From assembly GCA_017506865.1 (NCBI GenBank), contig JAFCMP010000033.1, forward strand, positions 248,001-312,000: 64,000 nucleotides of DNA, in the 5' to 3' direction. Position numbers and translations under genes: made by a program. This DNA is from Tribonema minus (Eukaryota; Sar; Xanthophyceae; Tribonematales; Tribonemataceae). Of the stretch, positions 1 to 64,000 are shown piece after piece. Every line of letters starts with the position of its first letter. The first letter of the stretch is position 1. The notes under the pieces are model-generated. The model saw nothing but the letters and a program-made list of their open reading frames with translations. It was not told where the DNA came from and made no database searches.

Positions 1-2240
1 GAACTTGCCCATCACAGCCATATTGGGCAGTGACTTCTTGGCTAGCTTGACATACGAGCCATTGTGACTTGAGGGCCCCGCGTTGAAGATGAATCTTAGA
101 TGATCAGTAGCTCCGCTGTGAGGAGGCTGCAGCAGAGTGGTGTGATGCAAAGATGTCGGGCAACGTGCGGAGGTACCAGCCAGTGACCCACCACTGGCAC
201 CACACCGCAGTGTGTCCCGAAGAAGACATAGTGATTCCTGCACACACAGAGATCAATGTTGAAGTTGCCATATTGTGCCCCGGTCAAAGGTGTCCACCTC
301 TATTCCGCGGCGACTTGCACTAAGGAGGTCACGTTGAAGTTATGGGAGCGCAGGGTGAGAGCAGCCATGTCGGTTGACACGGTTGGCTCACACAACCCAA
401 TGAGCGCAATTAATGAGGTTCTATCAGCCAGTACTAATAGCCAGGACCACCGTTGTAGGTGAAACCATGCCTGTGCTGCGTGAGGATATCATTGAGTTGG
501 AAGATGAGTGAAAAGAAGAAGAACTGCGAGAGACAATCCATACGATTGGTTGTGCACACGATATGAAAACGCCTGGTGGCAGGCCATACGCAACGCATTT
601 CATGAATGTGATTCGCGGGTTTTTACGAATATTGAAATGATCATGATGTGCACAGGACGCAAAAAGCCCGATGTTGACAAACCCCACAAAGTTTGACATT
701 GACACGGGGAATGCGGTGCCTATTACTGAAAGCGCAAGACGCTAGGTTCCAGAAGGAAGCATGTACTGCAGTCCAGTCTTGGTTACAACTATAGACAGGC
801 CTGGTGACAAGATTCAATTTTACGTTTCAGCGGTTAAACGCTGTTAGCGGTTGAACATTGTTACAAACGCAACAGTACAACGAGTAGAAGTTTGAGCAAC
901 AGATGACATGTGGTGCATCAGATGAGGGCCAAGTTACATGTCGTCTTTTGACATGGCAGCTGGCTATTGTCAGATACCATCGTGCGAGTGTGAAGAGCTG
1001 ACAATATCGCATACCGCGCGCCAGACGCCGGAATGTAACCTTACAAGGTGGTACCATTAAACCCATATTCGGAGTGGTGAACTTGCCGGCGCACGCGCCC
1101 AATGCAAGCACCCTTGACTCCACGCTGGGAGCGTATGCAATGGCGTATGTTGATGACGTGCTCATATATGATGACTCCATGGAGGCACATATTGCACACA
1201 TCAAAAACGCGTTCGTCAAGGTGACAGAGGCCTGGGCTTAGTGTGACTCGACACAAGTGCCAGAGGCGTCAGAATTCAATTGAATTTATGAGACGCAGTG
1301 TAGGAGCAGGAGGCATTCGCCCAGACCCTGATAAGGTCCAAGCAAATGACCGACATGGATGCTCCCTAGACTTGAAGTGCGTTTAAATGGCAAGGCAATA
1401 GGTTGACCGAAACCTGGCATCACAGTGACGTCATGCTCTGTACTAGGTTACTTCAACTACTGAAGTGTTACTTCGCAAAAGCTAGCTACTACGCTAGTAG
1501 TTTTGGCGACATTGAATGCAGATGCGGTAAAGAACACTGTCTGCAGATGGCAAAATGGGGGCAGAGTGCCTGCGCACCCCTGAAAGGTCATGACACAGCG
1601 CTCAGCAAAGACTTAAGTGGATGAAGTGCTGTAAACCGATGCCCTCTCAGACTGCCTGCTGTGGCATACTGACGCAAATCAAAACGGTAGAAGCACATAG
1701 CGACAAGGAATATGCACCTGCGGCACGCCACAGGCGCACAGTAAATGGGAGGGAGGAAATAGAAGTGGTAGTGGGGTAACTTCGTGCAAAACGCCAAGAG
1801 CGCTACCGCACTGGAGTATTTGGTCGTAGTGCCATCACTGAGCACTCAAACCTTTTTTTTTTACCACACTTATGGGGGAACCCACCACAGTGATGATATA
1901 TGAAACAACCTTGCGATGGCTCCTGGCTTCGCAAGCGTAATGAGAGATGCTGAACAGCATCATTGCACAACATGCGATGGTTGTTGATGTTACAAGACCA
2001 CATGGCAAGCTGCAGCATGATGAGATGAAACGGGAGGCCAATGGAGTACGACATAATCGTACAGCATTACTCAGGCCTTTACATTTAGATGTTGTGAACT
2101 CTAGTGCAATGGGCAGTTTAGACTGCAGTCAATACAGAGCGAGAAGCGCAAGAGAGTATGATCATGGTGAGCAGTGGTCGGTTTCACCGTTTGCATCGGC
2201 AACGCCACAATTGGCGAGTTTTGCTGACGACATACCCTGA
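1..2240 (+). mobile_element. decayed Ty3/gypsy-like LTR retrotransposon pol remnant
   Basis: The plus strand carries the parts of a gypsy pol in the right order, broken by many stops and frameshifts. Positions 1-105 resemble the end of the aspartic protease (ILGSDFL). Around 695-730 lies the DIDTGNAVPI linker that precedes reverse transcriptase. Positions 938-975 give FDMAAGYCQIP, like the palm motif D-x-x-x-GY-Q-I. Positions 1135-1215 give the catalytic YVDD box with the usual downstream helix (AYVDDVLIY, then EAHIAHIKNAF). Positions 1305-1350 give GGIRPDPDKVQA, the RT thumb signature. Positions 1445-1500 resemble the F-x-x-YYR stretch before RNase H. Positions 1855-1975 resemble an integrase HHCC finger (YHTYGG, then HHCTTC). 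No LTR was recognised; the left end lies outside the window. The element is dead. Confidence 0.75.
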
Positions 2241-2251
2241 GGTACTTTTTA

Positions 2252-2290
2252 TTAATTCTCGCTCAGGGCGCGAAAAAGCCCAGATGATTG
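2252..2290 (-). repeat. LINE 3'-terminal motif, copy 1 (end of the 2.3-5.4 kb element)
   Basis: On the minus strand it reads CATCTGGGC, then TTTTTCGCGCCCTGAGCGAG, then an AT-rich stretch ending in AAAAAGTAC. It is the 3' end of the full element and the reference for the three other copies. GGGC and GCCC around the T-run can pair as a small hairpin. Confidence 0.65.
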
Positions 2291-2353
2291 GCATCTAGCT
2301 GTAAGGAATCTACATGTCGTATGACAGTCTGAAAGTGTCGCAACGACAACCAC

Positions 2354-5300
2354 TCAAACGCCGCCGCCGCCAAATGGCATCTCGGGGTCCTCCCCTACGT
2401 CCTCCTCCATGTGCCCCCCCCCCCTGGATTCTGCCATGTGTGTCATGACACGGCCAGAGTACGCCATGTGGAGCGCTGCCGACAGTGCCGAGCGTAAGCG
2501 CGCCAGGGCGATGCCCTTGAGAGCTTTAGGGCGCGCTCCTCCGGGCACTGACATCCTGCTGGCATACTCCGTCGCCACAGCCTCCAGCAGCTTCCGCCCC
2601 TGCTCCCCGATGCTGCCAAATGACCCTATTGCCAATGTGGCAAGTTTGTAGCAATTCTGATCATAATGACCAGAATAGTGGGTAGTCTTGGCGGCCTCTT
2701 GGTCGCGGCAGCATCGCTCGGGGTCTGCTGCAGTCTTCGCCGCCCGCGACGCCACCTGTGCCTCGAAGCAGGTAACGTCCACCATGAGCGGTAGGTGGCG
2801 TGTCGGGTCGTCGTAGCCGGTCACCGGGAAGGCGTCGGCAGGCAGCACGATGTCCATCCTGCGACTCCCCGGCGGCCCGGCGGACCCCAGAAACGGCGTG
2901 TAGTCCTCGTCCACCAGTCCCGTTTTGAGGTATTGCCGCAGGAGGCGCTGCGTGGCCCTCTTGACGCTATTGTGGACAATGGTGTCGTGCGCCTTGACGC
3001 GTGGCGCTTGACACAGCCGTGCATGCAGGGTGCCGCCCGGCGACTTCCCGCACAGCTTGCAGCCTGCCGTCTGCTCCTCTACTCCGATGGCGCGTTTGAC
3101 GGCCAGCTGCCAGGATAGGCCATCGAACGAAGCCGTTGTGGAGTACATGGGCTCGTTGAGGAATGCCATGCCGATCGAGTGCATGTGGCGCTGCGACCGG
3201 AATCGAGCAAGTGCTTGCGTGCGTTGCGTGCCCTGCGGCAGCTGTTGCAGGTTCGCCTCCACCTTATCTGCAAGCTCGGTAGCGACGGCATCTGCAAGCG
3301 CACTCTGATTGGGGCGCTTCAGGCTACACTGCAACTGCAGAGCACTGGCGTCAAGTACGCAAGCAGCATCCGCACCAGTGCCACCACCTGCTGTCGGCCG
3401 CAGCGGCGGCTGCTGCGTAGGTGGTTGCTGCTGCAGTGGCGTTAGCGCTGGTGGCAGTATATGTTCCAGCTTGTCACCTGTTGCTGCACGTAGAGATGTG
3501 GCAGCTGTGGCGATCGTCCGCATGAGGGGCAGGCGCGCCACCTCTGCTGCTGCTGCGCCTTGTAGCATTGCTGGTGTGGAACGCGCAGCGCCTGCATTGA
3601 CGGCTGCCGCTGCTGCGTGCGCTGGTGCTGCAGCTGTGCCGCCTGCCGTTGCTGCTGCTGCCAGTGGTGTTGCTGCTGCCGCAGGTGTTGGTGCAGCACC
3701 TGCCGCATTGGCCGCTGCCACCGCCATTGCCGCTGTCGCAGCCGGCACGGTTGCGGCGCCGCCTGCCGACGCTGCTCCTGTTGCAGGTGCTGCAGCAGCC
3801 CTTAGGCTAGTAGGGCCTGTAGCAGCTGTATTGCCTATGCCCGCAGCCGCTGCTGTTGATGCTGCAGTTAGTGATGCCGCCGAGGCCACTTGAGGTGCAA
3901 CATGTGCTGCCGCTGCTGCAGCAGCCTCTGATGCTGGAGCAGCTGCTGCTGCCGCCGCTGCTGCTGCCGCCGGAGTAGTTGCGCCGTGCGCCGCCGCTGC
4001 TGCTGCTGCCGCTGGTGCCGCCTGTGCTGCCGCCGCGACCCCTGATCCAGCGGCAGCTGCGTCGTGTGTTGCCGGAATGGTTGCGCCATAAGCGCGGCCA
4101 GCCGCTGATGCAGTTGCCGCTGCCGGAGCGGTCGCGCCTCCACTGGCAACCGCCGCTGCCGCTGTAACAGTTGCCGCTGCTGATGCTGCTGGTGCTGGTG
4201 CTGCTGCCGCTGCTGCCGGTGCCGCTTGTGTTGCCGCATCCTCAGCAGCGTTGTCTGCAGCCGCTTGAGGAGCCGCCTGCTGCAGCACCCCCGCCCATCC
4301 AGAGAGTGCTGGTTGCAGCGCTTGCAACGTGCCCGCCACATACGCAGCATCAGCGATGTCGCAGGCGCTGGTAATGCCAAGGCCGCCATGCCGTGTTGGG
4401 AGTCGCGCTTGCTGTAAGGCTGGGCCGTGCGCTGCCAGATGGAAGTGGGCCCCACTTTGCTCAAACTGGCGCCAGGTCTGGCCTGGTGGCTGCAGGCCCA
4501 TTGAGTGCTCAAGCACCCACTGCGTGACCCGATCCCACTCCTTGGCGGCTGGCGCTGTCTGCGTAGTGGGAATGGTGCGCAGGCAGTACGTCATGCGAGG
4601 CACCACGCAGTAGCGCAGTAACCTGAACATAGCCCTTGGAGATGTCAGGCGCGCGCATCGCTCTGCAAATCGAGCCCCTGCCCCGCCTGCACCCGCTTCC
4701 CTGCGCAGCCATGCGTCCACAAAGCTGCTGTGGCCCACCGGCACCCCCAGCAATACAGCTCCACGGTTCTGATTTTCATCCGTATCCCCCACTAGCTGAA
4801 CGCCCAGCTGCTGCAGCAGTTGCCGCTCGTGGTCTGTCACCACATGCCCCCTGCCAGGCAGCGCGCGTGACTTGGTGAGGTTTAGCTCCAGCCCCACCTC
4901 CGCAAAGTGTTGTTTGAGCTGCGCCACCGCCTGTATGTCATCCTGAGTCAGCGTGCAAGCGCCTGTTCGGACGTTGGCATCGTCCATGTAGGCGCCCATC
5001 CGCCTCCGCGCGCGCTGCGCAGCCGCCGCCTCATTGAACCGTTTCAAGCACTGAGCAATGGCGCCGCAGAAGAGCATCGGTGCCGCCGGGTCCCCCTGCT
5101 TAAACCCGCGCTGAGACATGATGATGCGCGTGGAGCCGTCAACGTGCTGGAATAGCAGGCGTGGCCGAGTGCGAACGTATGTGCCGATGAAGTAGTCGAG
5201 GAAGTCCGGCAGCTGTGCTGCTACCCATTCCGCTGCCGCCAGGACGAACACCATGTTGAAGGCATTCTTGAGGTCCAGCATGAACTGCCAGTGACCGAGC

Positions 5301-5371
5301 TCATAGGTACCACTGAGATCTCCAGCCACTACTGTTGAAATTGCTACTAGTACGTTCAGAGGCTGAGTCAC
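2354..5371 (-). CDS. reverse transcriptase / REL-endonuclease ORF of a LINE (1005 codons)
   Basis: Seen in the translation: RT motif A (LDLKNAF, residues 32-38), motif B (KQGDPAAPMLF, about 91-101) and the catalytic AYMDD box (127-131). An RT thumb-like segment runs to about residue 350. A strongly alanine-rich linker follows (about 370-640). Then come a CX2CX8HX3C zinc knuckle (about 770-786) and an endonuclease-like tail with RRMDIVLP (about 838) and LMVDVTC (about 866). Known from the family: R2/NeSL-type and some algal LINEs carry a CCHC finger followed by a restriction-like endonuclease with a PD...D core. Here the P-D position reads M-D. The start at 5371 is only the first Met of the open frame; the true N-terminus (RT fingers and anything before) is lost. 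The intact 3-kb frame suggests a fairly recent insertion. The gene belongs to the mobile element, not the host. Confidence 0.8.
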   Translation of the reverse strand: MTQPLNVLVAISTVVAGDLSGTYELGHWQFMLDLKNAFNMVFVLAAAEWVAAQLPDFLDYFIGTYVRTRPRLLFQHVDGSTRIIMSQRGFKQGDPAAPMLFCGAIAQCLKRFNEAAAAQRARRRMGAYMDDANVRTGACTLTQDDIQAVAQLKQHFAEVGLELNLTKSRALPGRGHVVTDHERQLLQQLGVQLVGDTDENQNRGAVLLGVPVGHSSFVDAWLRREAGAGGAGARFAERCARLTSPRAMFRLLRYCVVPRMTYCLRTIPTTQTAPAAKEWDRVTQWVLEHSMGLQPPGQTWRQFEQSGAHFHLAAHGPALQQARLPTRHGGLGITSACDIADAAYVAGTLQALQPALSGWAGVLQQAAPQAAADNAAEDAATQAAPAAAAAAPAPAASAAATVTAAAAVASGGATAPAAATASAAGRAYGATIPATHDAAAAGSGVAAAAQAAPAAAAAAAAHGATTPAAAAAAAAAAAPASEAAAAAAAHVAPQVASAASLTAASTAAAAGIGNTAATGPTSLRAAAAPATGAASAGGAATVPAATAAMAVAAANAAGAAPTPAAAATPLAAAATAGGTAAAPAHAAAAAVNAGAARSTPAMLQGAAAAEVARLPLMRTIATAATSLRAATGDKLEHILPPALTPLQQQPPTQQPPLRPTAGGGTGADAACVLDASALQLQCSLKRPNQSALADAVATELADKVEANLQQLPQGTQRTQALARFRSQRHMHSIGMAFLNEPMYSTTASFDGLSWQLAVKRAIGVEEQTAGCKLCGKSPGGTLHARLCQAPRVKAHDTIVHNSVKRATQRLLRQYLKTGLVDEDYTPFLGSAGPPGSRRMDIVLPADAFPVTGYDDPTRHLPLMVDVTCFEAQVASRAAKTAADPERCCRDQEAAKTTHYSGHYDQNCYKLATLAIGSFGSIGEQGRKLLEAVATEYASRMSVPGGARPKALKGIALARLRSALSAALHMAYSGRVMTHMAESRGGGHMEEDVGEDPEMPFGGGGV
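3420..4330. repeat. GCN/CTG-type imperfect triplet repeat inside the LINE ORF
   Basis: Nearly 900 bp of imperfect GCT/GCC/GCA and CTG triplets. Read on the minus strand in the ORF frame they encode an almost pure Ala tract between RT and the zinc knuckle. The other frames give long Leu-, Gln- or Cys-rich shadow ORFs on both strands, which are not genes. Confidence 0.85.
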
Positions 5372-5390
5372 GAGCTCTGACTAGGGACAT

Positions 5391-7030
5391 TCCTTCAGGC
5401 TCGACCAACTCGTAGTGAGCAACACACTGTGGCATATGAAGTTACTAGCTTGCCATTGGCAATCATGATGGCTGCAAAGCTAGCAGAACTTGAAGGTGAC
5501 AATTATGGTGCAAGAGGCTGTTACTCTGCAGTGCTCAGTCTTGAGGCTTTTACTGAGGCCCCCAGCGGAGGTGCCTAGTCAAGATAGCCTGCATTCTGAG
5601 AAGGGGGACAGCAAACTGGCCTTGCACTTGATGATGATTTGAGACAACGATTCAATGTCTTGAGGACGATATGAGTTGCTAGTGCCACAGTACTACATCT
5701 GGTCACAAGCCACCTCAAGCGCGGGATGGTGTTGCGCCGATGGCCTGTGCCCACTGCACTTTAAGATGTTTGAGCATTTTGGTTTTGGAACTTCTGCATG
5801 TGCATTGCATTATGCAACTGCAGGATACGCCAGAAATGAGCACCACTCACTTGCAGATATTTGAGCGCCTGTCAAGTTCACTGGCCTCAAATAGCAAGAA
5901 TGTGCACGCACGCCGACTAGTATGTGACTATGTAACTGCATGGCATATGCCTGCAGCACAAGAGTGACACTCCTGGTCTAAGACTTGATGCACAGCCGAT
6001 GTTAATGCTGCTTACATGCATATACCCAGCGAGCGCGCACTTGTAGCCCCAGAACAAGGAGTCGCATCAGATTGAGTTGATTGATTATGACGAGAGAGCG
6101 GCCCATAGCAGGCCAGAGAAGAGTTGTGTATGCAGCACCAAAGCGAACCCTGGGTTTGTTGAGGCAGTGCTAGTACGCTATGTGGTTCGATGCTTTAACC
6201 GAACGTATACCACATGGTACCTGGTGATCAATGTATATCGTAGTAACGCCGAGAACGTTATGTTTTTTCATTGGACGCTGAAGGTTGAGGGTGGAAGTGA
6301 TAACATGCAGGTACATACATCTAACGTGGCTGTGCAACATTGATCCCATGTGGTTCATGGCGTTTCTCTGGGGACAGAGAAAAGTCGAGAAGGGGGAGTT
6401 GACACGGTTTGATATATGTACTCTGTATGTTACACTTCCTGGCATATGATGAGAGGCTCCCTATGTTCGGTCATTGCTCAGCATATCAGAGTGTCAGTTG
6501 AGAACTGTCTGTGAGACCCTTCTTGTGCTGAAAGGTTCGGAGCCCTTGGGCTTGAACTTGGGGCAGGGGTTCACAACAACACTGACAATGGAATGAGAGA
6601 TAAGACAAGCAGAGGAGCCGACCTGAAGCCAACCCAAGAGACCTCCATGGTGTCCACAAGTAAGAACACTGCCTTAACTATAACCCCTAATCGTTTCAGA
6701 TTCACTCCTCTCCGTTGGGGCACAGAAGGCGCGTTCTTACTTCCTGACTGTGATGGCGTGACTTTGCAGTGCTGCTGCTGCCTCGACCACGCTGAGCACT
6801 GTGGAAAACATTGAGCACTGCCACAATCAGTGCTGAGCACTGTGGAAGGCGTCGGCTTAACAACAGTGAACGCTGCGCTATGTACAAGCACGAGCCAGCG
6901 CTCAGCAATTCAATGTAGCTTTGGGTCAGGGGTTAGCTACTCGTCCCAGTTCTGCATGAAATAAACTCTGAACACTTCAGAAATACGGCACTGAGGTATG
7001 ACATCGTGGATGTGTAACTTGCGTCTCTAG
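5391..7030. other. decayed region without a recognisable gene
   Basis: Only short open stretches. One at 5465-5575 (plus; begins AIMMAAKLAELEGD and is rich in A, E and G) and one at 6077-6343 (plus) look like eroded coding sequence but match no family I can name. Both end in stops. A cluster of GAGCACTG words lies at 6790-6850. Probably old transposon debris. Confidence 0.4.
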
Positions 7031-7037
7031 AGTGCAT

Positions 7038-7166
7038 GTACATGGAAACGAATCATAAGATCGTAGAGCTCTAAGTGGCAAGGGATGGCTAGCCGCAAGC
7101 CTTCCGCCAATAACCTCGGTCGCCGCTGCTGCAGCCATTGGCCACGAGTCAAACAGTGCCATCATA
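7038..7166 (-). repeat. dispersed ~125-bp repeat, copy 1
   Basis: Read on the minus strand it starts GGCACTGTTTGACTCGTGGC, passes GCAGCAGCGGCGACC and ends near CTACGATCTTATGATTCG. The same order of words recurs at 23.6, 34.85 and 61.3 kb. No long ORF and no clear terminal inverted repeat; the repeat could be a SINE or MITE-like element. Confidence 0.75.
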
Positions 7167-7284
7167 TCCACAGTAGTCAAAAGACTTCCGTGTGCAAGCT
7201 TTATAGCATTCGAGGCGTGTACATACCTCGAGACGCGTGAACAACACTTGTAGATTCTGGCTGCAGATCCATGGACATCCACCA

Positions 7285-7331
7285 TCTGGGCTTTTTCGCG
7301 CCCTGAGCAAAAATTAATATATAAAAAGTAC
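7285..7331 (+). repeat. LINE 3'-terminal motif, copy 2
   Basis: Plus-strand copy of the word GCTTTTTCGCGCCCTGAGC preceded by CATCTGG and followed by an A/T-rich tail ending AAAAAGTAC. It lies in inverted orientation to copy 1. No RT coding remains upstream, so it is a very short 5'-truncated insertion or a SINE that shares the LINE tail. Confidence 0.65.
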
Positions 7332-7349
7332 AACGCCATCCGCGGCAAT

Positions 7350-7900
7350 GCCCCCGCGCTTTGCAGACACTCAGCAACTGCCACCGAAGAGGCGCTGCCA
7401 CCATGAGCGCGGCGAGTCAGCTTCAACTGTGAGCGCTGTGGGGCACGGGGCTGCGGCACCTGCTGCTACGCCGCCAGCACACACTGCGCTGTTAGAGCAC
7501 ATGCAGCGTGCAGCTTGTGCTTTGCTTTTAATGGCAGTGTATGTAGATACGGTACGAAAAGTGCGCTGCCGTGTACTCTTTTACAAGTTGTAATTGGCAT
7601 GTGTGTCAGTGAGTTGACTGGGAGTCCTGCATCATGACTCACAAGTCGATGGCATCACATTGTGCAAAGTGGCTAGCGACCGCTGCAACGCTCCGCAGGT
7701 GCGGCAACACCCCGCATGTGCACGACACGCACTACAGTGGTACAGAGACCATCATCAATGCGCATAAAGCATACTGGAAACGACTCAAAATATCGTAAAT
7801 AAGGGTGACAACAGTGTGGCAACCAGACTTACGGCAACACCACAATGTTTTGTAAAAAATGAAGACCTACATGTGTACATACAAGGGTATGGTGAACTTC
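7350..7900. other. no gene seen
   Basis: Only short shadow frames; nothing recognisable apart from the flanking repeat copy and the tRNA-like sequence. Confidence 0.4.
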
Positions 7901-7903
7901 ACA

Positions 7904-7972
7904 CAGACAGGAATTGAATCTGCGTCTCCAGCGCATGTCTGCGCTGGTGTGCTGCCATTGCACCACGGTGTG
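7904..7972 (-). tRNA. tRNA-like sequence (degenerate tRNA or SINE head)
   Basis: On the minus strand an A-box-like TGGTGCAATGG and a B-box-like GATTCAATTCC are correctly spaced. A 7-bp acceptor stem (CACACCG with CTGTGTG, one mismatch) and a 4-bp D stem (GTGC/GCAC, loop AATGGCA) can form. The anticodon arm is too long (CCAGCGC/GCGCTGG with a 6-nt loop) and the T stem is weak. A run of six T follows about 45 nt downstream, near 7850. No anticodon can be assigned, so this is more likely a tRNA-derived SINE or relic than a working tRNA. Confidence 0.4.
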
Positions 7973-7999
7973 TATGCTGACGGTACGCAAGCCAACTAC

Positions 8000-10900
8000 T
8001 GTACACACTGCACGGGCTGGTCAAATTCACTATACTCAGAGGATGCGCTTTTGTTGTGTTTACACGACTGTGGTCAAAGTCTCTCTTCGTGGACCTGAAC
8101 CGGCAAGGCGCAGTGCCAGGCCCCCGCACCACAACAAGGTGGAGACCGCTTTCGCGGGGGAACTACCTACACAAGCAACGCCGTAAAGCAGCACGCCAGG
8201 CAACAACAAGCCTGCGCACCTCGAATCCCAGCACAGTCTGCAGGACTTGATCGCAGCCTCCTTGCTCACAAGGCAGGCACATTGGTATGAGATTCGATGT
8301 ACGCAGCCTTACTGCTGCTTGACGTACCACGGCCAGACAAGAGCATACTGCTGCACACAGGCACGGATGAGGAACAGAGAGGGCGGCATTCCCTCTCTCT
8401 TCCACAGGAGAGCCCCCATCGGCGGCTGGGTGCCCTCCCGCGGTTGTATAGCTACTTTTTCCGCCATCCGTATACGAAATGTGGGCGTCGGCACGGCGGT
8501 CTGAGGTTAGCACGGCGAATCCACATCAGCACTGCTGCACTGCGCATCAGCGACAGCAGCACCTGCCCAGGCAGCCAACAAGTGGTTGACCTTAGTGCAC
8601 CTGAGACCCTGTGTTCAGCAGCAGCCATTTGTCTGGCCTTTACCAAGTACCTGTTTGGCTGCCGAGCCGGGCGCATGCCTGGGCCAAAACGATGCCGTTG
8701 TGGTGACCTCCAAGCATGCCCCCGCCAGAGACCAATTGCGCCTGCGCCACCAGGGACGGCCTGGGCACAGCAGTCAGTGGCTGCAATTATTGCCCCAAAG
8801 AAAGCAGTATGCTTCCTTGCGATCAGGCTGCCGGGCTGCTTCTGATCGCCAGCCGCCAGGAGTGATGTGCCGGTGCCTCGCAGCGCCAGCCAGGCACTCA
8901 CAGACTGCCGTCAGCCTCGTTGCAGGACGCGGGATGCAAGATGAGGCTCCTGGTGGTGCTGGCGTTGGTCTTGAGAAGTGAGCAAAGCAAACGCCCTTGA
9001 TGCATACTCACTCACCCCGCCGAATCGACAGTTACTTTTTCAGAAACCGCGAAGCACATTTGGCATACCAAGAAGTCACATGTGCCGCAGTGAGCAACGA
9101 GGCGGGCGCTACAGTAGACGCTGACTCGTTGATGTTCTGATCATCAGCCACTGCTTGCACATATTCTGCAAGAAGCATCGTCACTTGCAGCATCAAGGCT
9201 GGCGCCTCAAGCAGCACATCAATGTGCTGCTCTTTGAATCATTCTTAGTGCATGCAGCTGAACCACTTTATGGCAGGCTTGGCAACAAGCGGTGAAAAGA
9301 GTCTATCTTTCACCCTCACGGGACGGAGTACTGCGAAAAAATCTGCTGACACGTGGCGCCTGTTCCATGTTCGAATTCAGTACTTTGCAGCGCAGCTGAG
9401 GAGCTGCAGCCTTGTGTTTTAGTCGTCACGGCAGACAACCTTCAGGTCATGCACCAGGTCGCACTCGGCCGCACGTGGTTTGTGGCCGCGTGTGTGAGGT
9501 TGCAAAAGAGCGCACGCGGCGTTCCTTAACCCTGTTTCATGCCACCTACCCCTAGCCCTAATTGAACTCCCGCTTCAAGCAGATACTTGCTGGGAATGCG
9601 TTGTTGGTAGCCAGCCACCATGGGGGCTTTTTCGCGCCCTAAGCGAGATTTTTAAATTAAAATGAAAAGCACGTCGTTGAGGTATGACTGCATCGCGGCT
9701 CGGGACTGCTGTTTTTTACACCACAACAGCAACTTTGCTGACGCTGTCTGAGATTTCACCTTCTTCAGATGCGACGAGATAGCATCAAGTCATCTGTGCG
9801 AACACAACGCCCTCCTGCAGCTTGCCGTGTTCCCACTCGCATCCGATCAAATAAAATGCTTCACTATGATGTGGAGACTCCGCAGCTGTTCAGCTTGAAA
9901 CAAGTCTTCGTATGTAGAATAGCCAGTACCTCTCCTTCAGCATACTGCTTCATGTTCTGACGCCTGCTGGCGGCCACACCGCACCGCACTGCGCGCAGGT
10001 CATCGCGTTCCTGACCAATGTTGGGTCTGCTGAGCATCCGCCACAGCTTCTCGCAGCACGTGCAGCTCTTCATTGGCTCCTTCGTCGACAGCTGCGGCAA
10101 GGTATGTAGGTATTTTGGATGTACAGAGCGCGTCGCGTTGCGCGCTCAGCGAGATACGCATATATTGTGGACATGACGTGTCAGGATTCGCGCCCATCAT
10201 CAGCTGACTGGTGCTCGACGAATGCGCCCCATCGCACGCGGTACCTTCCCTGCACAGCCTGATACGCCACGGGACGTCACTGAACCATTTCTTAGAATGA
10301 ATTTGTTTCATTTATAAAAAATACACCAGCGAGATTGCTCAAATGGTTCAAAATGCATTTTGACTGATTTGAAAATTTCACGTACTTTTTTACAATACCA
10401 ATTTGCCTCCAAATGCATCTCCTCATGGTACTTGAAGTACAAGGGGACCGCAGCATGGCCTGAAGGCCCCAAGATGAATACGCCAGTACAATGGTACAAG
10501 AGCAAGAGGCGACACATGCATGATTCGCATTTGCTGTGAAAGGAGGGCACAGATATTGTCCTTGCACCGTGGTGTGTGACAGCCAGGTATTCAGTTGAAC
10601 CCCCCGAGCTGAGACATGCTGCGCAGCACACCCAGCCTCGCTGCCTGTTGCAGTGATGACTGCATCATGAGCTCACATCAAACCCCTCAATGCATGGCAG
10701 GCAATACTTGGAATGCAGTCGACCAGCAAAGCCCGAGAGAAGGCGTGAATCTGCACCACCGTTCAACAGCTGAGCGGTGTGTCCAGCTTCACGCAATGCA
10801 CACGGCGTATGCTCTGAATGCATTGCTGTTACACAGCACTCCTGTGCCATCAACAACGTCGCTTTTTATGTGCGATGCGAAGGCCATGAGCATGTTGCAA

Positions 10901-11110
10901 GTGCAGTTGTGCACGGCGACGCATGACTGTCTGCACTATGTAGGTTATAGGCAGAGAGGGGCCTTCGCCATCTGCTGGCCACCATCGCTGGCGTCAGGCA
11001 CGATCTTTGCACGCCTCTCTGGTGACCGGTACACGCAAAGAGAAAGTGTGCAGCACTGCTCAAACGTTGCTGCTGTGCAGCACTGCAGCGCCCTACTACG
11101 GTGAATACTG
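8000..11110. other. unassigned region, possibly decayed coding DNA
   Basis: 8100-8980 is more GC-rich than its surroundings and has overlapping open frames of up to 182 codons on both strands. None shows a motif, and codon content favours no frame. 9000-11100 has only short frames. One LINE 3'-end copy lies at 9622-9668. I see no supportable gene. Confidence 0.35.
9622..9668 (+). repeat. LINE 3'-terminal motif, copy 3
   Basis: GCTTTTTCGCGCCCTAAGCG followed by an A/T-rich tail ending in AAAAGCAC. It has the same orientation as the copy at 7.3 kb and one base change in the core word. No coding sequence is recognisable upstream. Confidence 0.6.
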
Positions 11111-11522
11111 AAGTGAAACAGAAAGGATGGCCGTGGGAGGAGCCTGATTTAATGGGCACCGAGCGTGTAGTGAAGATGTGAACAACCTGCTGTTGATGCC
11201 GGTTGAGCACTGCTGCATGTCGCCAATCATACGGTGCCAAAAGCCTGGCATCGTGAAAGGGAGTAAAGAGCATGCGTTTCATCAGCATTACGTCCATCGT
11301 GCATTCGTACGCGGCAGAGTTGCAGCATGCATTTCACGCGCATCTGAAGGAAGGCGGATGAAGGTGCCTACCTCGTGCAGTACACTGCATGTACACTTCA
11401 AAGTACTTCAACGCATCATCACAAGTCACACCATAACACCGCCCATAATTCAGCCTCATGCACACATACATACATGCCTACAGATCGCCACCATGCCCAC
11501 CCGTATTTCCAGGGTATACGGC

Positions 11523-11778
11523 AAATGATTGTCCGAGGTTACAACAGCTCGTGGAGTGGCATTTCGCCGCGTGACGTCAGTGACTGTGGCCTAGTTTGAC
11601 AATGACGGTATATGCTTTGCATTGGACCCAGGTTCTACTTTGCAGTGGCGTTGTTGGTACATGAAACCAAGACCTTGTGTTGCCCTCACCTTTAAGTCGG
11701 CGGCTCGAGCAAGGGGGGAAAACGTGGTCGTGGCGGATTGGAAAAAGCTACACATAGTAGGACAGGACTGTCTGTAAG
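11523..11778 (+). pseudogene. fossil coding fragment, frameshifted, family unknown
   Basis: Two open stretches in adjacent frames read as one plausible protein piece if a single-base shift near 11594 is allowed. The first gives MIVRGYNSSWSGISPRDVSD; the second gives DNDGICFALDPGS, later CWYMKPRPCVALTF and VVVADWKKLHIVG, ending at a TAA near 11776. The residue mix (W, C, D, G) is protein-like. A further open piece with WPWEEPDLMGTERVVK lies at 11100-11180. I do not recognise the family; transposon debris is the likeliest origin. Confidence 0.35.
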
Positions 11779-12109
11779 TGATGGATGATATTGGCCAACA
11801 CAATGGTTCACAAGCATGTGTGTGAGGGACACTGTTAACCTCGCCATGCCAGAAACGCAGCCTCGCAAACGATTGGAGAAAGAGAGGCAGAGACAAGTAT
11901 GTTGTAGATCTGTGAATACCCCCACCCTTCCCCTCCCAGGGTCTTTCATCCGGACCATCACCACAAGCGAAGGTTCGAGCCTCTGTGCATCAAGAAACCA
12001 ATCCCCCCCCCCCACCCTGCCCTGCCCCCCAAGCTGTTCAAACAGGGGGTAGTGGGGGTGGGGGTGGGGGCGAAATAACGTAAGTGAAATACGGTACATA
12101 CATGCATAC

Positions 12110-12213
12110 CTCATCAGTCCCCAGTGTCCTCGAGCCAAACACGCAGCGCACGAGCTGCTGATGGCAACCACTGCACAGGTACTCGTCAGGGCCGGGCTTG
12201 GCTGGGGTGAGGG
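12110..12213 (-). CDS. candidate exon with a C-x2-C zinc-ligand pair (possible further exon of the PHD gene)
   Basis: The minus strand is open with PDEYLCSGCHQQLVRC, then VFGSRTLGTDE. It ends at a donor GAG|GTATGC and is preceded by pyrimidine/AG acceptors. In plant NERD-type proteins the finger after the PHD is completed by a downstream C-x2-C, which this exon could supply. Its acceptor phases (0 or 1) do not match the phase-2 end of the exon at 13386, so at least one exon in between is missing from this model. The assignment is tentative. Confidence 0.35.
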
Positions 12214-12335
12214 TCACAGCCGGCGCTCGTGCACCCTGCCTATTAGGGGCTTCCGTTCTGCTTTGAGAGGGACGGACGATGGCGGAGCGTCACTGTCAGA
12301 AGTTGAGCATCAGCGCGTTGGCGCGGTAGGGTGCC

Positions 12336-12365
12336 AGTTAAGGTTAGGGTTAGGGTAAGGTTAAC
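12336..12365 (+). repeat. short TTAGGG-type run
   Basis: GGTTAGGGTTAGGGTAAGG, followed by an inverted TTAACCCTG. Telomere-like words in a non-telomeric place, like those in the SPX-EXS introns. Confidence 0.7.
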
Positions 12366-12804
12366 CCTGCCTTTAACGCTTGCCCTAATCCTGAGCGTCA
12401 GGGTTAGATACGGCATAGACATTGGCACACCGGCCTAGCTGACGACCTTACGGCAGAACACAATGGATGCCTTGAAATGCTTCTGCGCACCAAGACAGAT
12501 TGCAAGTCACCACTGCTTCACGTCGTCGTATGATTTCGAACAATGTCATGGGTTGAGTGTGTAGTGATCGCTGGTAGACAGCTGACCTACCCAGTGGCAT
12601 TGTGGAATGCAGCCGCACATTGATACTTGGTTCACCACTGCTTTCGGACTGCTGCCGTAACAACGTCAACGCACTGTGCGTTGCTCCGGCAAGCGGTCCA
12701 AGCATAATATCAATTCATTTTGTCATAATGTGCCAATTTCAGGTTCACCATGCGGGCGACCAATGTGAGACTGCATACAATGAGCTGATGCTGGAATTGC
12801 GTGC

Positions 12805-13440
12805 AATTCCTGTCAGCAGGCTGCTCCAATGGCACGGTTCCGCGTGGTTTAAACGCGCACGCCGCCGCCTTATACATCTCTCGAAGTCTGATACGGCTGC
12901 ATACCTACGTACCCCTGAATACCTACATACCTGCTCCAGTGGGACGGCTTTGCGCGCGGCTTGACGCGCGGTCTACATCAACTTGAAGTGTGCGCCTGGT
13001 GTACATACATACCTGCTAGCGGGCTGATCCAGTGGCACGGCTCCGTGTGGCTTAAGCGCGCACTTCCGCATTCTACATCAACTTGAAGTTTGACGTGCAC
13101 GCTTCCGCATTCGACATCAACTTGAAGTTTGATACAAAGGTAGGGTTGCACAAAAACGTATTTGGCCACACAAATACGGCGTATTTGGGGCGTATTTGGC
13201 AACCAGGAATACGTCTTGAGCAAACCTCAATATCATCACATGCTGAGCGAATGGCGTATTTGTGAGGCATGTGGTGAGGCTGATGGATTCCAAGCATACA
13301 GTCCACCACAAAAGGGCACTTGAGCTCAGAAATAAACTTCAAAATACGCTTTTTTTGCAACCTGTACATAGGTATACCTACATACCTGGCTCTGGCCTGA
13401 TCCAGTGGCACTGCTTTGCGTGGCTCGGATGCGCACGCCT
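12805..13440 (-). repeat. tandem echoes of the 3' end of PHD-gene exon 4 with its splice donor
   Basis: The end of exon 4 (13386-13440; protein VPLDQARAR then GTATGT) recurs at 13014-13060 (VPLDQPASR|GTATGT), 12930-12975 (VPLEQ|GTATGT) and 12805-12862 (VPLEQPADR, donor lost). Spacing varies. Each copy keeps the frame of the exon, and the nearest copies keep a full donor. Short ACTTGAAGT words separate them. These could be used as alternative exon ends but look like decaying duplications. Confidence 0.75.
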
Positions 13441-14663
13441 CCGCGTAGTGCGCGGCGCACAGCCCCTGGGGGCAGAAGCGGCAGTGCTTTGCGGACGCCT
13501 TGCTGCACACCGAGCAGCTGCCGCGGTCATTTGGAGCGGGGCGCAGGAGCACAGGGTAGGGGGGTTTGCTCGTGCCGCATATATATACTGTATATATATA
13601 GCGCATACCTGATGATGGATTCATCAACATGTATGCGCACAGGCACTGGTGCATTCTAACATCAGCGCAAGTGTCTGCAGGTTGCCGTAACTGCCGCGGC
13701 CGATCATGGGGGGGTGCGGGGGTGCAGGGCGGAAAGGTTTGCGCACGCCAAATACATGCTTCATGTAGCGCATACATGAAATACAAGCAAAAAAAGGCGT
13801 AGGCACTGTTTGTCTGGATGTAAGTAGTAACGTGTCATGGAGCAAATGCGGCAATGCCACATTACAGTTGTTGACCAGCTGCTCCGCACACTTAGAGCAC
13901 CCTGCACGAGTACGTGTAGTACTCTTGACATCAACGCCTGCAAGTGTCTGTATGACTGTGAGAACACTGGTGATCTATTTCGACGTATTGGGGCACTTCT
14001 TTCTGTGTCAAACAAAGCAGACAGTGCTCCACAGGTACAGAATGCCACTAGACAAAGCTGCCGCACGATTGCAATACGCACTGGGCAAGGGCCGTGTTCA
14101 CGCGATGCACCTGTGTGCACTCAGGGTTCACTCAGAGTTCACGCGTACTGTACTGCGCTCAGGAACAACTGGCAGCTTGACTGCGCACGCCACCTGTCAA
14201 AGCATGGCACCTACTTGGTGGCAAATCATGCACGAGTGGACAAGCATGAACGCGCAGCGATGCCAACAGCCGTCACACACTTGAGCGTTGATTGGTCAGC
14301 CGCTGAGCACTGCTGCTGGCTGCGTCAGCGCCCCGCCTCACCTGTGCCGCATGCACAACAACTCATCCTTCGCGGCCAGATGCGCGGCCACGACCTTGGA
14401 CAGGCACGCGCGGTGGTACGCCTTGCAGCACATCTGCTGCTGCTGCTCCCCCTTCCCCTTCCCCTTGTCCCCCTTCTGCTGCCCCCCCCCACCGCCCGCC
14501 TTCTGCGCCCCCCCGCCGCCCCCCTTCTTCGGCGCCGCCCGCGGCAGCGCGCCGTCGCCGTCAGCAGCAGCGCTCAACTGCTTTTTCCCCTGCTGAGCTC
14601 CGCCCTTGTCCCCCTTTGCAAGCTTTCCGCCCCCCTTCTGCACGGCCGCCTGCGGCAGCGCTG

Positions 14664-14694
<31 letters not shown>

Positions 14695-17595
14695 ACCAGC
14701 GGCAGCAGCAGCAGGGCTCTTGTGCTCGCAGAGGATGAGGTCGCCGCCGTCCTTGCAGTGGAAGCATACGTCCTCCTCGTCCCTCTTGCGCCAGTACCTG
14801 CGGGGGGGGGGGGGGGGGGAGCGTCGCCGCATCGCATTCCACGAACGTTCCTTGAGGCGTGCTGAGCGTGCGTTCCACAAACGCTCCTTGAAAGGCGTGT
14901 TTGGGGCAGGACTGATACTTGAGGCATAGTTTGAGAAAGTAAGAGTCAATGACAAACTTGGCCGCTGCCACACACCACCCGATATGCGACAGGCGCGTGA
15001 GCAACGCCGCCACTGATAGTGGACTGGGACATCAAGTTCAACATCAACTTCAACATCAACAATAATCTCGTCTCCATGGCGCACCAGCGCGTCCAGTAGG
15101 AATGTACTGGAACACCGCCACTGCACCTGCCTAAACTTGAGGGCTTGGCTTGTTGACCTCTCCCGATAGACTCAACTTTCCAGGGGTTGCCGTGGCTTCT
15201 CAACATCTGGACGACGCCGACTGCACTCCGCGGAGCTGTGACGTGTGCGCTGTTCGACTCTGACTCCGCTTTGCGACTCTGACTCACCTCTCCGGATGGC
15301 ACAGCGCCTCCGCGAGTGGAGTGTCCATGACCCGCACTCTGTCAGCGTCCCCGCGAGTAGAGCAGCCATGACCCGACGTCAATCAACGTTTATACATGAA
15401 TTCACGGCCCAGACTCAGTGATCGTCCATGACCCAGACTCAACGACTGCGACTCCAACTCACCTCTCGGGGTGGCACAGCGCGCGCGCATACAGGCCCAT
15501 CAGCACGTCCTCCTCCAGATCCTCGTCCGCCTCCTTGCCGGGGCGCGCCGGGAACAGCGCTGGGCCGTAGTACAGCGCCGCAGCGCTGGCGCCCGCAGCG
15601 CTAGCGTCGGCGCCAGCGGCAGCACCCCCAGCCTGAGCACTGCCTCCGCCCCCCGTACCCCCCGCGCGCGCCCCAGCACCTACCCCCGCCGCGCCGCCAG
15701 CGCCCGCAGTCCGCGCTCCGCCGCCGCTGCCGCCCGCAGCGCCGCCGGCTGCGGCAGCAGCTCTCCGCGCAGCTTTGCCGCCGCCGCCGCCGCCAGCCGG
15801 AGCGCCGCCGCCGCACTGAGCGCTGCCGCCGCCCGCCGCCGATCTCTCCGCAGCTGCGGCAGCGCCGCCGTCGGCCGTTTTGCCGCCGCCGCCAGCAGCA
15901 GCGCCCGCTGCGCCGTGCTGAGCACTGCTGCCATCCCGCCTGTCCGCCGCTGCTGCTGCTGCTGCTGCTGCTGCGCCGCTGGCCGCAGTGCGCTGCGCGG
16001 ACATCGCGCGCTCCGCGGCCCAGGCACGCTCCGCCGCAGCTCTGGCGGCGCGCGCCTGCCGCTGCACTTCCTCAATGACCTCGTCCAGGGTGGGTGTGCT
16101 GAGCGCTGCTGCTGCTGCGGGCCGCGCCGCCGCGAGTTTGCGCTTCTTCGGACGGTCACCCTCCTTGCCGCTGCCGCCGCCGCCGCTGTCGCGTTTCTTG
16201 CCGTCGCCGCCGCCGCCGCCGGTGCTGTCACATTTCTTGCTGTCGCCGCCGCCGCCGATGCTGCCGGTGGTGCTGCCAGCGCCGGAGGAAGTTGAGCTTT
16301 TGCTGACGCGTTTGGCGGCAGCGGCGCTCTGGTGGTTATGCGTCTGTAGGGTAGCGCGGGGGCGGCGTGAGAACGGACGGCAGCGTTGCTCAGCGCTGCA
16401 ACTTCACATTGTACTGAAGGCCGAGGGCAAGGGCCAGTGCTGACTGGCATCAATGCAGAACAGGCATTGAAGTCCTCGAATATTCATGCGACATTTGAAA
16501 CACGCCTTGGGAGCGGATACTGACCCCCGCAAGCAAAGCAGCAAACCTATGCCTGCTATGGCGTGGGCAAGGCACTCAGGCGCAAGCAGCACGACCGCTC
16601 CGCAGATCCACTGCGCATTTTAAGTAGTATTCATGATGGCCGTAAGGTCCCAACACAGCTGGCCAGCCTCAGCCCATGACAACTTCAAGAACGAGCACAA
16701 CTTCTTCAACCTTGCGCGTACATACCTTGGATGTCAGCGGTCCACTAGAACCATCATGAGGGGCCTTGATGCTGCTATCCTTGGGTGTCTTGGTATCATC
16801 GCCCTTTGACTGGTTCTTTGAAGGCATCGGCGTGCTCTTGCTGGCGTCAGTTGCTCCCTGCGGCGGCTTGGTGCCATTTTCCCTGGGCTGCTGCTTGCCG
16901 AGCACAAGTTTCTTATCGCCTCCGGTATCACCGCAAGCATCCAGGGCCGTCGCTTTCACGACAACGTCGCCTGGCCCGCCCCGCAACGCCTTGCTGTTGA
17001 CGCTATCCGATCGCTGTTTCTTGTCAGTTTTGCCGTCGGATCCCGCCTGCGTCGTGGCCTTGTTGTCATCACTCCTCGGTCGTTCGATTCCAGCAGCTGG
17101 TTTCTTACCATCGGCATCGCCGCCTGCTGCATCCAGGGTCGTATTGCTACTGCTGCTGCCCGATTGTGGTTTTGCTGGCGCCGCAACAGGGACGTCACCA
17201 GTTGAAGTTGAAGTTGGTGCCTTGTCGTTCTGTTTCCCAGGCGGTTGTTTTCTGGTGCTGCCGTTTGATGCATCCGGATGTACGTTGGCTTCGCCACTCT
17301 TGGGCTGCGCCTTTACTGAGACCATGTGTGCCTCGCTGGTGTCGCTCGATGCATCATGTGGAACGTTGAAGGCGTCGCCCTTGGGTCGCTTCGTCCCTTG
17401 CACCGAGTTTTTTCCTCCAGTGGTGGTTGATGCATCTTGGGACACCGCAACATCATCGTCTCTCGGGCGTTTCGCTGTGATCATTGCTACTGTGTCATCG
17501 TCAGAGTCGTAGACGCTGATCGGTGTTGGCGTGCGCACCGTGTCGGCGGTGCTGGCTTTGACAGCCTGCTCATGCTGCTTCGCGACCGGCGCCAT
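13386..17595 (-). CDS. PHD / double zinc-finger nuclear protein (NERD-like), 5' four exons
   Basis: Exons 17595-16726, 16343-15463, 14797-14342 and 13517-13386 join with phases 0, 2 and 2; the next junction is also phase 2 and the 3' part is unresolved. Residues 1-290 (exon 1) are disordered, rich in D, K, S, T and Q. Exon 2 has a KR-rich patch (RPKKRKL, a possible nuclear signal), a short helix (TLDEVIEEVQRQ) and long Ala/Gly tracts. Exon 3 opens with RYWRKRDEEDVCFHCKDGGD, then LILC: the start of a PHD finger. It ends with CKAYHRACL and LLCMRH, the second half. Exon 4 continues with SCSVCSKASAKHCRFCPQGL. This order matches plant NERD/zinc-finger CCCH-44-type proteins (PHD finger, then W-C-x-x-H-C-S-x-C). 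In plants those bind histone H3 and act in small-RNA-dependent chromatin silencing; the same role here is inference. The expected SWIB/Plus3/GYF parts were not found. Confidence 0.7.
14400..14720 (-). repeat. Gly/Ala/Lys low-complexity insert inside the PHD finger
   Basis: About 95 codons of GCN, GGN, AAG and CAG triplets lie between EHKS and CCKAYH, where family members have about four residues between zinc ligands 3 and 4. The frame is open throughout. A cryptic GGTGCC...CAGCAGCAG pair could in principle excise part of it as an intron. Confidence 0.6.
14801..14819 (-). repeat. homopolymer C tract at the exon 3 acceptor of the PHD gene
   Basis: An uninterrupted run of about 18 C (minus strand) ends in GCAG directly before exon 3, so it forms the whole polypyrimidine tract. 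The length is prone to sequencing error. Confidence 0.8.
15280..15480 (-). repeat. echo of the 3' end of PHD-gene exon 2 with donor
   Basis: The true exon end reads GCCACCCCGAGAG|GTGAGT. A second copy about 165 bp into the intron reads GCCATCCGGAGAG|GTGAGT and is followed by similar intron sequence (GAGTCGCA). It is the same kind of duplication as seen in the SPX-EXS gene. Confidence 0.7.
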
Positions 17596-18277
17596 TTCTG
17601 CAATTGGCCAAACAGCAGAAGGACGAGAAGCATCATGAGCGATGGGTGAATATCTGTTGTAACGGCCACATCATGCAATGCGCAGGCCATGAACAACAAA
17701 ATCACGGTCTGGCACAAAGGCAATTTTTGTCAGCTGATGTATTCGTCATCGCTGCGTTTTTGAGCTCAAGCGAGCACAGTTAAGCAGAGTATGAAGCGAA
17801 CACAAATGACTCCAACCAACATGAGCTGCCGCCGAGAACGAGCAGCATGATCAAAGCACTGCCATTCTCGGCACATCAAAGCAGGTCCGAAGGCACGGCG
17901 CCTTGTGGTGCGTGCTGGGTAAAACATCCTGCTGAAGCCCCCTCTCACCTCGCGCTCGTGCTAGCCCCCCCAGCTGCGTTAATCGGCTCCCAGAGCACCG
18001 AATGTCCTGCTGTCTCTCTCGGAGCTCTACGTTGGAGGTCACAGGCGGCTCAACTACAACTGTAAACAGTTGAAGTGGTCACTTTTCTTTCTGCACCGAC
18101 CACCCCGCTGCTGCTGGTACAGTGCGGCAGCCCACTGCACCCCTACACAGCACACACCTCACAGAGAATGGCCGTTTGACACTGCTCAGCTGTTACGGCC
18201 GCCGCGTGGAGAGTGTGTCGTCGCTGTCGCCACTGTCAAACAGAGATCTTTGTGGACGCCAGCCAGGAGCCAGCCCT
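17596..18277. promoter_or_regulatory. divergent promoter interval between the PHD gene and the SPX-EXS gene
   Basis: The two start codons point away from each other 682 bp apart, and nothing coding lies between. The interval must contain both 5' UTRs and promoters unless upstream non-coding exons exist. No clear TATA box was seen. GAGCAC/GCTC-type words are frequent, as elsewhere in the window. Confidence 0.55.
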
Positions 18278-21200
18278 ATGGTGCAGTTCGGGCTCAAGCT
18301 GCAGGACAACATAGTGGCGAAGTGGGCGGACCACTATATGGACTACAAAAAGCTGAAGACGGAGCTGACCAGGAGGTATAAAGCCTGGGAGGCGGCAGCC
18401 CTGGCGGATGCGAAACAGAACAAGCTCAGGTACGTATGGTTTGCAAGCTTTTGCATGTCTTCCTGCCGTGTCACTAGCGCGTCTGCCAGCAAATGACCTC
18501 AGGTTTTGTTGCATTGGTAGGACTTGTGCTTTACGCATGGGAGTTTCTCTGAAAGCGACCCCACTTTCATGTATGTTGCATGCAGTTTAACCTCATGCAC
18601 AGTGGGTCAGCATACTTTTACATGACGCGAGTGCATCTCTGCAGGCAAGTTTGCAAGCTTCCCGCTGCTGATGCACTTTGTTGACAGCATGCCGATGCAA
18701 GTTATCAGGTGGCCATTGTAGAAGCTGAGTGCAGGCCTCCTTCACACCTGCATGCGAAAACAGTTGTGGTGCTGACAGCGGAGGTGCACGCAATGCGTCA
18801 TGTGCCACTCTATAGGGTGTGGCATCAATTGCTTCCACAGTTGTGGTGGCAGCGCTCCCCGCACCTGCGCATCCACCGAGTTTGCCTGTCAGACACATTA
18901 CAGCATTCGCAATGAGGACTGACGCCCCCACCAGACCTTGGTACCACTTAGAGCTCACGACCTGCTTCTCAGCGACCTGCCTGTCACAACAGCACACCTG
19001 ACCCGCGATTTTCGCCTGCTGCCTCCACTGTTGCTGTTCTGACTGCCGCCCCTATCGCACGACGCAACACACCTGTCGGGACCGTGGGAGCACAGGGGAC
19101 TCAATGGAGCGCCCATGAATGAACGCACAGGGTGAGCCCACTCACGCCGAATGCGCCGTTCATCAGCGTGAATTAATGAATATTTCATCGTCATGAATTG
19201 CTGAATGCCGAGCGCTGCTGCTGTCATGGTTCCCCTGCGCGTGTGCGTCTCCCGCTCACGACGCGCGCCGGTGCGAAATGCGCTGCGCGACAGCAGTGCC
19301 TTCTTGCCACCTGCGCTGCACACGAAAAGGGGCTTCCAGAAGTCCTTCTGCATCGCTCAGCAAACTTTGCAATTATTCTGCGTGTTTGTCTGACTGCTGT
19401 CGGCACGCTGCGCCGCCACAGTGCTACACAACTAAGTTTGTGCTGAGACAGCACTTTGTGACACTGTTTTGCGGTGCAGGCTGCTGGCAGCCTCCTTGGG
19501 AGTGAAGAGCCCCGGTAAGCTGGAGGCGAAAGCGAGCCCGGGGCGCGGCCGGAGCCCCAAGAGGGGGAACAGCGGGGGGGTCGAGGAGGAGGAGAGCTTC
19601 AAGAGGTGAGGGAAGGGGTGGTGGGGGGTGCTGTGTCTGCAAAGTTTAGTTTTGTAGCAATTTGGCGGCGCAGCGTGCCAGCTGCAGTCGGACGGACGAC
19701 CCCGCGAACATCATAATACAGAAACTTGATTAAGGGTGGTGAAAGGTGGTGCTATCTTGTGTGACTGGGTTGCACAATCTGCGCAGCGCGGTTGCAGTCC
19801 CGCATGTTCAGTGCAGTTGGGCAGATAGAGAGTACAGCCTGAGCAGTAGACGGCTTCACGCAGATGCTCGTCAACACTTGAAGTTTGGTGGACACTTGAA
19901 GTTTGGTGGATCGCCTTCGGCCGTGGGTGTTGTGAGACGATGAGATTGGTTGCTGCAGAGGCCTTGACGGATACTGGTTAGAGAAGAGTTCAAGTCCCTG
20001 AACATGGCAGAAGCAAGCCAGAACATGTTTGAAAGTTTGGATAGGGGTTTGAAGGATTCCACCAAGCGCATCATTGCACGAAGCCTGGCACACCCGCTTC
20101 TTTCTGTCTTTCAGATAGCGTTCAAGGACTTCATGCATGTGGGTAGCTGAGCTATATACTTGCAGCTCCCGTCCGGCCTTGTTACTTGATTATGCGTACG
20201 GCGATGAGGGCAATGAAGGCGCACAACATGTTGAAGTCTGATGATTGCAGCCCGTCAGCAGAGGTGCCCATGTGCTCATGTCCGCTACGCACACACTTCC
20301 ATCGGCGTACATTCGTGTTTTGCAATCTCAGCGGGCACACAGTTTCACTCGATCACAATGCCTCGCTTCACCCCCCCCCCCCCACCACCACCGCTGTCTC
20401 CGCAGCCCAGTCACCGCACAGATCAATCTTGGTGTGAATTTTGATGGTTGAAGTCTGTCAGCAGAGGCACCTATATCATATTGTTGCCTTCAAACGATCA
20501 CCGAGCTTCACCAAACGCAGGCAGTTTCTAGTCACGCCCTTGACGCCTTGCTCCACCCCATGCCCCTACCGTTGCTCCTGCAGCCTGATCATCGCGGAGA
20601 TAGACAAGGTGGAGGCGTTCTACGTGCGCACGCACGACAGCCTCGGCAAGGAGCGCGACAATCGCATTTTGCCATCTCAGAGGGGATTGCTGACTTCAAC
20701 TAAGGGCGCACACTTTCACTGGATCGCACACCCAATGCCTCACTGTGCCCCCCTTACTGTGCCCCCCGTCCCCGCCGCCTCCATGCCCCTGCCACTGCTC
20801 CCGCAGCCTGATCATCGCGGAAATCGACAAAGTGGAGGCGTTCTACGTGCGCACGCGCGACAGCCTTGGCAAGGAGCTCGACATGCTGCTGGTCGGGGAA
20901 CTGTCAGGGCCGTTCCGCATGCGCCGCCCCACCCTGGGCAGCTCCGACTCGGAGCAGCTGGAGTCCATGCGCGGGTTCAGCGAGGACTACTACGACGGCA
21001 AGTGTACTGATGTTGTGCTGGGTCTGTACACTCCGTAGCAGCTGGAGTCCATGCGCGGGTTCAACAACGACTACTACGACGGCAAGTGTACTGATGCTGT
21101 ACTCGGTCTGCACTTGGTGTGTACCGCGACCCGCTTGGCAGTCCATGCGCGGGTTCGACTACTACTACAACGGCAAATGCACTGACTCTGTACTCGGGCT

Positions 21201-24200
21201 GAATGCAGGCTGGACTGCGAGCGGCTCTTGCAGTATTGTAGCTGGAGGTTGCAGGAGCGTGCGGCAGTGTTCCGAGCTGTTCAGCCCTGACTGGGAGCAG
21301 CCCCTGTGAGCACACTAAGGGGCAGTTTGCTGCTGGCAGGCTGCACTTGAAGTAGGGAAGTAGCTGTAACTTGAAGTGCCGTGACGTGGCAAAACCCTAC
21401 GTATGGCGTCCGCAGCCTCCAGCTACCTTGTGCATGCCATTGCAGCAAGGATTGCCGCTGCGCTTGCTGCGCACAGTGCTGATGCTGTGCAAGGGCCTGA
21501 GTGGGTTAGGGTGTAGGGTGTGGTGGGGGTGTTGCGGCGCTGGAGCAATGCGAGGCAAGCCTTCTAAAAGTCAGTCCTGGACTGCATCTCCCTCACAACG
21601 TGTACTTGAGGTGGAACGGTGCAGTTGCGCTTTGAAAGCTATCTGGTGTCCGGGTGTCTGTCCGCACAGTGCCAAGGGGCGGCCCGTCCAGATGACTTGA
21701 GACTCATGACTCAAGACTTGTGTGCAGCGCAATCTGTGCCCCCGCGCGCCCCGCAGAGCCCGTGCTGATGCCCAAATTTGAAGCAACTCATCACCTTGGC
21801 ATGCGCCAATCTACTTCAGCGAGAACCATGCTCGACTCGGAACCTCACAGCAGAGAGCGCCGCTGCTGTACGACTCCCGACTCGTGACTCGCAGAACCCG
21901 CGCCGCGGAGGCCCTCGCCGCAGCGCCGCAGCTCCATGAGCAGGGCCACGGGGTCATTTCGCATGAAGAAATCGCACATCTTTGCATCGCAGCACTGCGT
22001 GACGCCACAACTGCAGGCGGCCTCGCGGGAGACGAGCGCCGCCGACGCCTTGGAGTCTGACTCGGTGAGAGCTCTCGTGTGTGAGTGAGTCGCTGGTGTA
22101 TAGATGCCTGGGGGTCTGACGCTGACTCTGACTCTGTGACACTGTGAGTGTGAGCTCTTGGCGTAAACGCTTGAGAGTCTGAGACAGTGGGTGCCTGGAG
22201 TCTGACTCGGCGAGACTCCCGTGTTTGAGTGAGTCACTGGTGTCGCGTAGCACGTGCGTGGAATGCATGTTTCGACGGAGCGCGTGTGATGTGAGGCATC
22301 CGCTTCACTTCAACTTCCAACAGCTTGTTGTTGTGAAGCCGTCCTGTCACATGCTTAGCACTGATATATTTAATCCTGAGCGCTGCTGTCAACGCCGCTT
22401 CGCGCTTTACAGCCTCTATGGCTTACCCTATCTGATGCGTGCTATTGCAGCCTGATGATATCCACCAATGCATAACACGATTTTAGTGACACAAGCCAGA
22501 ATTGGAACAAGCTCCCCCATACAGCCGGGGTCCTGGCCTTCTACTTATACGGTGGCTGCCCTGTGCATTGTTCCCCCAATCGGTAGGGCATTTCAGCATT
22601 CTCTTTGCGTGGTGCACTGCATGCCTTCCCACGAACTCAAACGGTGCCCATGAGCAAACTCCGTTTGGCTTTTGTTCTTACTCTTGGCCCTCGTCAGACG
22701 GGTGACATGCCGCTGCGGCACTGACTGCCCTTGCATCTCATGGTTCATTTTTGCCGTTCGCTCTGCGCTTGGTGTACTGCATGCATGCCTGTGAATTGCC
22801 ATCAACTGCGGCCAGCAGCAACATTTGCTCAGCAATTTCAGAAGATTTTCTTCATTCTCGTGGCTATGAACATATGGGAGGATTTCCGTCATACTCGTGG
22901 CTCATATGTCTGGACAAATGGGAGCGAAGCCTGCCCTGGCACCTTGTGGCGTCCTGTAACAGCAGTTTTGTTGGGGTGCTCCGCGCGTCGCAGCTGCAAC
23001 GCGCCATGAGCGAGATCTACCGGGACCTGACGCTGCTGCGTAACTTTGCCATCATCAACTACACGGCTGCCGTCAAGCTGCTCAAGAAGCACGACAAGAA
23101 GCTCGCAAAGCCTAAAGGTGATGACTTTCTGCATGAATGTTGTCGGAGAGCGAGCCATCATGAATATTGTGTAAGAGCCGAGAAATAGAAGCCAAACGGT
23201 GTTCAAGAAGCACGACAAGCAGAGAAGCTTACACGGCCGCCATCAAGTTGCTCAAGAAGCACGACAAGAAGCTGGCAAAGCCCATGCCTTTTTCTGTACT
23301 CCATGTATTGTAAAGGCGCCAAGAGAGTAACATTGATCGTTGAAGAAGCTCAAGACGAATCGCAAAGCTCAAAGGTGACAAGCTCATGTTCAAACTGTTT
23401 TCAACACTCAAGAAGCACGACAAGGTGTGCTAACCCCAAAGGTGGTGGATCTCTTTTGTGAGCATTATTTGTTGCGCTTGACGAGCACCACAACAAGCTC
23501 GCAGAGCTCAAATGTTGATGGTATCGTATATGAGACTTGCAAAGGTGCCCCTTAAAGCGTACGAGAAGCAGAGCAGCTGGCAGAGCGCCAAGGTGTTGGA
23601 TAACTTATATTTAACTGTCTGACTCGTGGCCAATGACTGCAGCAGCGGCGACCACCGTTATTGGTGGAAGGCACTTGCGGCTAACCATCCCTGGTCACCT
23701 ACATCTCTACGATCTTTCGAATCGTTTTTCATTACGACTTTAAAATAAATGTAACCAATGAGCATAAAACATAAAATAGCTTGCAAACTGCAAGGGTGAT
23801 GACCGCATGAGTGTAGCATCATGGTCATCGGAAAGCACAACAAGAACCTTGAAGCTCGAAGGCGGTAACCTCAGTAATGAGCATGAAAACAGAGTCTGCG
23901 CGCGCAGTATCAAGTGCTCGTGTACACCATCTATTCAAATGGGAGCATCACTTGAGTCCTCCCGTAAATGTTCGGATTCAACGGGGGTAGTCCTCAAACC
24001 CTCGTTACATCCTGCCCCTGAGGATGCAAGCAAGCAGCAGCCACTGCCCACTGATTTTGCCAACTTCATGTTGAACTTCCTCAGGGCCGCGCAAGCGCAC
24101 CACCAGCACCAGCAGCCTCCACTCCATGGGCATGAGCTTCCGCGGGCTGCAGCCGCAGGCCCCCAAGAACACGGACGCGGCAATCCTCGCAGCAGCGCTC

Positions 24201-27200
24201 AAGCCCAGCGATGCCATCACGGCTGATGTGATGGCATACCTGCACCGACAGGTGAGCGGGGGGTTAGGGTTAGCGTTGGACATAGGGTCAGGGTTGGACG
24301 TAGGGTTAGGGTTGGACGTAGGGTCAGGTTCAGGATTGCGGTGATGGGATATCTGCACCGACAGGTGAGAGGGGGATTAGGGCTGTGGTTAGGTTTAAGA
24401 TTGCGATGATGGAATATCTGCATCGATAGGTGAGCGGCGGGGTAGGGTTAGGATTGGACTTAGGGTTAGGTTTAGCGTTGTGGTGACGGAATGTCTGCAC
24501 CGACAGGGGAGTGGGGGGTTATGGTTAGGGTTGGTCTTGGGGTTAGGTTTAGGGTCGGGGGTGAGCGCGTGGACAGAGCGCTGCTGAATGCTACGCAAGG
24601 GATAGGAAGGGTTAGGCTTGAGCGCATGACAGATACAAGGAGTTTTATGTTCTGTGACTGGCGCCATCATGTATACATGCCCCGTCTCGTGGCAGGACCT
24701 ATTCAGCGCCTTGACGAGGTGACGCGCATGTTGAACCATCTCATGTTCTGTAACCGACGCTATCATGCATACATGCATGCCCCGTCGCGTGGCAGGACTT
24801 CTACGCGCTCAAGCGCCTCACGCAAGAAAAGCAGTTTCACTCTGTGAACTGTGAGTGTAACTGACGCCATCAAGCGTACGTGCCCGTCTCGCGGCAGGAC
24901 TTCTACACGCTCAAGCGCCTGGACGAAGTGACGCGCATGTGCGAGAAGGAGTTTTTGTGCTCTGTAACTGTAACTATAACTGACGTCATCACGCATACAT
25001 ACATGCCCCAACTCGTGGCAGGACTTCTACACGCTCAAGCGCCTCGACGAGGTGACGCGCATGTGCGAGAAGGAGTTTGCCATCATGTTCTGCAGCGGCA
25101 ACGTGTCGCAGGCGCGCGGCATGCTGCTGCCGCAGAAGACGGACGAGCGCTTCGACTGGGCGCAGTTCCAACTCGGTTACCATCTTGGCATCGCGGCAGT
25201 CCTGGTGAGCACTAATAAGGCGCTAATGGAAATAAATGAATGTAGTACTGTAGACAAGGGCATGGTCAAGCGTTTTGATTGGGCGCAGGTCCAGCTCTCG
25301 GCTACCACCTGGGCATTGCGGCGGTCCTGGTGAGCACTGTTGTGTGATCGATTTGAGGCGCAGATCAAAGCGTGCACGCTGCGCTGACACGCAACTGGTC
25401 AAGAGAAGAAATTGTGTATGCATGCCGCTACCGCTGAAGTGAATATGCCGAACACAACGGCTGTGTCCAAATCCAGTTGGGGTACCGCCTGGGGAGTGCA
25501 GCAGTCTGCTGATGTTAGCTGAGGGCCCCACATGTGGCTGGGTTGCTGTCAGTGGGCACTGTTTTTGTTGGGATTGATACTTTGTAGCATCAAACATGGA
25601 ATAAGTAACGTGCTGACTAATGATGAGCCTGTGAGCGCGCTGCTGCTCGGGAATCTTGACAAGCACTGCTTGAAAATCTTGACAAGCACAACGACCACAA
25701 CACCAATGTCGTACCAGCCTCTGGTAAACACAGCCTGCTATGTAGGGTTGGCTTGACGTTATGATCAAAGTATATGTTTTTTTTGCTGTTTGAGCCTGGT
25801 CTGCGTGTCGTGTCATGCGAGGCGTAGGATGTGGCAGGCTCTCCTGGCGAGCATTGAGGCAGAGGTAGGAATGCACACTGGGGCTGAGGGCTTGGACAGC
25901 AGGAGGCAAGCGAGAAGCACCAACTGTGGGTGATATGTAAAAGAAATTAATGTTTGCTGCTGCTGCAGACGCTCTCTGATTGCGTCATTGGGAGGCACCA
26001 TTCCAGTGAGGGCATCTCAGGGTGTCGTCCGGGCGCTATGGCAGACTGGAAGAGCACTGCAGAGCGGGGCAGGAAAGTGTGGCGAGGGCTCAGGGCCTGA
26101 GGTTCAAGCGGTCCGACACTTGGGCGTGGCACATGCCCTACGTGAGCAGGCTCTGCACTAAGAGCGGTGTAGTGAGCACTGCAGCCATCATCATGCCGAT
26201 GAGGCCTGTCAGCGTTGGCCAGCGTGACACAGCGGTGGGGAATGTTTTGCAGGCGGTTGCACAGACCAGGCCACGGCGCATGCTGAGGGCATTCCCACTT
26301 GTGTGTCATAAAGAGCAACTTCAAACAACGCTCTGCTGCTCGGCCCCATTAGCCTGAATCTGACCTGGCTCTCACTTCAATCCTGATGTATTGTCGGCCT
26401 CGTGCAGTGCGGAACGCTTTGTGGGCTGCTGCAGAGTCTAGGGCAGAACCCATGCTGACGGCATTTGCACTTGTGTCACAGAACAGCAAACACAAAGGCC
26501 ATTCTGCTGCTCGGCCCTGATTATCCTGACCTTCATCTGGTCGTTGCTCTAATGCTGATTGATGGTGCTCTGTTTCTCCGTGAACAGGCATTCTGGGTTG
26601 TCTGGGACTGCTGCGTAGAGGTGTTCAAGCGGGGAGAGGTGAGCCAGTACACCACTGCAGCGCGCATACACAAGTGTACTCTGGTAGGTCAGGCAACAAG
26701 TGGCTGCGTGGAGCAGCTTGTTCGCAAGGCAACGCGCATGTGATTGACTGCACATGTCATGAATGCGTTCAATCGCTGAGCCCTTGGGTGTGCGCGATAC
26801 ATGCCTACGCGCTCCCTGCAATTGGCTTGTGTCATTGTGCTGAGCAACGCCGCAGTAGCAGTGATGCTAAAGCAGCTGTCAGCATTAGACGGTGCCATTG
26901 TCGGGACTTGCCGCATGCAATTAGCCCCACTGACATTTTGTGCCAAAAAAAAACGTGACCAGTCAAATGCTGGCAAACTGCATCACATAAATTGGCAAAA
27001 ACAATGAGGTCACACTTTTTGCGCTGAGGGGCCCGAATGCTGCTGCTGCATAATGGTGTGGCTGCGCCTCTTGAACGCAACTTGCTGTTGCGTAACCGCT
27101 GTAACGAGCAGACACGAACCATTGAACTATAGGCCAAACACAGAACAAGCCCATATTCCAACAGCTGGCACAGTGCATGTTCTGCTGTGTATCAGCGCTA

Positions 27201-30200
27201 CGCAGCGTTTGCAAACAACACAAACTGACATTGACAACCACACCTGGCCTGTGGGTACCACCTGTCTAGTTCATTTGCTGCGTAGCTCAGTTTGCTGTGT
27301 CTGTTACCTCTTAACAAAGCAGTGCCATTGCACGCTGCGCATGTTGTTGCTTGTCAACGGTGTTGCCTTTCCCACCACACTCTGTTGCATCTTTGATTTG
27401 CCAAACGGCAGAACTCCCTTTTGCCAAGTGGAGGTCGGGCCACCCTGCCTTCATTCACATCATGCAATTGGTGTCATTGCTGCTCACGTTACAGAGCTGC
27501 TCAAGCATGCACATTTCGCTGCGAGGGCAGTGTGTTCCAGTTGTGCGCTCCAGTCGCCGGTGCATTGTCGTTTCCGGCTTTTTACCGGAGAGTCATGTTG
27601 AAGTTTGGCACGTCACATTCGCTGCTGACGGTGTGGTGCCTCCCCGACGTCACTGCATCTGTCGCGGCAGGATGTGAGCGTGATGGGGCAGCCTGCGTTT
27701 AGGGTCTACAGGTGAGATTTCATCCATTCACTTCACGGGTGACGCACCATGAACACATCACCAACTTCATAAACTTGACTACACACTGGCACTGGCAGCG
27801 TTGCGCGCGACTGAGAGCATGGGGGTTGGTACACCAGAACAGTCTGCGCACCTGCGCCAATGGCGTGCTGTCATGCTCCGGCATAGCCAGATGCATCGGA
27901 AAAAACGTGGCGCACGAGGACACTCAAGCCGTCTTTCATGGGGCACCAAAGTCCCCTTCAAAATTAATCGGGCGTTGCTGCATTGAGCCTGCACCATGCA
28001 AAGGTCAGCAGTTCTGCACCTTTTCGTTTCGAAGAGTCCGTGCCCGATTTGCGTGGCCGTTCTCTTTGCCTCATTTTGAGGCAAAAGTCCAGGTCACTTC
28101 TCTTCGAAGCTGGCGTAGATTGAAAAGGGGCGTTTGGGCCCCAATCCAGGGCGCCTGATTTGTTTGCCATAAAAGACGGCCTCAGTACTGCAAAACATAA
28201 TCTCATTCTCATCTGCCGACATTGTTGATCAGTACCACAAGCGTGAGCGCGCCTGATCCCAGCCTGGAGTGCTCTCCCATTTGCTCCCTTGGCACGCATG
28301 GATGCAGATGTGGTGTAGCGTGTCATGTGTGATCATAAAAGTACACAATTAGGGTTAGGGTTGCGGCTCAGCATTGCTCGTCAGCGCATGCGTTCCTCGA
28401 CAATGGCTTCGTGCGGCAATCACAGGCATGCAATTCGTAGACACTTTTATTTATTTATTTTTTGGCTGTACCATTTCCTGGCTCAGATGCGCAATCTGCT
28501 TGACCCGCTCGTCGGCTTCATGAAGCTGCTGCCGTGATGTTGAAAGGAAGGGGTGTCTTGACTGTCATTGCCAAGGTCTATGCTATAGCTTTAATGCAGT
28601 ATACACCTTGCTGACTCAAGCTGCGTATGCTCAAGGCACCTCCATAACTCCCTACGCCTGTCAGGCGCGGAATACATTTCTGTCGCTGTGCACTGCTGCT
28701 GCTTGGTGCTGGGCCTTTCCTACCATTAGTGAGCAAGGACAAATCGCTGTTTGCAATAAAGCACGTGTGAGCACGAGGCACTGCTGCTGGTGTCTGCCCA
28801 CACCTGCCCCCTACAAGTAGTTGAAAAATACTTCAGGTACTGAGGTTTGTTTGATCTCGTGCATGTGAGCGCAGGGGTGTTGCGGGCCTGCTGCTGCTGC
28901 ACTGGGCGTGGGGCTTCAGCGTGCTGGTGTGGACGCGCACGCGCATCAACTTCATCTACCTCTTTGAACTCGACCCGCGCCACCAGGTACGCTGGCGTGT
29001 ATGTATGTATGTGCTGTTGCGTATGCTGCTTACCGTTCAGATGACATGGTGCATCAACTTCATATACCTCTTTGAACTCGACCCGCGGCACCAGGTACGC
29101 TGGACTGTATTCATGTACGTATGCTGCTTACCGTTCGTGCTGACAAAGTGCATTAAATTCAGCCAAAGTGCATCAACTTCAGCCAAAGTGCATCAACTTC
29201 ATCTACCTCTTTGAACTCGACCCGCGGCACCAGGTACGCCGAGGTGTATGTATGTATGTATTGCGTGTGCTGCTTACCGTTCCTGTTGACAAGTGCATCA
29301 GCTTTATATAAGTACCGCTTCAACTTCGACCTGCGGCACCAGCGGCGCTGGGGTGCATGCAGTATATATGATTGCATGTACTGCTTACCATTCCCGTTGA
29401 GAAAGTGCGTCAAGTTCAATTACCTCCTTCAGCTCGCCCCGCGGCACCAGGTGCACTGGAGTGCACGCAGCATATATGGTTGCCCTTGCCACCCAATTGT
29501 GGAAAGCGCTGTGGCGTCCTCCCATTTACACAGCAGCTGAGGGACCTCTATAGTGATGGCACTGAGGACGAGGAGAAAGAAGCTGCTGACATCAGCCCCT
29601 GTAGCAACTCTGGCTCCATCGCTGAGCTGAGCTGACAAGCTTGTGCACACTCAGCAGGGCAGCCTTCCCCTTCTGGGGTTACCGGATCACCCCATAGCAA
29701 AGGCGATGATGGCAGGGGGACAATCAGAATCGCACACAGCGGCAACGCTGGAGGCCATTCATTTGCCGGCGGAGTTCATGCCTGTTTGGTGTGAGTCTGT
29801 GCCCGCAGCTGACGCCCTTGTCTCCGATGTCACCTCGACAGCAGTACCAATTGGTTTCGAGCGAGTCCTGGTGTGGTGGCGGCTGCAACATCTGACAATG
29901 TCTGTGAAGAGCAAAACTGCCTGTTGTGCTTGTTGTTGAGCCCACCACAGTTTGCCTCGCCCGCTTGCGCTGCAGGCACCGCCCATTTCGATCTTCAACG
30001 ACGCAGCCCTAGAGACGGTGGTGTTTCTGGCCAATCTGCTGGCCTACTACAAGGTAAGAGGTTCCAACACATGTTTCATCAACTGTGTTTGTGTGTGCGA
30101 GGTGAAGGTGATCAGATGAACTCGCACTTCAAAGTTGAGCATGCGCTGCACGGAACACCTCTTTCAGGAGCTTGTGGCATTAAGATTGCAATACTTCGAG

Positions 30201-33200
30201 GAGCTGCAATAAGACACCTTAGGCTCTTCAACTGTATGCCCTGAGTTATAGTAGCAGTAGTTTCGGTTTTGTGACGAGGCGTGAGACTTGTGCTGAGCCT
30301 GTGCTGACGGTAAATCAGCTGCATGCGTGCGACTGACGCCTGCAGTTGCGGAAATTTCCAACCTCAATCCTTACCCTGCTTTGAATGCATCGCATTTGGG
30401 GATTGATGTTTGCACCAATCGCAGCGGCACCTGTAGACGCAGCACTTGCATCAGCTCCTCTAGTGATCAGCAGCAAAAATGTGCGCCATTGTCTTGCTCA
30501 CAATACCCATGTGCCCCACTGCAGACCTGGAGCCATTGCAGTTGGCAGCAACGTGGAAACACCCTTTCTTGGAAGTAGTTAGAACGTCCACCCCCCCTTT
30601 CACAGATATAGAACAGCAATGCATAAGGATAGTATCTGCTGCTCTTTTCCAGGCAGGTGCTTGGACCAATGTCTGCTCACTTTCAATAAACGCCCGTCAT
30701 GACATTCCCAATTGATTCTTATTCTACTTCACTGTCGCATTGACAAACTGCTGGTACTAATTGTTGGCCGCACTGCGCGCATACATGACCGACGCTTGTC
30801 ACAACGCAGGCACAAATGGGTCTGCCCACGCGCAGCTTCGTCCCCCCTGGCATATACCCTCTGGTGCTGTGCCTATATACAGCCAAGAGGCTCATCTACC
30901 CCATGGACGTCAAGATGGAGGTAGGCGCAATTCTGTCTGCTCGCAACATTGCTCACATGATTATCACGGCACATCAGAGGAGTATAGCAAGAGCGCCAAT
31001 GGAACTGCATGTCAAATCCGTGGCTCGAACCATTATCACGGCACATCAGAGGAGTAGAAGATAGAAGAGCGCCAATGAATCTGTGTTTTAATATCCGTGG
31101 AACACCCGGAGCATTCTACGTGATTACAGGTTCCCCTTCATGTGCCATTCCTTGACTTCAGCCCGTCCCTCAAACCCCCGCTCGTCCGCATGCTGTCGTT
31201 TTCACGTCATGTCAGAGGAGTAGAATGTAGCAAAAGCTCCAATGAAACTGTGTTCAACAATCCGTGGAATTACCAGATGATTCTATTCTATGTGGACGCA
31301 TGTTCTGTGTGCTGAATTGCAGCCCCTGCCCCTCAACCCCCTATCCTTCTGCATCCGCATGCTGTAGTTCGTGCACGCGATGTGGGCCTGCACTCATGTG
31401 CCCACCGCCAATCAGCTGTTCTGTTGCTTACCGCCGCTGCCTTCTAAAGCGAAGTCATGTGTACTTTCGCCGGCGTTGTCGGCAACGCACAAAACCGCCG
31501 CTGTATCCAGCTTACGTGGCTAACGCATCGCATCTCAGTATCTGCAGTGTGCTTGTTGGACTGCAACGCGTGCTCATGCTGTTGCTGCGTACTGCCTTCA
31601 TCGTAAGAATTGACCCAAGCTTCTAGTGCAGATCCGCTGCTGTTCCCATTGTCGCGCGCTGTACAGATCTGGAAAGTACTGGCCAGAATTCTGGTTTCAC
31701 CGTTCTCAAAGGTGAGCGCGGCAGTGTTTCGCACGCCACTGGAGCATTGGCCGTAGCCCTAATCTCAGCCTTGTGCTGGTTCAGTTCAGCTCACTTTGAC
31801 ACTTTGCGCTGAGGCGACCTGGCGATTATACGGGTGCCGCAGCATATGCACCTTGCCACTGACGACACGCATTGCAGCTGCGGATTCGCGGGGTGCCCAA
31901 GGAACTCAGCCCAGTATGAATCAAAACGATAGTGTGTTCAGCGCTGCAAGCTTCAAAGCGGTCTGTTGGTGCATGGTAAGGTGGAGCGCAGTCATTAGCA
32001 GCAAATGGCGCTTAAGTGTTGGATCAAACGCCGTTCATCTGCTGGCACTCACAGCTGTTGCACATGCAAATCCACCACCAGCAACCTCAGCTGCTCACTT
32101 CAATCGCTGCCCGCTTGAAGTGCCACAGCGCACGGGCAGCACGTGATGATACATACATGCCTACCTTGCATACCAGCAGCGTGACCTGTCCCTGTGCTCT
32201 CCTCTGGGTGGGGTTACGATTAGGGTTACATTAGAAACAACGGTATTTGCAGCAGCTGCTTTATCAAGTGACTGCTGCGCGGTCTCGCTGGCAACTGGCG
32301 AACTGGTAACGCAAGTGAACAAATGACTTCATGGTTTGTTGCAGCGACATGCAAGTCAGAGTTGCGGAAGTGTTGCTTGACAGCAAGCGACGAATCTCCC
32401 CGCACGCCACCTGTCACACCTGACAGCACGCCACTTGTCGCCGCGTCCCTCCCACGCCGCTGGACTCCTTTGCACTGAGACGTCGAGGCACTGCTCGACG
32501 CACCGACGGCTCGCCATCTATCTCACCTGACAGCTCGCCACCTGTCACACCTGACATCGCGCCACCTGTCACCGCTGCCCCTGCTCGCAGGTGGACTTCT
32601 TTGCCACGTACTGCGCCGACGTGCTGACCAGCAGCGTCAAGACAGTGCTCGACATGGCCTGGACGATTGGGTTCTTTCTCAGCGGCGACTTCCTCATGGA
32701 TCGCCACGTCTGGATGGCACGCCATAAATCCAACAGCTGGGAACAGGTAGGGTTAGGGTTAGGGTAAATCCCTACATGTATGGTATGAATGAATCCATGT
32801 ATATACATAAGTCCAACAGCTGGGAGCAGGTAGGGTTAGGGTTAGGGTAAATCCCTAGATAGAAGTTTGTGAATAAAAGTATGACGATGCATTTATGTTC
32901 AACAGCTGGGAGCAGGTAGGGTTAGGGTTACGGTAAATCCCTAAATAGGAGTCTATGAATAAATCCATGACTATGCATAAGTCCAACAGCTGGGAGCAGG
33001 TAGGGTTAGGGTCAGGGTAAATTCCTACATCTATAAATAAATCCATGGATATACATAAATCCAACAGCTGGGAGCAGGTAGGGTGGGGGTTACGGTTGGG
33101 AGCCCCTCAGTAGCGTACTCAGTCGCGGCTGCTGGAAGCAGGTGGGGAGGGTCAATGTCACAACAATAAATTGAAGTTTTTCACTGCGAGCACCTCAGGT

Positions 33201-36200
33201 GTAGTACAAGTACTAGGGTGCTAGCCGTCATGAATAGAGTTTGTGGTAATGATGATTGCCAGGCCTTCGTTCCTTGGGCAAAGGCAATGCTCGACACGGG
33301 GCAGCGCTCAACATGACCTGCACAACATGACCTACACAGCAGGCTTCTGCGTCTGTATGCTGGGCAGGCATACTGCGTTAGACCGCGGACTGGTATAGAT
33401 TTGACGATGCACAATAAATCCAGGGTTGCGTGGCTGTCATGTTGGCTGCAAAGTATGACTGGCGATAGCGACCATTAATGTTGATGTGTACTTACGCACG
33501 GAGTCGCGTGCTTGGCGTAGACTCTTTGTCGCAAGCAAAACCTCAAGTGCTGGTGCGTACTCCCCAAAAATGGTCCGGATTGGGCGAAGTGTACGACACA
33601 GGCCCTCACAGTCACAGTGCATGAGTTGCAGCACTGGCACAACTCCGGCGATCAGTCATGTGCGCCTGTTGTATGCACTAACCATGGACTACTGGGCAGT
33701 GCTGGCCACTTTTGTTGTGCTTGAGGTGCTTCTGAACACTTGGTGTCTTGATTGTAGCAGTGCTTAAAGTGTCGAGCTCAGCTGTGTTCAATGCTGCTGC
33801 AGATCATCACGCCCTCGCAGCGCTTGCCTCCATTCACCATCAAGCCGCTTGTATATGCGTGAGGTGCTTCTGAATACTTGGTGCTTTGATCATAGCAGTG
33901 CTTTAAGTGTCGAGCTCGGCAGTGCTTGACACCGCCGCAGGGCCATCACTAAGCCCTTGCAGTTCTTGCCTTCATTCACTGTCGAGCCGCTGCATTCCAC
34001 ATGTGACAACGCAGACTCAGCAAACCCGCTGCCGTTCTTGCGGTCCCTCTGCTGCAGCAATTCTGGTATGTCAGTGTCTTGGTGCCGGCGCTGTGCGTGC
34101 TGCCGCTGTGGCTGCGCTTCCAGCAGTGCCTCAGGCGCTACCACGACACTGGCAAGCGCTTCCCCAACCTGGCCAACGCACTCAAGTGAGCCAAATTAGC
34201 GAGTGACGGTAGATTTTGACTTATTTACTAGGCACAATGAGGCACAGGCCACAGCCACATAATTGTTCCAGCAATGTCTGAGGCGCTACCACGACACCGG
34301 CAAGCGCTTTGTTTCCAAATCTGGCCAATGCGCTCAAGCCGAAATAGGGAGCAACACTTGCTTTCAACTCATCATTCACGCACAATGCGGCACGTAGCAC
34401 TCAAGTAAGCCAAAGCAGCGAGTGACAGTGGTGCTGGCTTGTCATTCAGACGCAATGAGGTATATGCCACGTAAGTATGAGAGGCACAGGCTCTCTACCT
34501 GCAGACTGGAAGCAGCAAGCGCCTCATCAACCTAGTCAATGCACTTGAGTAAGCCAACCAATCCACAGCTTGATCTGCCCAAACCTGTGCCTTGTGAGCC
34601 CTTCAAGTACTGTATCATACTTGAAGATGTGCTTGAAGTATGTTGTTCATGTTCGACTGATTGTTTGCTGAGGCACAGGCGAGGCAAGCATGGCGCCGCA
34701 CGTAATTCGACAGCTGCAATGTGAAAATATGTGCTTGGAAGTACACAGTTTGATGTCAGTGACAATATATACATACTTCAAAGTACCAGATATAACATAT
34801 CTCAAACGCTAAAAGCTTGCACACAGAAGTCTTTTTGACTGGTGGATACGGTGGTACTGTTTGACTCGTAGCCAATTGCTGCAGCAGCGGCGACCACGGT
34901 TTTTCACGGAAGGCACTTGCGGCTGACCATCCCTTGTCACCTGGAGCTCTACGATCTTTTGATTCGTTTTCATACATCATGTCATGCATGCACAGCATCA
35001 TTGACAGCAGTCAAAGACTGCACTTCACGGGGCTCAAGGCTCATTTTTCGATGCTGGTGCTCTGTTGCGTGTGTGCAGATATGCCATGGCGCAGACAGTG
35101 TCCATCTTTGGTGTCTTTCGGCCGCCAGGTACCGAGTCATGGCAACAAGTAGGGTTAGTGGTTTATTGTTTGGCTTAGGGTTAAGTAAGGGTTAGGCCAA
35201 AGTTAAAAGGTAAGGGTTGGGGTTAGGGTTAAGACGCGTTCAGGCCGCCAGGCACAGACAGAGTTGATGATCCATCACGCATGCTGTGCATGTGATTGCG
35301 GAATTTCGGCACCAGCGGCAGGCGCGTCTATTCCGTGCCACACCATCACTGCAAAATCAATCATCAACTGAGGCGGTTCATGCCACTATAGCTTCTGTGC
35401 TTTGTACAAACATATGGTGATTCTTCTTTCACGCAATCTGTGACATTGTGAAATGCCTTCATCTTTAATAGCTGTTTCTATTCTGTTTGCCGCCCATCAT
35501 TAGGCACCATAATTTGATGGCGTTCTCAAAAGTACCTCCATGTCGATATGCTGATCCACGCATTGCATGCCATTCTGAACTGCCTGCATCACTGGCAGTG
35601 ACGTCTGGTGGAACACCTGGTGGCACATCAAGCATTAACATTTACTGAGTGTACCCGGACGTGCTCCACTAGCATTCACTGATTTACGTGGACGTGCAGA
35701 TCTACGCAATTTGTGCCATTCACACAATTGTACTTCGCGTCACTGATGGTGACATCTTACCTGTGCCAAACCATTGCTGCAGTGGCCACCATTGACAGCT
35801 ACAATGGCATCTGGATGGCCCTGCACATCGTCAGTTCGCTGTACTCATTCTGACTGAGCATCAAGCACTAAAACCAACACATAAACTGTTACTGAATCCT
35901 TGCATATGCCCTTCTGAACTGATTTGCCGCACTAGATTTTACTGATGTACGCTGGCCTGCAGATCTACGCAACGCGTGCCATTTTGAGTTTTCTGCGCCA
36001 CTGATGGTGACCTCAACAGATGCGCATCGATGTGCTGCACAAGCATCGACTCATGTACGTTGATGTGCTGATTCACGCAATGCGTGCCATGATTATGAAA
36101 ATTGAGCGCGTCACTGACAGTGACGCCATGCGCCATTCATTGCTGCAGCGCCCACCATTGACGTCTACAACGGCATCTGGATGGCGCTGTACATAGTCAG

Positions 36201-37531
36201 TTCGCTGTACTCGTTCTGGTGGGACATCAAGCAGGACTGGGGCCTCGGCCACAGGAAGCACGGGTGGCTCAGCGAGCGGCGCATGCACAGCAGGTAAACT
36301 TCAACTGTGACGCATGAACAGCAGGTAAACTTGAACTGTGACACACGGACAGCATGTGAACTTTAACTGTGATGCACGGACAGTGCCAACGACAGTGCAC
36401 CTGACCTCAGCATTGGCGTCGATGCTGCAGATAAAATAATATTGTTTTTATTACAGTATGGCTACTTGTTGGAGACAGAAGCATCAAGACTGGGTCTCAG
36501 ACTGCGTCTCAGTATTGACATGAGAAGGACACTGCCTGCCGCACAACAGCAAAAAAGGCGTCATTTATGCCATGTTCACGGCAGCAACAAGTATTACAGT
36601 TCCGCTACATTTGTAATTATAATCCCTATTCGTAGCGCAACGCTGACAAACCCTCCTTGTAGGGTCGTCCAGCAATGTCAGCCTGAGAGCCCACTGTTAT
36701 ATCCCTTCAACCGAAATGCTCAATTACGATAGGCATGTACACGTGACGTCAAGCAACGCCTCGCACCACAATGGGTGGCTTAGCAGAAGGTGCACGCACG
36801 CCTGATGACCTGCAACAGTGAAGCTAAAAGGCAGCCTGTCGCACCGCCATTGGTGTGCACATTGCGACTAAGTGTGCTACCCTCTGGACTATACGTATCC
36901 TGTGATTATGCCGGCTGCCACGCTGTAGCGAATGCGTGCACCAACAACTCACGTGCACATTGGCAGTGCTTGTTGCTCAGCAGCAACACGCCCTCTGTGC
37001 ATGCCCTGCGTTAATTTCCAGCCTAAGTCCGCCCTAGACTACAATGCCACAACACTGACTGAATTAGCTGCATCAACAGCCATCCACTGCTTCTCTGGCA
37101 TTTTACGCTTCCACGCACCTTAATGCTTTCGGCCTGCTGCTGGCCACGAGAATTGAGACCAAGGACGACGAGTCTGCAGTCCTACAGCATCTCCCTATGT
37201 TGCTGCAAAACCGCGCCCGATGTTGCTACAGCAGCGGCTCCACGCACGCAATACGGACTCCGCACCCGCACAAATGTGCACCTTGTGCAGGCGCAGAGGT
37301 CGTTGTACGAATGCGTGTCGCACAGGTGAAATCACTGATGACTGCGTTCATGCAGCGCCAGCACGCAGCGCGAGCGGATACAATTCGCTACGGCGAGTGC
37401 TGCAAGCGTTTTGGCCACTGCCACATCGCTCGCAAAGAGCACTGATTCCGCTCCCTGCTGTTGCTGTGCTGCTGCTATCGTGGCTGTTGCTGCTGCTGCT
37501 CCTGCCGCCGCCGCTGCCACTGCCGCCACCC

Positions 37532-37565
<34 letters not shown>

Positions 37566-40500
37566 GCCGCCTTTGCTTTGCCAGAGTGTGGGTATACTGG
37601 GCAACGATAGCGGTAGACCTGATCCTGCGGTTCAACTGGCTCTACTCATTCATACCGCCAGGTAAGGTGCACAATCAATTCAGGCGGAAACTGGTGTCTG
37701 GGGTTGAGGGCGGTATGACTGCTGACCATTGAAGTTTGCTCTTGGTGCAGCTTAGGGTTAGCCTAACCCTAACCCTAACCCTAACCCCAACCCTCCGCTG
37801 TATCTCTCAAGCGGAACAGCCAACAGTACACTTGCCTGTGCAGACTATCTGGCCATGCCACAGCATTTGCGCGCGTCGCAGTGGCAGCGCTCGGTGGCCA
37901 TCATTTCCCGCCAAGCATCAACGAATAGGGTTGCATCTGGTGAACCTCATGAGCCTGACACAATAATTTGGGTTCAGAGCGTCGAGGCGTCGTGCACTTC
38001 ACATTCAAGTACGCCTGCATCTCGTTCCCCTCAGCTTTGCTGACAAATTGTCGTAAACGTTGAGGTTGGTTTTGTTTGTCTGTAGCAGAGGTTTCACAAA
38101 ACTACTTCAACTATACTAGTAGTGTCTGAAGATTGTTAGGCCGAGGCTGCCACTGTGTAAGGTTGAACCTCTCATCAGACTTGGTGCTTATCCCAAGATC
38201 AAATCGCTGGCACAGTGACCTTGAGATACCTACAGTATGAAAGCCCGACCTCTCCCAGGCGGCCATCTGCATGACATGAAATACACATCTTTGCTCAGCC
38301 TGTAGTGGAGTTCGCTGCTGCTGAAATGGATTCAATCGCTTTGCCTACATTGAAGCTGGCTGCTGCTGCAATCGGCACATTGCTCATAGCATCTTCGCTT
38401 TGCCTGCATTCAAGTTCACTGCTGCTGCTGCTGCAATCGACACATTGCTCATCGCATCGTTGTTGAAGTTCACTGCACTGAGCACTGCTGCGCGCCCGCC
38501 CGCGTCCGCAGGCACCTCCCACTTCTTCATCGTCCCCAACTACGTGACGACGGTTGTGATCATGCTGGAGATCTTCCGGCGGACGCTCTGGGGGGTCAGT
38601 ATGCCGACGAAATGCTCAAATGATGTACTTGCAATGCAGTACTGCGTTGTCCTTTTTACAATTTCTCGCTCAGGGGGCGCACAAAGCCTAAGTATTATTT
38701 TTATTTCCATGTCCGGATTCCTTAGCAGCAAGGGGATATTTGGTGACTGACAGCAGTGAGCTCAATTTTTGCGAATAATTTTTTGGTTATCCAGGCAGTG
38801 TGGCAACACAGTCGCACACACTCTGTGGAAGTGAGTGTTGTCTTGATCGCTAGAATAATCTATCAAAAGAGTGCAATCCAGGTCTGCAAAGTACTTGTAC
38901 ATACCGTTGTCAAAGCGAGCCTGCGCAGGACGTGATTGGCTTGCAAAGCAAAGTCCGGTCAACTGCGCATTGCGCAACAACAGCTTGTTTGCAAACCCCA
39001 GTTCCATTGCGGTGTCTAGTGCCTCATACTCCCAGCCCTGGCTTGCCGAATTTATCTGGGAATAGGCAGTTGCCAGATAATGGCGCTCGCAGTTGAGAGC
39101 ATCGCCTCAGATAAAGTATGTTGACATCTGCCTAGCTTCACTCCTGTATTGAGCAACCACATTTGTCATCTTGGGGCATGTTGAAAGCCAAACGGTGTGG
39201 CTCCAGGCTCTTCAAACATCCTCTTCAAACATCATATGTGTCATCTGCAGTGCTCAACACAGTTCCCATGGTCCACCACGTCACGCCAGAATCGTTCTCA
39301 AAATCTCTTGAAGCACTCCCCGACCGTATTTCAACAATGATCCATTTCTACGTGGTTGGCCCAATAGCCTGAGCGCTGTTACAGCCTGTTGCAGTGCTCA
39401 GTATGATTCATTGCCCCGCACAGCACTGACTGTGGTCCACAAGTATTCAATCAATGGCCTTTTCTCATGAACTTTGAGCTCCTCAGGGCATGTTGAAGGG
39501 CTTGTATTAAAACAAAGCCAGTATCCATGGCTGCTCGCCTTAGCTTGCCCTTTGCAATGTGGCTCTTCCCGTCCGCTTTGCGCTCACAGTTCTTCAGGCT
39601 AGAAAACGAGCACCTGCGGAACACGGAGGGATACCGCACAATCGACGTCGTGCCGCTGCACTTTCACACTGCCAAAACCATCACGGAGAAGAAGGTCAGT
39701 ATTTGGGGTGCAACAGCGCGCCTCTGCTATAGAAGAAGTACTTTGAGACATTGCCTGCATAGACTGTTGTTGATAGGCCCCGGCGGCAAGCAAGACAAAC
39801 CTTGGAACATTTCATCACATTGCTATGGAAAAAGAAGGATGAAACTGCGAATTGCACAACAGACGAGACCTTTTGCCAACACACCAGCGCAGATGCGGCG
39901 AAAGAAAATAGCGGAGCGTTTTCAGTAGCGCGCCTCAGGCGCAGCTTGCCCGATGTCCATGTGTACTGCGCGTGACACAGAATTTTCCTGCAGTTGCAGG
40001 CGCGGATTGTTCTCTTGCCTTGGCCCTGCGGTTATAGGCACACAATATTGCTAGCGTGCAGCAGTGGCATTTACTGTACACAGGACATGAGGGCCTTGCG
40101 ATGGCGCCCTTTGCTCCGATGCTGTCTAGTCGCCCCAACAGTGTCCGATCTGTTGATGTCCCATCTGCACTTCGCACTGCGAACTTGCAGAAGCCATTCA
40201 TTGCAGTATTAACTTCGCTAAGCCTTGCTACGCAGTTTTCAGTGTGCCCACGCAACAAGCATGTCATGCAGTTACCCACCTGCAGAATGATGTGCGGTAC
40301 GCTCAGACTAGGTTCACAATTGGGGTCAGGGCGAGGCTCACCCCTAGTACTTGCCCCAATGCTGCAACTTGCAATGTTCGGATTTGAGCCAACAACCGAG
40401 GCGACTCCACAATGCTCCAGCAGCTGTGCATTGCAGTCAACTGCATCCAAGCACAATCTCACCAACAGTCCAATGCCTGCCTTCCGTCGATCTCAGAGCA

Positions 40501-40598
40501 AGGGCGGGGCGTGGGTCTTGGGCGAGGTGTTTCTGGTTGCTGCCAGTGCCATTGTCGTCACCGTCGCTGCTGTGGTGGTGGCCAGAAATCATGACTAG
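18278..40598 (+). CDS. XPR1: SPX-EXS phosphate exporter, XPR1/PHO1 family (21 exons, 789 aa)
   Basis: Exons: 18278-18429, 19480-19605, 20807-21001, 21932-22064, 22994-23117, 24085-24251, 25022-25204, 26588-26638, 28487-28533, 28875-28986, 29976-30053, 30810-30920, 31667-31711, 32591-32746, 34058-34185, 35079-35128, 36149-36293, 37585-37661, 38512-38594, 39590-39694, 40497-40598. All phases agree and the sum is 790 codons. SPX domain (exons 1-5): start [47 protein letters not shown], with the lysines that bind inositol pyrophosphates in this family. A linker follows, then a transmembrane region from [15 protein letters not shown] on. The EXS domain shows [80 protein letters not shown] and [16 protein letters not shown]. 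Known role: phosphate export across the plasma or an internal membrane, gated by SPX. Odd: about 90% intron, exon-edge echoes in most introns, and a C-terminal hydrophobic exon ([15 protein letters not shown]). The exon 3 donor is the weakest junction. Confidence 0.9.
20237..20661 (+). repeat. upstream echo of SPX-EXS exon 3 with its acceptor, in a ~230-bp tandem array
   Basis: At 20557-20660 an acceptor CTCCTGCAG is followed by 80 nt nearly identical to the start of exon 3 ([16 protein letters not shown], then HDSLGKE). It lies about 225 bp before the true exon. The surrounding intron words (TTTCACTxGATC, AATGCCTC, C-rich run) recur near 20337, 20490 and 20720. The copy stays open into downstream sequence but lacks the rest of the exon. 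Confidence 0.8.
20954..21200 (+). repeat. downstream echoes of the end of SPX-EXS exon 3 (3 copies)
   Basis: CAGCTGGAGTCCATGCGCGG starts the true exon end at 20954 and recurs at 21038; a copy lacking the first bases starts at 21139. Each continues through TTC...TACTAC..CGGCAA and the donor region. The third copy has lost the GT. Confidence 0.85.
22049..22245 (+). repeat. echo of the end of SPX-EXS exon 4 with donor region
   Basis: The true end GGAGTCTGACTCG|GTGAGA recurs about 150 bp downstream as GGAGTCTGACTCG|GCGAGA. Both are followed by CTC.CGTGT.TGAGTGAGTC. The donor GT has become GC in the copy. Confidence 0.75.
23078..23870 (+). repeat. series of decayed echoes of the end of SPX-EXS exon 5
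   Basis: The exon end (CTCAAGAAGCACGACAAGAA, later AAAG|GTGATG) is followed by related stretches near 23204, 23236, 23341, 23399, 23479, 23555, 23775 and 23829. They keep words such as AAGCACGACAAG, GCTxGCAAAGC and AAAGGTGATG in order. Similarity falls with distance from the exon. Some copies keep a donor-like GT. Confidence 0.75.
23612..23735 (+). repeat. dispersed ~125-bp repeat, copy 2
   Basis: Plus-strand copy within intron 5: CTGTCTGACTCGTGGCCAAT, GCAGCAGCGGCGACCACC, ..GGAAGGCACTTGCGG, then CTCTACGATCTTTCGAATCG. Words match the copies at 7.1, 34.9 and 61.3 kb in order. Confidence 0.75.
24228..24610 (+). repeat. echoes of the end of SPX-EXS exon 6, each followed by a TTAGGG-type run
   Basis: The true end CTGCACCGACAG|GTGAGC (to 24251) recurs at about 24346 (CTGCACCGACAG|GTGAGA), 24407 (CTGCATCGATAG|GTGAGC) and 24481 (CTGCACCGACAG|GGGAGT). 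Between them lie GGGTTAGGGTTAG/GGACGTAGGGT runs. Two downstream copies keep a plausible donor. Confidence 0.85.
24680..25060 (+). repeat. upstream echoes of the start of SPX-EXS exon 7 with acceptor (3 copies plus exon)
   Basis: The acceptor and exon start GTGGCAG|GACTTCTACACG (exon from 25022) is preceded by copies at about 24686, 24789 and 24888. Each carries CGTCTCGTGGCAG or a close variant, then GACxTxTxC and AAGCGCCTxGACGA. The nearest copy runs as far as GAGAAGGAGTTT. Units are about 100-130 bp. Confidence 0.85.
25143..25515 (+). repeat. echoes of the end of SPX-EXS exon 7 with donor
   Basis: The true end GCATCGCGGCAGTCCTG|GTG (to 25204) recurs at 25263-25332 as GGCATTGCGGCGGTCCTG|GT with the whole preceding 45 nt. 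A weaker copy lies at 25462-25512 (TCCAGTTGGGGTACCGCC). In the first copy the donor and the next intron bases (GTGAGCACT) are intact. Confidence 0.85.
26639..28486 (+). other. intron 8 of the SPX-EXS gene (longest intron)
   Basis: 1.85 kb without a recognised gene. The open frame at 27712-28158 (148 codons) has no motif. A short TTAGGGTTAGGGTT-like run lies at 28350. No exon echo was found here. Confidence 0.5.
28936..29470 (+). repeat. echoes of the end of SPX-EXS exon 10 with donor (5 units)
   Basis: The exon end coding [18 protein letters not shown] (to 28986) recurs around 29041-29104, 29184-29240, 29291-29350 and 29400-29461. The first two downstream copies are nearly perfect (CTCTTTGAACTCGACCCGCG, then GCACCAG|GTACGC). 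The fourth unit has lost the donor (CAGCGGCG); the fifth reads CACCAG|GTGCAC. Spacers are TATGTATG-rich and about 100 bp long. Confidence 0.9.
30940..31260 (+). repeat. tandem repeat in SPX-EXS intron 12 (3 units)
   Basis: The unit TATCACGGCACATCAGAGGA, then GAGCGCCAATG and ATCCGTGG occurs at 30958 and 31032 and, more diverged, at 31205. No exon sequence is included. A second word (CTTCTGCATCCGCATGCTGT and the related TCGTCCGCATGCTGTCG) is also doubled, at 31185 and 31345. Confidence 0.7.
32722..33095 (+). repeat. five tandem echoes of the end of SPX-EXS exon 14, each followed by TTAGGG repeats
   Basis: The true end AACAGCTGGGAACAG|GTAGG (to 32746) recurs four more times at about 80-bp steps (near 32813, 32899, 32979 and 33059) as AACAGCTGGGAGCAG|GTAGG. 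All five donors are intact. Each is followed by GTTAGGGT-type telomere words, then AAATCCCTA and a short TATG-rich stretch with ATAAATCCATG. Confidence 0.95.
33722..33990 (+). repeat. tandem ~130-bp duplication in SPX-EXS intron 14
   Basis: GAGGTGCTTCTGAACACTTG, later GCAGTGCTTAAAGTGTCGAG, is repeated once with about 15% difference. No exon sequence is involved. The second unit ends about 70 bp before exon 15. Confidence 0.75.
34131..34560 (+). repeat. echoes of the end of SPX-EXS exon 15 (4 units)
   Basis: The exon end coding [19 protein letters not shown] (to 34185) recurs at 34273-34345 (nearly complete, donor changed), about 34398 (last 10 nt plus AAGTAAGCC) and 34500-34555 (AAGCAGCAAGCGCC.. 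then GTAAGCC). Each is followed by AGCGAGTGACxGT or a related stretch of the intron start. Confidence 0.8.
34848..34978 (+). repeat. dispersed ~125-bp repeat, copy 3
   Basis: In intron 15: ACTGTTTGACTCGTAGCCAA, GCAGCAGCGGCGACCACGG, GAAGGCACTTGCGG, CTCTACGATCTTTTGATTCG. It is the best preserved plus-strand copy. Confidence 0.8.
35145..35260 (+). repeat. TTAGGG-type run and short exon 16 echo in intron 16
   Basis: GTAGGGTTAGTGG, GGGTTAAGTAAGGGTTAGG and GGGGTTAGGGTTAAG lie downstream of the exon 16 donor. At 35238 the exon end word TTCAGGCCGCCAG recurs, but its donor has become GCAC. Confidence 0.7.
35560..36150 (+). repeat. ghost copy of SPX-EXS exon 17 start with acceptor, within a decayed tandem array
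   Basis: At 35771-35866 CATTGCTGCAG is followed by about 85 nt nearly identical to exon 17 (ATTGAC..CTACAATGGCATCTGG). It diverges to a stop where the true exon reads WWDIK. The words CAGATCTACGCAA, GTGCCATT and CACTGATGGTGAC recur before and after it, showing eroded units of about 240-300 bp. Confidence 0.85.
36280..36390 (+). repeat. four tandem echoes of the exon 17 donor
   Basis: ATGCACAGCAG|GTAAACTT (exon end 36293) is followed at about 31-bp steps by ATGAACAGCAG|GTAAACTT, ACGGACAGCAT|GTGAACTT and ACGGACAG. Units share the spacer AACTGTGACGCA. Confidence 0.9.
37455..37580 (+). repeat. (CTG/CCG)n repeat upstream of the exon 18 acceptor
   Basis: About 110 bp of CTG, TTG and CCG triplets, including nine or more perfect CTG, run up to TTTGCTTTGCCAG and supply the pyrimidine tract of the intron 17 acceptor. 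Read in other frames it gives false poly-Leu or poly-Gln ORFs. Confidence 0.85.
37748..37796 (+). repeat. telomere-like run, GGGTTAG then CCCTAA orientation
   Basis: CTTAGGGTTAGCCTAACCCT followed by further CCTAACCCTAA words: a short inverted pair of telomere-type repeats in intron 18. Confidence 0.85.
38300..38480 (+). repeat. tandem ~65-bp repeats in SPX-EXS intron 18
   Basis: TTCGCTGCTGCTG..., GCTTTGCCTACATTGAAG and GCAATCGGCACATTGCTCAT recur two to three times before the exon 19 acceptor. No exon sequence is included. Confidence 0.75.
38646..38690 (-). repeat. LINE 3'-terminal motif, copy 4
   Basis: Minus-strand copy in intron 19: AGGCTTTGTGCGCCCCCTGA, then GCGAGAAAT and an A-rich tail AAAAAGGAC. 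It is more diverged than the copies at 2.3, 7.3 and 9.6 kb. Confidence 0.5.
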
Positions 40599-41374
40599 CG
40601 GCATTGGACTGTGCCTTGCATGCCCCATCAGCGGCACCGGCTACTGAGCCACGGGGATATACGGCAGCTGCTGCAGCAGCTAAGGTCACACAGTTGCCTT
40701 GATGTGGCGGTTATACCACCACCAGCAGCAGCAGCAGCAGCAAAGATGCCAGCCAGCAGGGGCAGAAGGCTGAAGGAGCGACGGCAGTGTAAAGACCAGC
40801 AAGCACCGGAGTGGCCGGTGGCGTTTTCATCACAGTGCTCCACAACAGAGCTACTGGCAGCGGAAGAAGCACCACTGAAACTCTTGAAGGGACCACGTAT
40901 TGCTTCATGCGAGCAAGTTGTATTGAGTGTAGCAAGGGGAGCCTACAATGGCGCTTGGCTCGGAAGGCACATACAAGTGTGGCCACCACCACTGTCATGC
41001 ATTTGGCATGGGGAAAGGTTCCTGAGACAGCTTTTGGACAATGCTGTGTTTTCAGCAGTGAAGCACGGGTGGTGATGCTGTGTCATGTGGCCAGCACTGT
41101 CACGTATATGACATCGAAACACGTTGCCGAGACAGATTTTGGACAATGCGGTGTTTCAACAGTGACGCATTGCGGTAATGGAGTGTTGTGAAGAGTGCGC
41201 TTGTTAAGTAGTACAATCTCACGCTTCCTGTCTGCTGACCTGTCCGGCATTGCATTGCTCATTTTTACAAGCGAAGATGGCACCTCTTTAAAGAGCGGAG
41301 AGCAGTGAGCGCCGCAGTTGCAGGGACGCTGCTGGTCTATGAATGCCCAATAAATGCAAGCACGTCACGCCCTC
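40599..41374 (+). other. 3' flank of the SPX-EXS gene
   Basis: No gene seen. A TGTAA word (40788), the usual polyadenylation signal of green algae, lies 190 bp after the stop. A two-copy tandem repeat of about 105 bp (CGAGACAGATTTTGGACAAT and variant) lies at 41001-41172. Confidence 0.45.
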
Positions 41375-42176
41375 TGCGTACGTATGGACTTGTATTTATC
41401 AAGGCCCAAGGGAGGCCGGGTTGCCTATGCAATCGAAAAGCTTGCGTCAACGCAGCAGCCTAGTCTGCGCTGTGCCCTAGGAGTTTGGATACCGGCGCCG
41501 CAACACAGCCCAGCATTCGCGCTCCACGTGTGTATGCCATGACGCGCTCCGCCAACTCCCGCGCCAGCGATATGCTCAGCTCAATGTGGATCTGACGCTT
41601 AGCTAACCCGGCCTTGCGTAACACATCTGCCTTCCCCCCCCCTGAGCACAGTGCTGAGTGCATTGCCAACTCCTTAACAAAAAGGCTTGTCTGCTTGCCC
41701 AGCCGTCCGTACGACTCCTGCACGAATGGCACAAAAGCCCAAGATGACGTCAAGGTGCCGGTGTGGTGCTTGACCTTCGCGTCCTCCCCCACCCCAGCAG
41801 CATCGCCGTCCGTGTTCGACAGAGCAGATCGGCAGCATTCAGCCCTCTATGCATGAGGGACTGTAATGCCACACGATGAGTACAGACACTTAGCGCAGCC
41901 AGCGTGCGTCCGGGGCAATGGCGTGGATGAGCGTGCCACCCGCTGCCAATGACTGCCCGGGTGCGGCGCCCATGTCCAGTATGGCAGCAGCCACGATGAT
42001 TTTGGTTGCAATTTTCATAGACGGGTGGGGCATACAGGGCGAGGTGTGCCCATGGCGGTGCTGTGACGTGAGCCCCACCTCCACGCATGCGATCAGCTGC
42101 CCCAGCCAGCACATCGGGGGCACAACGCGACACACACTGCCCAAAAGCGGTGCCTGCAGCGCATCTTGAGACAGTA
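41375..42176 (-). mobile_element. LINE 3'-end copy A (minus), frameshifted upstream
   Basis: 41460-41822 on the minus strand encodes the C-terminus of a LINE ORF (FVPFVQESYGRLGKQT, then a Leu/Ala-rich end VSKLLGHSAD and a stop), followed by a short 3' UTR ending GGCCTT..TAAATACAAGTCC. It matches copy C closely as far as a TCGAACACGGACGG word. The sequence beyond (41890-42176) is open for 96 codons and may be more of the same element. Confidence 0.7.
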
Positions 42177-42395
42177 CCATGAGCTGAGCATATCGCTGGC
42201 GCGGGAGTTGGCGGAGCGCGTCATGGCATACACACGTGGAGCGCGAATGCTGGGCTGTGTTGCGGCGCCGGTGTCCAAACTCCTAGGGCACAGCGCAGAC
42301 TAGGCTGCTGCGTTGACGCAAGCTTTTCGATTGCATAGGCAACCCGGCCTCCCTTGGGCCTTTATAAATACAAGTCCATACGTACCATGTCTCTA
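42177..42395 (+). mobile_element. LINE 3'-end copy B (plus)
   Basis: Only the last 40 or so codons (ELAERVMAYTRGARMLGCV, ending before a TAG) and the 3' UTR to CCATACGTAC. It is the inverted counterpart of 41375-41600; the two arms are separated by about 580 bp. Confidence 0.8.
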
Positions 42396-43005
42396 TTGTC
42401 CGCAATGAGGACGCTAGCGTCTTCAAGGTACCGGGGTATTGGGCGGACACAGTCATTGACCCAGGGTGTCTGCACTTTAGCAGTGCATACAGTAACAAGG
42501 GAATAGTGCTAGACACAAGTGTGCGCGCACCCACGGCGAGCTCGTACCTGACAGGCAAAACAAATGCCTCGAACACGGACGGCTATGCTGCTGGGGTGGG
42601 GGAGGACGCGAAGGTCAAGCACCACACCGGCACCTTGACGTCATCTTGGGCTTTTGTACCATTTGTGCAGGAGTCGTACGGAAGGCTGGGCAAGCAGACA
42701 AGACTTTTTGTCAAGGAGTTGGCAATGCATTCAGCACTGTGCTCAGGGGGGGGGAAGGCAGATGTGTTACGCAAGGCCGGGTTAGCTAAGCGTCAGATCC
42801 TCATTGAGCTGAGCATGTCGCTGGCGCGGGAGTTGGCGGAGCGCGTCATGGCGTACACACGCGGAGCGCGAATGCTGGGCTGTGTTGCAGTGCCGGTATC
42901 CAAGCTCCTAGGACACAGCGCAGACTAGGCTGCCACGCAAGCTTTTCGATTGCATAGACAACCCGGCCTCCCTTGGGCCTTTATAAATAAATACAAGTCC
43001 ATACG
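42396..43005 (+). mobile_element. LINE 3'-end copy C (plus), 5' truncated
   Basis: Directly follows copy B in the same orientation. It is open from 42506 to 42928 (and further upstream without a Met), with VRAPTASSYLTG, GEDAKVKHHTGTL, SSWAFVPFVQESYGRLG and the terminal VSKLLGHSAD, then the same 3' UTR. The VPFV-E-GRLG type motif is typical of the end of LINE ORFs with a C-terminal endonuclease domain. Confidence 0.75.
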
Positions 43006-43845
43006 TACAGACACTTAGACTGTCACTGTAACGTCAACTGCAGGGTACATTGGCGGCGCCAGCTCACAATGGTTCTTACAGTGCCAGTGTCATGTTGCTG
43101 GTTCTGTGGCACAGGTGTGGCTCAGCTGCCTGCACACAAAACACAATTGTTTCAACCACGTGTAGCTTGATTGTAGTGCAGCCACTGAGCTTAGTTGCGC
43201 ACGAGGTACGGACCATACACATGTGCAGCATGCAAACAGGCATGAAGCCAATACATTGCTGCGCAAAAAATGGTTCACCTTGAACTTCACATATAATTTC
43301 ACATTTTAACTTCATGTTTGAACTTTCATCCCGTGCGCTCGTGTCATGAGTGCTGTGTGCGGTTGCCACGCATGGTTTTGTTTGTCGTCCACAAGCTGCA
43401 CCCTACATGTCGTGTATCATTGCTCGATGCAGTCGTTGTACCCCCATCTGTGCTCTGTGTGCCGGCTGTGCTGCCTTGCCCTTGCGGCTGTGCGTGTGCC
43501 TGTTGCAAGCACCGGTCCGTATATTCGTCCTGGCGGGACTCACATGTACGCTCATATGGTATACACGGTTGAGCGATTGTCATCTTCTGGGCCTTGCTGT
43601 ACGTACATCCGATCCGAGACATTCCCGGATCCGAGCACGGCGCCGGGCACGTCTTCAAGTGGTAGTTCGGCCTGAACGAAAGTTTCGTTTCGAAACAGGC
43701 CGGCGGCTCACAGCTCACAAACAGCGAAAGCAAAGGCAGTGGGCTGGTCTGGGAGTCAACGATTTACAGGCGCGTGTTTTGAGGGAGACGCAAGGGGCCT
43801 CGAAGTCTTCTGACGTTTTAGATTCAAGATATCATAGGCAAGATC
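43006..43845 (+). promoter_or_regulatory. upstream region of the histidine-phosphatase gene
   Basis: No gene assigned. A long frame from 43350 overlaps the first exon in another frame and ends at 44177; it is Cys/Arg-rich and looks like a shadow. At 43682 GTTTCG/CGAAAC can pair as a 6-bp stem with a 3-nt loop about 150 bp before the start codon. The promoter should lie here. Confidence 0.4.
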
Positions 43846-46800
43846 ATGAGCGCCACAACCACTGCAGCTTACAACGAGGCAGCGGACATTGGCGAATGCA
43901 AGGACGGCATCAACAGCAAGAGAACCCTGGTGGCTGTAGAGCGGCGCAACGCGGTCACTCTGCACTTCATTCGTCACGCGCAAGCCACCCACAACGCAGC
44001 TGCCGAGAAGGTCGGCAGGGCTGCCTACTACGACTGGGTAAGTTTGCTGACAAAAGAGCTTCCAAACCCGTAGCTTGCGGATCGATTGTGGTCCAAGTTA
44101 CACATACTACATCTTATGGATTGTGCTATTATTATAAGTACTTTATCAAGGAGTCTTTACCCATTGACTCAACTTGAAGCTGATGAGCATGCTCCTGAAG
44201 ACCAGAGAGACAAGCATGGTCGCGGACTTCCAAAACCTACCGCATTCCAAATTTAATCTGACAATCACAAATTCTTGAGCTTAGTGCATGCAGAGCCACG
44301 CGAATTTCAGCAAGCCTTGCCGGCCATGAATCTATTGGCCAATTCGGCGCTTGGTGGCCCTGAATACAGGCACCCTGATCAGCACCTGGAACGAAGCAGT
44401 GCATAGCACCCGCTTGTGCCTATCACACATCTACTGCAAACCTAAACGTTTTCGACAACTAATCCCTATTGTATACAGTAAATCTTAGTCTGGCTTGCTG
44501 TCCCTGCCTCTTAAGTTATTGCGAAACTTTCAACTTGTGCAACAGACCAGCCGTTACACTTGCACACATCAGTGCACTGGATGTGCGGCTACTAGTAAGC
44601 GTATGGACTGCAACTGGACTGAGTTAGCGTTGCAATCAATTAACAAAACATAAACCAGGCACTTGAGTGCATTGCGTGACTCCAGAGGGTGTGTGCAGTG
44701 TACCAGCTGCCAGCCTTAAATTGATGCTGATGGTTTTTCAAGTGATGTGCGGGTTCTGAAGCTACCTGCTGATCACTGTCTTCAAAACGAATCATTTCAT
44801 CTGGCCTTTTTAATGGCCCTCCTGCTGCAGCATGTATACATTCGCTGACACATTCGCTGATCTGAGCCATGTGTGTTGATCTAAATCAAGCTGTACACTA
44901 CGCCAGCTGCCTTTGTTCCATACATGCATACTCAATCTTATGCTACCTGCCGCTATGTTCAGTGTGCGCTCCCCATGGCTGAGCGCTGCTCTTCACCTGC
45001 AGCTCATTCATGCACAAACACAACGGCTTTCACAATCCAGAAACTTGCGAATGACCACCGGTACTTTCCCACTTTCCTGGCAGGCTCACCTGGATGCCCG
45101 GCTGACCGACCTTGGTCGAGAGCAGGCACAGGGCCTCGGGGCAACGCTTGGCACCACCATCGATGAGATTCAGCTGATGGTTGTGTCGCCTATGTCCAGA
45201 GCCCTCGAGACGGCGTCAATCGCGTTTGAGCAGGTGCGCTGCGGCGCGCGCCTCTTTGGTGCGCAGTATCGCACTTCAATTTTTTCATGAGGTAACCTGC
45301 GCTTCTTTGGTGCAACACTCATGGCCATTACTCTTACCAGCTTTAAATGCTTTCCGGCGGCCCTGCATAGGGCGGCAGGCTGTAAGCTAGGGCCAGAGCA
45401 GGCATGAAGCAATGCAGGGTTCGGCACATGCCCTACTTATTGAGTATTGTTGTATGCTTCAACTAGGAACGCAAAGGGCATACAGTTTGAAATTGTAGAC
45501 GGAGGCCAGCAAGTTGACATCCGAGAGTCTGCACATGGTGGAACTCCCAGAGCTGCAGCTGCAACCGCATCGCGATACCGGAGAAGGCCAGATGTACTGA
45601 CCACGTGCTTTCAACAAAGCCATCATTGCTTCCTGCACTCTGTTTTGAGCATGCAACTCATTGACTTCACCTACAGCAAACCAGGTGTCAGATTGTTGCC
45701 TGTGCTGTGGCAGGTGAAGTCACTGTATGTCGGCGCAGACAAATGCAGAGTGACCATATCTACAGCCGCCAATTAACCAAAACCTGTTTGACGGCATGCT
45801 TTGAATGAGAATGGGCGTCTTGCCCCAGCAGCACTACACAAGAAAGACTTGACAACATGCTTACAAATGCATGCTCACATGACCATGGCACCAAGGGTGC
45901 AAGGCTCCCCCTATCACTTGCAAAGGCAGCCATGCCCCCATTTGAGGCTGCAGCTATATACATACTGAAGTACGTCCAGTCGAAGGCCTCACTGAAGCAT
46001 TTGTTGCAAGAGCTTGTGCTATGAGTGCGAGCTGCAAACCACAAGCCCCGAACGAGGCATCAGCCCTTGTGTTTGTGCAGACGATGTCTTTCTGCTATTG
46101 CCAGCCACATTGGCTATGGTGAAGGCCTCCTCGGCGATCTCTGCGCACTCATTCTCCGTCACATGCTCATGAACACAATCATGCTAACAGATACATGCAT
46201 GGCCATATTGCAGGTGCCGAGTCACATTCCGTGGGTCGCGCTTGAGTGTGCCCGCGAGCGCGCCGGGAACCATCCGTGCGACAAGCGCAGAACGTGAGTG
46301 CATACTCTGAGTCAGACTTGCAGCCCTGAAGTCATGGCGAGACTCAAAGTCGTGGTGAAGCGGGTATGGCAGTTTCTGGAGTACTCAAAAGAGTTGTACA
46401 GTTTCAAATGCTTTTGCATGCCCACATTGCCAAAGCTTAGAGTACAAGTAGTGATAGAAGGGCAAGGGTGTTATGCGCTATGGATGTTGTGTGAAGGGAC
46501 AGCAAGACAGATGTGTCGAAAGGCAGCTGCTCATTGGAGACTCGCCGAGGCACTTTAACTCGTTTCACTTGTGTGAACTGTTGACGACTGGCCACACACC
46601 CAGCATTGGTGTGCTTCCAGCCCCCTGATGTAGATTCTGTATGTTACCTTTGCTTGTGCATACTGATGTACTTGTAGCTCATATGTAGCTCACCATTTGT
46701 AGCTCACCATATGTAGCTCACCAAATGTAGCTCACCATATGGTCTGATCCAAGATTTTCAAGGTATTGAGAGTCGAGCTTTTACCATCCGAACAGCTATT

Positions 46801-48132
46801 GCGCAAATAGTGAAGTACTGCGCAGTCTTGCCATCAATGCTGCTTGATACATGGGGCTGATTACTGTACGTTTTTGTTGATGGCAACTGCAGAAGGACTG
46901 AGCTCAAGGAGCACTTCCCGCACATTGACTGGTCCCTCATTGAGTCAGACTCTGATGCGCTTTGGGACACTCTTGGAGAAGATAGGTAATAAGCAATACA
47001 GTGCACATGTTGCAGTTACTGAATGTTGGCACGGCTTGTAAATATGCAAGCTGAAGTGATCAACTGGTGGTGTTGCTTTCAAAAAAGCCTGGTGCACGCA
47101 GGCATGTTAATGTTGCAATTTGTTTCCATTTTGCGTCCACACCAATGCGCATTTGCTCATGTAGTTGATGTACATCATAGACACGGCATCTACATGTGCG
47201 TGCAATGTACTTCGAAGTATGATTTAAAGCATATGAAGCATACTTTATGAGCTTGATGCGACTGCTCCCGCTGAATACCAAGTAGCGCCACACACAACAA
47301 TGCTCATGAGTTGTGGGCATTGGATGTGCACGCATAGCACCATGAAAGTATCCTGCAAAGCTGCTATGACGTGCACATGTCGCTCTCTTCTTTGCAACAC
47401 CAGAAAACCATCAAAGTACTTCAACATCACTCATAGAAGGTACTCTGCAATTCCTCAGAAGTGTTATAATATAACGCAGGTCAAGGCTATGCCTGAGGCC
47501 ACTGTCTCCAAAGTGTCCAGAAGGCTGACCTCAAAGGAAGCCGAAGTGTGTGGGGTTGCCGCGTGTAAACTTGTTGTCAACGACAAGTCTCTTAACAAGT
47601 GACTGCTTTCGGAATACCATCCCTCTTTGTTCATGCTCTATGCAATGCCAGAACAACATCATGGAGTAACAGGGGCTAAGTGACGACAACTTTGAGGTAT
47701 GCAATGTAGATGATAGGGGTTCAGACTCTGCAAGGCCCTTGCAGAGTTCATGTCAAAGCAACGCTGTGCTAAGCTGGAGCAAATCATTGCCATGGGCAGG
47801 AGCCTCACGCACACATGTGGCAGCATGTAAACGCCTGTGAAGTGGAGCGTCACTTGATCCTCAGTTTCCGTCACCATCATGTTTGATGATGACCGCACCC
47901 AGAATTGAAATTTTCTCACGTGCCATGCTGCATCAGGGAGACGGATGGCATGATGGTGGCGCGCGCACACGATCTCTTCGAGTGGATCCGTGCGCGGCCC
48001 GAGACCAACATTGCCATTGTGACGCACAGCGCCTATCTCTCGGTGCTGTTCAACAAGGCCGTGCGCTGCGGCGAGGGCCTGCAGACCTGGTTCAACAATG
48101 CGGAGATGCGCAGCACCCTCATGCAGCTCTGA
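43846..48132 (+). CDS. histidine phosphatase / phosphoglycerate-mutase-like protein (5 exons, 236 aa)
   Basis: Exons 43846-44037, 45084-45233, 46214-46293, 46893-46985 and 47937-48132 join with phases 0, 0, 2 and 2. The protein has the phosphohistidine motif LHFIRHAQATHN (residues 40-51) and the LTDLGREQA helix. VVSPMSRALETA is the usual substrate-side loop; CDKRRTRTELKEHFPHIDW follows. The second catalytic histidine is in IAIVTHSAYL near residue 200. Length and motif order fit the small plant phosphoglycerate-mutase-like proteins (about 240-280 aa). In those proteins mutase activity is usually unproven and a phosphatase role is more likely. No targeting peptide is obvious, so the protein is probably cytosolic. 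Start: first Met of an open exon with RHG at the usual distance. Introns hold little repetition, unlike those of the neighbouring SPX-EXS gene. Confidence 0.88.
44038..45083 (+). other. intron 1 of the histidine-phosphatase gene
   Basis: 1.05 kb, no gene and no exon echo seen. It ends in a pyrimidine-rich tract before GGCAG. Confidence 0.5.
46672..46745 (+). repeat. short tandem repeat TGTAGCTCACCAT
   Basis: Five imperfect units of about 13-15 bp (ATGTAGCTCACCAT/ACCAAA) in intron 3 of the histidine-phosphatase gene. Confidence 0.9.
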
Positions 48133-49477
48133 GTTCACGCCTGTACAGTGGGAGTTCAGCTTGTGTATGACGAGCAGACCTGACAAATTGCGCGTGGCAC
48201 TTTTTGCCCAGGGCAGCAATTCAGGCACCGCTTATTACGTCCCTATTGGGCGTGTGCAGTAAAGTTGCTGCAGCGGGGCGGCGTTTCTGCGCCAGTGTTG
48301 CAATGCGCTGATGTTGGCTTCATTTATTGGCTTCATTTCAAGTTGGGTGGTGCAGCTGTGCGGCTGTTACCTCCTGCATGTACACCTTTGATATTTACAT
48401 GTGCATTCACCGGCAGGTTGGCTGGCCTACGGGTCTTTGCTGCAAGTTTGACGACACGAGGCAAATACAAAGAATCACTTCAGATCCGCAACAGTTTAGC
48501 TATCAAAAGCGGCAGATGTTTTGAATGTGAGTTGCTTGTTGTGTGTCTGCAGGTATGCTGACACGCCCTGCTGCAATGCTCATGCAGAACAAGGTGATTG
48601 TCCGGCAGGTTGCGGCACAAATGGTTTGCTCAGAACGCAGTGGCCAACTCCAAAAGCTGCACTCCAAACGCTGCCGTCATCCAAAATGTGTTGCTATGCT
48701 ATACTTCTATATGGTGTGTCTGCAGTGCTTGAGGGATGCTTGTCACACACTGGCAGCTACTTGAAGTATATACAATTGCCCTGCTCAAATGGTGCAGTTT
48801 ACGTGGCCGAGATTGCCTTGTGTGTGCGCTTCACGACCGGCAATGCACGAAGTCAACTCAAACCATGATGCACATGTGAGTGAAGCATGTTGCTTCTTGT
48901 AGCCTGCGCCGAAGGAAAAGCAACACAGCCAGGACCTCTCAGGTGGCACAAGTTTGGCAAAGAGAGTTGACACACGACAGTAGCTGCGAGGCTCGTCTCC
49001 AGACTTGACAAATTCAAAAATCTCGCCTGCGTGTATATGAGTATTATGCACGCCAAGTCAGTGCTACCTTCCGGGACTTCACTAGCCAGTTGTCAAAAAC
49101 AACCTCACGTCATGATGACTCAACTGAGCATGAAAGAATGTGGCTCATACTGTAGGACATTGTGGCACCTCACCTGGGCGCCATCACGTGTCAACTGCCA
49201 GACACTAGACGACAAGTTCCAGCTTTAACAATGCAATGACGCTACATGCTTGAAAAAGTTTGACACAGCACTGCAGCAAACCACTGCCAAGGATGCTACT
49301 TTGCAATGCACAACGCATACACTGCAGGCAGGACATTGTACCTGAGAGCGCCATGTCACATACAGTGCCACCAAGTTGCCAAATTTCAAATCGTCACACC
49401 AGCAGCTGGCATGGCTCTGTCCCGCCTTTGCAAGACAGCAACATGTGCACCGTATAAAAAACACACATATATGATCG
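48133..49477. other. convergent intergenic region
   Basis: Lies between the 3' ends of the phosphatase gene (plus) and the surface-protein gene (minus). Only short frames; no recognised element. Confidence 0.5.
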
Positions 49478-52400
49478 TCAAGACTGCTGAGACACAGCCT
49501 TTGCAGTGTGCTTCACATTGCTGCTCTTGTTGCGGATGGCGTCACGGATGGCGCCAATGTCATGCCGCGCATCACAAGCGCCATGCAGGGCCAAAATGAC
49601 ACCAGTGGCAATGAGCGCGCTGGTTAGAAGAGCCAACAGGATGCCGACCGCGCCCTGTGACGATTCATGGGTGTAGTCCAGCTTCTCAAGACGCGCAGAT
49701 GTCGTGCTGAGGTATATAATGAGACCGCCCAACATATACTGGCGAGACTGAGACAGCTCCGCATGTGGTTTTGCCGCCATGAAGATGACAATGCTAGCGA
49801 AGGCAAACAGCATGGACCATGCCGCCTGCCCTGCGGTGCCAGGCATGATGAACACAAGAAAACCTGTGAGCGCCAGCCTCCTCAGGCACTCCACCAGCTC
49901 CCAATAGCGGCAGAGGCCGGGCTTATATGGCTGCCACAAAAAAGATGACACATCCTGCTCCGCAGCGGTTTCTGCTTGTGGCGCACAAGCCAATGTATCA
50001 ACCTGCTGTGTCAGCATACCAGACATGTTGGCCGTATGGGCCCTTTCCATGCCTTCGATCTCAAATTTGATACGGTCCATAGGCGCCAGCTCAGCTACTG
50101 CCCCAACACCAGTCACAGCACTGGTGCTGCCCTGCCGCACTGGCGCTTCTTCCGCCATGCTATCACTAGTACTATTGGGGGACCTAAGGCTGAGTGCTTG
50201 TCCAGCTTTTATGGAAGACGGCGCCCGCATCGGGTGCATGAGCTCCTTGGGGCGTGCACTTACAGCAGTATTGAAGACATGACGCGAGCTTGGCAATGTG
50301 CCATCGGCTGCAGTAATTTTGGCGGCGGTGGCAGTGGCAGCACCAGCAGTGCCCCCCGCGTGGTCAGGCGCTCGCTTCTTGTAGAGGAGCCAAGCAAACA
50401 GTGCTGGGACACCGATGGGGTATACAATGATCATGCACCAGGCGTACGCCTGGTAGCGTCGGTGCTCTGTGGTGCCGCACTCCTTGCTGTAGTCAGCGCG
50501 CAGGTCGCTCGTGCCCGATGCACCCACCTCCTCCAGTATGGAACAGCCAAAAGTTTGAAATATGGTACCAGAGGTTATGCTAAAGACATAAAACGCCAAA
50601 GCTATCAAGACACGACTGTGCTTGTGGACGGTGGGGGCACGGTTGCCGCGCATGTTTTGTGGCCGCCGTTTGCGAAGCCAGGCTACCAAATACCAGTGAG
50701 TGGCAATGATCGCAGCCAGGCCAAGCGGCACAAGCGTCACCAGCAGCAGGGTGGTGTAGAAGGTCATTGACACCACGCAACTGAGGAAGAAGCCATACTG
50801 TGTCAGGAAGCTGAGCCGGTCAAGGAGGTGCTCCAAGGCCGCTGGGAAGTGCAGACTGGTGATAGTCAGAAAGCCCGAAAGCACCTGGACGACCACAATG
50901 GGGATCCTGAGGCTGTTCAGCTTGCACCTTGCTGCTGTGTTGTAGGCCCCACCAAGCAGCGTTCCCGCAGCAGGGGATGGCAAGAGGTCCGCCAGCAGAA
51001 ACATGGCGACACCAGCTACCACCAGAGCCAATACGCCGAGGCCGACATATGTTGCTGCGCGCATGCTTGGTGTGCAAGCTGAGCACCGGTACCCGCGCTG
51101 CGGCGCTCGGCCGTCCGCGCACACGGCGCACACTGCAGGTGCAGGGATGGCACAGAGAGGTAAGACAAGAACTTTGTTGAACTGCTGCTGACCTCAAGTC
51201 GAGTAGAGCACATGTCATTGCGCCAGGCTGTATTGCAGAACTTCAACAAAGATGGCATTGTAATCTCTGGCAGTTATGAAATGCAACAACATGAGGTTTG
51301 TTGCATATTCACCACTGGAAATTATGGGTCAACACAAAAATCACGTTGCCTACTCCAGCAATCAGCAGAGCCTCAAGTCACAGTGGTGGTTCTGGAAACC
51401 CATACTACATACTTGAAGTAGTGGTTTGTATTAAGTCCATAGGGGATCTACTGCAACGGCTCTGTGGAGAAATACAGTAACTTCAGCAGTACATTGCAAT
51501 CCTGCCTGTGACTGTTTGAATAGCTAGTCTTCAGAGTGAAGGACAATTTGAATAAATGCTCTCACAGCCAAGGCTTATCGCTGTGCCCACGCACAACTGG
51601 CATGCGTACATGTTATTCCATGTACTAAAGCGGAATCAAACAGTGCCATCAACCCACACAAAAAATTTGCTTCAAAGCTCATCGATGGCCTCACATGGTC
51701 CAGTGTAGCCACGGTTGCAGTAATCGTCAGCTGCTGCAGCAGTTGCAGTAGCCACCGCTGAGGGTTCCATAAGAACCCTCCCACCCTTGCATGCGCCCTC
51801 GTTCAGGCACTTGTGGAGCACAAGATTGCCATTCCTGTCAATCTTGGAGTCGCCCCGCCAGTAGCCTGGCGACAAGGTCACTGTTTCAGCTGTCGTTCCG
51901 GCTTGAGGGCAAGAAAACCCTGGGTCATTGCATATGCTGCACACACAGGAGGATTGCATAAAGAAAGCGACTTGTTGGCGTGAGTTGAGAAGCCAGTGAA
52001 GTAGAATAGTTTTCAAGGCTTAAGCTGGCATGAAGAAACAGTTCGGCAGCTACAATCCCCACACAGACAACGCCCTTGAGACAATCTGAGCAACAAACCA
52101 TCAAGCAGCACAAACAACCGGAGGTGCAGCTGCAGAGGCCAGCTGACGAAACAGCACGAAGCGGCTGCAGCAGGTGGCACCACTGCGCTGGTCCCAGCTC
52201 CAGACACCGTCCCCCCCCCCCCCTCTGGCAGAATGTAATGCTGTTGGGCTCTATCAAGACCAAGAAGCCCCCGTGCTGTATGTACTCTGAAAAATGCGCG
52301 TTCTGCAATGAAGTGTGTGCTACAGTCAATGTGTGCATACATAGAGCAGGGGTATGTAGTACCCCATATCATAAAATGGGGCAAAGGCGTGTAGCACAAT

Positions 52401-55400
52401 CATCATGACATTCAGTTCATTGCAGTTGAAGTACAGACTTGAACCTGAATAAATGCCTTCATCACCGTTCGCTATTTGGCGCAGTGCCACAGCGTCTTCA
52501 GCTTATTTTAACATCATTTCTTGCGTCATGCAGGTAATTGGTATGCAGTAGGAGCTTATCAACACAATTTGCACCACACGCCCTTTATTTTGCAGCGATC
52601 ATGACTCATGGTCACTCAAGACTGTTGACAATGACAATGCTGCAGTCACTGTGCCTGCTACAGCTGGCCATGGCCTTAGTTGAGGTTCTGACATGCCCAA
52701 GCGCAACTGCATTTGGACTGCTATAGGTGCAAATTACCACGATGGCATGAATACAGCTAGGTGCAAAGCACCCTGTGATGTGAGCGACGTGTGCGACTCT
52801 CGCTGCCACTCTCACTATGCCAAAAATAGGGTGAAAGGTTTTCTTCACATAAATTCCAAAGGGCACATTGACAGGCACAGGTCAACAAACACTGGCATTG
52901 CATCCATCACTTGAAAGCCCACCTGCATGAATTGTTGCTGATGGCAAAGTACCCCGCAGCACAACAGATGTGTGCCGCACCCGCTGTGCCAAAGTAGGCT
53001 TGGCCCAGAAGTACAAAACTCTCATCCGGCACCGCCGCCGCTACAGCATCAACATCGGCACAAGAGTGCCCCGTTCGTGTCCAAGTACTCGAGGAGCCGT
53101 AACCGTAATTGAAGCACTGCTCTGCCTTGCTCCCTTCGAATGAACAGCTGTCACAGACAACAGTTCCTGCATGAGAATGCCAGGACAATTACGGAAATTG
53201 AAGGGCGTAAGATGAGCGAAAAACTCAGCATGCAGTATGTGGTGATTGTGAGATCCATTGAAGATTAAAGTGTCAGCTAAAATCACTGGTGGCATGCTTC
53301 AAGCTGCAGCAGCCAGTGCTCTTCAGCCTGACATATTTGTGCTCCATGACGCATTATTGGCATTTCTTACATCATACTTTTTCAATGTTTTGATGTGAAG
53401 TATCACAATAACTTTCAAATTAAGTATACTTGAGATGATGTGCAGCAAACCAATAATCAGCCTGCGCGGAGTGCAATGAGGGCCAGTGCTAAACCACCAT
53501 GAATGCATAATTGCCATCCTCACAAACGACTGCAGCATACCCAGGCCGGTTTGGCTAAACCCTACGCTAACCCTGCTCCAGTCTACGGCTGGATGGAATT
53601 TGCAAAGAGTTGGCTAGAACTTCAATTGACTATGACTGTCATATGCGTAAAAAGCTCATTGAATATGACTGTTATATGCGTAGAAAGTTTGAAGTAAGCA
53701 GGCCTGCCACGCTGCAGCTGTGGCTGCGTTTCCATTGGCATATCCAGTTTGAACACTTGTATTTCTCCATCAGCATCACAATTTCCGTTGTAATTGCTTA
53801 ATGGTGAAGCGACGAGAATATGCGGACACAATGTAAGAGCAGGCAGCCCTGCACACCACCCGCCTGTTCTTATATTGACTTAACCCTTGTCCATGGAGCC
53901 CACATACTGCTTGTGTACTACTGTCAGCCCTCTGATATCAAGCTCTCTCGTGTTTTGCTTTGAACAGGGGGCCTGCTGCGCTGGAAATGCCACAATCTTT
54001 TTAGCTCACCCATAACCCACAACCTCTACCGTACATTGGTGACAATGGTCCACAGAGCATAATCTTGAGCTAGAAGCTGGGCACTGTGCGCCCATTGGCA
54101 GGTGTTGTCAAACAGGACAGGCCACAGGTACTGAGATGCGTAGTATCGAAATTACCTACAGGTATTGAGATGCGTAGTGTTGGGATGCGTAGTACTTCGA
54201 AGTATTGACATTAAGTACAGGTATTGAGATGCGGAGTGTTGGGAACACCGAGGCGCTCAGCACAAAAAGTTGGACACCATCAGAGTGTCACTGATATCAA
54301 TGTAAATTTCACATGCAAACTTCGACATGCGTACTTTCAGTAGTTTAAGTTACTAATAGTATGGTGCCACTTGTTGTTGCAGAAACGCTCAACATAGTGC
54401 GGTTGGACAGCTCTTGCATGAGACCAATGTACAAACAACATGGCAACAGCAGTTTCAAAACGCAGGCCATTGACCCTATCACTACCCCACCCTCATTGCA
54501 AAATGCACAGCTGAGAAACTTTTCTTGCGTTTCTGTGAACTAGAGGGTATTGTTAAAACAATCCCACATTTAACGCACACACTTGGTATAACAAGGAGTT
54601 GTAGCCAGCTGCATGGATCAAGGTGCACATCACATGACACTTACTTGAAGGGTAGGAGGTGAATCGAAAGCGCTCCACAGCAACTTTGAAAGTGGCACTT
54701 TGTGCGCGCGCGTTCCGTCAGAACGAACAAACACAGAAGCTACTAGTAGTACTTGCGCAGTGTGTGGAAGAACGTCAGTGGCGCACTACAAGCAGTGTGT
54801 GCATTTCACATACGTTGGGCAAAAATGTCCCTCCATCATGCAAACACACCACAGTGGTGCATGTTTGCCAAGTCTAACCTAATGATGCTATTGGCTGCAT
54901 GTTTGCAAGCTTGCGCCTTCAAGTTGCGGCACTTTTTGAATCAACATGTTCGCTTCACAAAGCCTTCAAAGGTTCAGTGACAGCGACACATAGAAGTCAG
55001 CGGTCCCATGATAGGCAACACTAAATACCACAGTGGTCATGCCCGAAATCGCTGCATGGAGTGGACTTATTTGTACTCAAAATTGCACGCTATGAATACA
55101 TTTGTATGTCTGGACTTCTTGTCCCTGCTTCAATTTAGACGTAGCACAAGTACTGGATCATTGCTTGTGGCATCTACATGTGCTGTGCATGTGCTTACCC
55201 CATGCATTGTCAGACCATTGCGTAATCCGAAAAGAGGGTTTCATTGCAACCATTAGCTTGTCACCAATACATTCGGTCCTCTAGTCAAGCGCAGAAATGA
55301 CAACAGCAACTTAAATTTGTTCTCACCAGTGTCGAGCGGCGTTGTGAACAACATGGCCCCTCCTTTTGCCGCCTTGTTGTCTATGAATGTCAATACCATG

Positions 55401-58400
55401 ACGTTGACGTCAGCCAGGTGCCCATCGAATATAAGCGCGCCGCCAGCATCAAGCGCAGAGTTGCTGATAAAACTTGAGTTGGCCAGCTGCAGCACCTGCT
55501 GATTGGCATCGAGGTCCGGGCTGACAGCAAAGGCGGCAGCAGCTCCTTGCTGCGCGGTGTTGGCATTGAAGTTGCAGTTGGTCACAGTACCAACGATCCC
55601 GTCCTGGACATAAAGCGCGCCGCCCCGCACTGTTGCAGCGTTGCCGGTGAATGTCGACTCCGCAATGGTCAGCTTCACGTGTGCCGCGTCACTGCTCAGT
55701 ACGGAGGCGATGCCCCCACCCAACACAGCGTTGCAGTTGGTGAAGTGGCACTCCGCCAAGTCCACGCTGTGGCTGAAAGGTGACCCTACTGCCACCCCGC
55801 CGCGGGCCTGCAGCGACCTGCAGCCCGTGAAGCTGCTGGTTCGCACCACGAGGTCCGCCGAAGTGGTGATACACCCCCCTGACTCTGCTGCGAAGCCGTT
55901 TCTGAAAGTGGTGTTGGCGATGGTGGACGTGCCTATCTTGATGCCGCGGGCGTTGAACTCAATGTCTCCACCCCTTGCGTTCGCTGCGCAGTGCAGCCAA
56001 GATGAGGGAGGTGTGTGACACAATAGCTGCCAAAGTGCACGTGACTCTGTTGTCATTTCCATGCATCTTTGTCACAAATCTTGCAGAAGCAATTCATAGT
56101 TTTGGCAACTCGCGCCAAGAATGGCGGCGTTGTTGATCAGTTTGTGCACAAAAGGACCTTGTGGCCTGGAATGATGCATAGAGCGCTGTTCAAAAGTATA
56201 CACTTTGACGTGCAATATTCTACTTTCCCAAGAATAGACCAAGTGCTTGTGAAATGTGTGACAAAGTCTCGTGTACTTGTATACGCGATGCCAGTGACAG
56301 CAATACAAGAAATGCAAGCATGGGCAAGCAGTCTGGACATTTAACAGCTGTTTCCAAAACAAACGACAGCTGCAGGCTCATGAAGAAATACGCAGGTGCG
56401 CCGCAGCACATGAACATGTTCGCAATAAGGAAGGCATACCTCGATTGTCCTCATAATAGCAGGAGGTGACGATTGCCTTTTCATAGAAGCTCATAGCGCC
56501 CCCTGATGCACCCGCAGTGTTGCGCACAAAAAAGCTGCTGCTGATGTCAATAGGGTCCCACGCCATAACGGCTCCACCGTCTGCGATCGCTACTCAATGG
56601 CAAGGACACCAGAGTCACAGTTTCAGCATATGATATCTGCATATGGCTTCAGCACAGTGACCTTGCATCATGATGACATCAGCCGTGCAGAAAACCGTGA
56701 CAATGCCATTTTTTCTTTATCACATGACAATTGCTTATGATATCGAACAGCGCAACATGATGCCAAATTGACAGCAAAGTTGTACTTTGCTGATGATGTT
56801 TAAAGGCACATATGCGCCCGTTGCGATGGTACATACAAGGGCCTGCTTAGCTGCTGCCTCTAATCACAAGTTATGGCACAGTACAATTTCACATTGAGAA
56901 GTCATTTCTTCCGTACACCAGCTTCATGCACTACTAGAAGTAGTGTACTCCAAAGGGTCAAAGGTGGTGTTTACGGACTTCAGACTCATCTTCACTTTGG
57001 TGACGAGCCCAGCAGCCTCTGTAGACTGAAGGCCACTTGACACAGGCAGTCACACTGCCAGTGACCCAGCTAGGCAATGAGACTGTGCAGGCAAACACTT
57101 GCCAACAAAGGTGCCTGACAACTTTGTAGAGCAAGGTCCAATTTAGACCCTGTCACATCCTGTGATGGGTGATGGCATCGGCACAATTCACTTCACAGCA
57201 AACTTCATGAAGCAGTACAATACACCTCAAAGCCAAAATCCACAAACTTATAAGTACTAGTAGTACATAGAAGTAGAAGTAACGCGACGCATCTCCACAG
57301 TAGTATACGACAAGCAAGCAATTTGTGCCTACCGCACTGCAACAAGTCTCACCGGTGTTGTCTGAAAACTTGCAACCGACGACAGTGCAAGGCCCAATGC
57401 AGAACAGAGCGCCCCCAGTGCCGTCATTCTGGTCCCCTGACACTGAATTCTTGGTGAACCTTGTGCCAATGAGGAGGCTGGCGCATATGAGTAACCGACG
57501 TCCGTGCCAATTGTCACAGCACCGCCATCCTTTGACGCAGCTGACATGATGAGCGCACAATGTGACACAGAGCGTTTGCAGTAGGTGCAATGTGAGGATG
57601 ACAGTATTTGTCGAGGAACATTGCGATTTAAGTGGCCAATGGGACATGAGAAGCGCAGATGGGATGGTTGATAGTTGTCCACCGCATCATGCACGCTTCA
57701 AAGGTTGTAACTGCCAGTGGACAGCAGCAGTCAGCAACGTTAGTGAGCATCATGCCATGATGCTCACACACCTCGTGTGCTCCAAGTGTTGCGATTATAG
57801 TATTCCAGAGACCACTCACTGACAGTCACCTGACGCACGAGCATTGACACAGTTGCGCAAGACACAGCTGCATCACAGGCAGGTACTGAACATCACTAAC
57901 TGATCGTACATGAATCAACGACAAGCCAGCGTTACTCACAGTTGCCCGTGAGGAGTGAATACTCCACATAGACCTGTGGCGTGTTTGTCCCATCTCCGAA
58001 TGAGGTGGCGCAGACGGCCCTGCCGCTGCCCCAAGCTGTGCAAAATCACCAGGGCACATATGTGGTGGGGGATGAGCAGCCTGGCAAGGCTTGCAATGGG
58101 GGGGGAACCACCACAGTGCAATGCAGAGACTCTGAGCCATACTTTCCTCAAATGACTATAAGTCATCCTACCCTGAACTTGAGACTCCAAGCCGTTCAGG
58201 TTGGCCAGAACCTACGGTCTGGGAGTGCAGTCCTTTGCGTGGTGTCTGAGCAGCGTGAGAGATGACTTGGGCAAGGTGTCTCAGCAGCGTGAGAGATGAC
58301 TTCAAGTTGAGTGCTATGCTTCGAATAAAAAACATTATGTCAAAACTGGTGTATGTACTGACAGTAGCCGCAGGTATATCCATCAGAGACAACACAAGAG

Positions 58401-59899
58401 GACATGAAAGCAAACACTTAATTATAATGTAGACTTTGGTGAATTGCGATCTTACAGGCTCTGATGAGTTAATCAAATGCGCAGTGATGCTTACAACGGC
58501 AAGCGCTTGGTTATTCTACACCCTTCTAAATCACTACATTGCAGCAGTCTAGCATATGGCATCATGGAGGCTGTGGCAATGCTATTCCGCGGTGCACATG
58601 GAGCATAGTCTAGACATTGCTCGTGGCACAAAGGCTGTGATGATGGTCAAACCAATTCTCCTTGGGGCTAGCACAAGCGGCAGCTTGCGGTGCTCTTTGA
58701 GGCGGAGACTTGTGCAGCAGCAGGACAACGATGTTGCAGAAATCATTCGTTCCGGTCATGCATACAGGTGCATTCACATGCAAAATCAGTGGCAACTGCT
58801 GTCCTTGCGGTGCAAGAAAGGGCGACTGTAAACGTGTCAAAGCCTTGCAGCCCCACATAGCTCAGTAAATACCACTGGCAGTTTTGGACTATACTTTAGT
58901 CATGGTGACTGTGTCATCGATTACCTGAGTTATGCTGGAAGATGCACCCAAATGCTTGCATGCTCCCACCCTGCATGACTAGGACAGCACCTCCATTTGA
59001 AGCGTACTTTTCAATTGGGTCTCGCTGGGCACCACCATAGTCACTGTTGGTCCTCCAGTTGTACTCGCTTGAAGTGCCGCCATTGGACAATAATGACGGC
59101 ATCAGTCCGCTCCCCTGCAGGCGGATGCCCCGCAGTACAAGCTGCGGCGCGCGACAGAAGGACGCCAGCAGCAAGGGCCAAGGACCAGGACAATCGTAAG
59201 TGCCTTTAAGTTGGCTGTTACATGGCTGCAGGACCTGAACGCAAGCAAACAATGTCGTGGCGCGCTGTGAAGAAACGCGCCATGGCAGTGACGGGCGTCC
59301 ACTGGCACTTTACTCTGGCATCTGTTTAATCCGAGTCAAGGTGCCAAAATTGTTACTATGGTGTATCATGCAGTCTCCAGCCATACTGCCGCTGCACCTT
59401 GGCATGCAAGCCATGGCCCCACATTCTTATGGCTTTGCATCATGCATGACATGATGACATCACATCCCAATTACTGCCTAATGGTTGTTCTCGCGGTTTT
59501 CCTGCCACTTACTTGACTGCCAGCGTCCACCACAAAGATGCGGCTGGCTTTGCCGTAGTTGCCGGCATCGGTCATCGAGGGCATTTCGGTTGCTTCACTC
59601 AAGTCATTGACCAGCTCCTCCAGCTGTGCACCGCTCCAGCCAGCCGCCGAGAGCGTCAGCTGGGTGTTTTGGCGAAGCCAGATTGATTCTGGCAGTTGCA
59701 GAGGCTGTGTAGTGGGCCACAATGCAGTCGCCGTTATTGCAAGCCCTCCACACTGAGTCGTGAGATCTGCCAGATCAGTCTTGTCTTGCACTATCATCGG
59801 CATGGGCCCTGGCTCTCTGCACGTCCTGGGTACTGCCCCACAGCGGCCTAGCAGAGACAAAATCCAGGTGACGAGCACCAGGAGGTGACATGCCACCAT
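49478..59899 (-). CDS. cell-surface protein: signal peptide, Pmp-like beta-helix, Cys-rich modules, multi-pass membrane C-terminus
   Basis: Exons 59899-59513, 59141-58925, 57540-57353, 56580-56440, 55983-55327, 53166-52923, 51936-51695 and 51132-49478. Phases agree except for one missing base within exon 3 (near 57478). About 1240 aa. Exon 1 starts with a signal peptide (MVACHLLVLVTWILSLLG). Exons 2-5 hold repeated GGA-x-(6-15)-F-x-x-N units (NGGAVLV, KDGGAVTIG, GTGGALF, ASGGAMSF, RGGALYV, DAGGALIF, KGGAMLF with FVRNT, FTGNA and FISNSA), the pattern of chlamydial Pmp-type parallel beta-helices. Exons 6-7 are Cys-rich and end GYTGPLCAVC across the junction with exon 8. Exon 8 has about eight hydrophobic segments and a RYWELVECLRRLALTGFLVF stretch as in TRP-like membrane modules of algal and oomycete surface proteins. 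Likely plasma membrane; a role in adhesion, sensing or as a channel is inference. Confidence 0.75.
53167..55326 (-). other. intron 5 of the surface-protein gene
   Basis: 2.16 kb without a recognised gene. At 54130-54245 the word GTATTGAGATGCGTAGTGTT is repeated imperfectly, with TACTTCGAAGTA between. At 53558 a TAAACCCTACGCTAACCCT telomere-like trace occurs. Confidence 0.5.
57541..58924 (-). other. intron 2 of the surface-protein gene, with a possible skipped exon
   Basis: 1.38 kb. Around 57945-58030 the minus strand is open with AVCATSFGDGTNTPQVYVEY, then SLLTGN, which reads like a real exon of a surface protein. Its phase does not fit the exon 2 - exon 3 junction, which joins perfectly without it. 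It could be an alternative exon or a relic. Confidence 0.4.
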
Positions 59900-61933
59900 G
59901 GTGCGTGCTTTGCTGACGAGCCGGCGACAGCAATGCCATCATGTCTGGCCAGAGGTGTCGAACTGAACCCTTTTGCACAAAAGTGTCCTCCTAATGCAAC
60001 ATCAGATGTGACTCTCCATGTGAGGAAGTTGCAGCTCGGTGGTGTGTGTCATTCTGATGCAATTGAACGCTGGCTCACAGGACGTGCTTAGCCCTCTTTC
60101 GCCCCCATCCCTTAATTCGAGAAGCACGTTCCCACCAAGCGCCCCAATCGCTCGACGCTGCTTCCAGCGCCAGCCATCGACTGACGGTTAATTCGCGCTG
60201 GAGCAGGTGCATCAGAAAAGCATACACGACCTCGACGAACCGCGCTGTCCGACCCAACACTAGTCGGCAGGCACTGCGTGTTTCCGGTCCTTATACGACG
60301 ATGCGACAAAGCGGTAAGCGTTGGTGCTTTGGTGTGAGCGGACATGGGGAAATAGTGTGTTGTGGAGCTCGTGCGCTCCTGCGTCAAGTGGCCATCCGTC
60401 AGCAGGTGGAGCGCAGCTGCATATGGTGCGGTGGATTGATGTAACGAGTACGGCAGCCTCTCTGGCGCTTCAGTGTGCTCATCTGCTGCAGAGCAGAGGG
60501 TACAGAATGTGCTGCAGCGGGCTCATGCTCATGCTAATGGCCCAGGGATGCCCTCAAAACGATCGCTCCTCACGCATGCTCATACACTGCAGACAAGGAG
60601 TACATGGAGATGATGTGCGGCCTGCTCATGTTGTGTTGCAGGCAAAGTTCGCTTGCTTGACTTAATTGAATCATACAGTGGCTTGTGCCACGTCATGCCC
60701 GATCGGAAAGAATGGGTCGTGCTCACCTGCTGCGGTATACGGCATGTGCACGTGCTGCAGTGTGCTCACGACGACAAGTGCGACTAAACAATCGAACTCT
60801 TTGCATACTGCACAACGAGGTCATCTAGAGATGCTGCATTGGGCTCATGCCAATGGATGCTCTTGCTATCACCATGGTCCACAGTTGCAAATCCGCTACT
60901 TCTATTTTACGGGCCACCAGCATGGCCACAATTTGTGGGGCTGCGTCGGCAAGTGCTACCGTCAGCCCGAGCCACCGTGTGTCAAGAAATTCATGGAACT
61001 GATAGTTGTGGCACTCGAAGTCAGCAGCTGCTGCACGCAACGCGCGCCTCACCGTGCTGCAGTAGGCACGAGGCATCGGCTGGCCGGGCCGTACCATGAG
61101 ACAGCATGCATTTCAGCCGCACTCGGAGACCACCTGGGATAAGTTCAGCGTGGAGGGGTGGTCAGGTTAGATCAGGGTGATGCATCATGACGTCAGGCAC
61201 TGTGACACAGCAACAGAGAAGCGCGGCAACTGCAGTGTTGCAACATCACGATGATTCTGCTGAAAAGCAATGTTTTGAATTATACAAGGCACTTGCGGCT
61301 AACCATGGTGCATCCCTTGTCACCTAGAGCTCTACAATCTTTTGATTCGTTTTCATATACTAGAAGTACATCCATCAGTACAGTGTATTTGGTTATCGGT
61401 CCATCAGCAGTACTTGTTGCTACTAGCATTTACCGTAATGTTATACGCTAGCGACGACACAGAGTTTCAAATACGGGTCACCTACAGCCACAGTTGAGAG
61501 CCCTAACCAGCATATCAGGACACTCAGGGCCCGGGCTTGGTAAATTGTGCATGATCATGCAGGCTCCTGTTCTCCAGTCACCTAGAAGAATGATCATGAT
61601 CACTCAATTTGCAATGGGTAGTATGGCACTTCCATACTATAATAGCTCAGGTGTGTCAACACAGTGTGTGCACCCTTCACATTTCAGAACTACGTGACTG
61701 TTCTACAAAATGCACATTGACAATATCACAAATGGAGCATAAATGGCAGACCTGCGGTACCTGAAAGCCAGGTCAGATGAGAGCAGCAGTGCGATGACAG
61801 AAGTCCCATCACAACACACTTGTGCTAATAATATGTATTTACAGCGCAGCTGACCGCCAGATTCCATCTGAGTGTGCATCCAAAATTCCACCAACGCCTA
61901 TTTATGATAAATACATATGTACATACATTTACA
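59900..61933 (-). other. intergenic region between the two minus-strand membrane-protein genes
   Basis: About 2 kb; should contain the promoter of the surface-protein gene next to 59900. Only short frames are seen. A partial copy of the dispersed 125-bp repeat lies at 61284-61360. Confidence 0.5.
61284..61360 (+). repeat. dispersed ~125-bp repeat, copy 4 (3' part only)
   Basis: AAGGCACTTGCGGCTAACCA, an extra TGGTGCATC, then CTAGAGCTCTACAATCTTTT and GATTCGTTTTCAT. The GTTTGACTCG..GGCGACC half is absent. Confidence 0.75.
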
Positions 61934-63638
61934 CTAGCACAGCGCCGCTGGCAGCTTGCTGCTGTCCGTCGCTGCAAACTTAAACATTGACCTGCGACTC
62001 GGCTCCTCCGCCTCTAATGGCATTGGAGCTATTGCAAACAGGGAGCTGCGACGGGCGGTCGGCCTCGCTGCCGCTTGCCCTTCGAGCAGGTCAGAGTCTG
62101 CTGCCGCCGTGGCAGCACGCGATTTTCTGGCGACGCCCTGTTGAGCAATGCGGTGCTGACGCGCGCCCTCCTTCATCATGACCCTGCCCACGACCAGCGC
62201 GCCCACCGCCGCCCCCGCCACATTGAAGCAGACCAGCCAGAACACGTGCGTGTTGGCGACGCTCTCGTAGCGCATGACGACCACGCCGACGACGCGGCTG
62301 CGCGCGACGCTCGCCGAGGCGTACTCCATGCCGCTCTCGGCGCCGGCGGGGTTGCCCGCCTTGGCCTCGAACTCCGAGACGAGCAGCATGACGGCCGGCA
62401 GGACGATGAGCGCGATGGACAGCAGCGCAGCGAGGCAGTGCGCGCCGCGCGGTGGCAGGCACTTGCCGCACACGTGCACGACGTCGTGCCGCCCCGCGTA
62501 CGTCGCGATGACGGCGATGCCCGTGAGCACCGCGTTGACGAGCGCGCCCCAGACGGTGAGCGTGAAGTCCGTCGTTGCCAGCTGAGCCGTGACAGAGTCG
62601 CTGAGGCGCCACGCCGCCGTCTGCACCACCGTGTCGATGCTCGACTGCAGCGCCTCCGCCGTCAGCTGATCGTAGCCTTCGAACCCCAGGATCCCGTCTT
62701 CGAGGGACATCCATGTACTGCTCATGGATGCCCAGACCGCTGGTCCTGATTCGATGGGCTTGAAGGCGGTCGCGTTGGATTCGGCCTCGAGGCTGTGCGC
62801 GTAGCCCCAGTTGAACTTGTCCCAGGTGGTGCAGTCGTACATGAAGTACTTGTCGCCATTGTGGCGAACGTAAGCCGGGTTCTCCTCGCTGCCCTCCCGG
62901 AAGTTTGAGGATGACTCAGTCGCCTCCGGTGCACACCACGGCAGGGTCTGATGGTCAGGAGGGGCTTCTGTGGACATTATGGCGAGCTTTAGCAGCGGGC
63001 GCATGAGCTGGGCGTTGGCAGGTAGCAAGGAGGGCGAACGCCAGTTTAGGCTCCAGGCAGCTATGCTGGCACCCCCCTCCAGGGTCAATTGCCGCAGAGG
63101 GAAGTCGGCGCCCTCCTCGCTGGTAGAATCAGCTGCGTCTATCCAAGTCATATACATCATGGTATTCAATTCCTTTTCGGGGATCATGTTGTGGAGTGCG
63201 GCGGCAGTGTAAGTAGTGCGGAGCACGTCGACAGCATCGTAGTGGGCCCCCAGAGTGCAATTGTGGTAGCCTGGCAGAGTCTCTGCCTCCACGCCGCTGT
63301 ACAAGGCGTCATCGCACCACCAGGTCTGACCACTAAACATGACCTCGAAGCTGTCGTTGTCATCTTTCATGCTCCTCCAAGACAACGGGTCAGTAGCGCC
63401 GGCGGGTGCTGTGCTGCCAGCGGTGGGGGTGACCAGCAGGTCATTGGCGCCGTCCTTGCTAGGCCACGCTACCAGCGCCTGTGGGAAGTACGAGTCGAAA
63501 ATCCAGCTCTCTGTAGGGGTGCAGGTACTGCTCTTGTCCCACCGGCGGCCGTCCATCCAGCCGTGCACAAATGACACGATGGACGCGCACACGCGTTCGC
63601 CCACATCGTTGATGCGCCAGTAGTTGCCGACACGAATG
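61934..63638 (-). CDS. last exon of a membrane protein of unknown function (567 codons plus stop)
   Basis: The exon begins after TTCCGCAG at 63638 (1 base completes the previous codon, phase 2) with IRVGNYWRINDVGERVC. About 330 residues form a Trp-, Cys- and acid-rich ectodomain-like region (WMDGRRWDKSSTCTPTESWI, TWWCDDALYSG, YDCTTWDKFNWGYAHS). Three hydrophobic helices follow (VWGALVNAVLTGIAVIATYA; CLAALLSIALIVLPAVMLLV; VFWLVCFNVAGAAVGALVVG), then a basic, Ser/Ala-rich tail of about 90 residues that should be cytoplasmic. TGTAA, the green-algal polyadenylation word, directly follows the stop. No family recognised. It shares strand with the neighbouring surface-protein gene but no sequence similarity was noticed. 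The upstream exons lie at or beyond the window edge. Confidence 0.65.
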
Positions 63639-64000
63639 CTGCGGAAGGGGCAGCAGCAGTAGCAGCACCGGCAGCAGCAGCAGCAGCGGCGCCAACATGA
63701 TCGACGTCAGTTGCGTGGAGGTGCAGGGTGCTAGTAATGATGCGGCCAGCTGCGGACCCGCGGCGCCATGTTCGGCCCCTCAACAGGAATATCCACTTCC
63801 GATGGCGTCATTTTGGCACGTATTGCTATACCCTTGCCACAGCAGTGTTTTATTGGTTTCTTTGGTGTTGTCAGCGGCAACGCGGCCGCGCGTATGGCGG
63901 AGGAATGTGCAGCGCGTGAGGAGAGCGCCATTGGGCCCGAGCTTAAGGAGCTCAAAAGGTTAAGGAGCTAGAGCTTTGCAGTCGCAAGGGTAAGGACTGC
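63639..64000. other. upstream intron of the membrane-protein gene and window end
   Basis: (CAG)n/(CTG)n repeats at 63650-63690 form the minus-strand tract before the acceptor. A plus-strand frame at 63768-63971 (GFFGVVSGNAAARMAEECAA) is open but too short to call. No further exon of the minus-strand gene could be identified. Confidence 0.4.

Follow-up and report, generated by a model that had tools for sequence, protein, structure and literature searches.

Decay usually erases the source of an intron's sequence. The window, i.e., the whole stretch of 64,000 nucleotides analysed (C33:248001-312000 of a 158-Mb assembly of Tribonema minus), holds an SPX-EXS gene (gene A) in whose introns a first-pass annotation had noticed repeated copies of the neighbouring exon ends, splice sites included. 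We call these copies echoes. Gene A has a paralogue (gene B) on contig C509, with matched exon stretches 76-88% alike. The A/B alignment shows that intron positions are common to both genes and that the intron sequences are unalike. The exon borders of gene A were fixed by this comparison and not by RNA, for all exons except exon 2 and the exon at 21895-22064, and the total of 20 introns is the count of the annotation.

For every exon edge, taken as 60 nt of exon with 8 nt of intron, a Smith-Waterman alignment to its own intron was made, and the score was compared with those against all other tested introns of gene A and against 60 dinucleotide shuffles of the own intron. This edge test covered 36 edges in 18 introns, introns 1 and 2 being outside it. 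Eleven edges outscored every other intron and all 60 shuffles (z 10-48), nine of them donors and two acceptors, in 10 of the 18 introns. A twelfth edge, outside the test, is the acceptor of intron 2, with a repeat of 103 nt at 90.3% identity. The copies are therefore specific to their own exon, and the eleven introns that had been listed (2-7, 10 and 14-17) all hold them. In gene B the same test gave one weak positive (z 4.3) out of 30 edges. The features of gene A are as follows.

18278-40602, + strand: gene A, SPX-EXS, family of the XPR1/SLC53A1-PHO1-SYG1 type, ca. 21 exons (Pfam EXS and SPX; PDB SLC53A1, 8e-59; paralogue alignment).
20558-20660, + strand: acceptor echo of the exon starting at 20807 (intron 2), 90.3% over 103 nt (repeat comparison).
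21030-21185, + strand: two donor echoes of exon 20807-21001, period 84 (TRF; edge test, z 43).
22193-22243, + strand: donor echo of exon 21895-22064, its GT now GC (edge test, z 12).
23200-23520, + strand: five donor echoes of exon 22994-23117 (edge test, z 35).
24341-24518, + strand: three donor echoes of exon 24085-24251; TTAGGG-like runs follow the donor (TRF; edge test, z 17).
24686-24954, + strand: three acceptor echoes of exon 25022-25204, AG in all, in an intron absent from the paralogue (edge test, z 48).
25269-25338, + strand: donor echo of exon 25022-25204 (edge test, z 25).
26232-26529, + strand: intron-internal local repeat, no exon part (repeat comparison).
29051-29462, + strand: four donor echoes of exon 28875-28986, period ca. 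108, the nearest two 96-98% alike (TRF; edge test, z 34).
30960-31285, + strand: intron-internal local repeat, no exon part (repeat comparison).
32806-33084, + strand: four donor echoes of exon 32591-32746, period ca. 86, GT in all, TTAGGG-like runs after each (TRF; edge test, z 14.5).
33718-33991, + strand: intron-internal local repeat, no exon part (repeat comparison).
34266-34557, + strand: three donor echoes of exon 34058-34185, the middle copy only 18 nt (edge test, z 27).
35772-35867, + strand: one acceptor echo of exon 36149-36293 that has AG and 85 nt of exon sequence (edge test, z 32).
36311-36383, + strand: donor echo of exon 36149-36293, one copy by alignment and a period-31 array by TRF (edge test, z 10).

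The three exon-free repeats in this list indicate that duplication happens without exon sequence too. Repeats within 1.5 kb of each other cover 28% of the region from 20.5 to 36.4 kb against 3.5% of the remaining window, and the copies differ from their exon by 2-21%. Some details of the first description need adjusting. The copied exon part, given as 10-95 nt, measured 8-85 nt in our alignments. The one to eight copies per edge became one to five over our score cut-off, so that eight must include weaker copies that we did not count. The better preservation of copies near the exon held in 20 of 29 untied comparisons within arrays, with no such trend in the arrays at the donor of exon 14 and the acceptor of exon 7. 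TRF found tandem periods of 84, 65-77, 108, 86 and 31 nt in five of the arrays. The repeats are direct, on the same strand and close together, both in gene A and in the kinesin and helicase loci sampled below. A strict head-to-tail layout is clear in several arrays, but many of the echo pairs may lack it: only 11 of 54 sampled pairs have a match length of 0.8 or more of the distance, a shortfall that either decay or local non-tandem insertion can explain.

The median intron length is 948 in gene A and 576 in gene B (paired p 0.005). Echoes could not be made the sole cause of this difference, as A minus B amounts to 463 nt for introns with echoes and 218 nt for those without (p 0.28). Intron 6 (24252-25021) is absent from gene B and has echoes at both its ends; it may have been gained in A or lost from B. 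A mixture of organisms behind the contrast between the two genes was also rejected, since C33 and C509 are alike in composition and have in common a recent repeat of 959 nt at 98.6% identity (2239-3197 in the window, reverse strand of C509). There is a third EXS gene (L001/L013, C401:895494-896669), in which the EXS domain is one open frame without stops.

How far does this extend beyond one gene? The sample consisted, in list order, of the first 20 kinesin matches whose open frame did not exceed 200 aa (ca. 17 genes; one match with three stops was left out, and two of the 20 hold one stop each), and the first 20 such helicase C matches without stops, minus C157, whose echo had already been seen in the match list, leaving 19. 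Echoes within 700 nt were found at 7 of the 20 kinesin and 13 of the 19 helicase internal exons, 20 of 39 together, compared with 41 of 400 random, length-matched segments used as pseudo-exons outside genes A and B. The same kind of segment test gave 9 of 19 exons in gene A and none of 16 in gene B, and 84 of 300 segments inside the introns of A versus 10 of 300 inside those of B. Among the best 30 protein-kinase matches, mostly long open frames, pairs overlapping the exon occurred at 5 of 29 loci (the shortened L032 was left out), three of them strong (L017, L028 and L035) and two weak; in L028 ca. 150 nt around the exon end and donor are present in two copies 81-85% alike. L046-L048 also show local repeats, and they are uncounted because they were picked on a prior hint in the match lists. 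As whole genes, the kinesin on C13 has 53 pairs, 40% coverage and echoes at two of four matched exons, including six upstream copies of one acceptor edge (five 93-95% alike, one 86%), and the kinesin on C141 has 11 pairs, 26% coverage and echoes at four of six matched exons. One exon of the helicase on C68 has three upstream acceptor copies, 95-100% alike over 37-63 nt, and several downstream donor copies. Intron growth by duplication across exon-intron borders, as first suggested from gene A, thus happens and is common, whereas the idea of an exceptional density in a single gene was too narrow, the two kinesins being at least as dense and the paralogue nearly empty. Long, uninterrupted kinase and helicase open frames with equal or nearly equal scores were also seen on C90, C179, C223, C144, C278 and C359; these are perhaps recent duplicated blocks or foreign, possibly virus-derived DNA.

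The repeats cluster by locus. Over the 39 loci, repeat coverage was nil in 13 and above 0.6 in four, and the coverages of the two flanks of one exon correlate (rho 0.53, p 5e-4), which together with the contrast between A and B indicates that proneness belongs to genes or regions. Coverage also rises with the CpG observed/expected ratio of the flanks (rho 0.45, p 0.004; echo versus other loci, p 0.11), which is only a hint. G-quadruplex-like tracts near echoes were discarded as a correlate (1.20 versus 1.21 clusters per locus). TTAGGG-like runs start at or near the donors at 24252-24560, 32747-33096 and 35140-35235, in the first two cases carried within the repeat units. Short interstitial TTAGGG runs recur along contig C1 among the matches listed. 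Contig C2 starts with a long CCCTAA array, so the telomere repeat is probably TTAGGG.

The explanation that we prefer, at a probability of about 0.72, is local duplication in a subset of genes, retained where the exon is spared and followed by neutral decay. In such genes, pieces between some tens and a few hundred bases long would be repeatedly duplicated nearby, in tandem or nearly so, presumably through break repair or template switching. A duplication wholly within an exon would break the protein and be lost; one spanning a junction would be tolerated, since splicing would continue at the copy that remains attached to the exon body, and the splice site attached to the exon would be the site in use. 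This attached copy would stay under selection, the intronic copies would decay like any intron, and later rounds would push older copies deeper, giving rise to a ladder.

The positions of the repeats bear on whether duplication acts at the border itself. In the 39 loci, where the edges are ends of profile matches and not proven splice sites, so that the profile is blurred, coverage was 0.31-0.34 in the outer 30 nt of the match, 0.21-0.32 in the next 300 nt and 0.09-0.18 beyond 400 nt, a drop due in part to the 700-nt limit of the fetched stretches; more than 100 nt inside the match it was nil. With the exact borders of gene A, donors had 0.43 in the outer 30 nt of the exon and 0.33-0.43 over the 180 nt beyond, acceptors had 0.19 in the outer exon and 0.16-0.32 beyond, and coverage was 0.08 at more than 360 nt from any exon edge. 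Neither profile has a sharp peak at the junction. Pairs lying wholly within one flank, which are free of end effects, have a density of 0.21 in the exon-side half and 0.14 in the other (p 0.016, 78 flanks), and gene A pairs without exon sequence cover 0.08-0.12 within 360 nt of an exon and 0.04 beyond. Over distances of some hundred bases, the repeats tend towards exons. When the exon map was moved along each gene and exons with echoes were recounted, gene A had 9 of 19 against 5.8 in the shifted maps (3.9% of shifts reach the observed value), the C141 kinesin 4 of 6 against 2.3 (8.3%) and the C13 kinesin 2 of 4 against 2.2 (80%). A donor bias was dropped as a general feature: gene A has nine donor and two acceptor edges, but the 39 loci have 14 and 15.

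A process linked to the border, e.g., breakage at R-loops or where polymerase pauses close to splice junctions, that preferentially duplicates exon edges would fit the excess over shifted maps in gene A and the C141 kinesin, the fall from ca. 0.4 near donors to 0.08 deep in introns and the lean of intron-only pairs. The fall-off and the lean led us to raise this process above the lower standing that it had before and to bring our preferred explanation down from 0.8. We still regard it as rather unlikely, given the lack of a sharp peak, the C13 kinesin without excess and the pairs in 84 of 300 intron segments of gene A. Furthermore, when one member of a pair sits in a conserved exon, the pair should remain detectable for about double the time expected of an intron-intron pair, so a modest excess over shifted maps is expected anyway. 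This longer detectability, together with exon-anchored arrays that add intron-intron pairs nearby, can produce both the excess and the lean, as could a border-linked process. Growth by border-crossing duplication is upheld as a common event, whereas for the border as its site of action there is a lean and no peak. A different possibility is that the copies function as alternative splice sites or exon ends and have been retained for regulated splicing, and here the decay of the copies is informative. In the 39 loci, exon and copy differ at 57/647, 49/640 and 105/640 sites of codon positions 1, 2 and 3, and at 348/2359 sites in the intronic parts of the same pairs, i.e., divergences of 0.08 for positions 1 and 2, 0.16 for position 3 and 0.15 for intronic sequence. 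Position 3 is close to intronic and positions 1 and 2 are at about half, which fits a neutrally decaying copy next to an exon whose changes are mostly synonymous. Gene A alone has a steeper ratio (26/352, 24/360 and 64/354). On its copy branch, third positions are over-represented (25 of 52 changes when polarised with other copies, 33 of 68 with paralogue B), and in one copy of exon 15 all nine differences are at third positions. Plain neutral decay predicts this excess poorly, although base composition may be an added cause.

The same excess speaks for functional splice sites, as does the state of the junctions. As had been noticed at the outset, many copies keep an intact GT or AG: GT is present in 15 of the 20 distinct donor copies whose junction could be aligned, several of which equal the real donor in matrix score, and AG in the acceptor echoes at 24686-24954 and 35772-35867. 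(Two exon-5 rows that represent one site were counted once; the raw rows give GT in 16 of 21, of which 13 add a stop and six keep the frame.) However, retention of GT is about what 90% identity would predict (0.81 by our own arithmetic), and 12 of the 15 GT-keeping copies would bring a stop codon and five keep the frame, which does not support the suggestion that use of any rival site would leave the protein end unchanged or slightly lengthened. With the divergence classes of the larger sample fitting neutrality and the paralogue almost without copies, we find regulated splicing very improbable as the reason for their presence. Assembly error or chance similarity is more remote still and can practically be dismissed, as copies 2-21% different from their exon, similar echoes on many independent contigs, scores far above those of shuffles and a nearly clean paralogue handled identically all go against it. 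Under local duplication with neutral decay, the copies look mostly like debris that records intron growth. It is possible, though doubtful, that some mutational process linked to genes, through transcription or splicing, keeps duplicating near-exon stretches in some genes only, so that introns would derive to a good extent from the shed edges of their own exons, with the exon as a permanent master copy and the ladder as a dated record.

Minisatellite-like arrays occur in introns, and those described here resemble them in decay and in tandem periods of 31 to ca. 108 nt; they differ in having their first unit fixed in coding sequence and in affecting many edges of one gene. A study on potato RdRp (PMC4974935) describes a single boundary-crossing duplication that made a new intron, and a further duplication of 83 bp inside an intron. 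The likeness lies in a duplicated stretch that extends over the boundary and supplies the splice signals a second time, but that was one event, whereas here there are many decaying copies, at about half of the sampled internal exons, with no new intron needed. A review (PMC3443670) treats the duplication of AGGT segments as a way in which new introns arise (Rogers model, Hellsten 2011, Gao and Lynch 2009). This too is local duplication in genes that yields duplicate splice sites; in that model an exonic unit is turned into an intron, whereas here the unit spans the junction and lands in an existing one. Introners, dispersed mobile families (PMC9860276), share with the echoes a repeated sequence tied to introns. 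When exon 10 and its repeats (28875-29560) were used in a DNA search that skips very common words, only their own place and the paralogous exon were found; on the repeats of this one of eleven introns, an identity with Introners was rejected, there being no near-identical copies in many genes. What the present case offers is the exon as a fixed reference: it tells from where, in what order and how long ago each piece was added, and it lets the rate be compared across genes, sides and paralogues. A further question is how the spliceosome passes donor copies as strong as the real one about a hundred bases away.

Other repeats were seen along the way. What looks like a short interspersed element of ca. 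75-140 nt is dispersed on both strands, its copies ca. 80-84% alike, at 7038-7177, 23616-23728, 34841-34974 and 61286-61361, and also in an intron of the paralogue (C509 concat 15841-15979). A direct repeat at 42180-42385 and 42805-43008 is 90% alike, and a core of 93-96 nt, from 41378-41470 and 42293-42388, matches C509 at 99-100%. In the assembly, light-harvesting exons gave 92 matches and the RuBisCO small subunit family none. RuBisCO large-chain fragments are present, one of them closest to 6ftl, 5mz2 and 1bwv, red-type enzymes of diatoms and red algae. These results point most probably to an alga whose plastid is of the red lineage. Two of these fragments, L093 (C334) and L094 (C112), lie on contigs of ca. 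2 Mb with one TGA per match, and are possibly plastid DNA in the nucleus.
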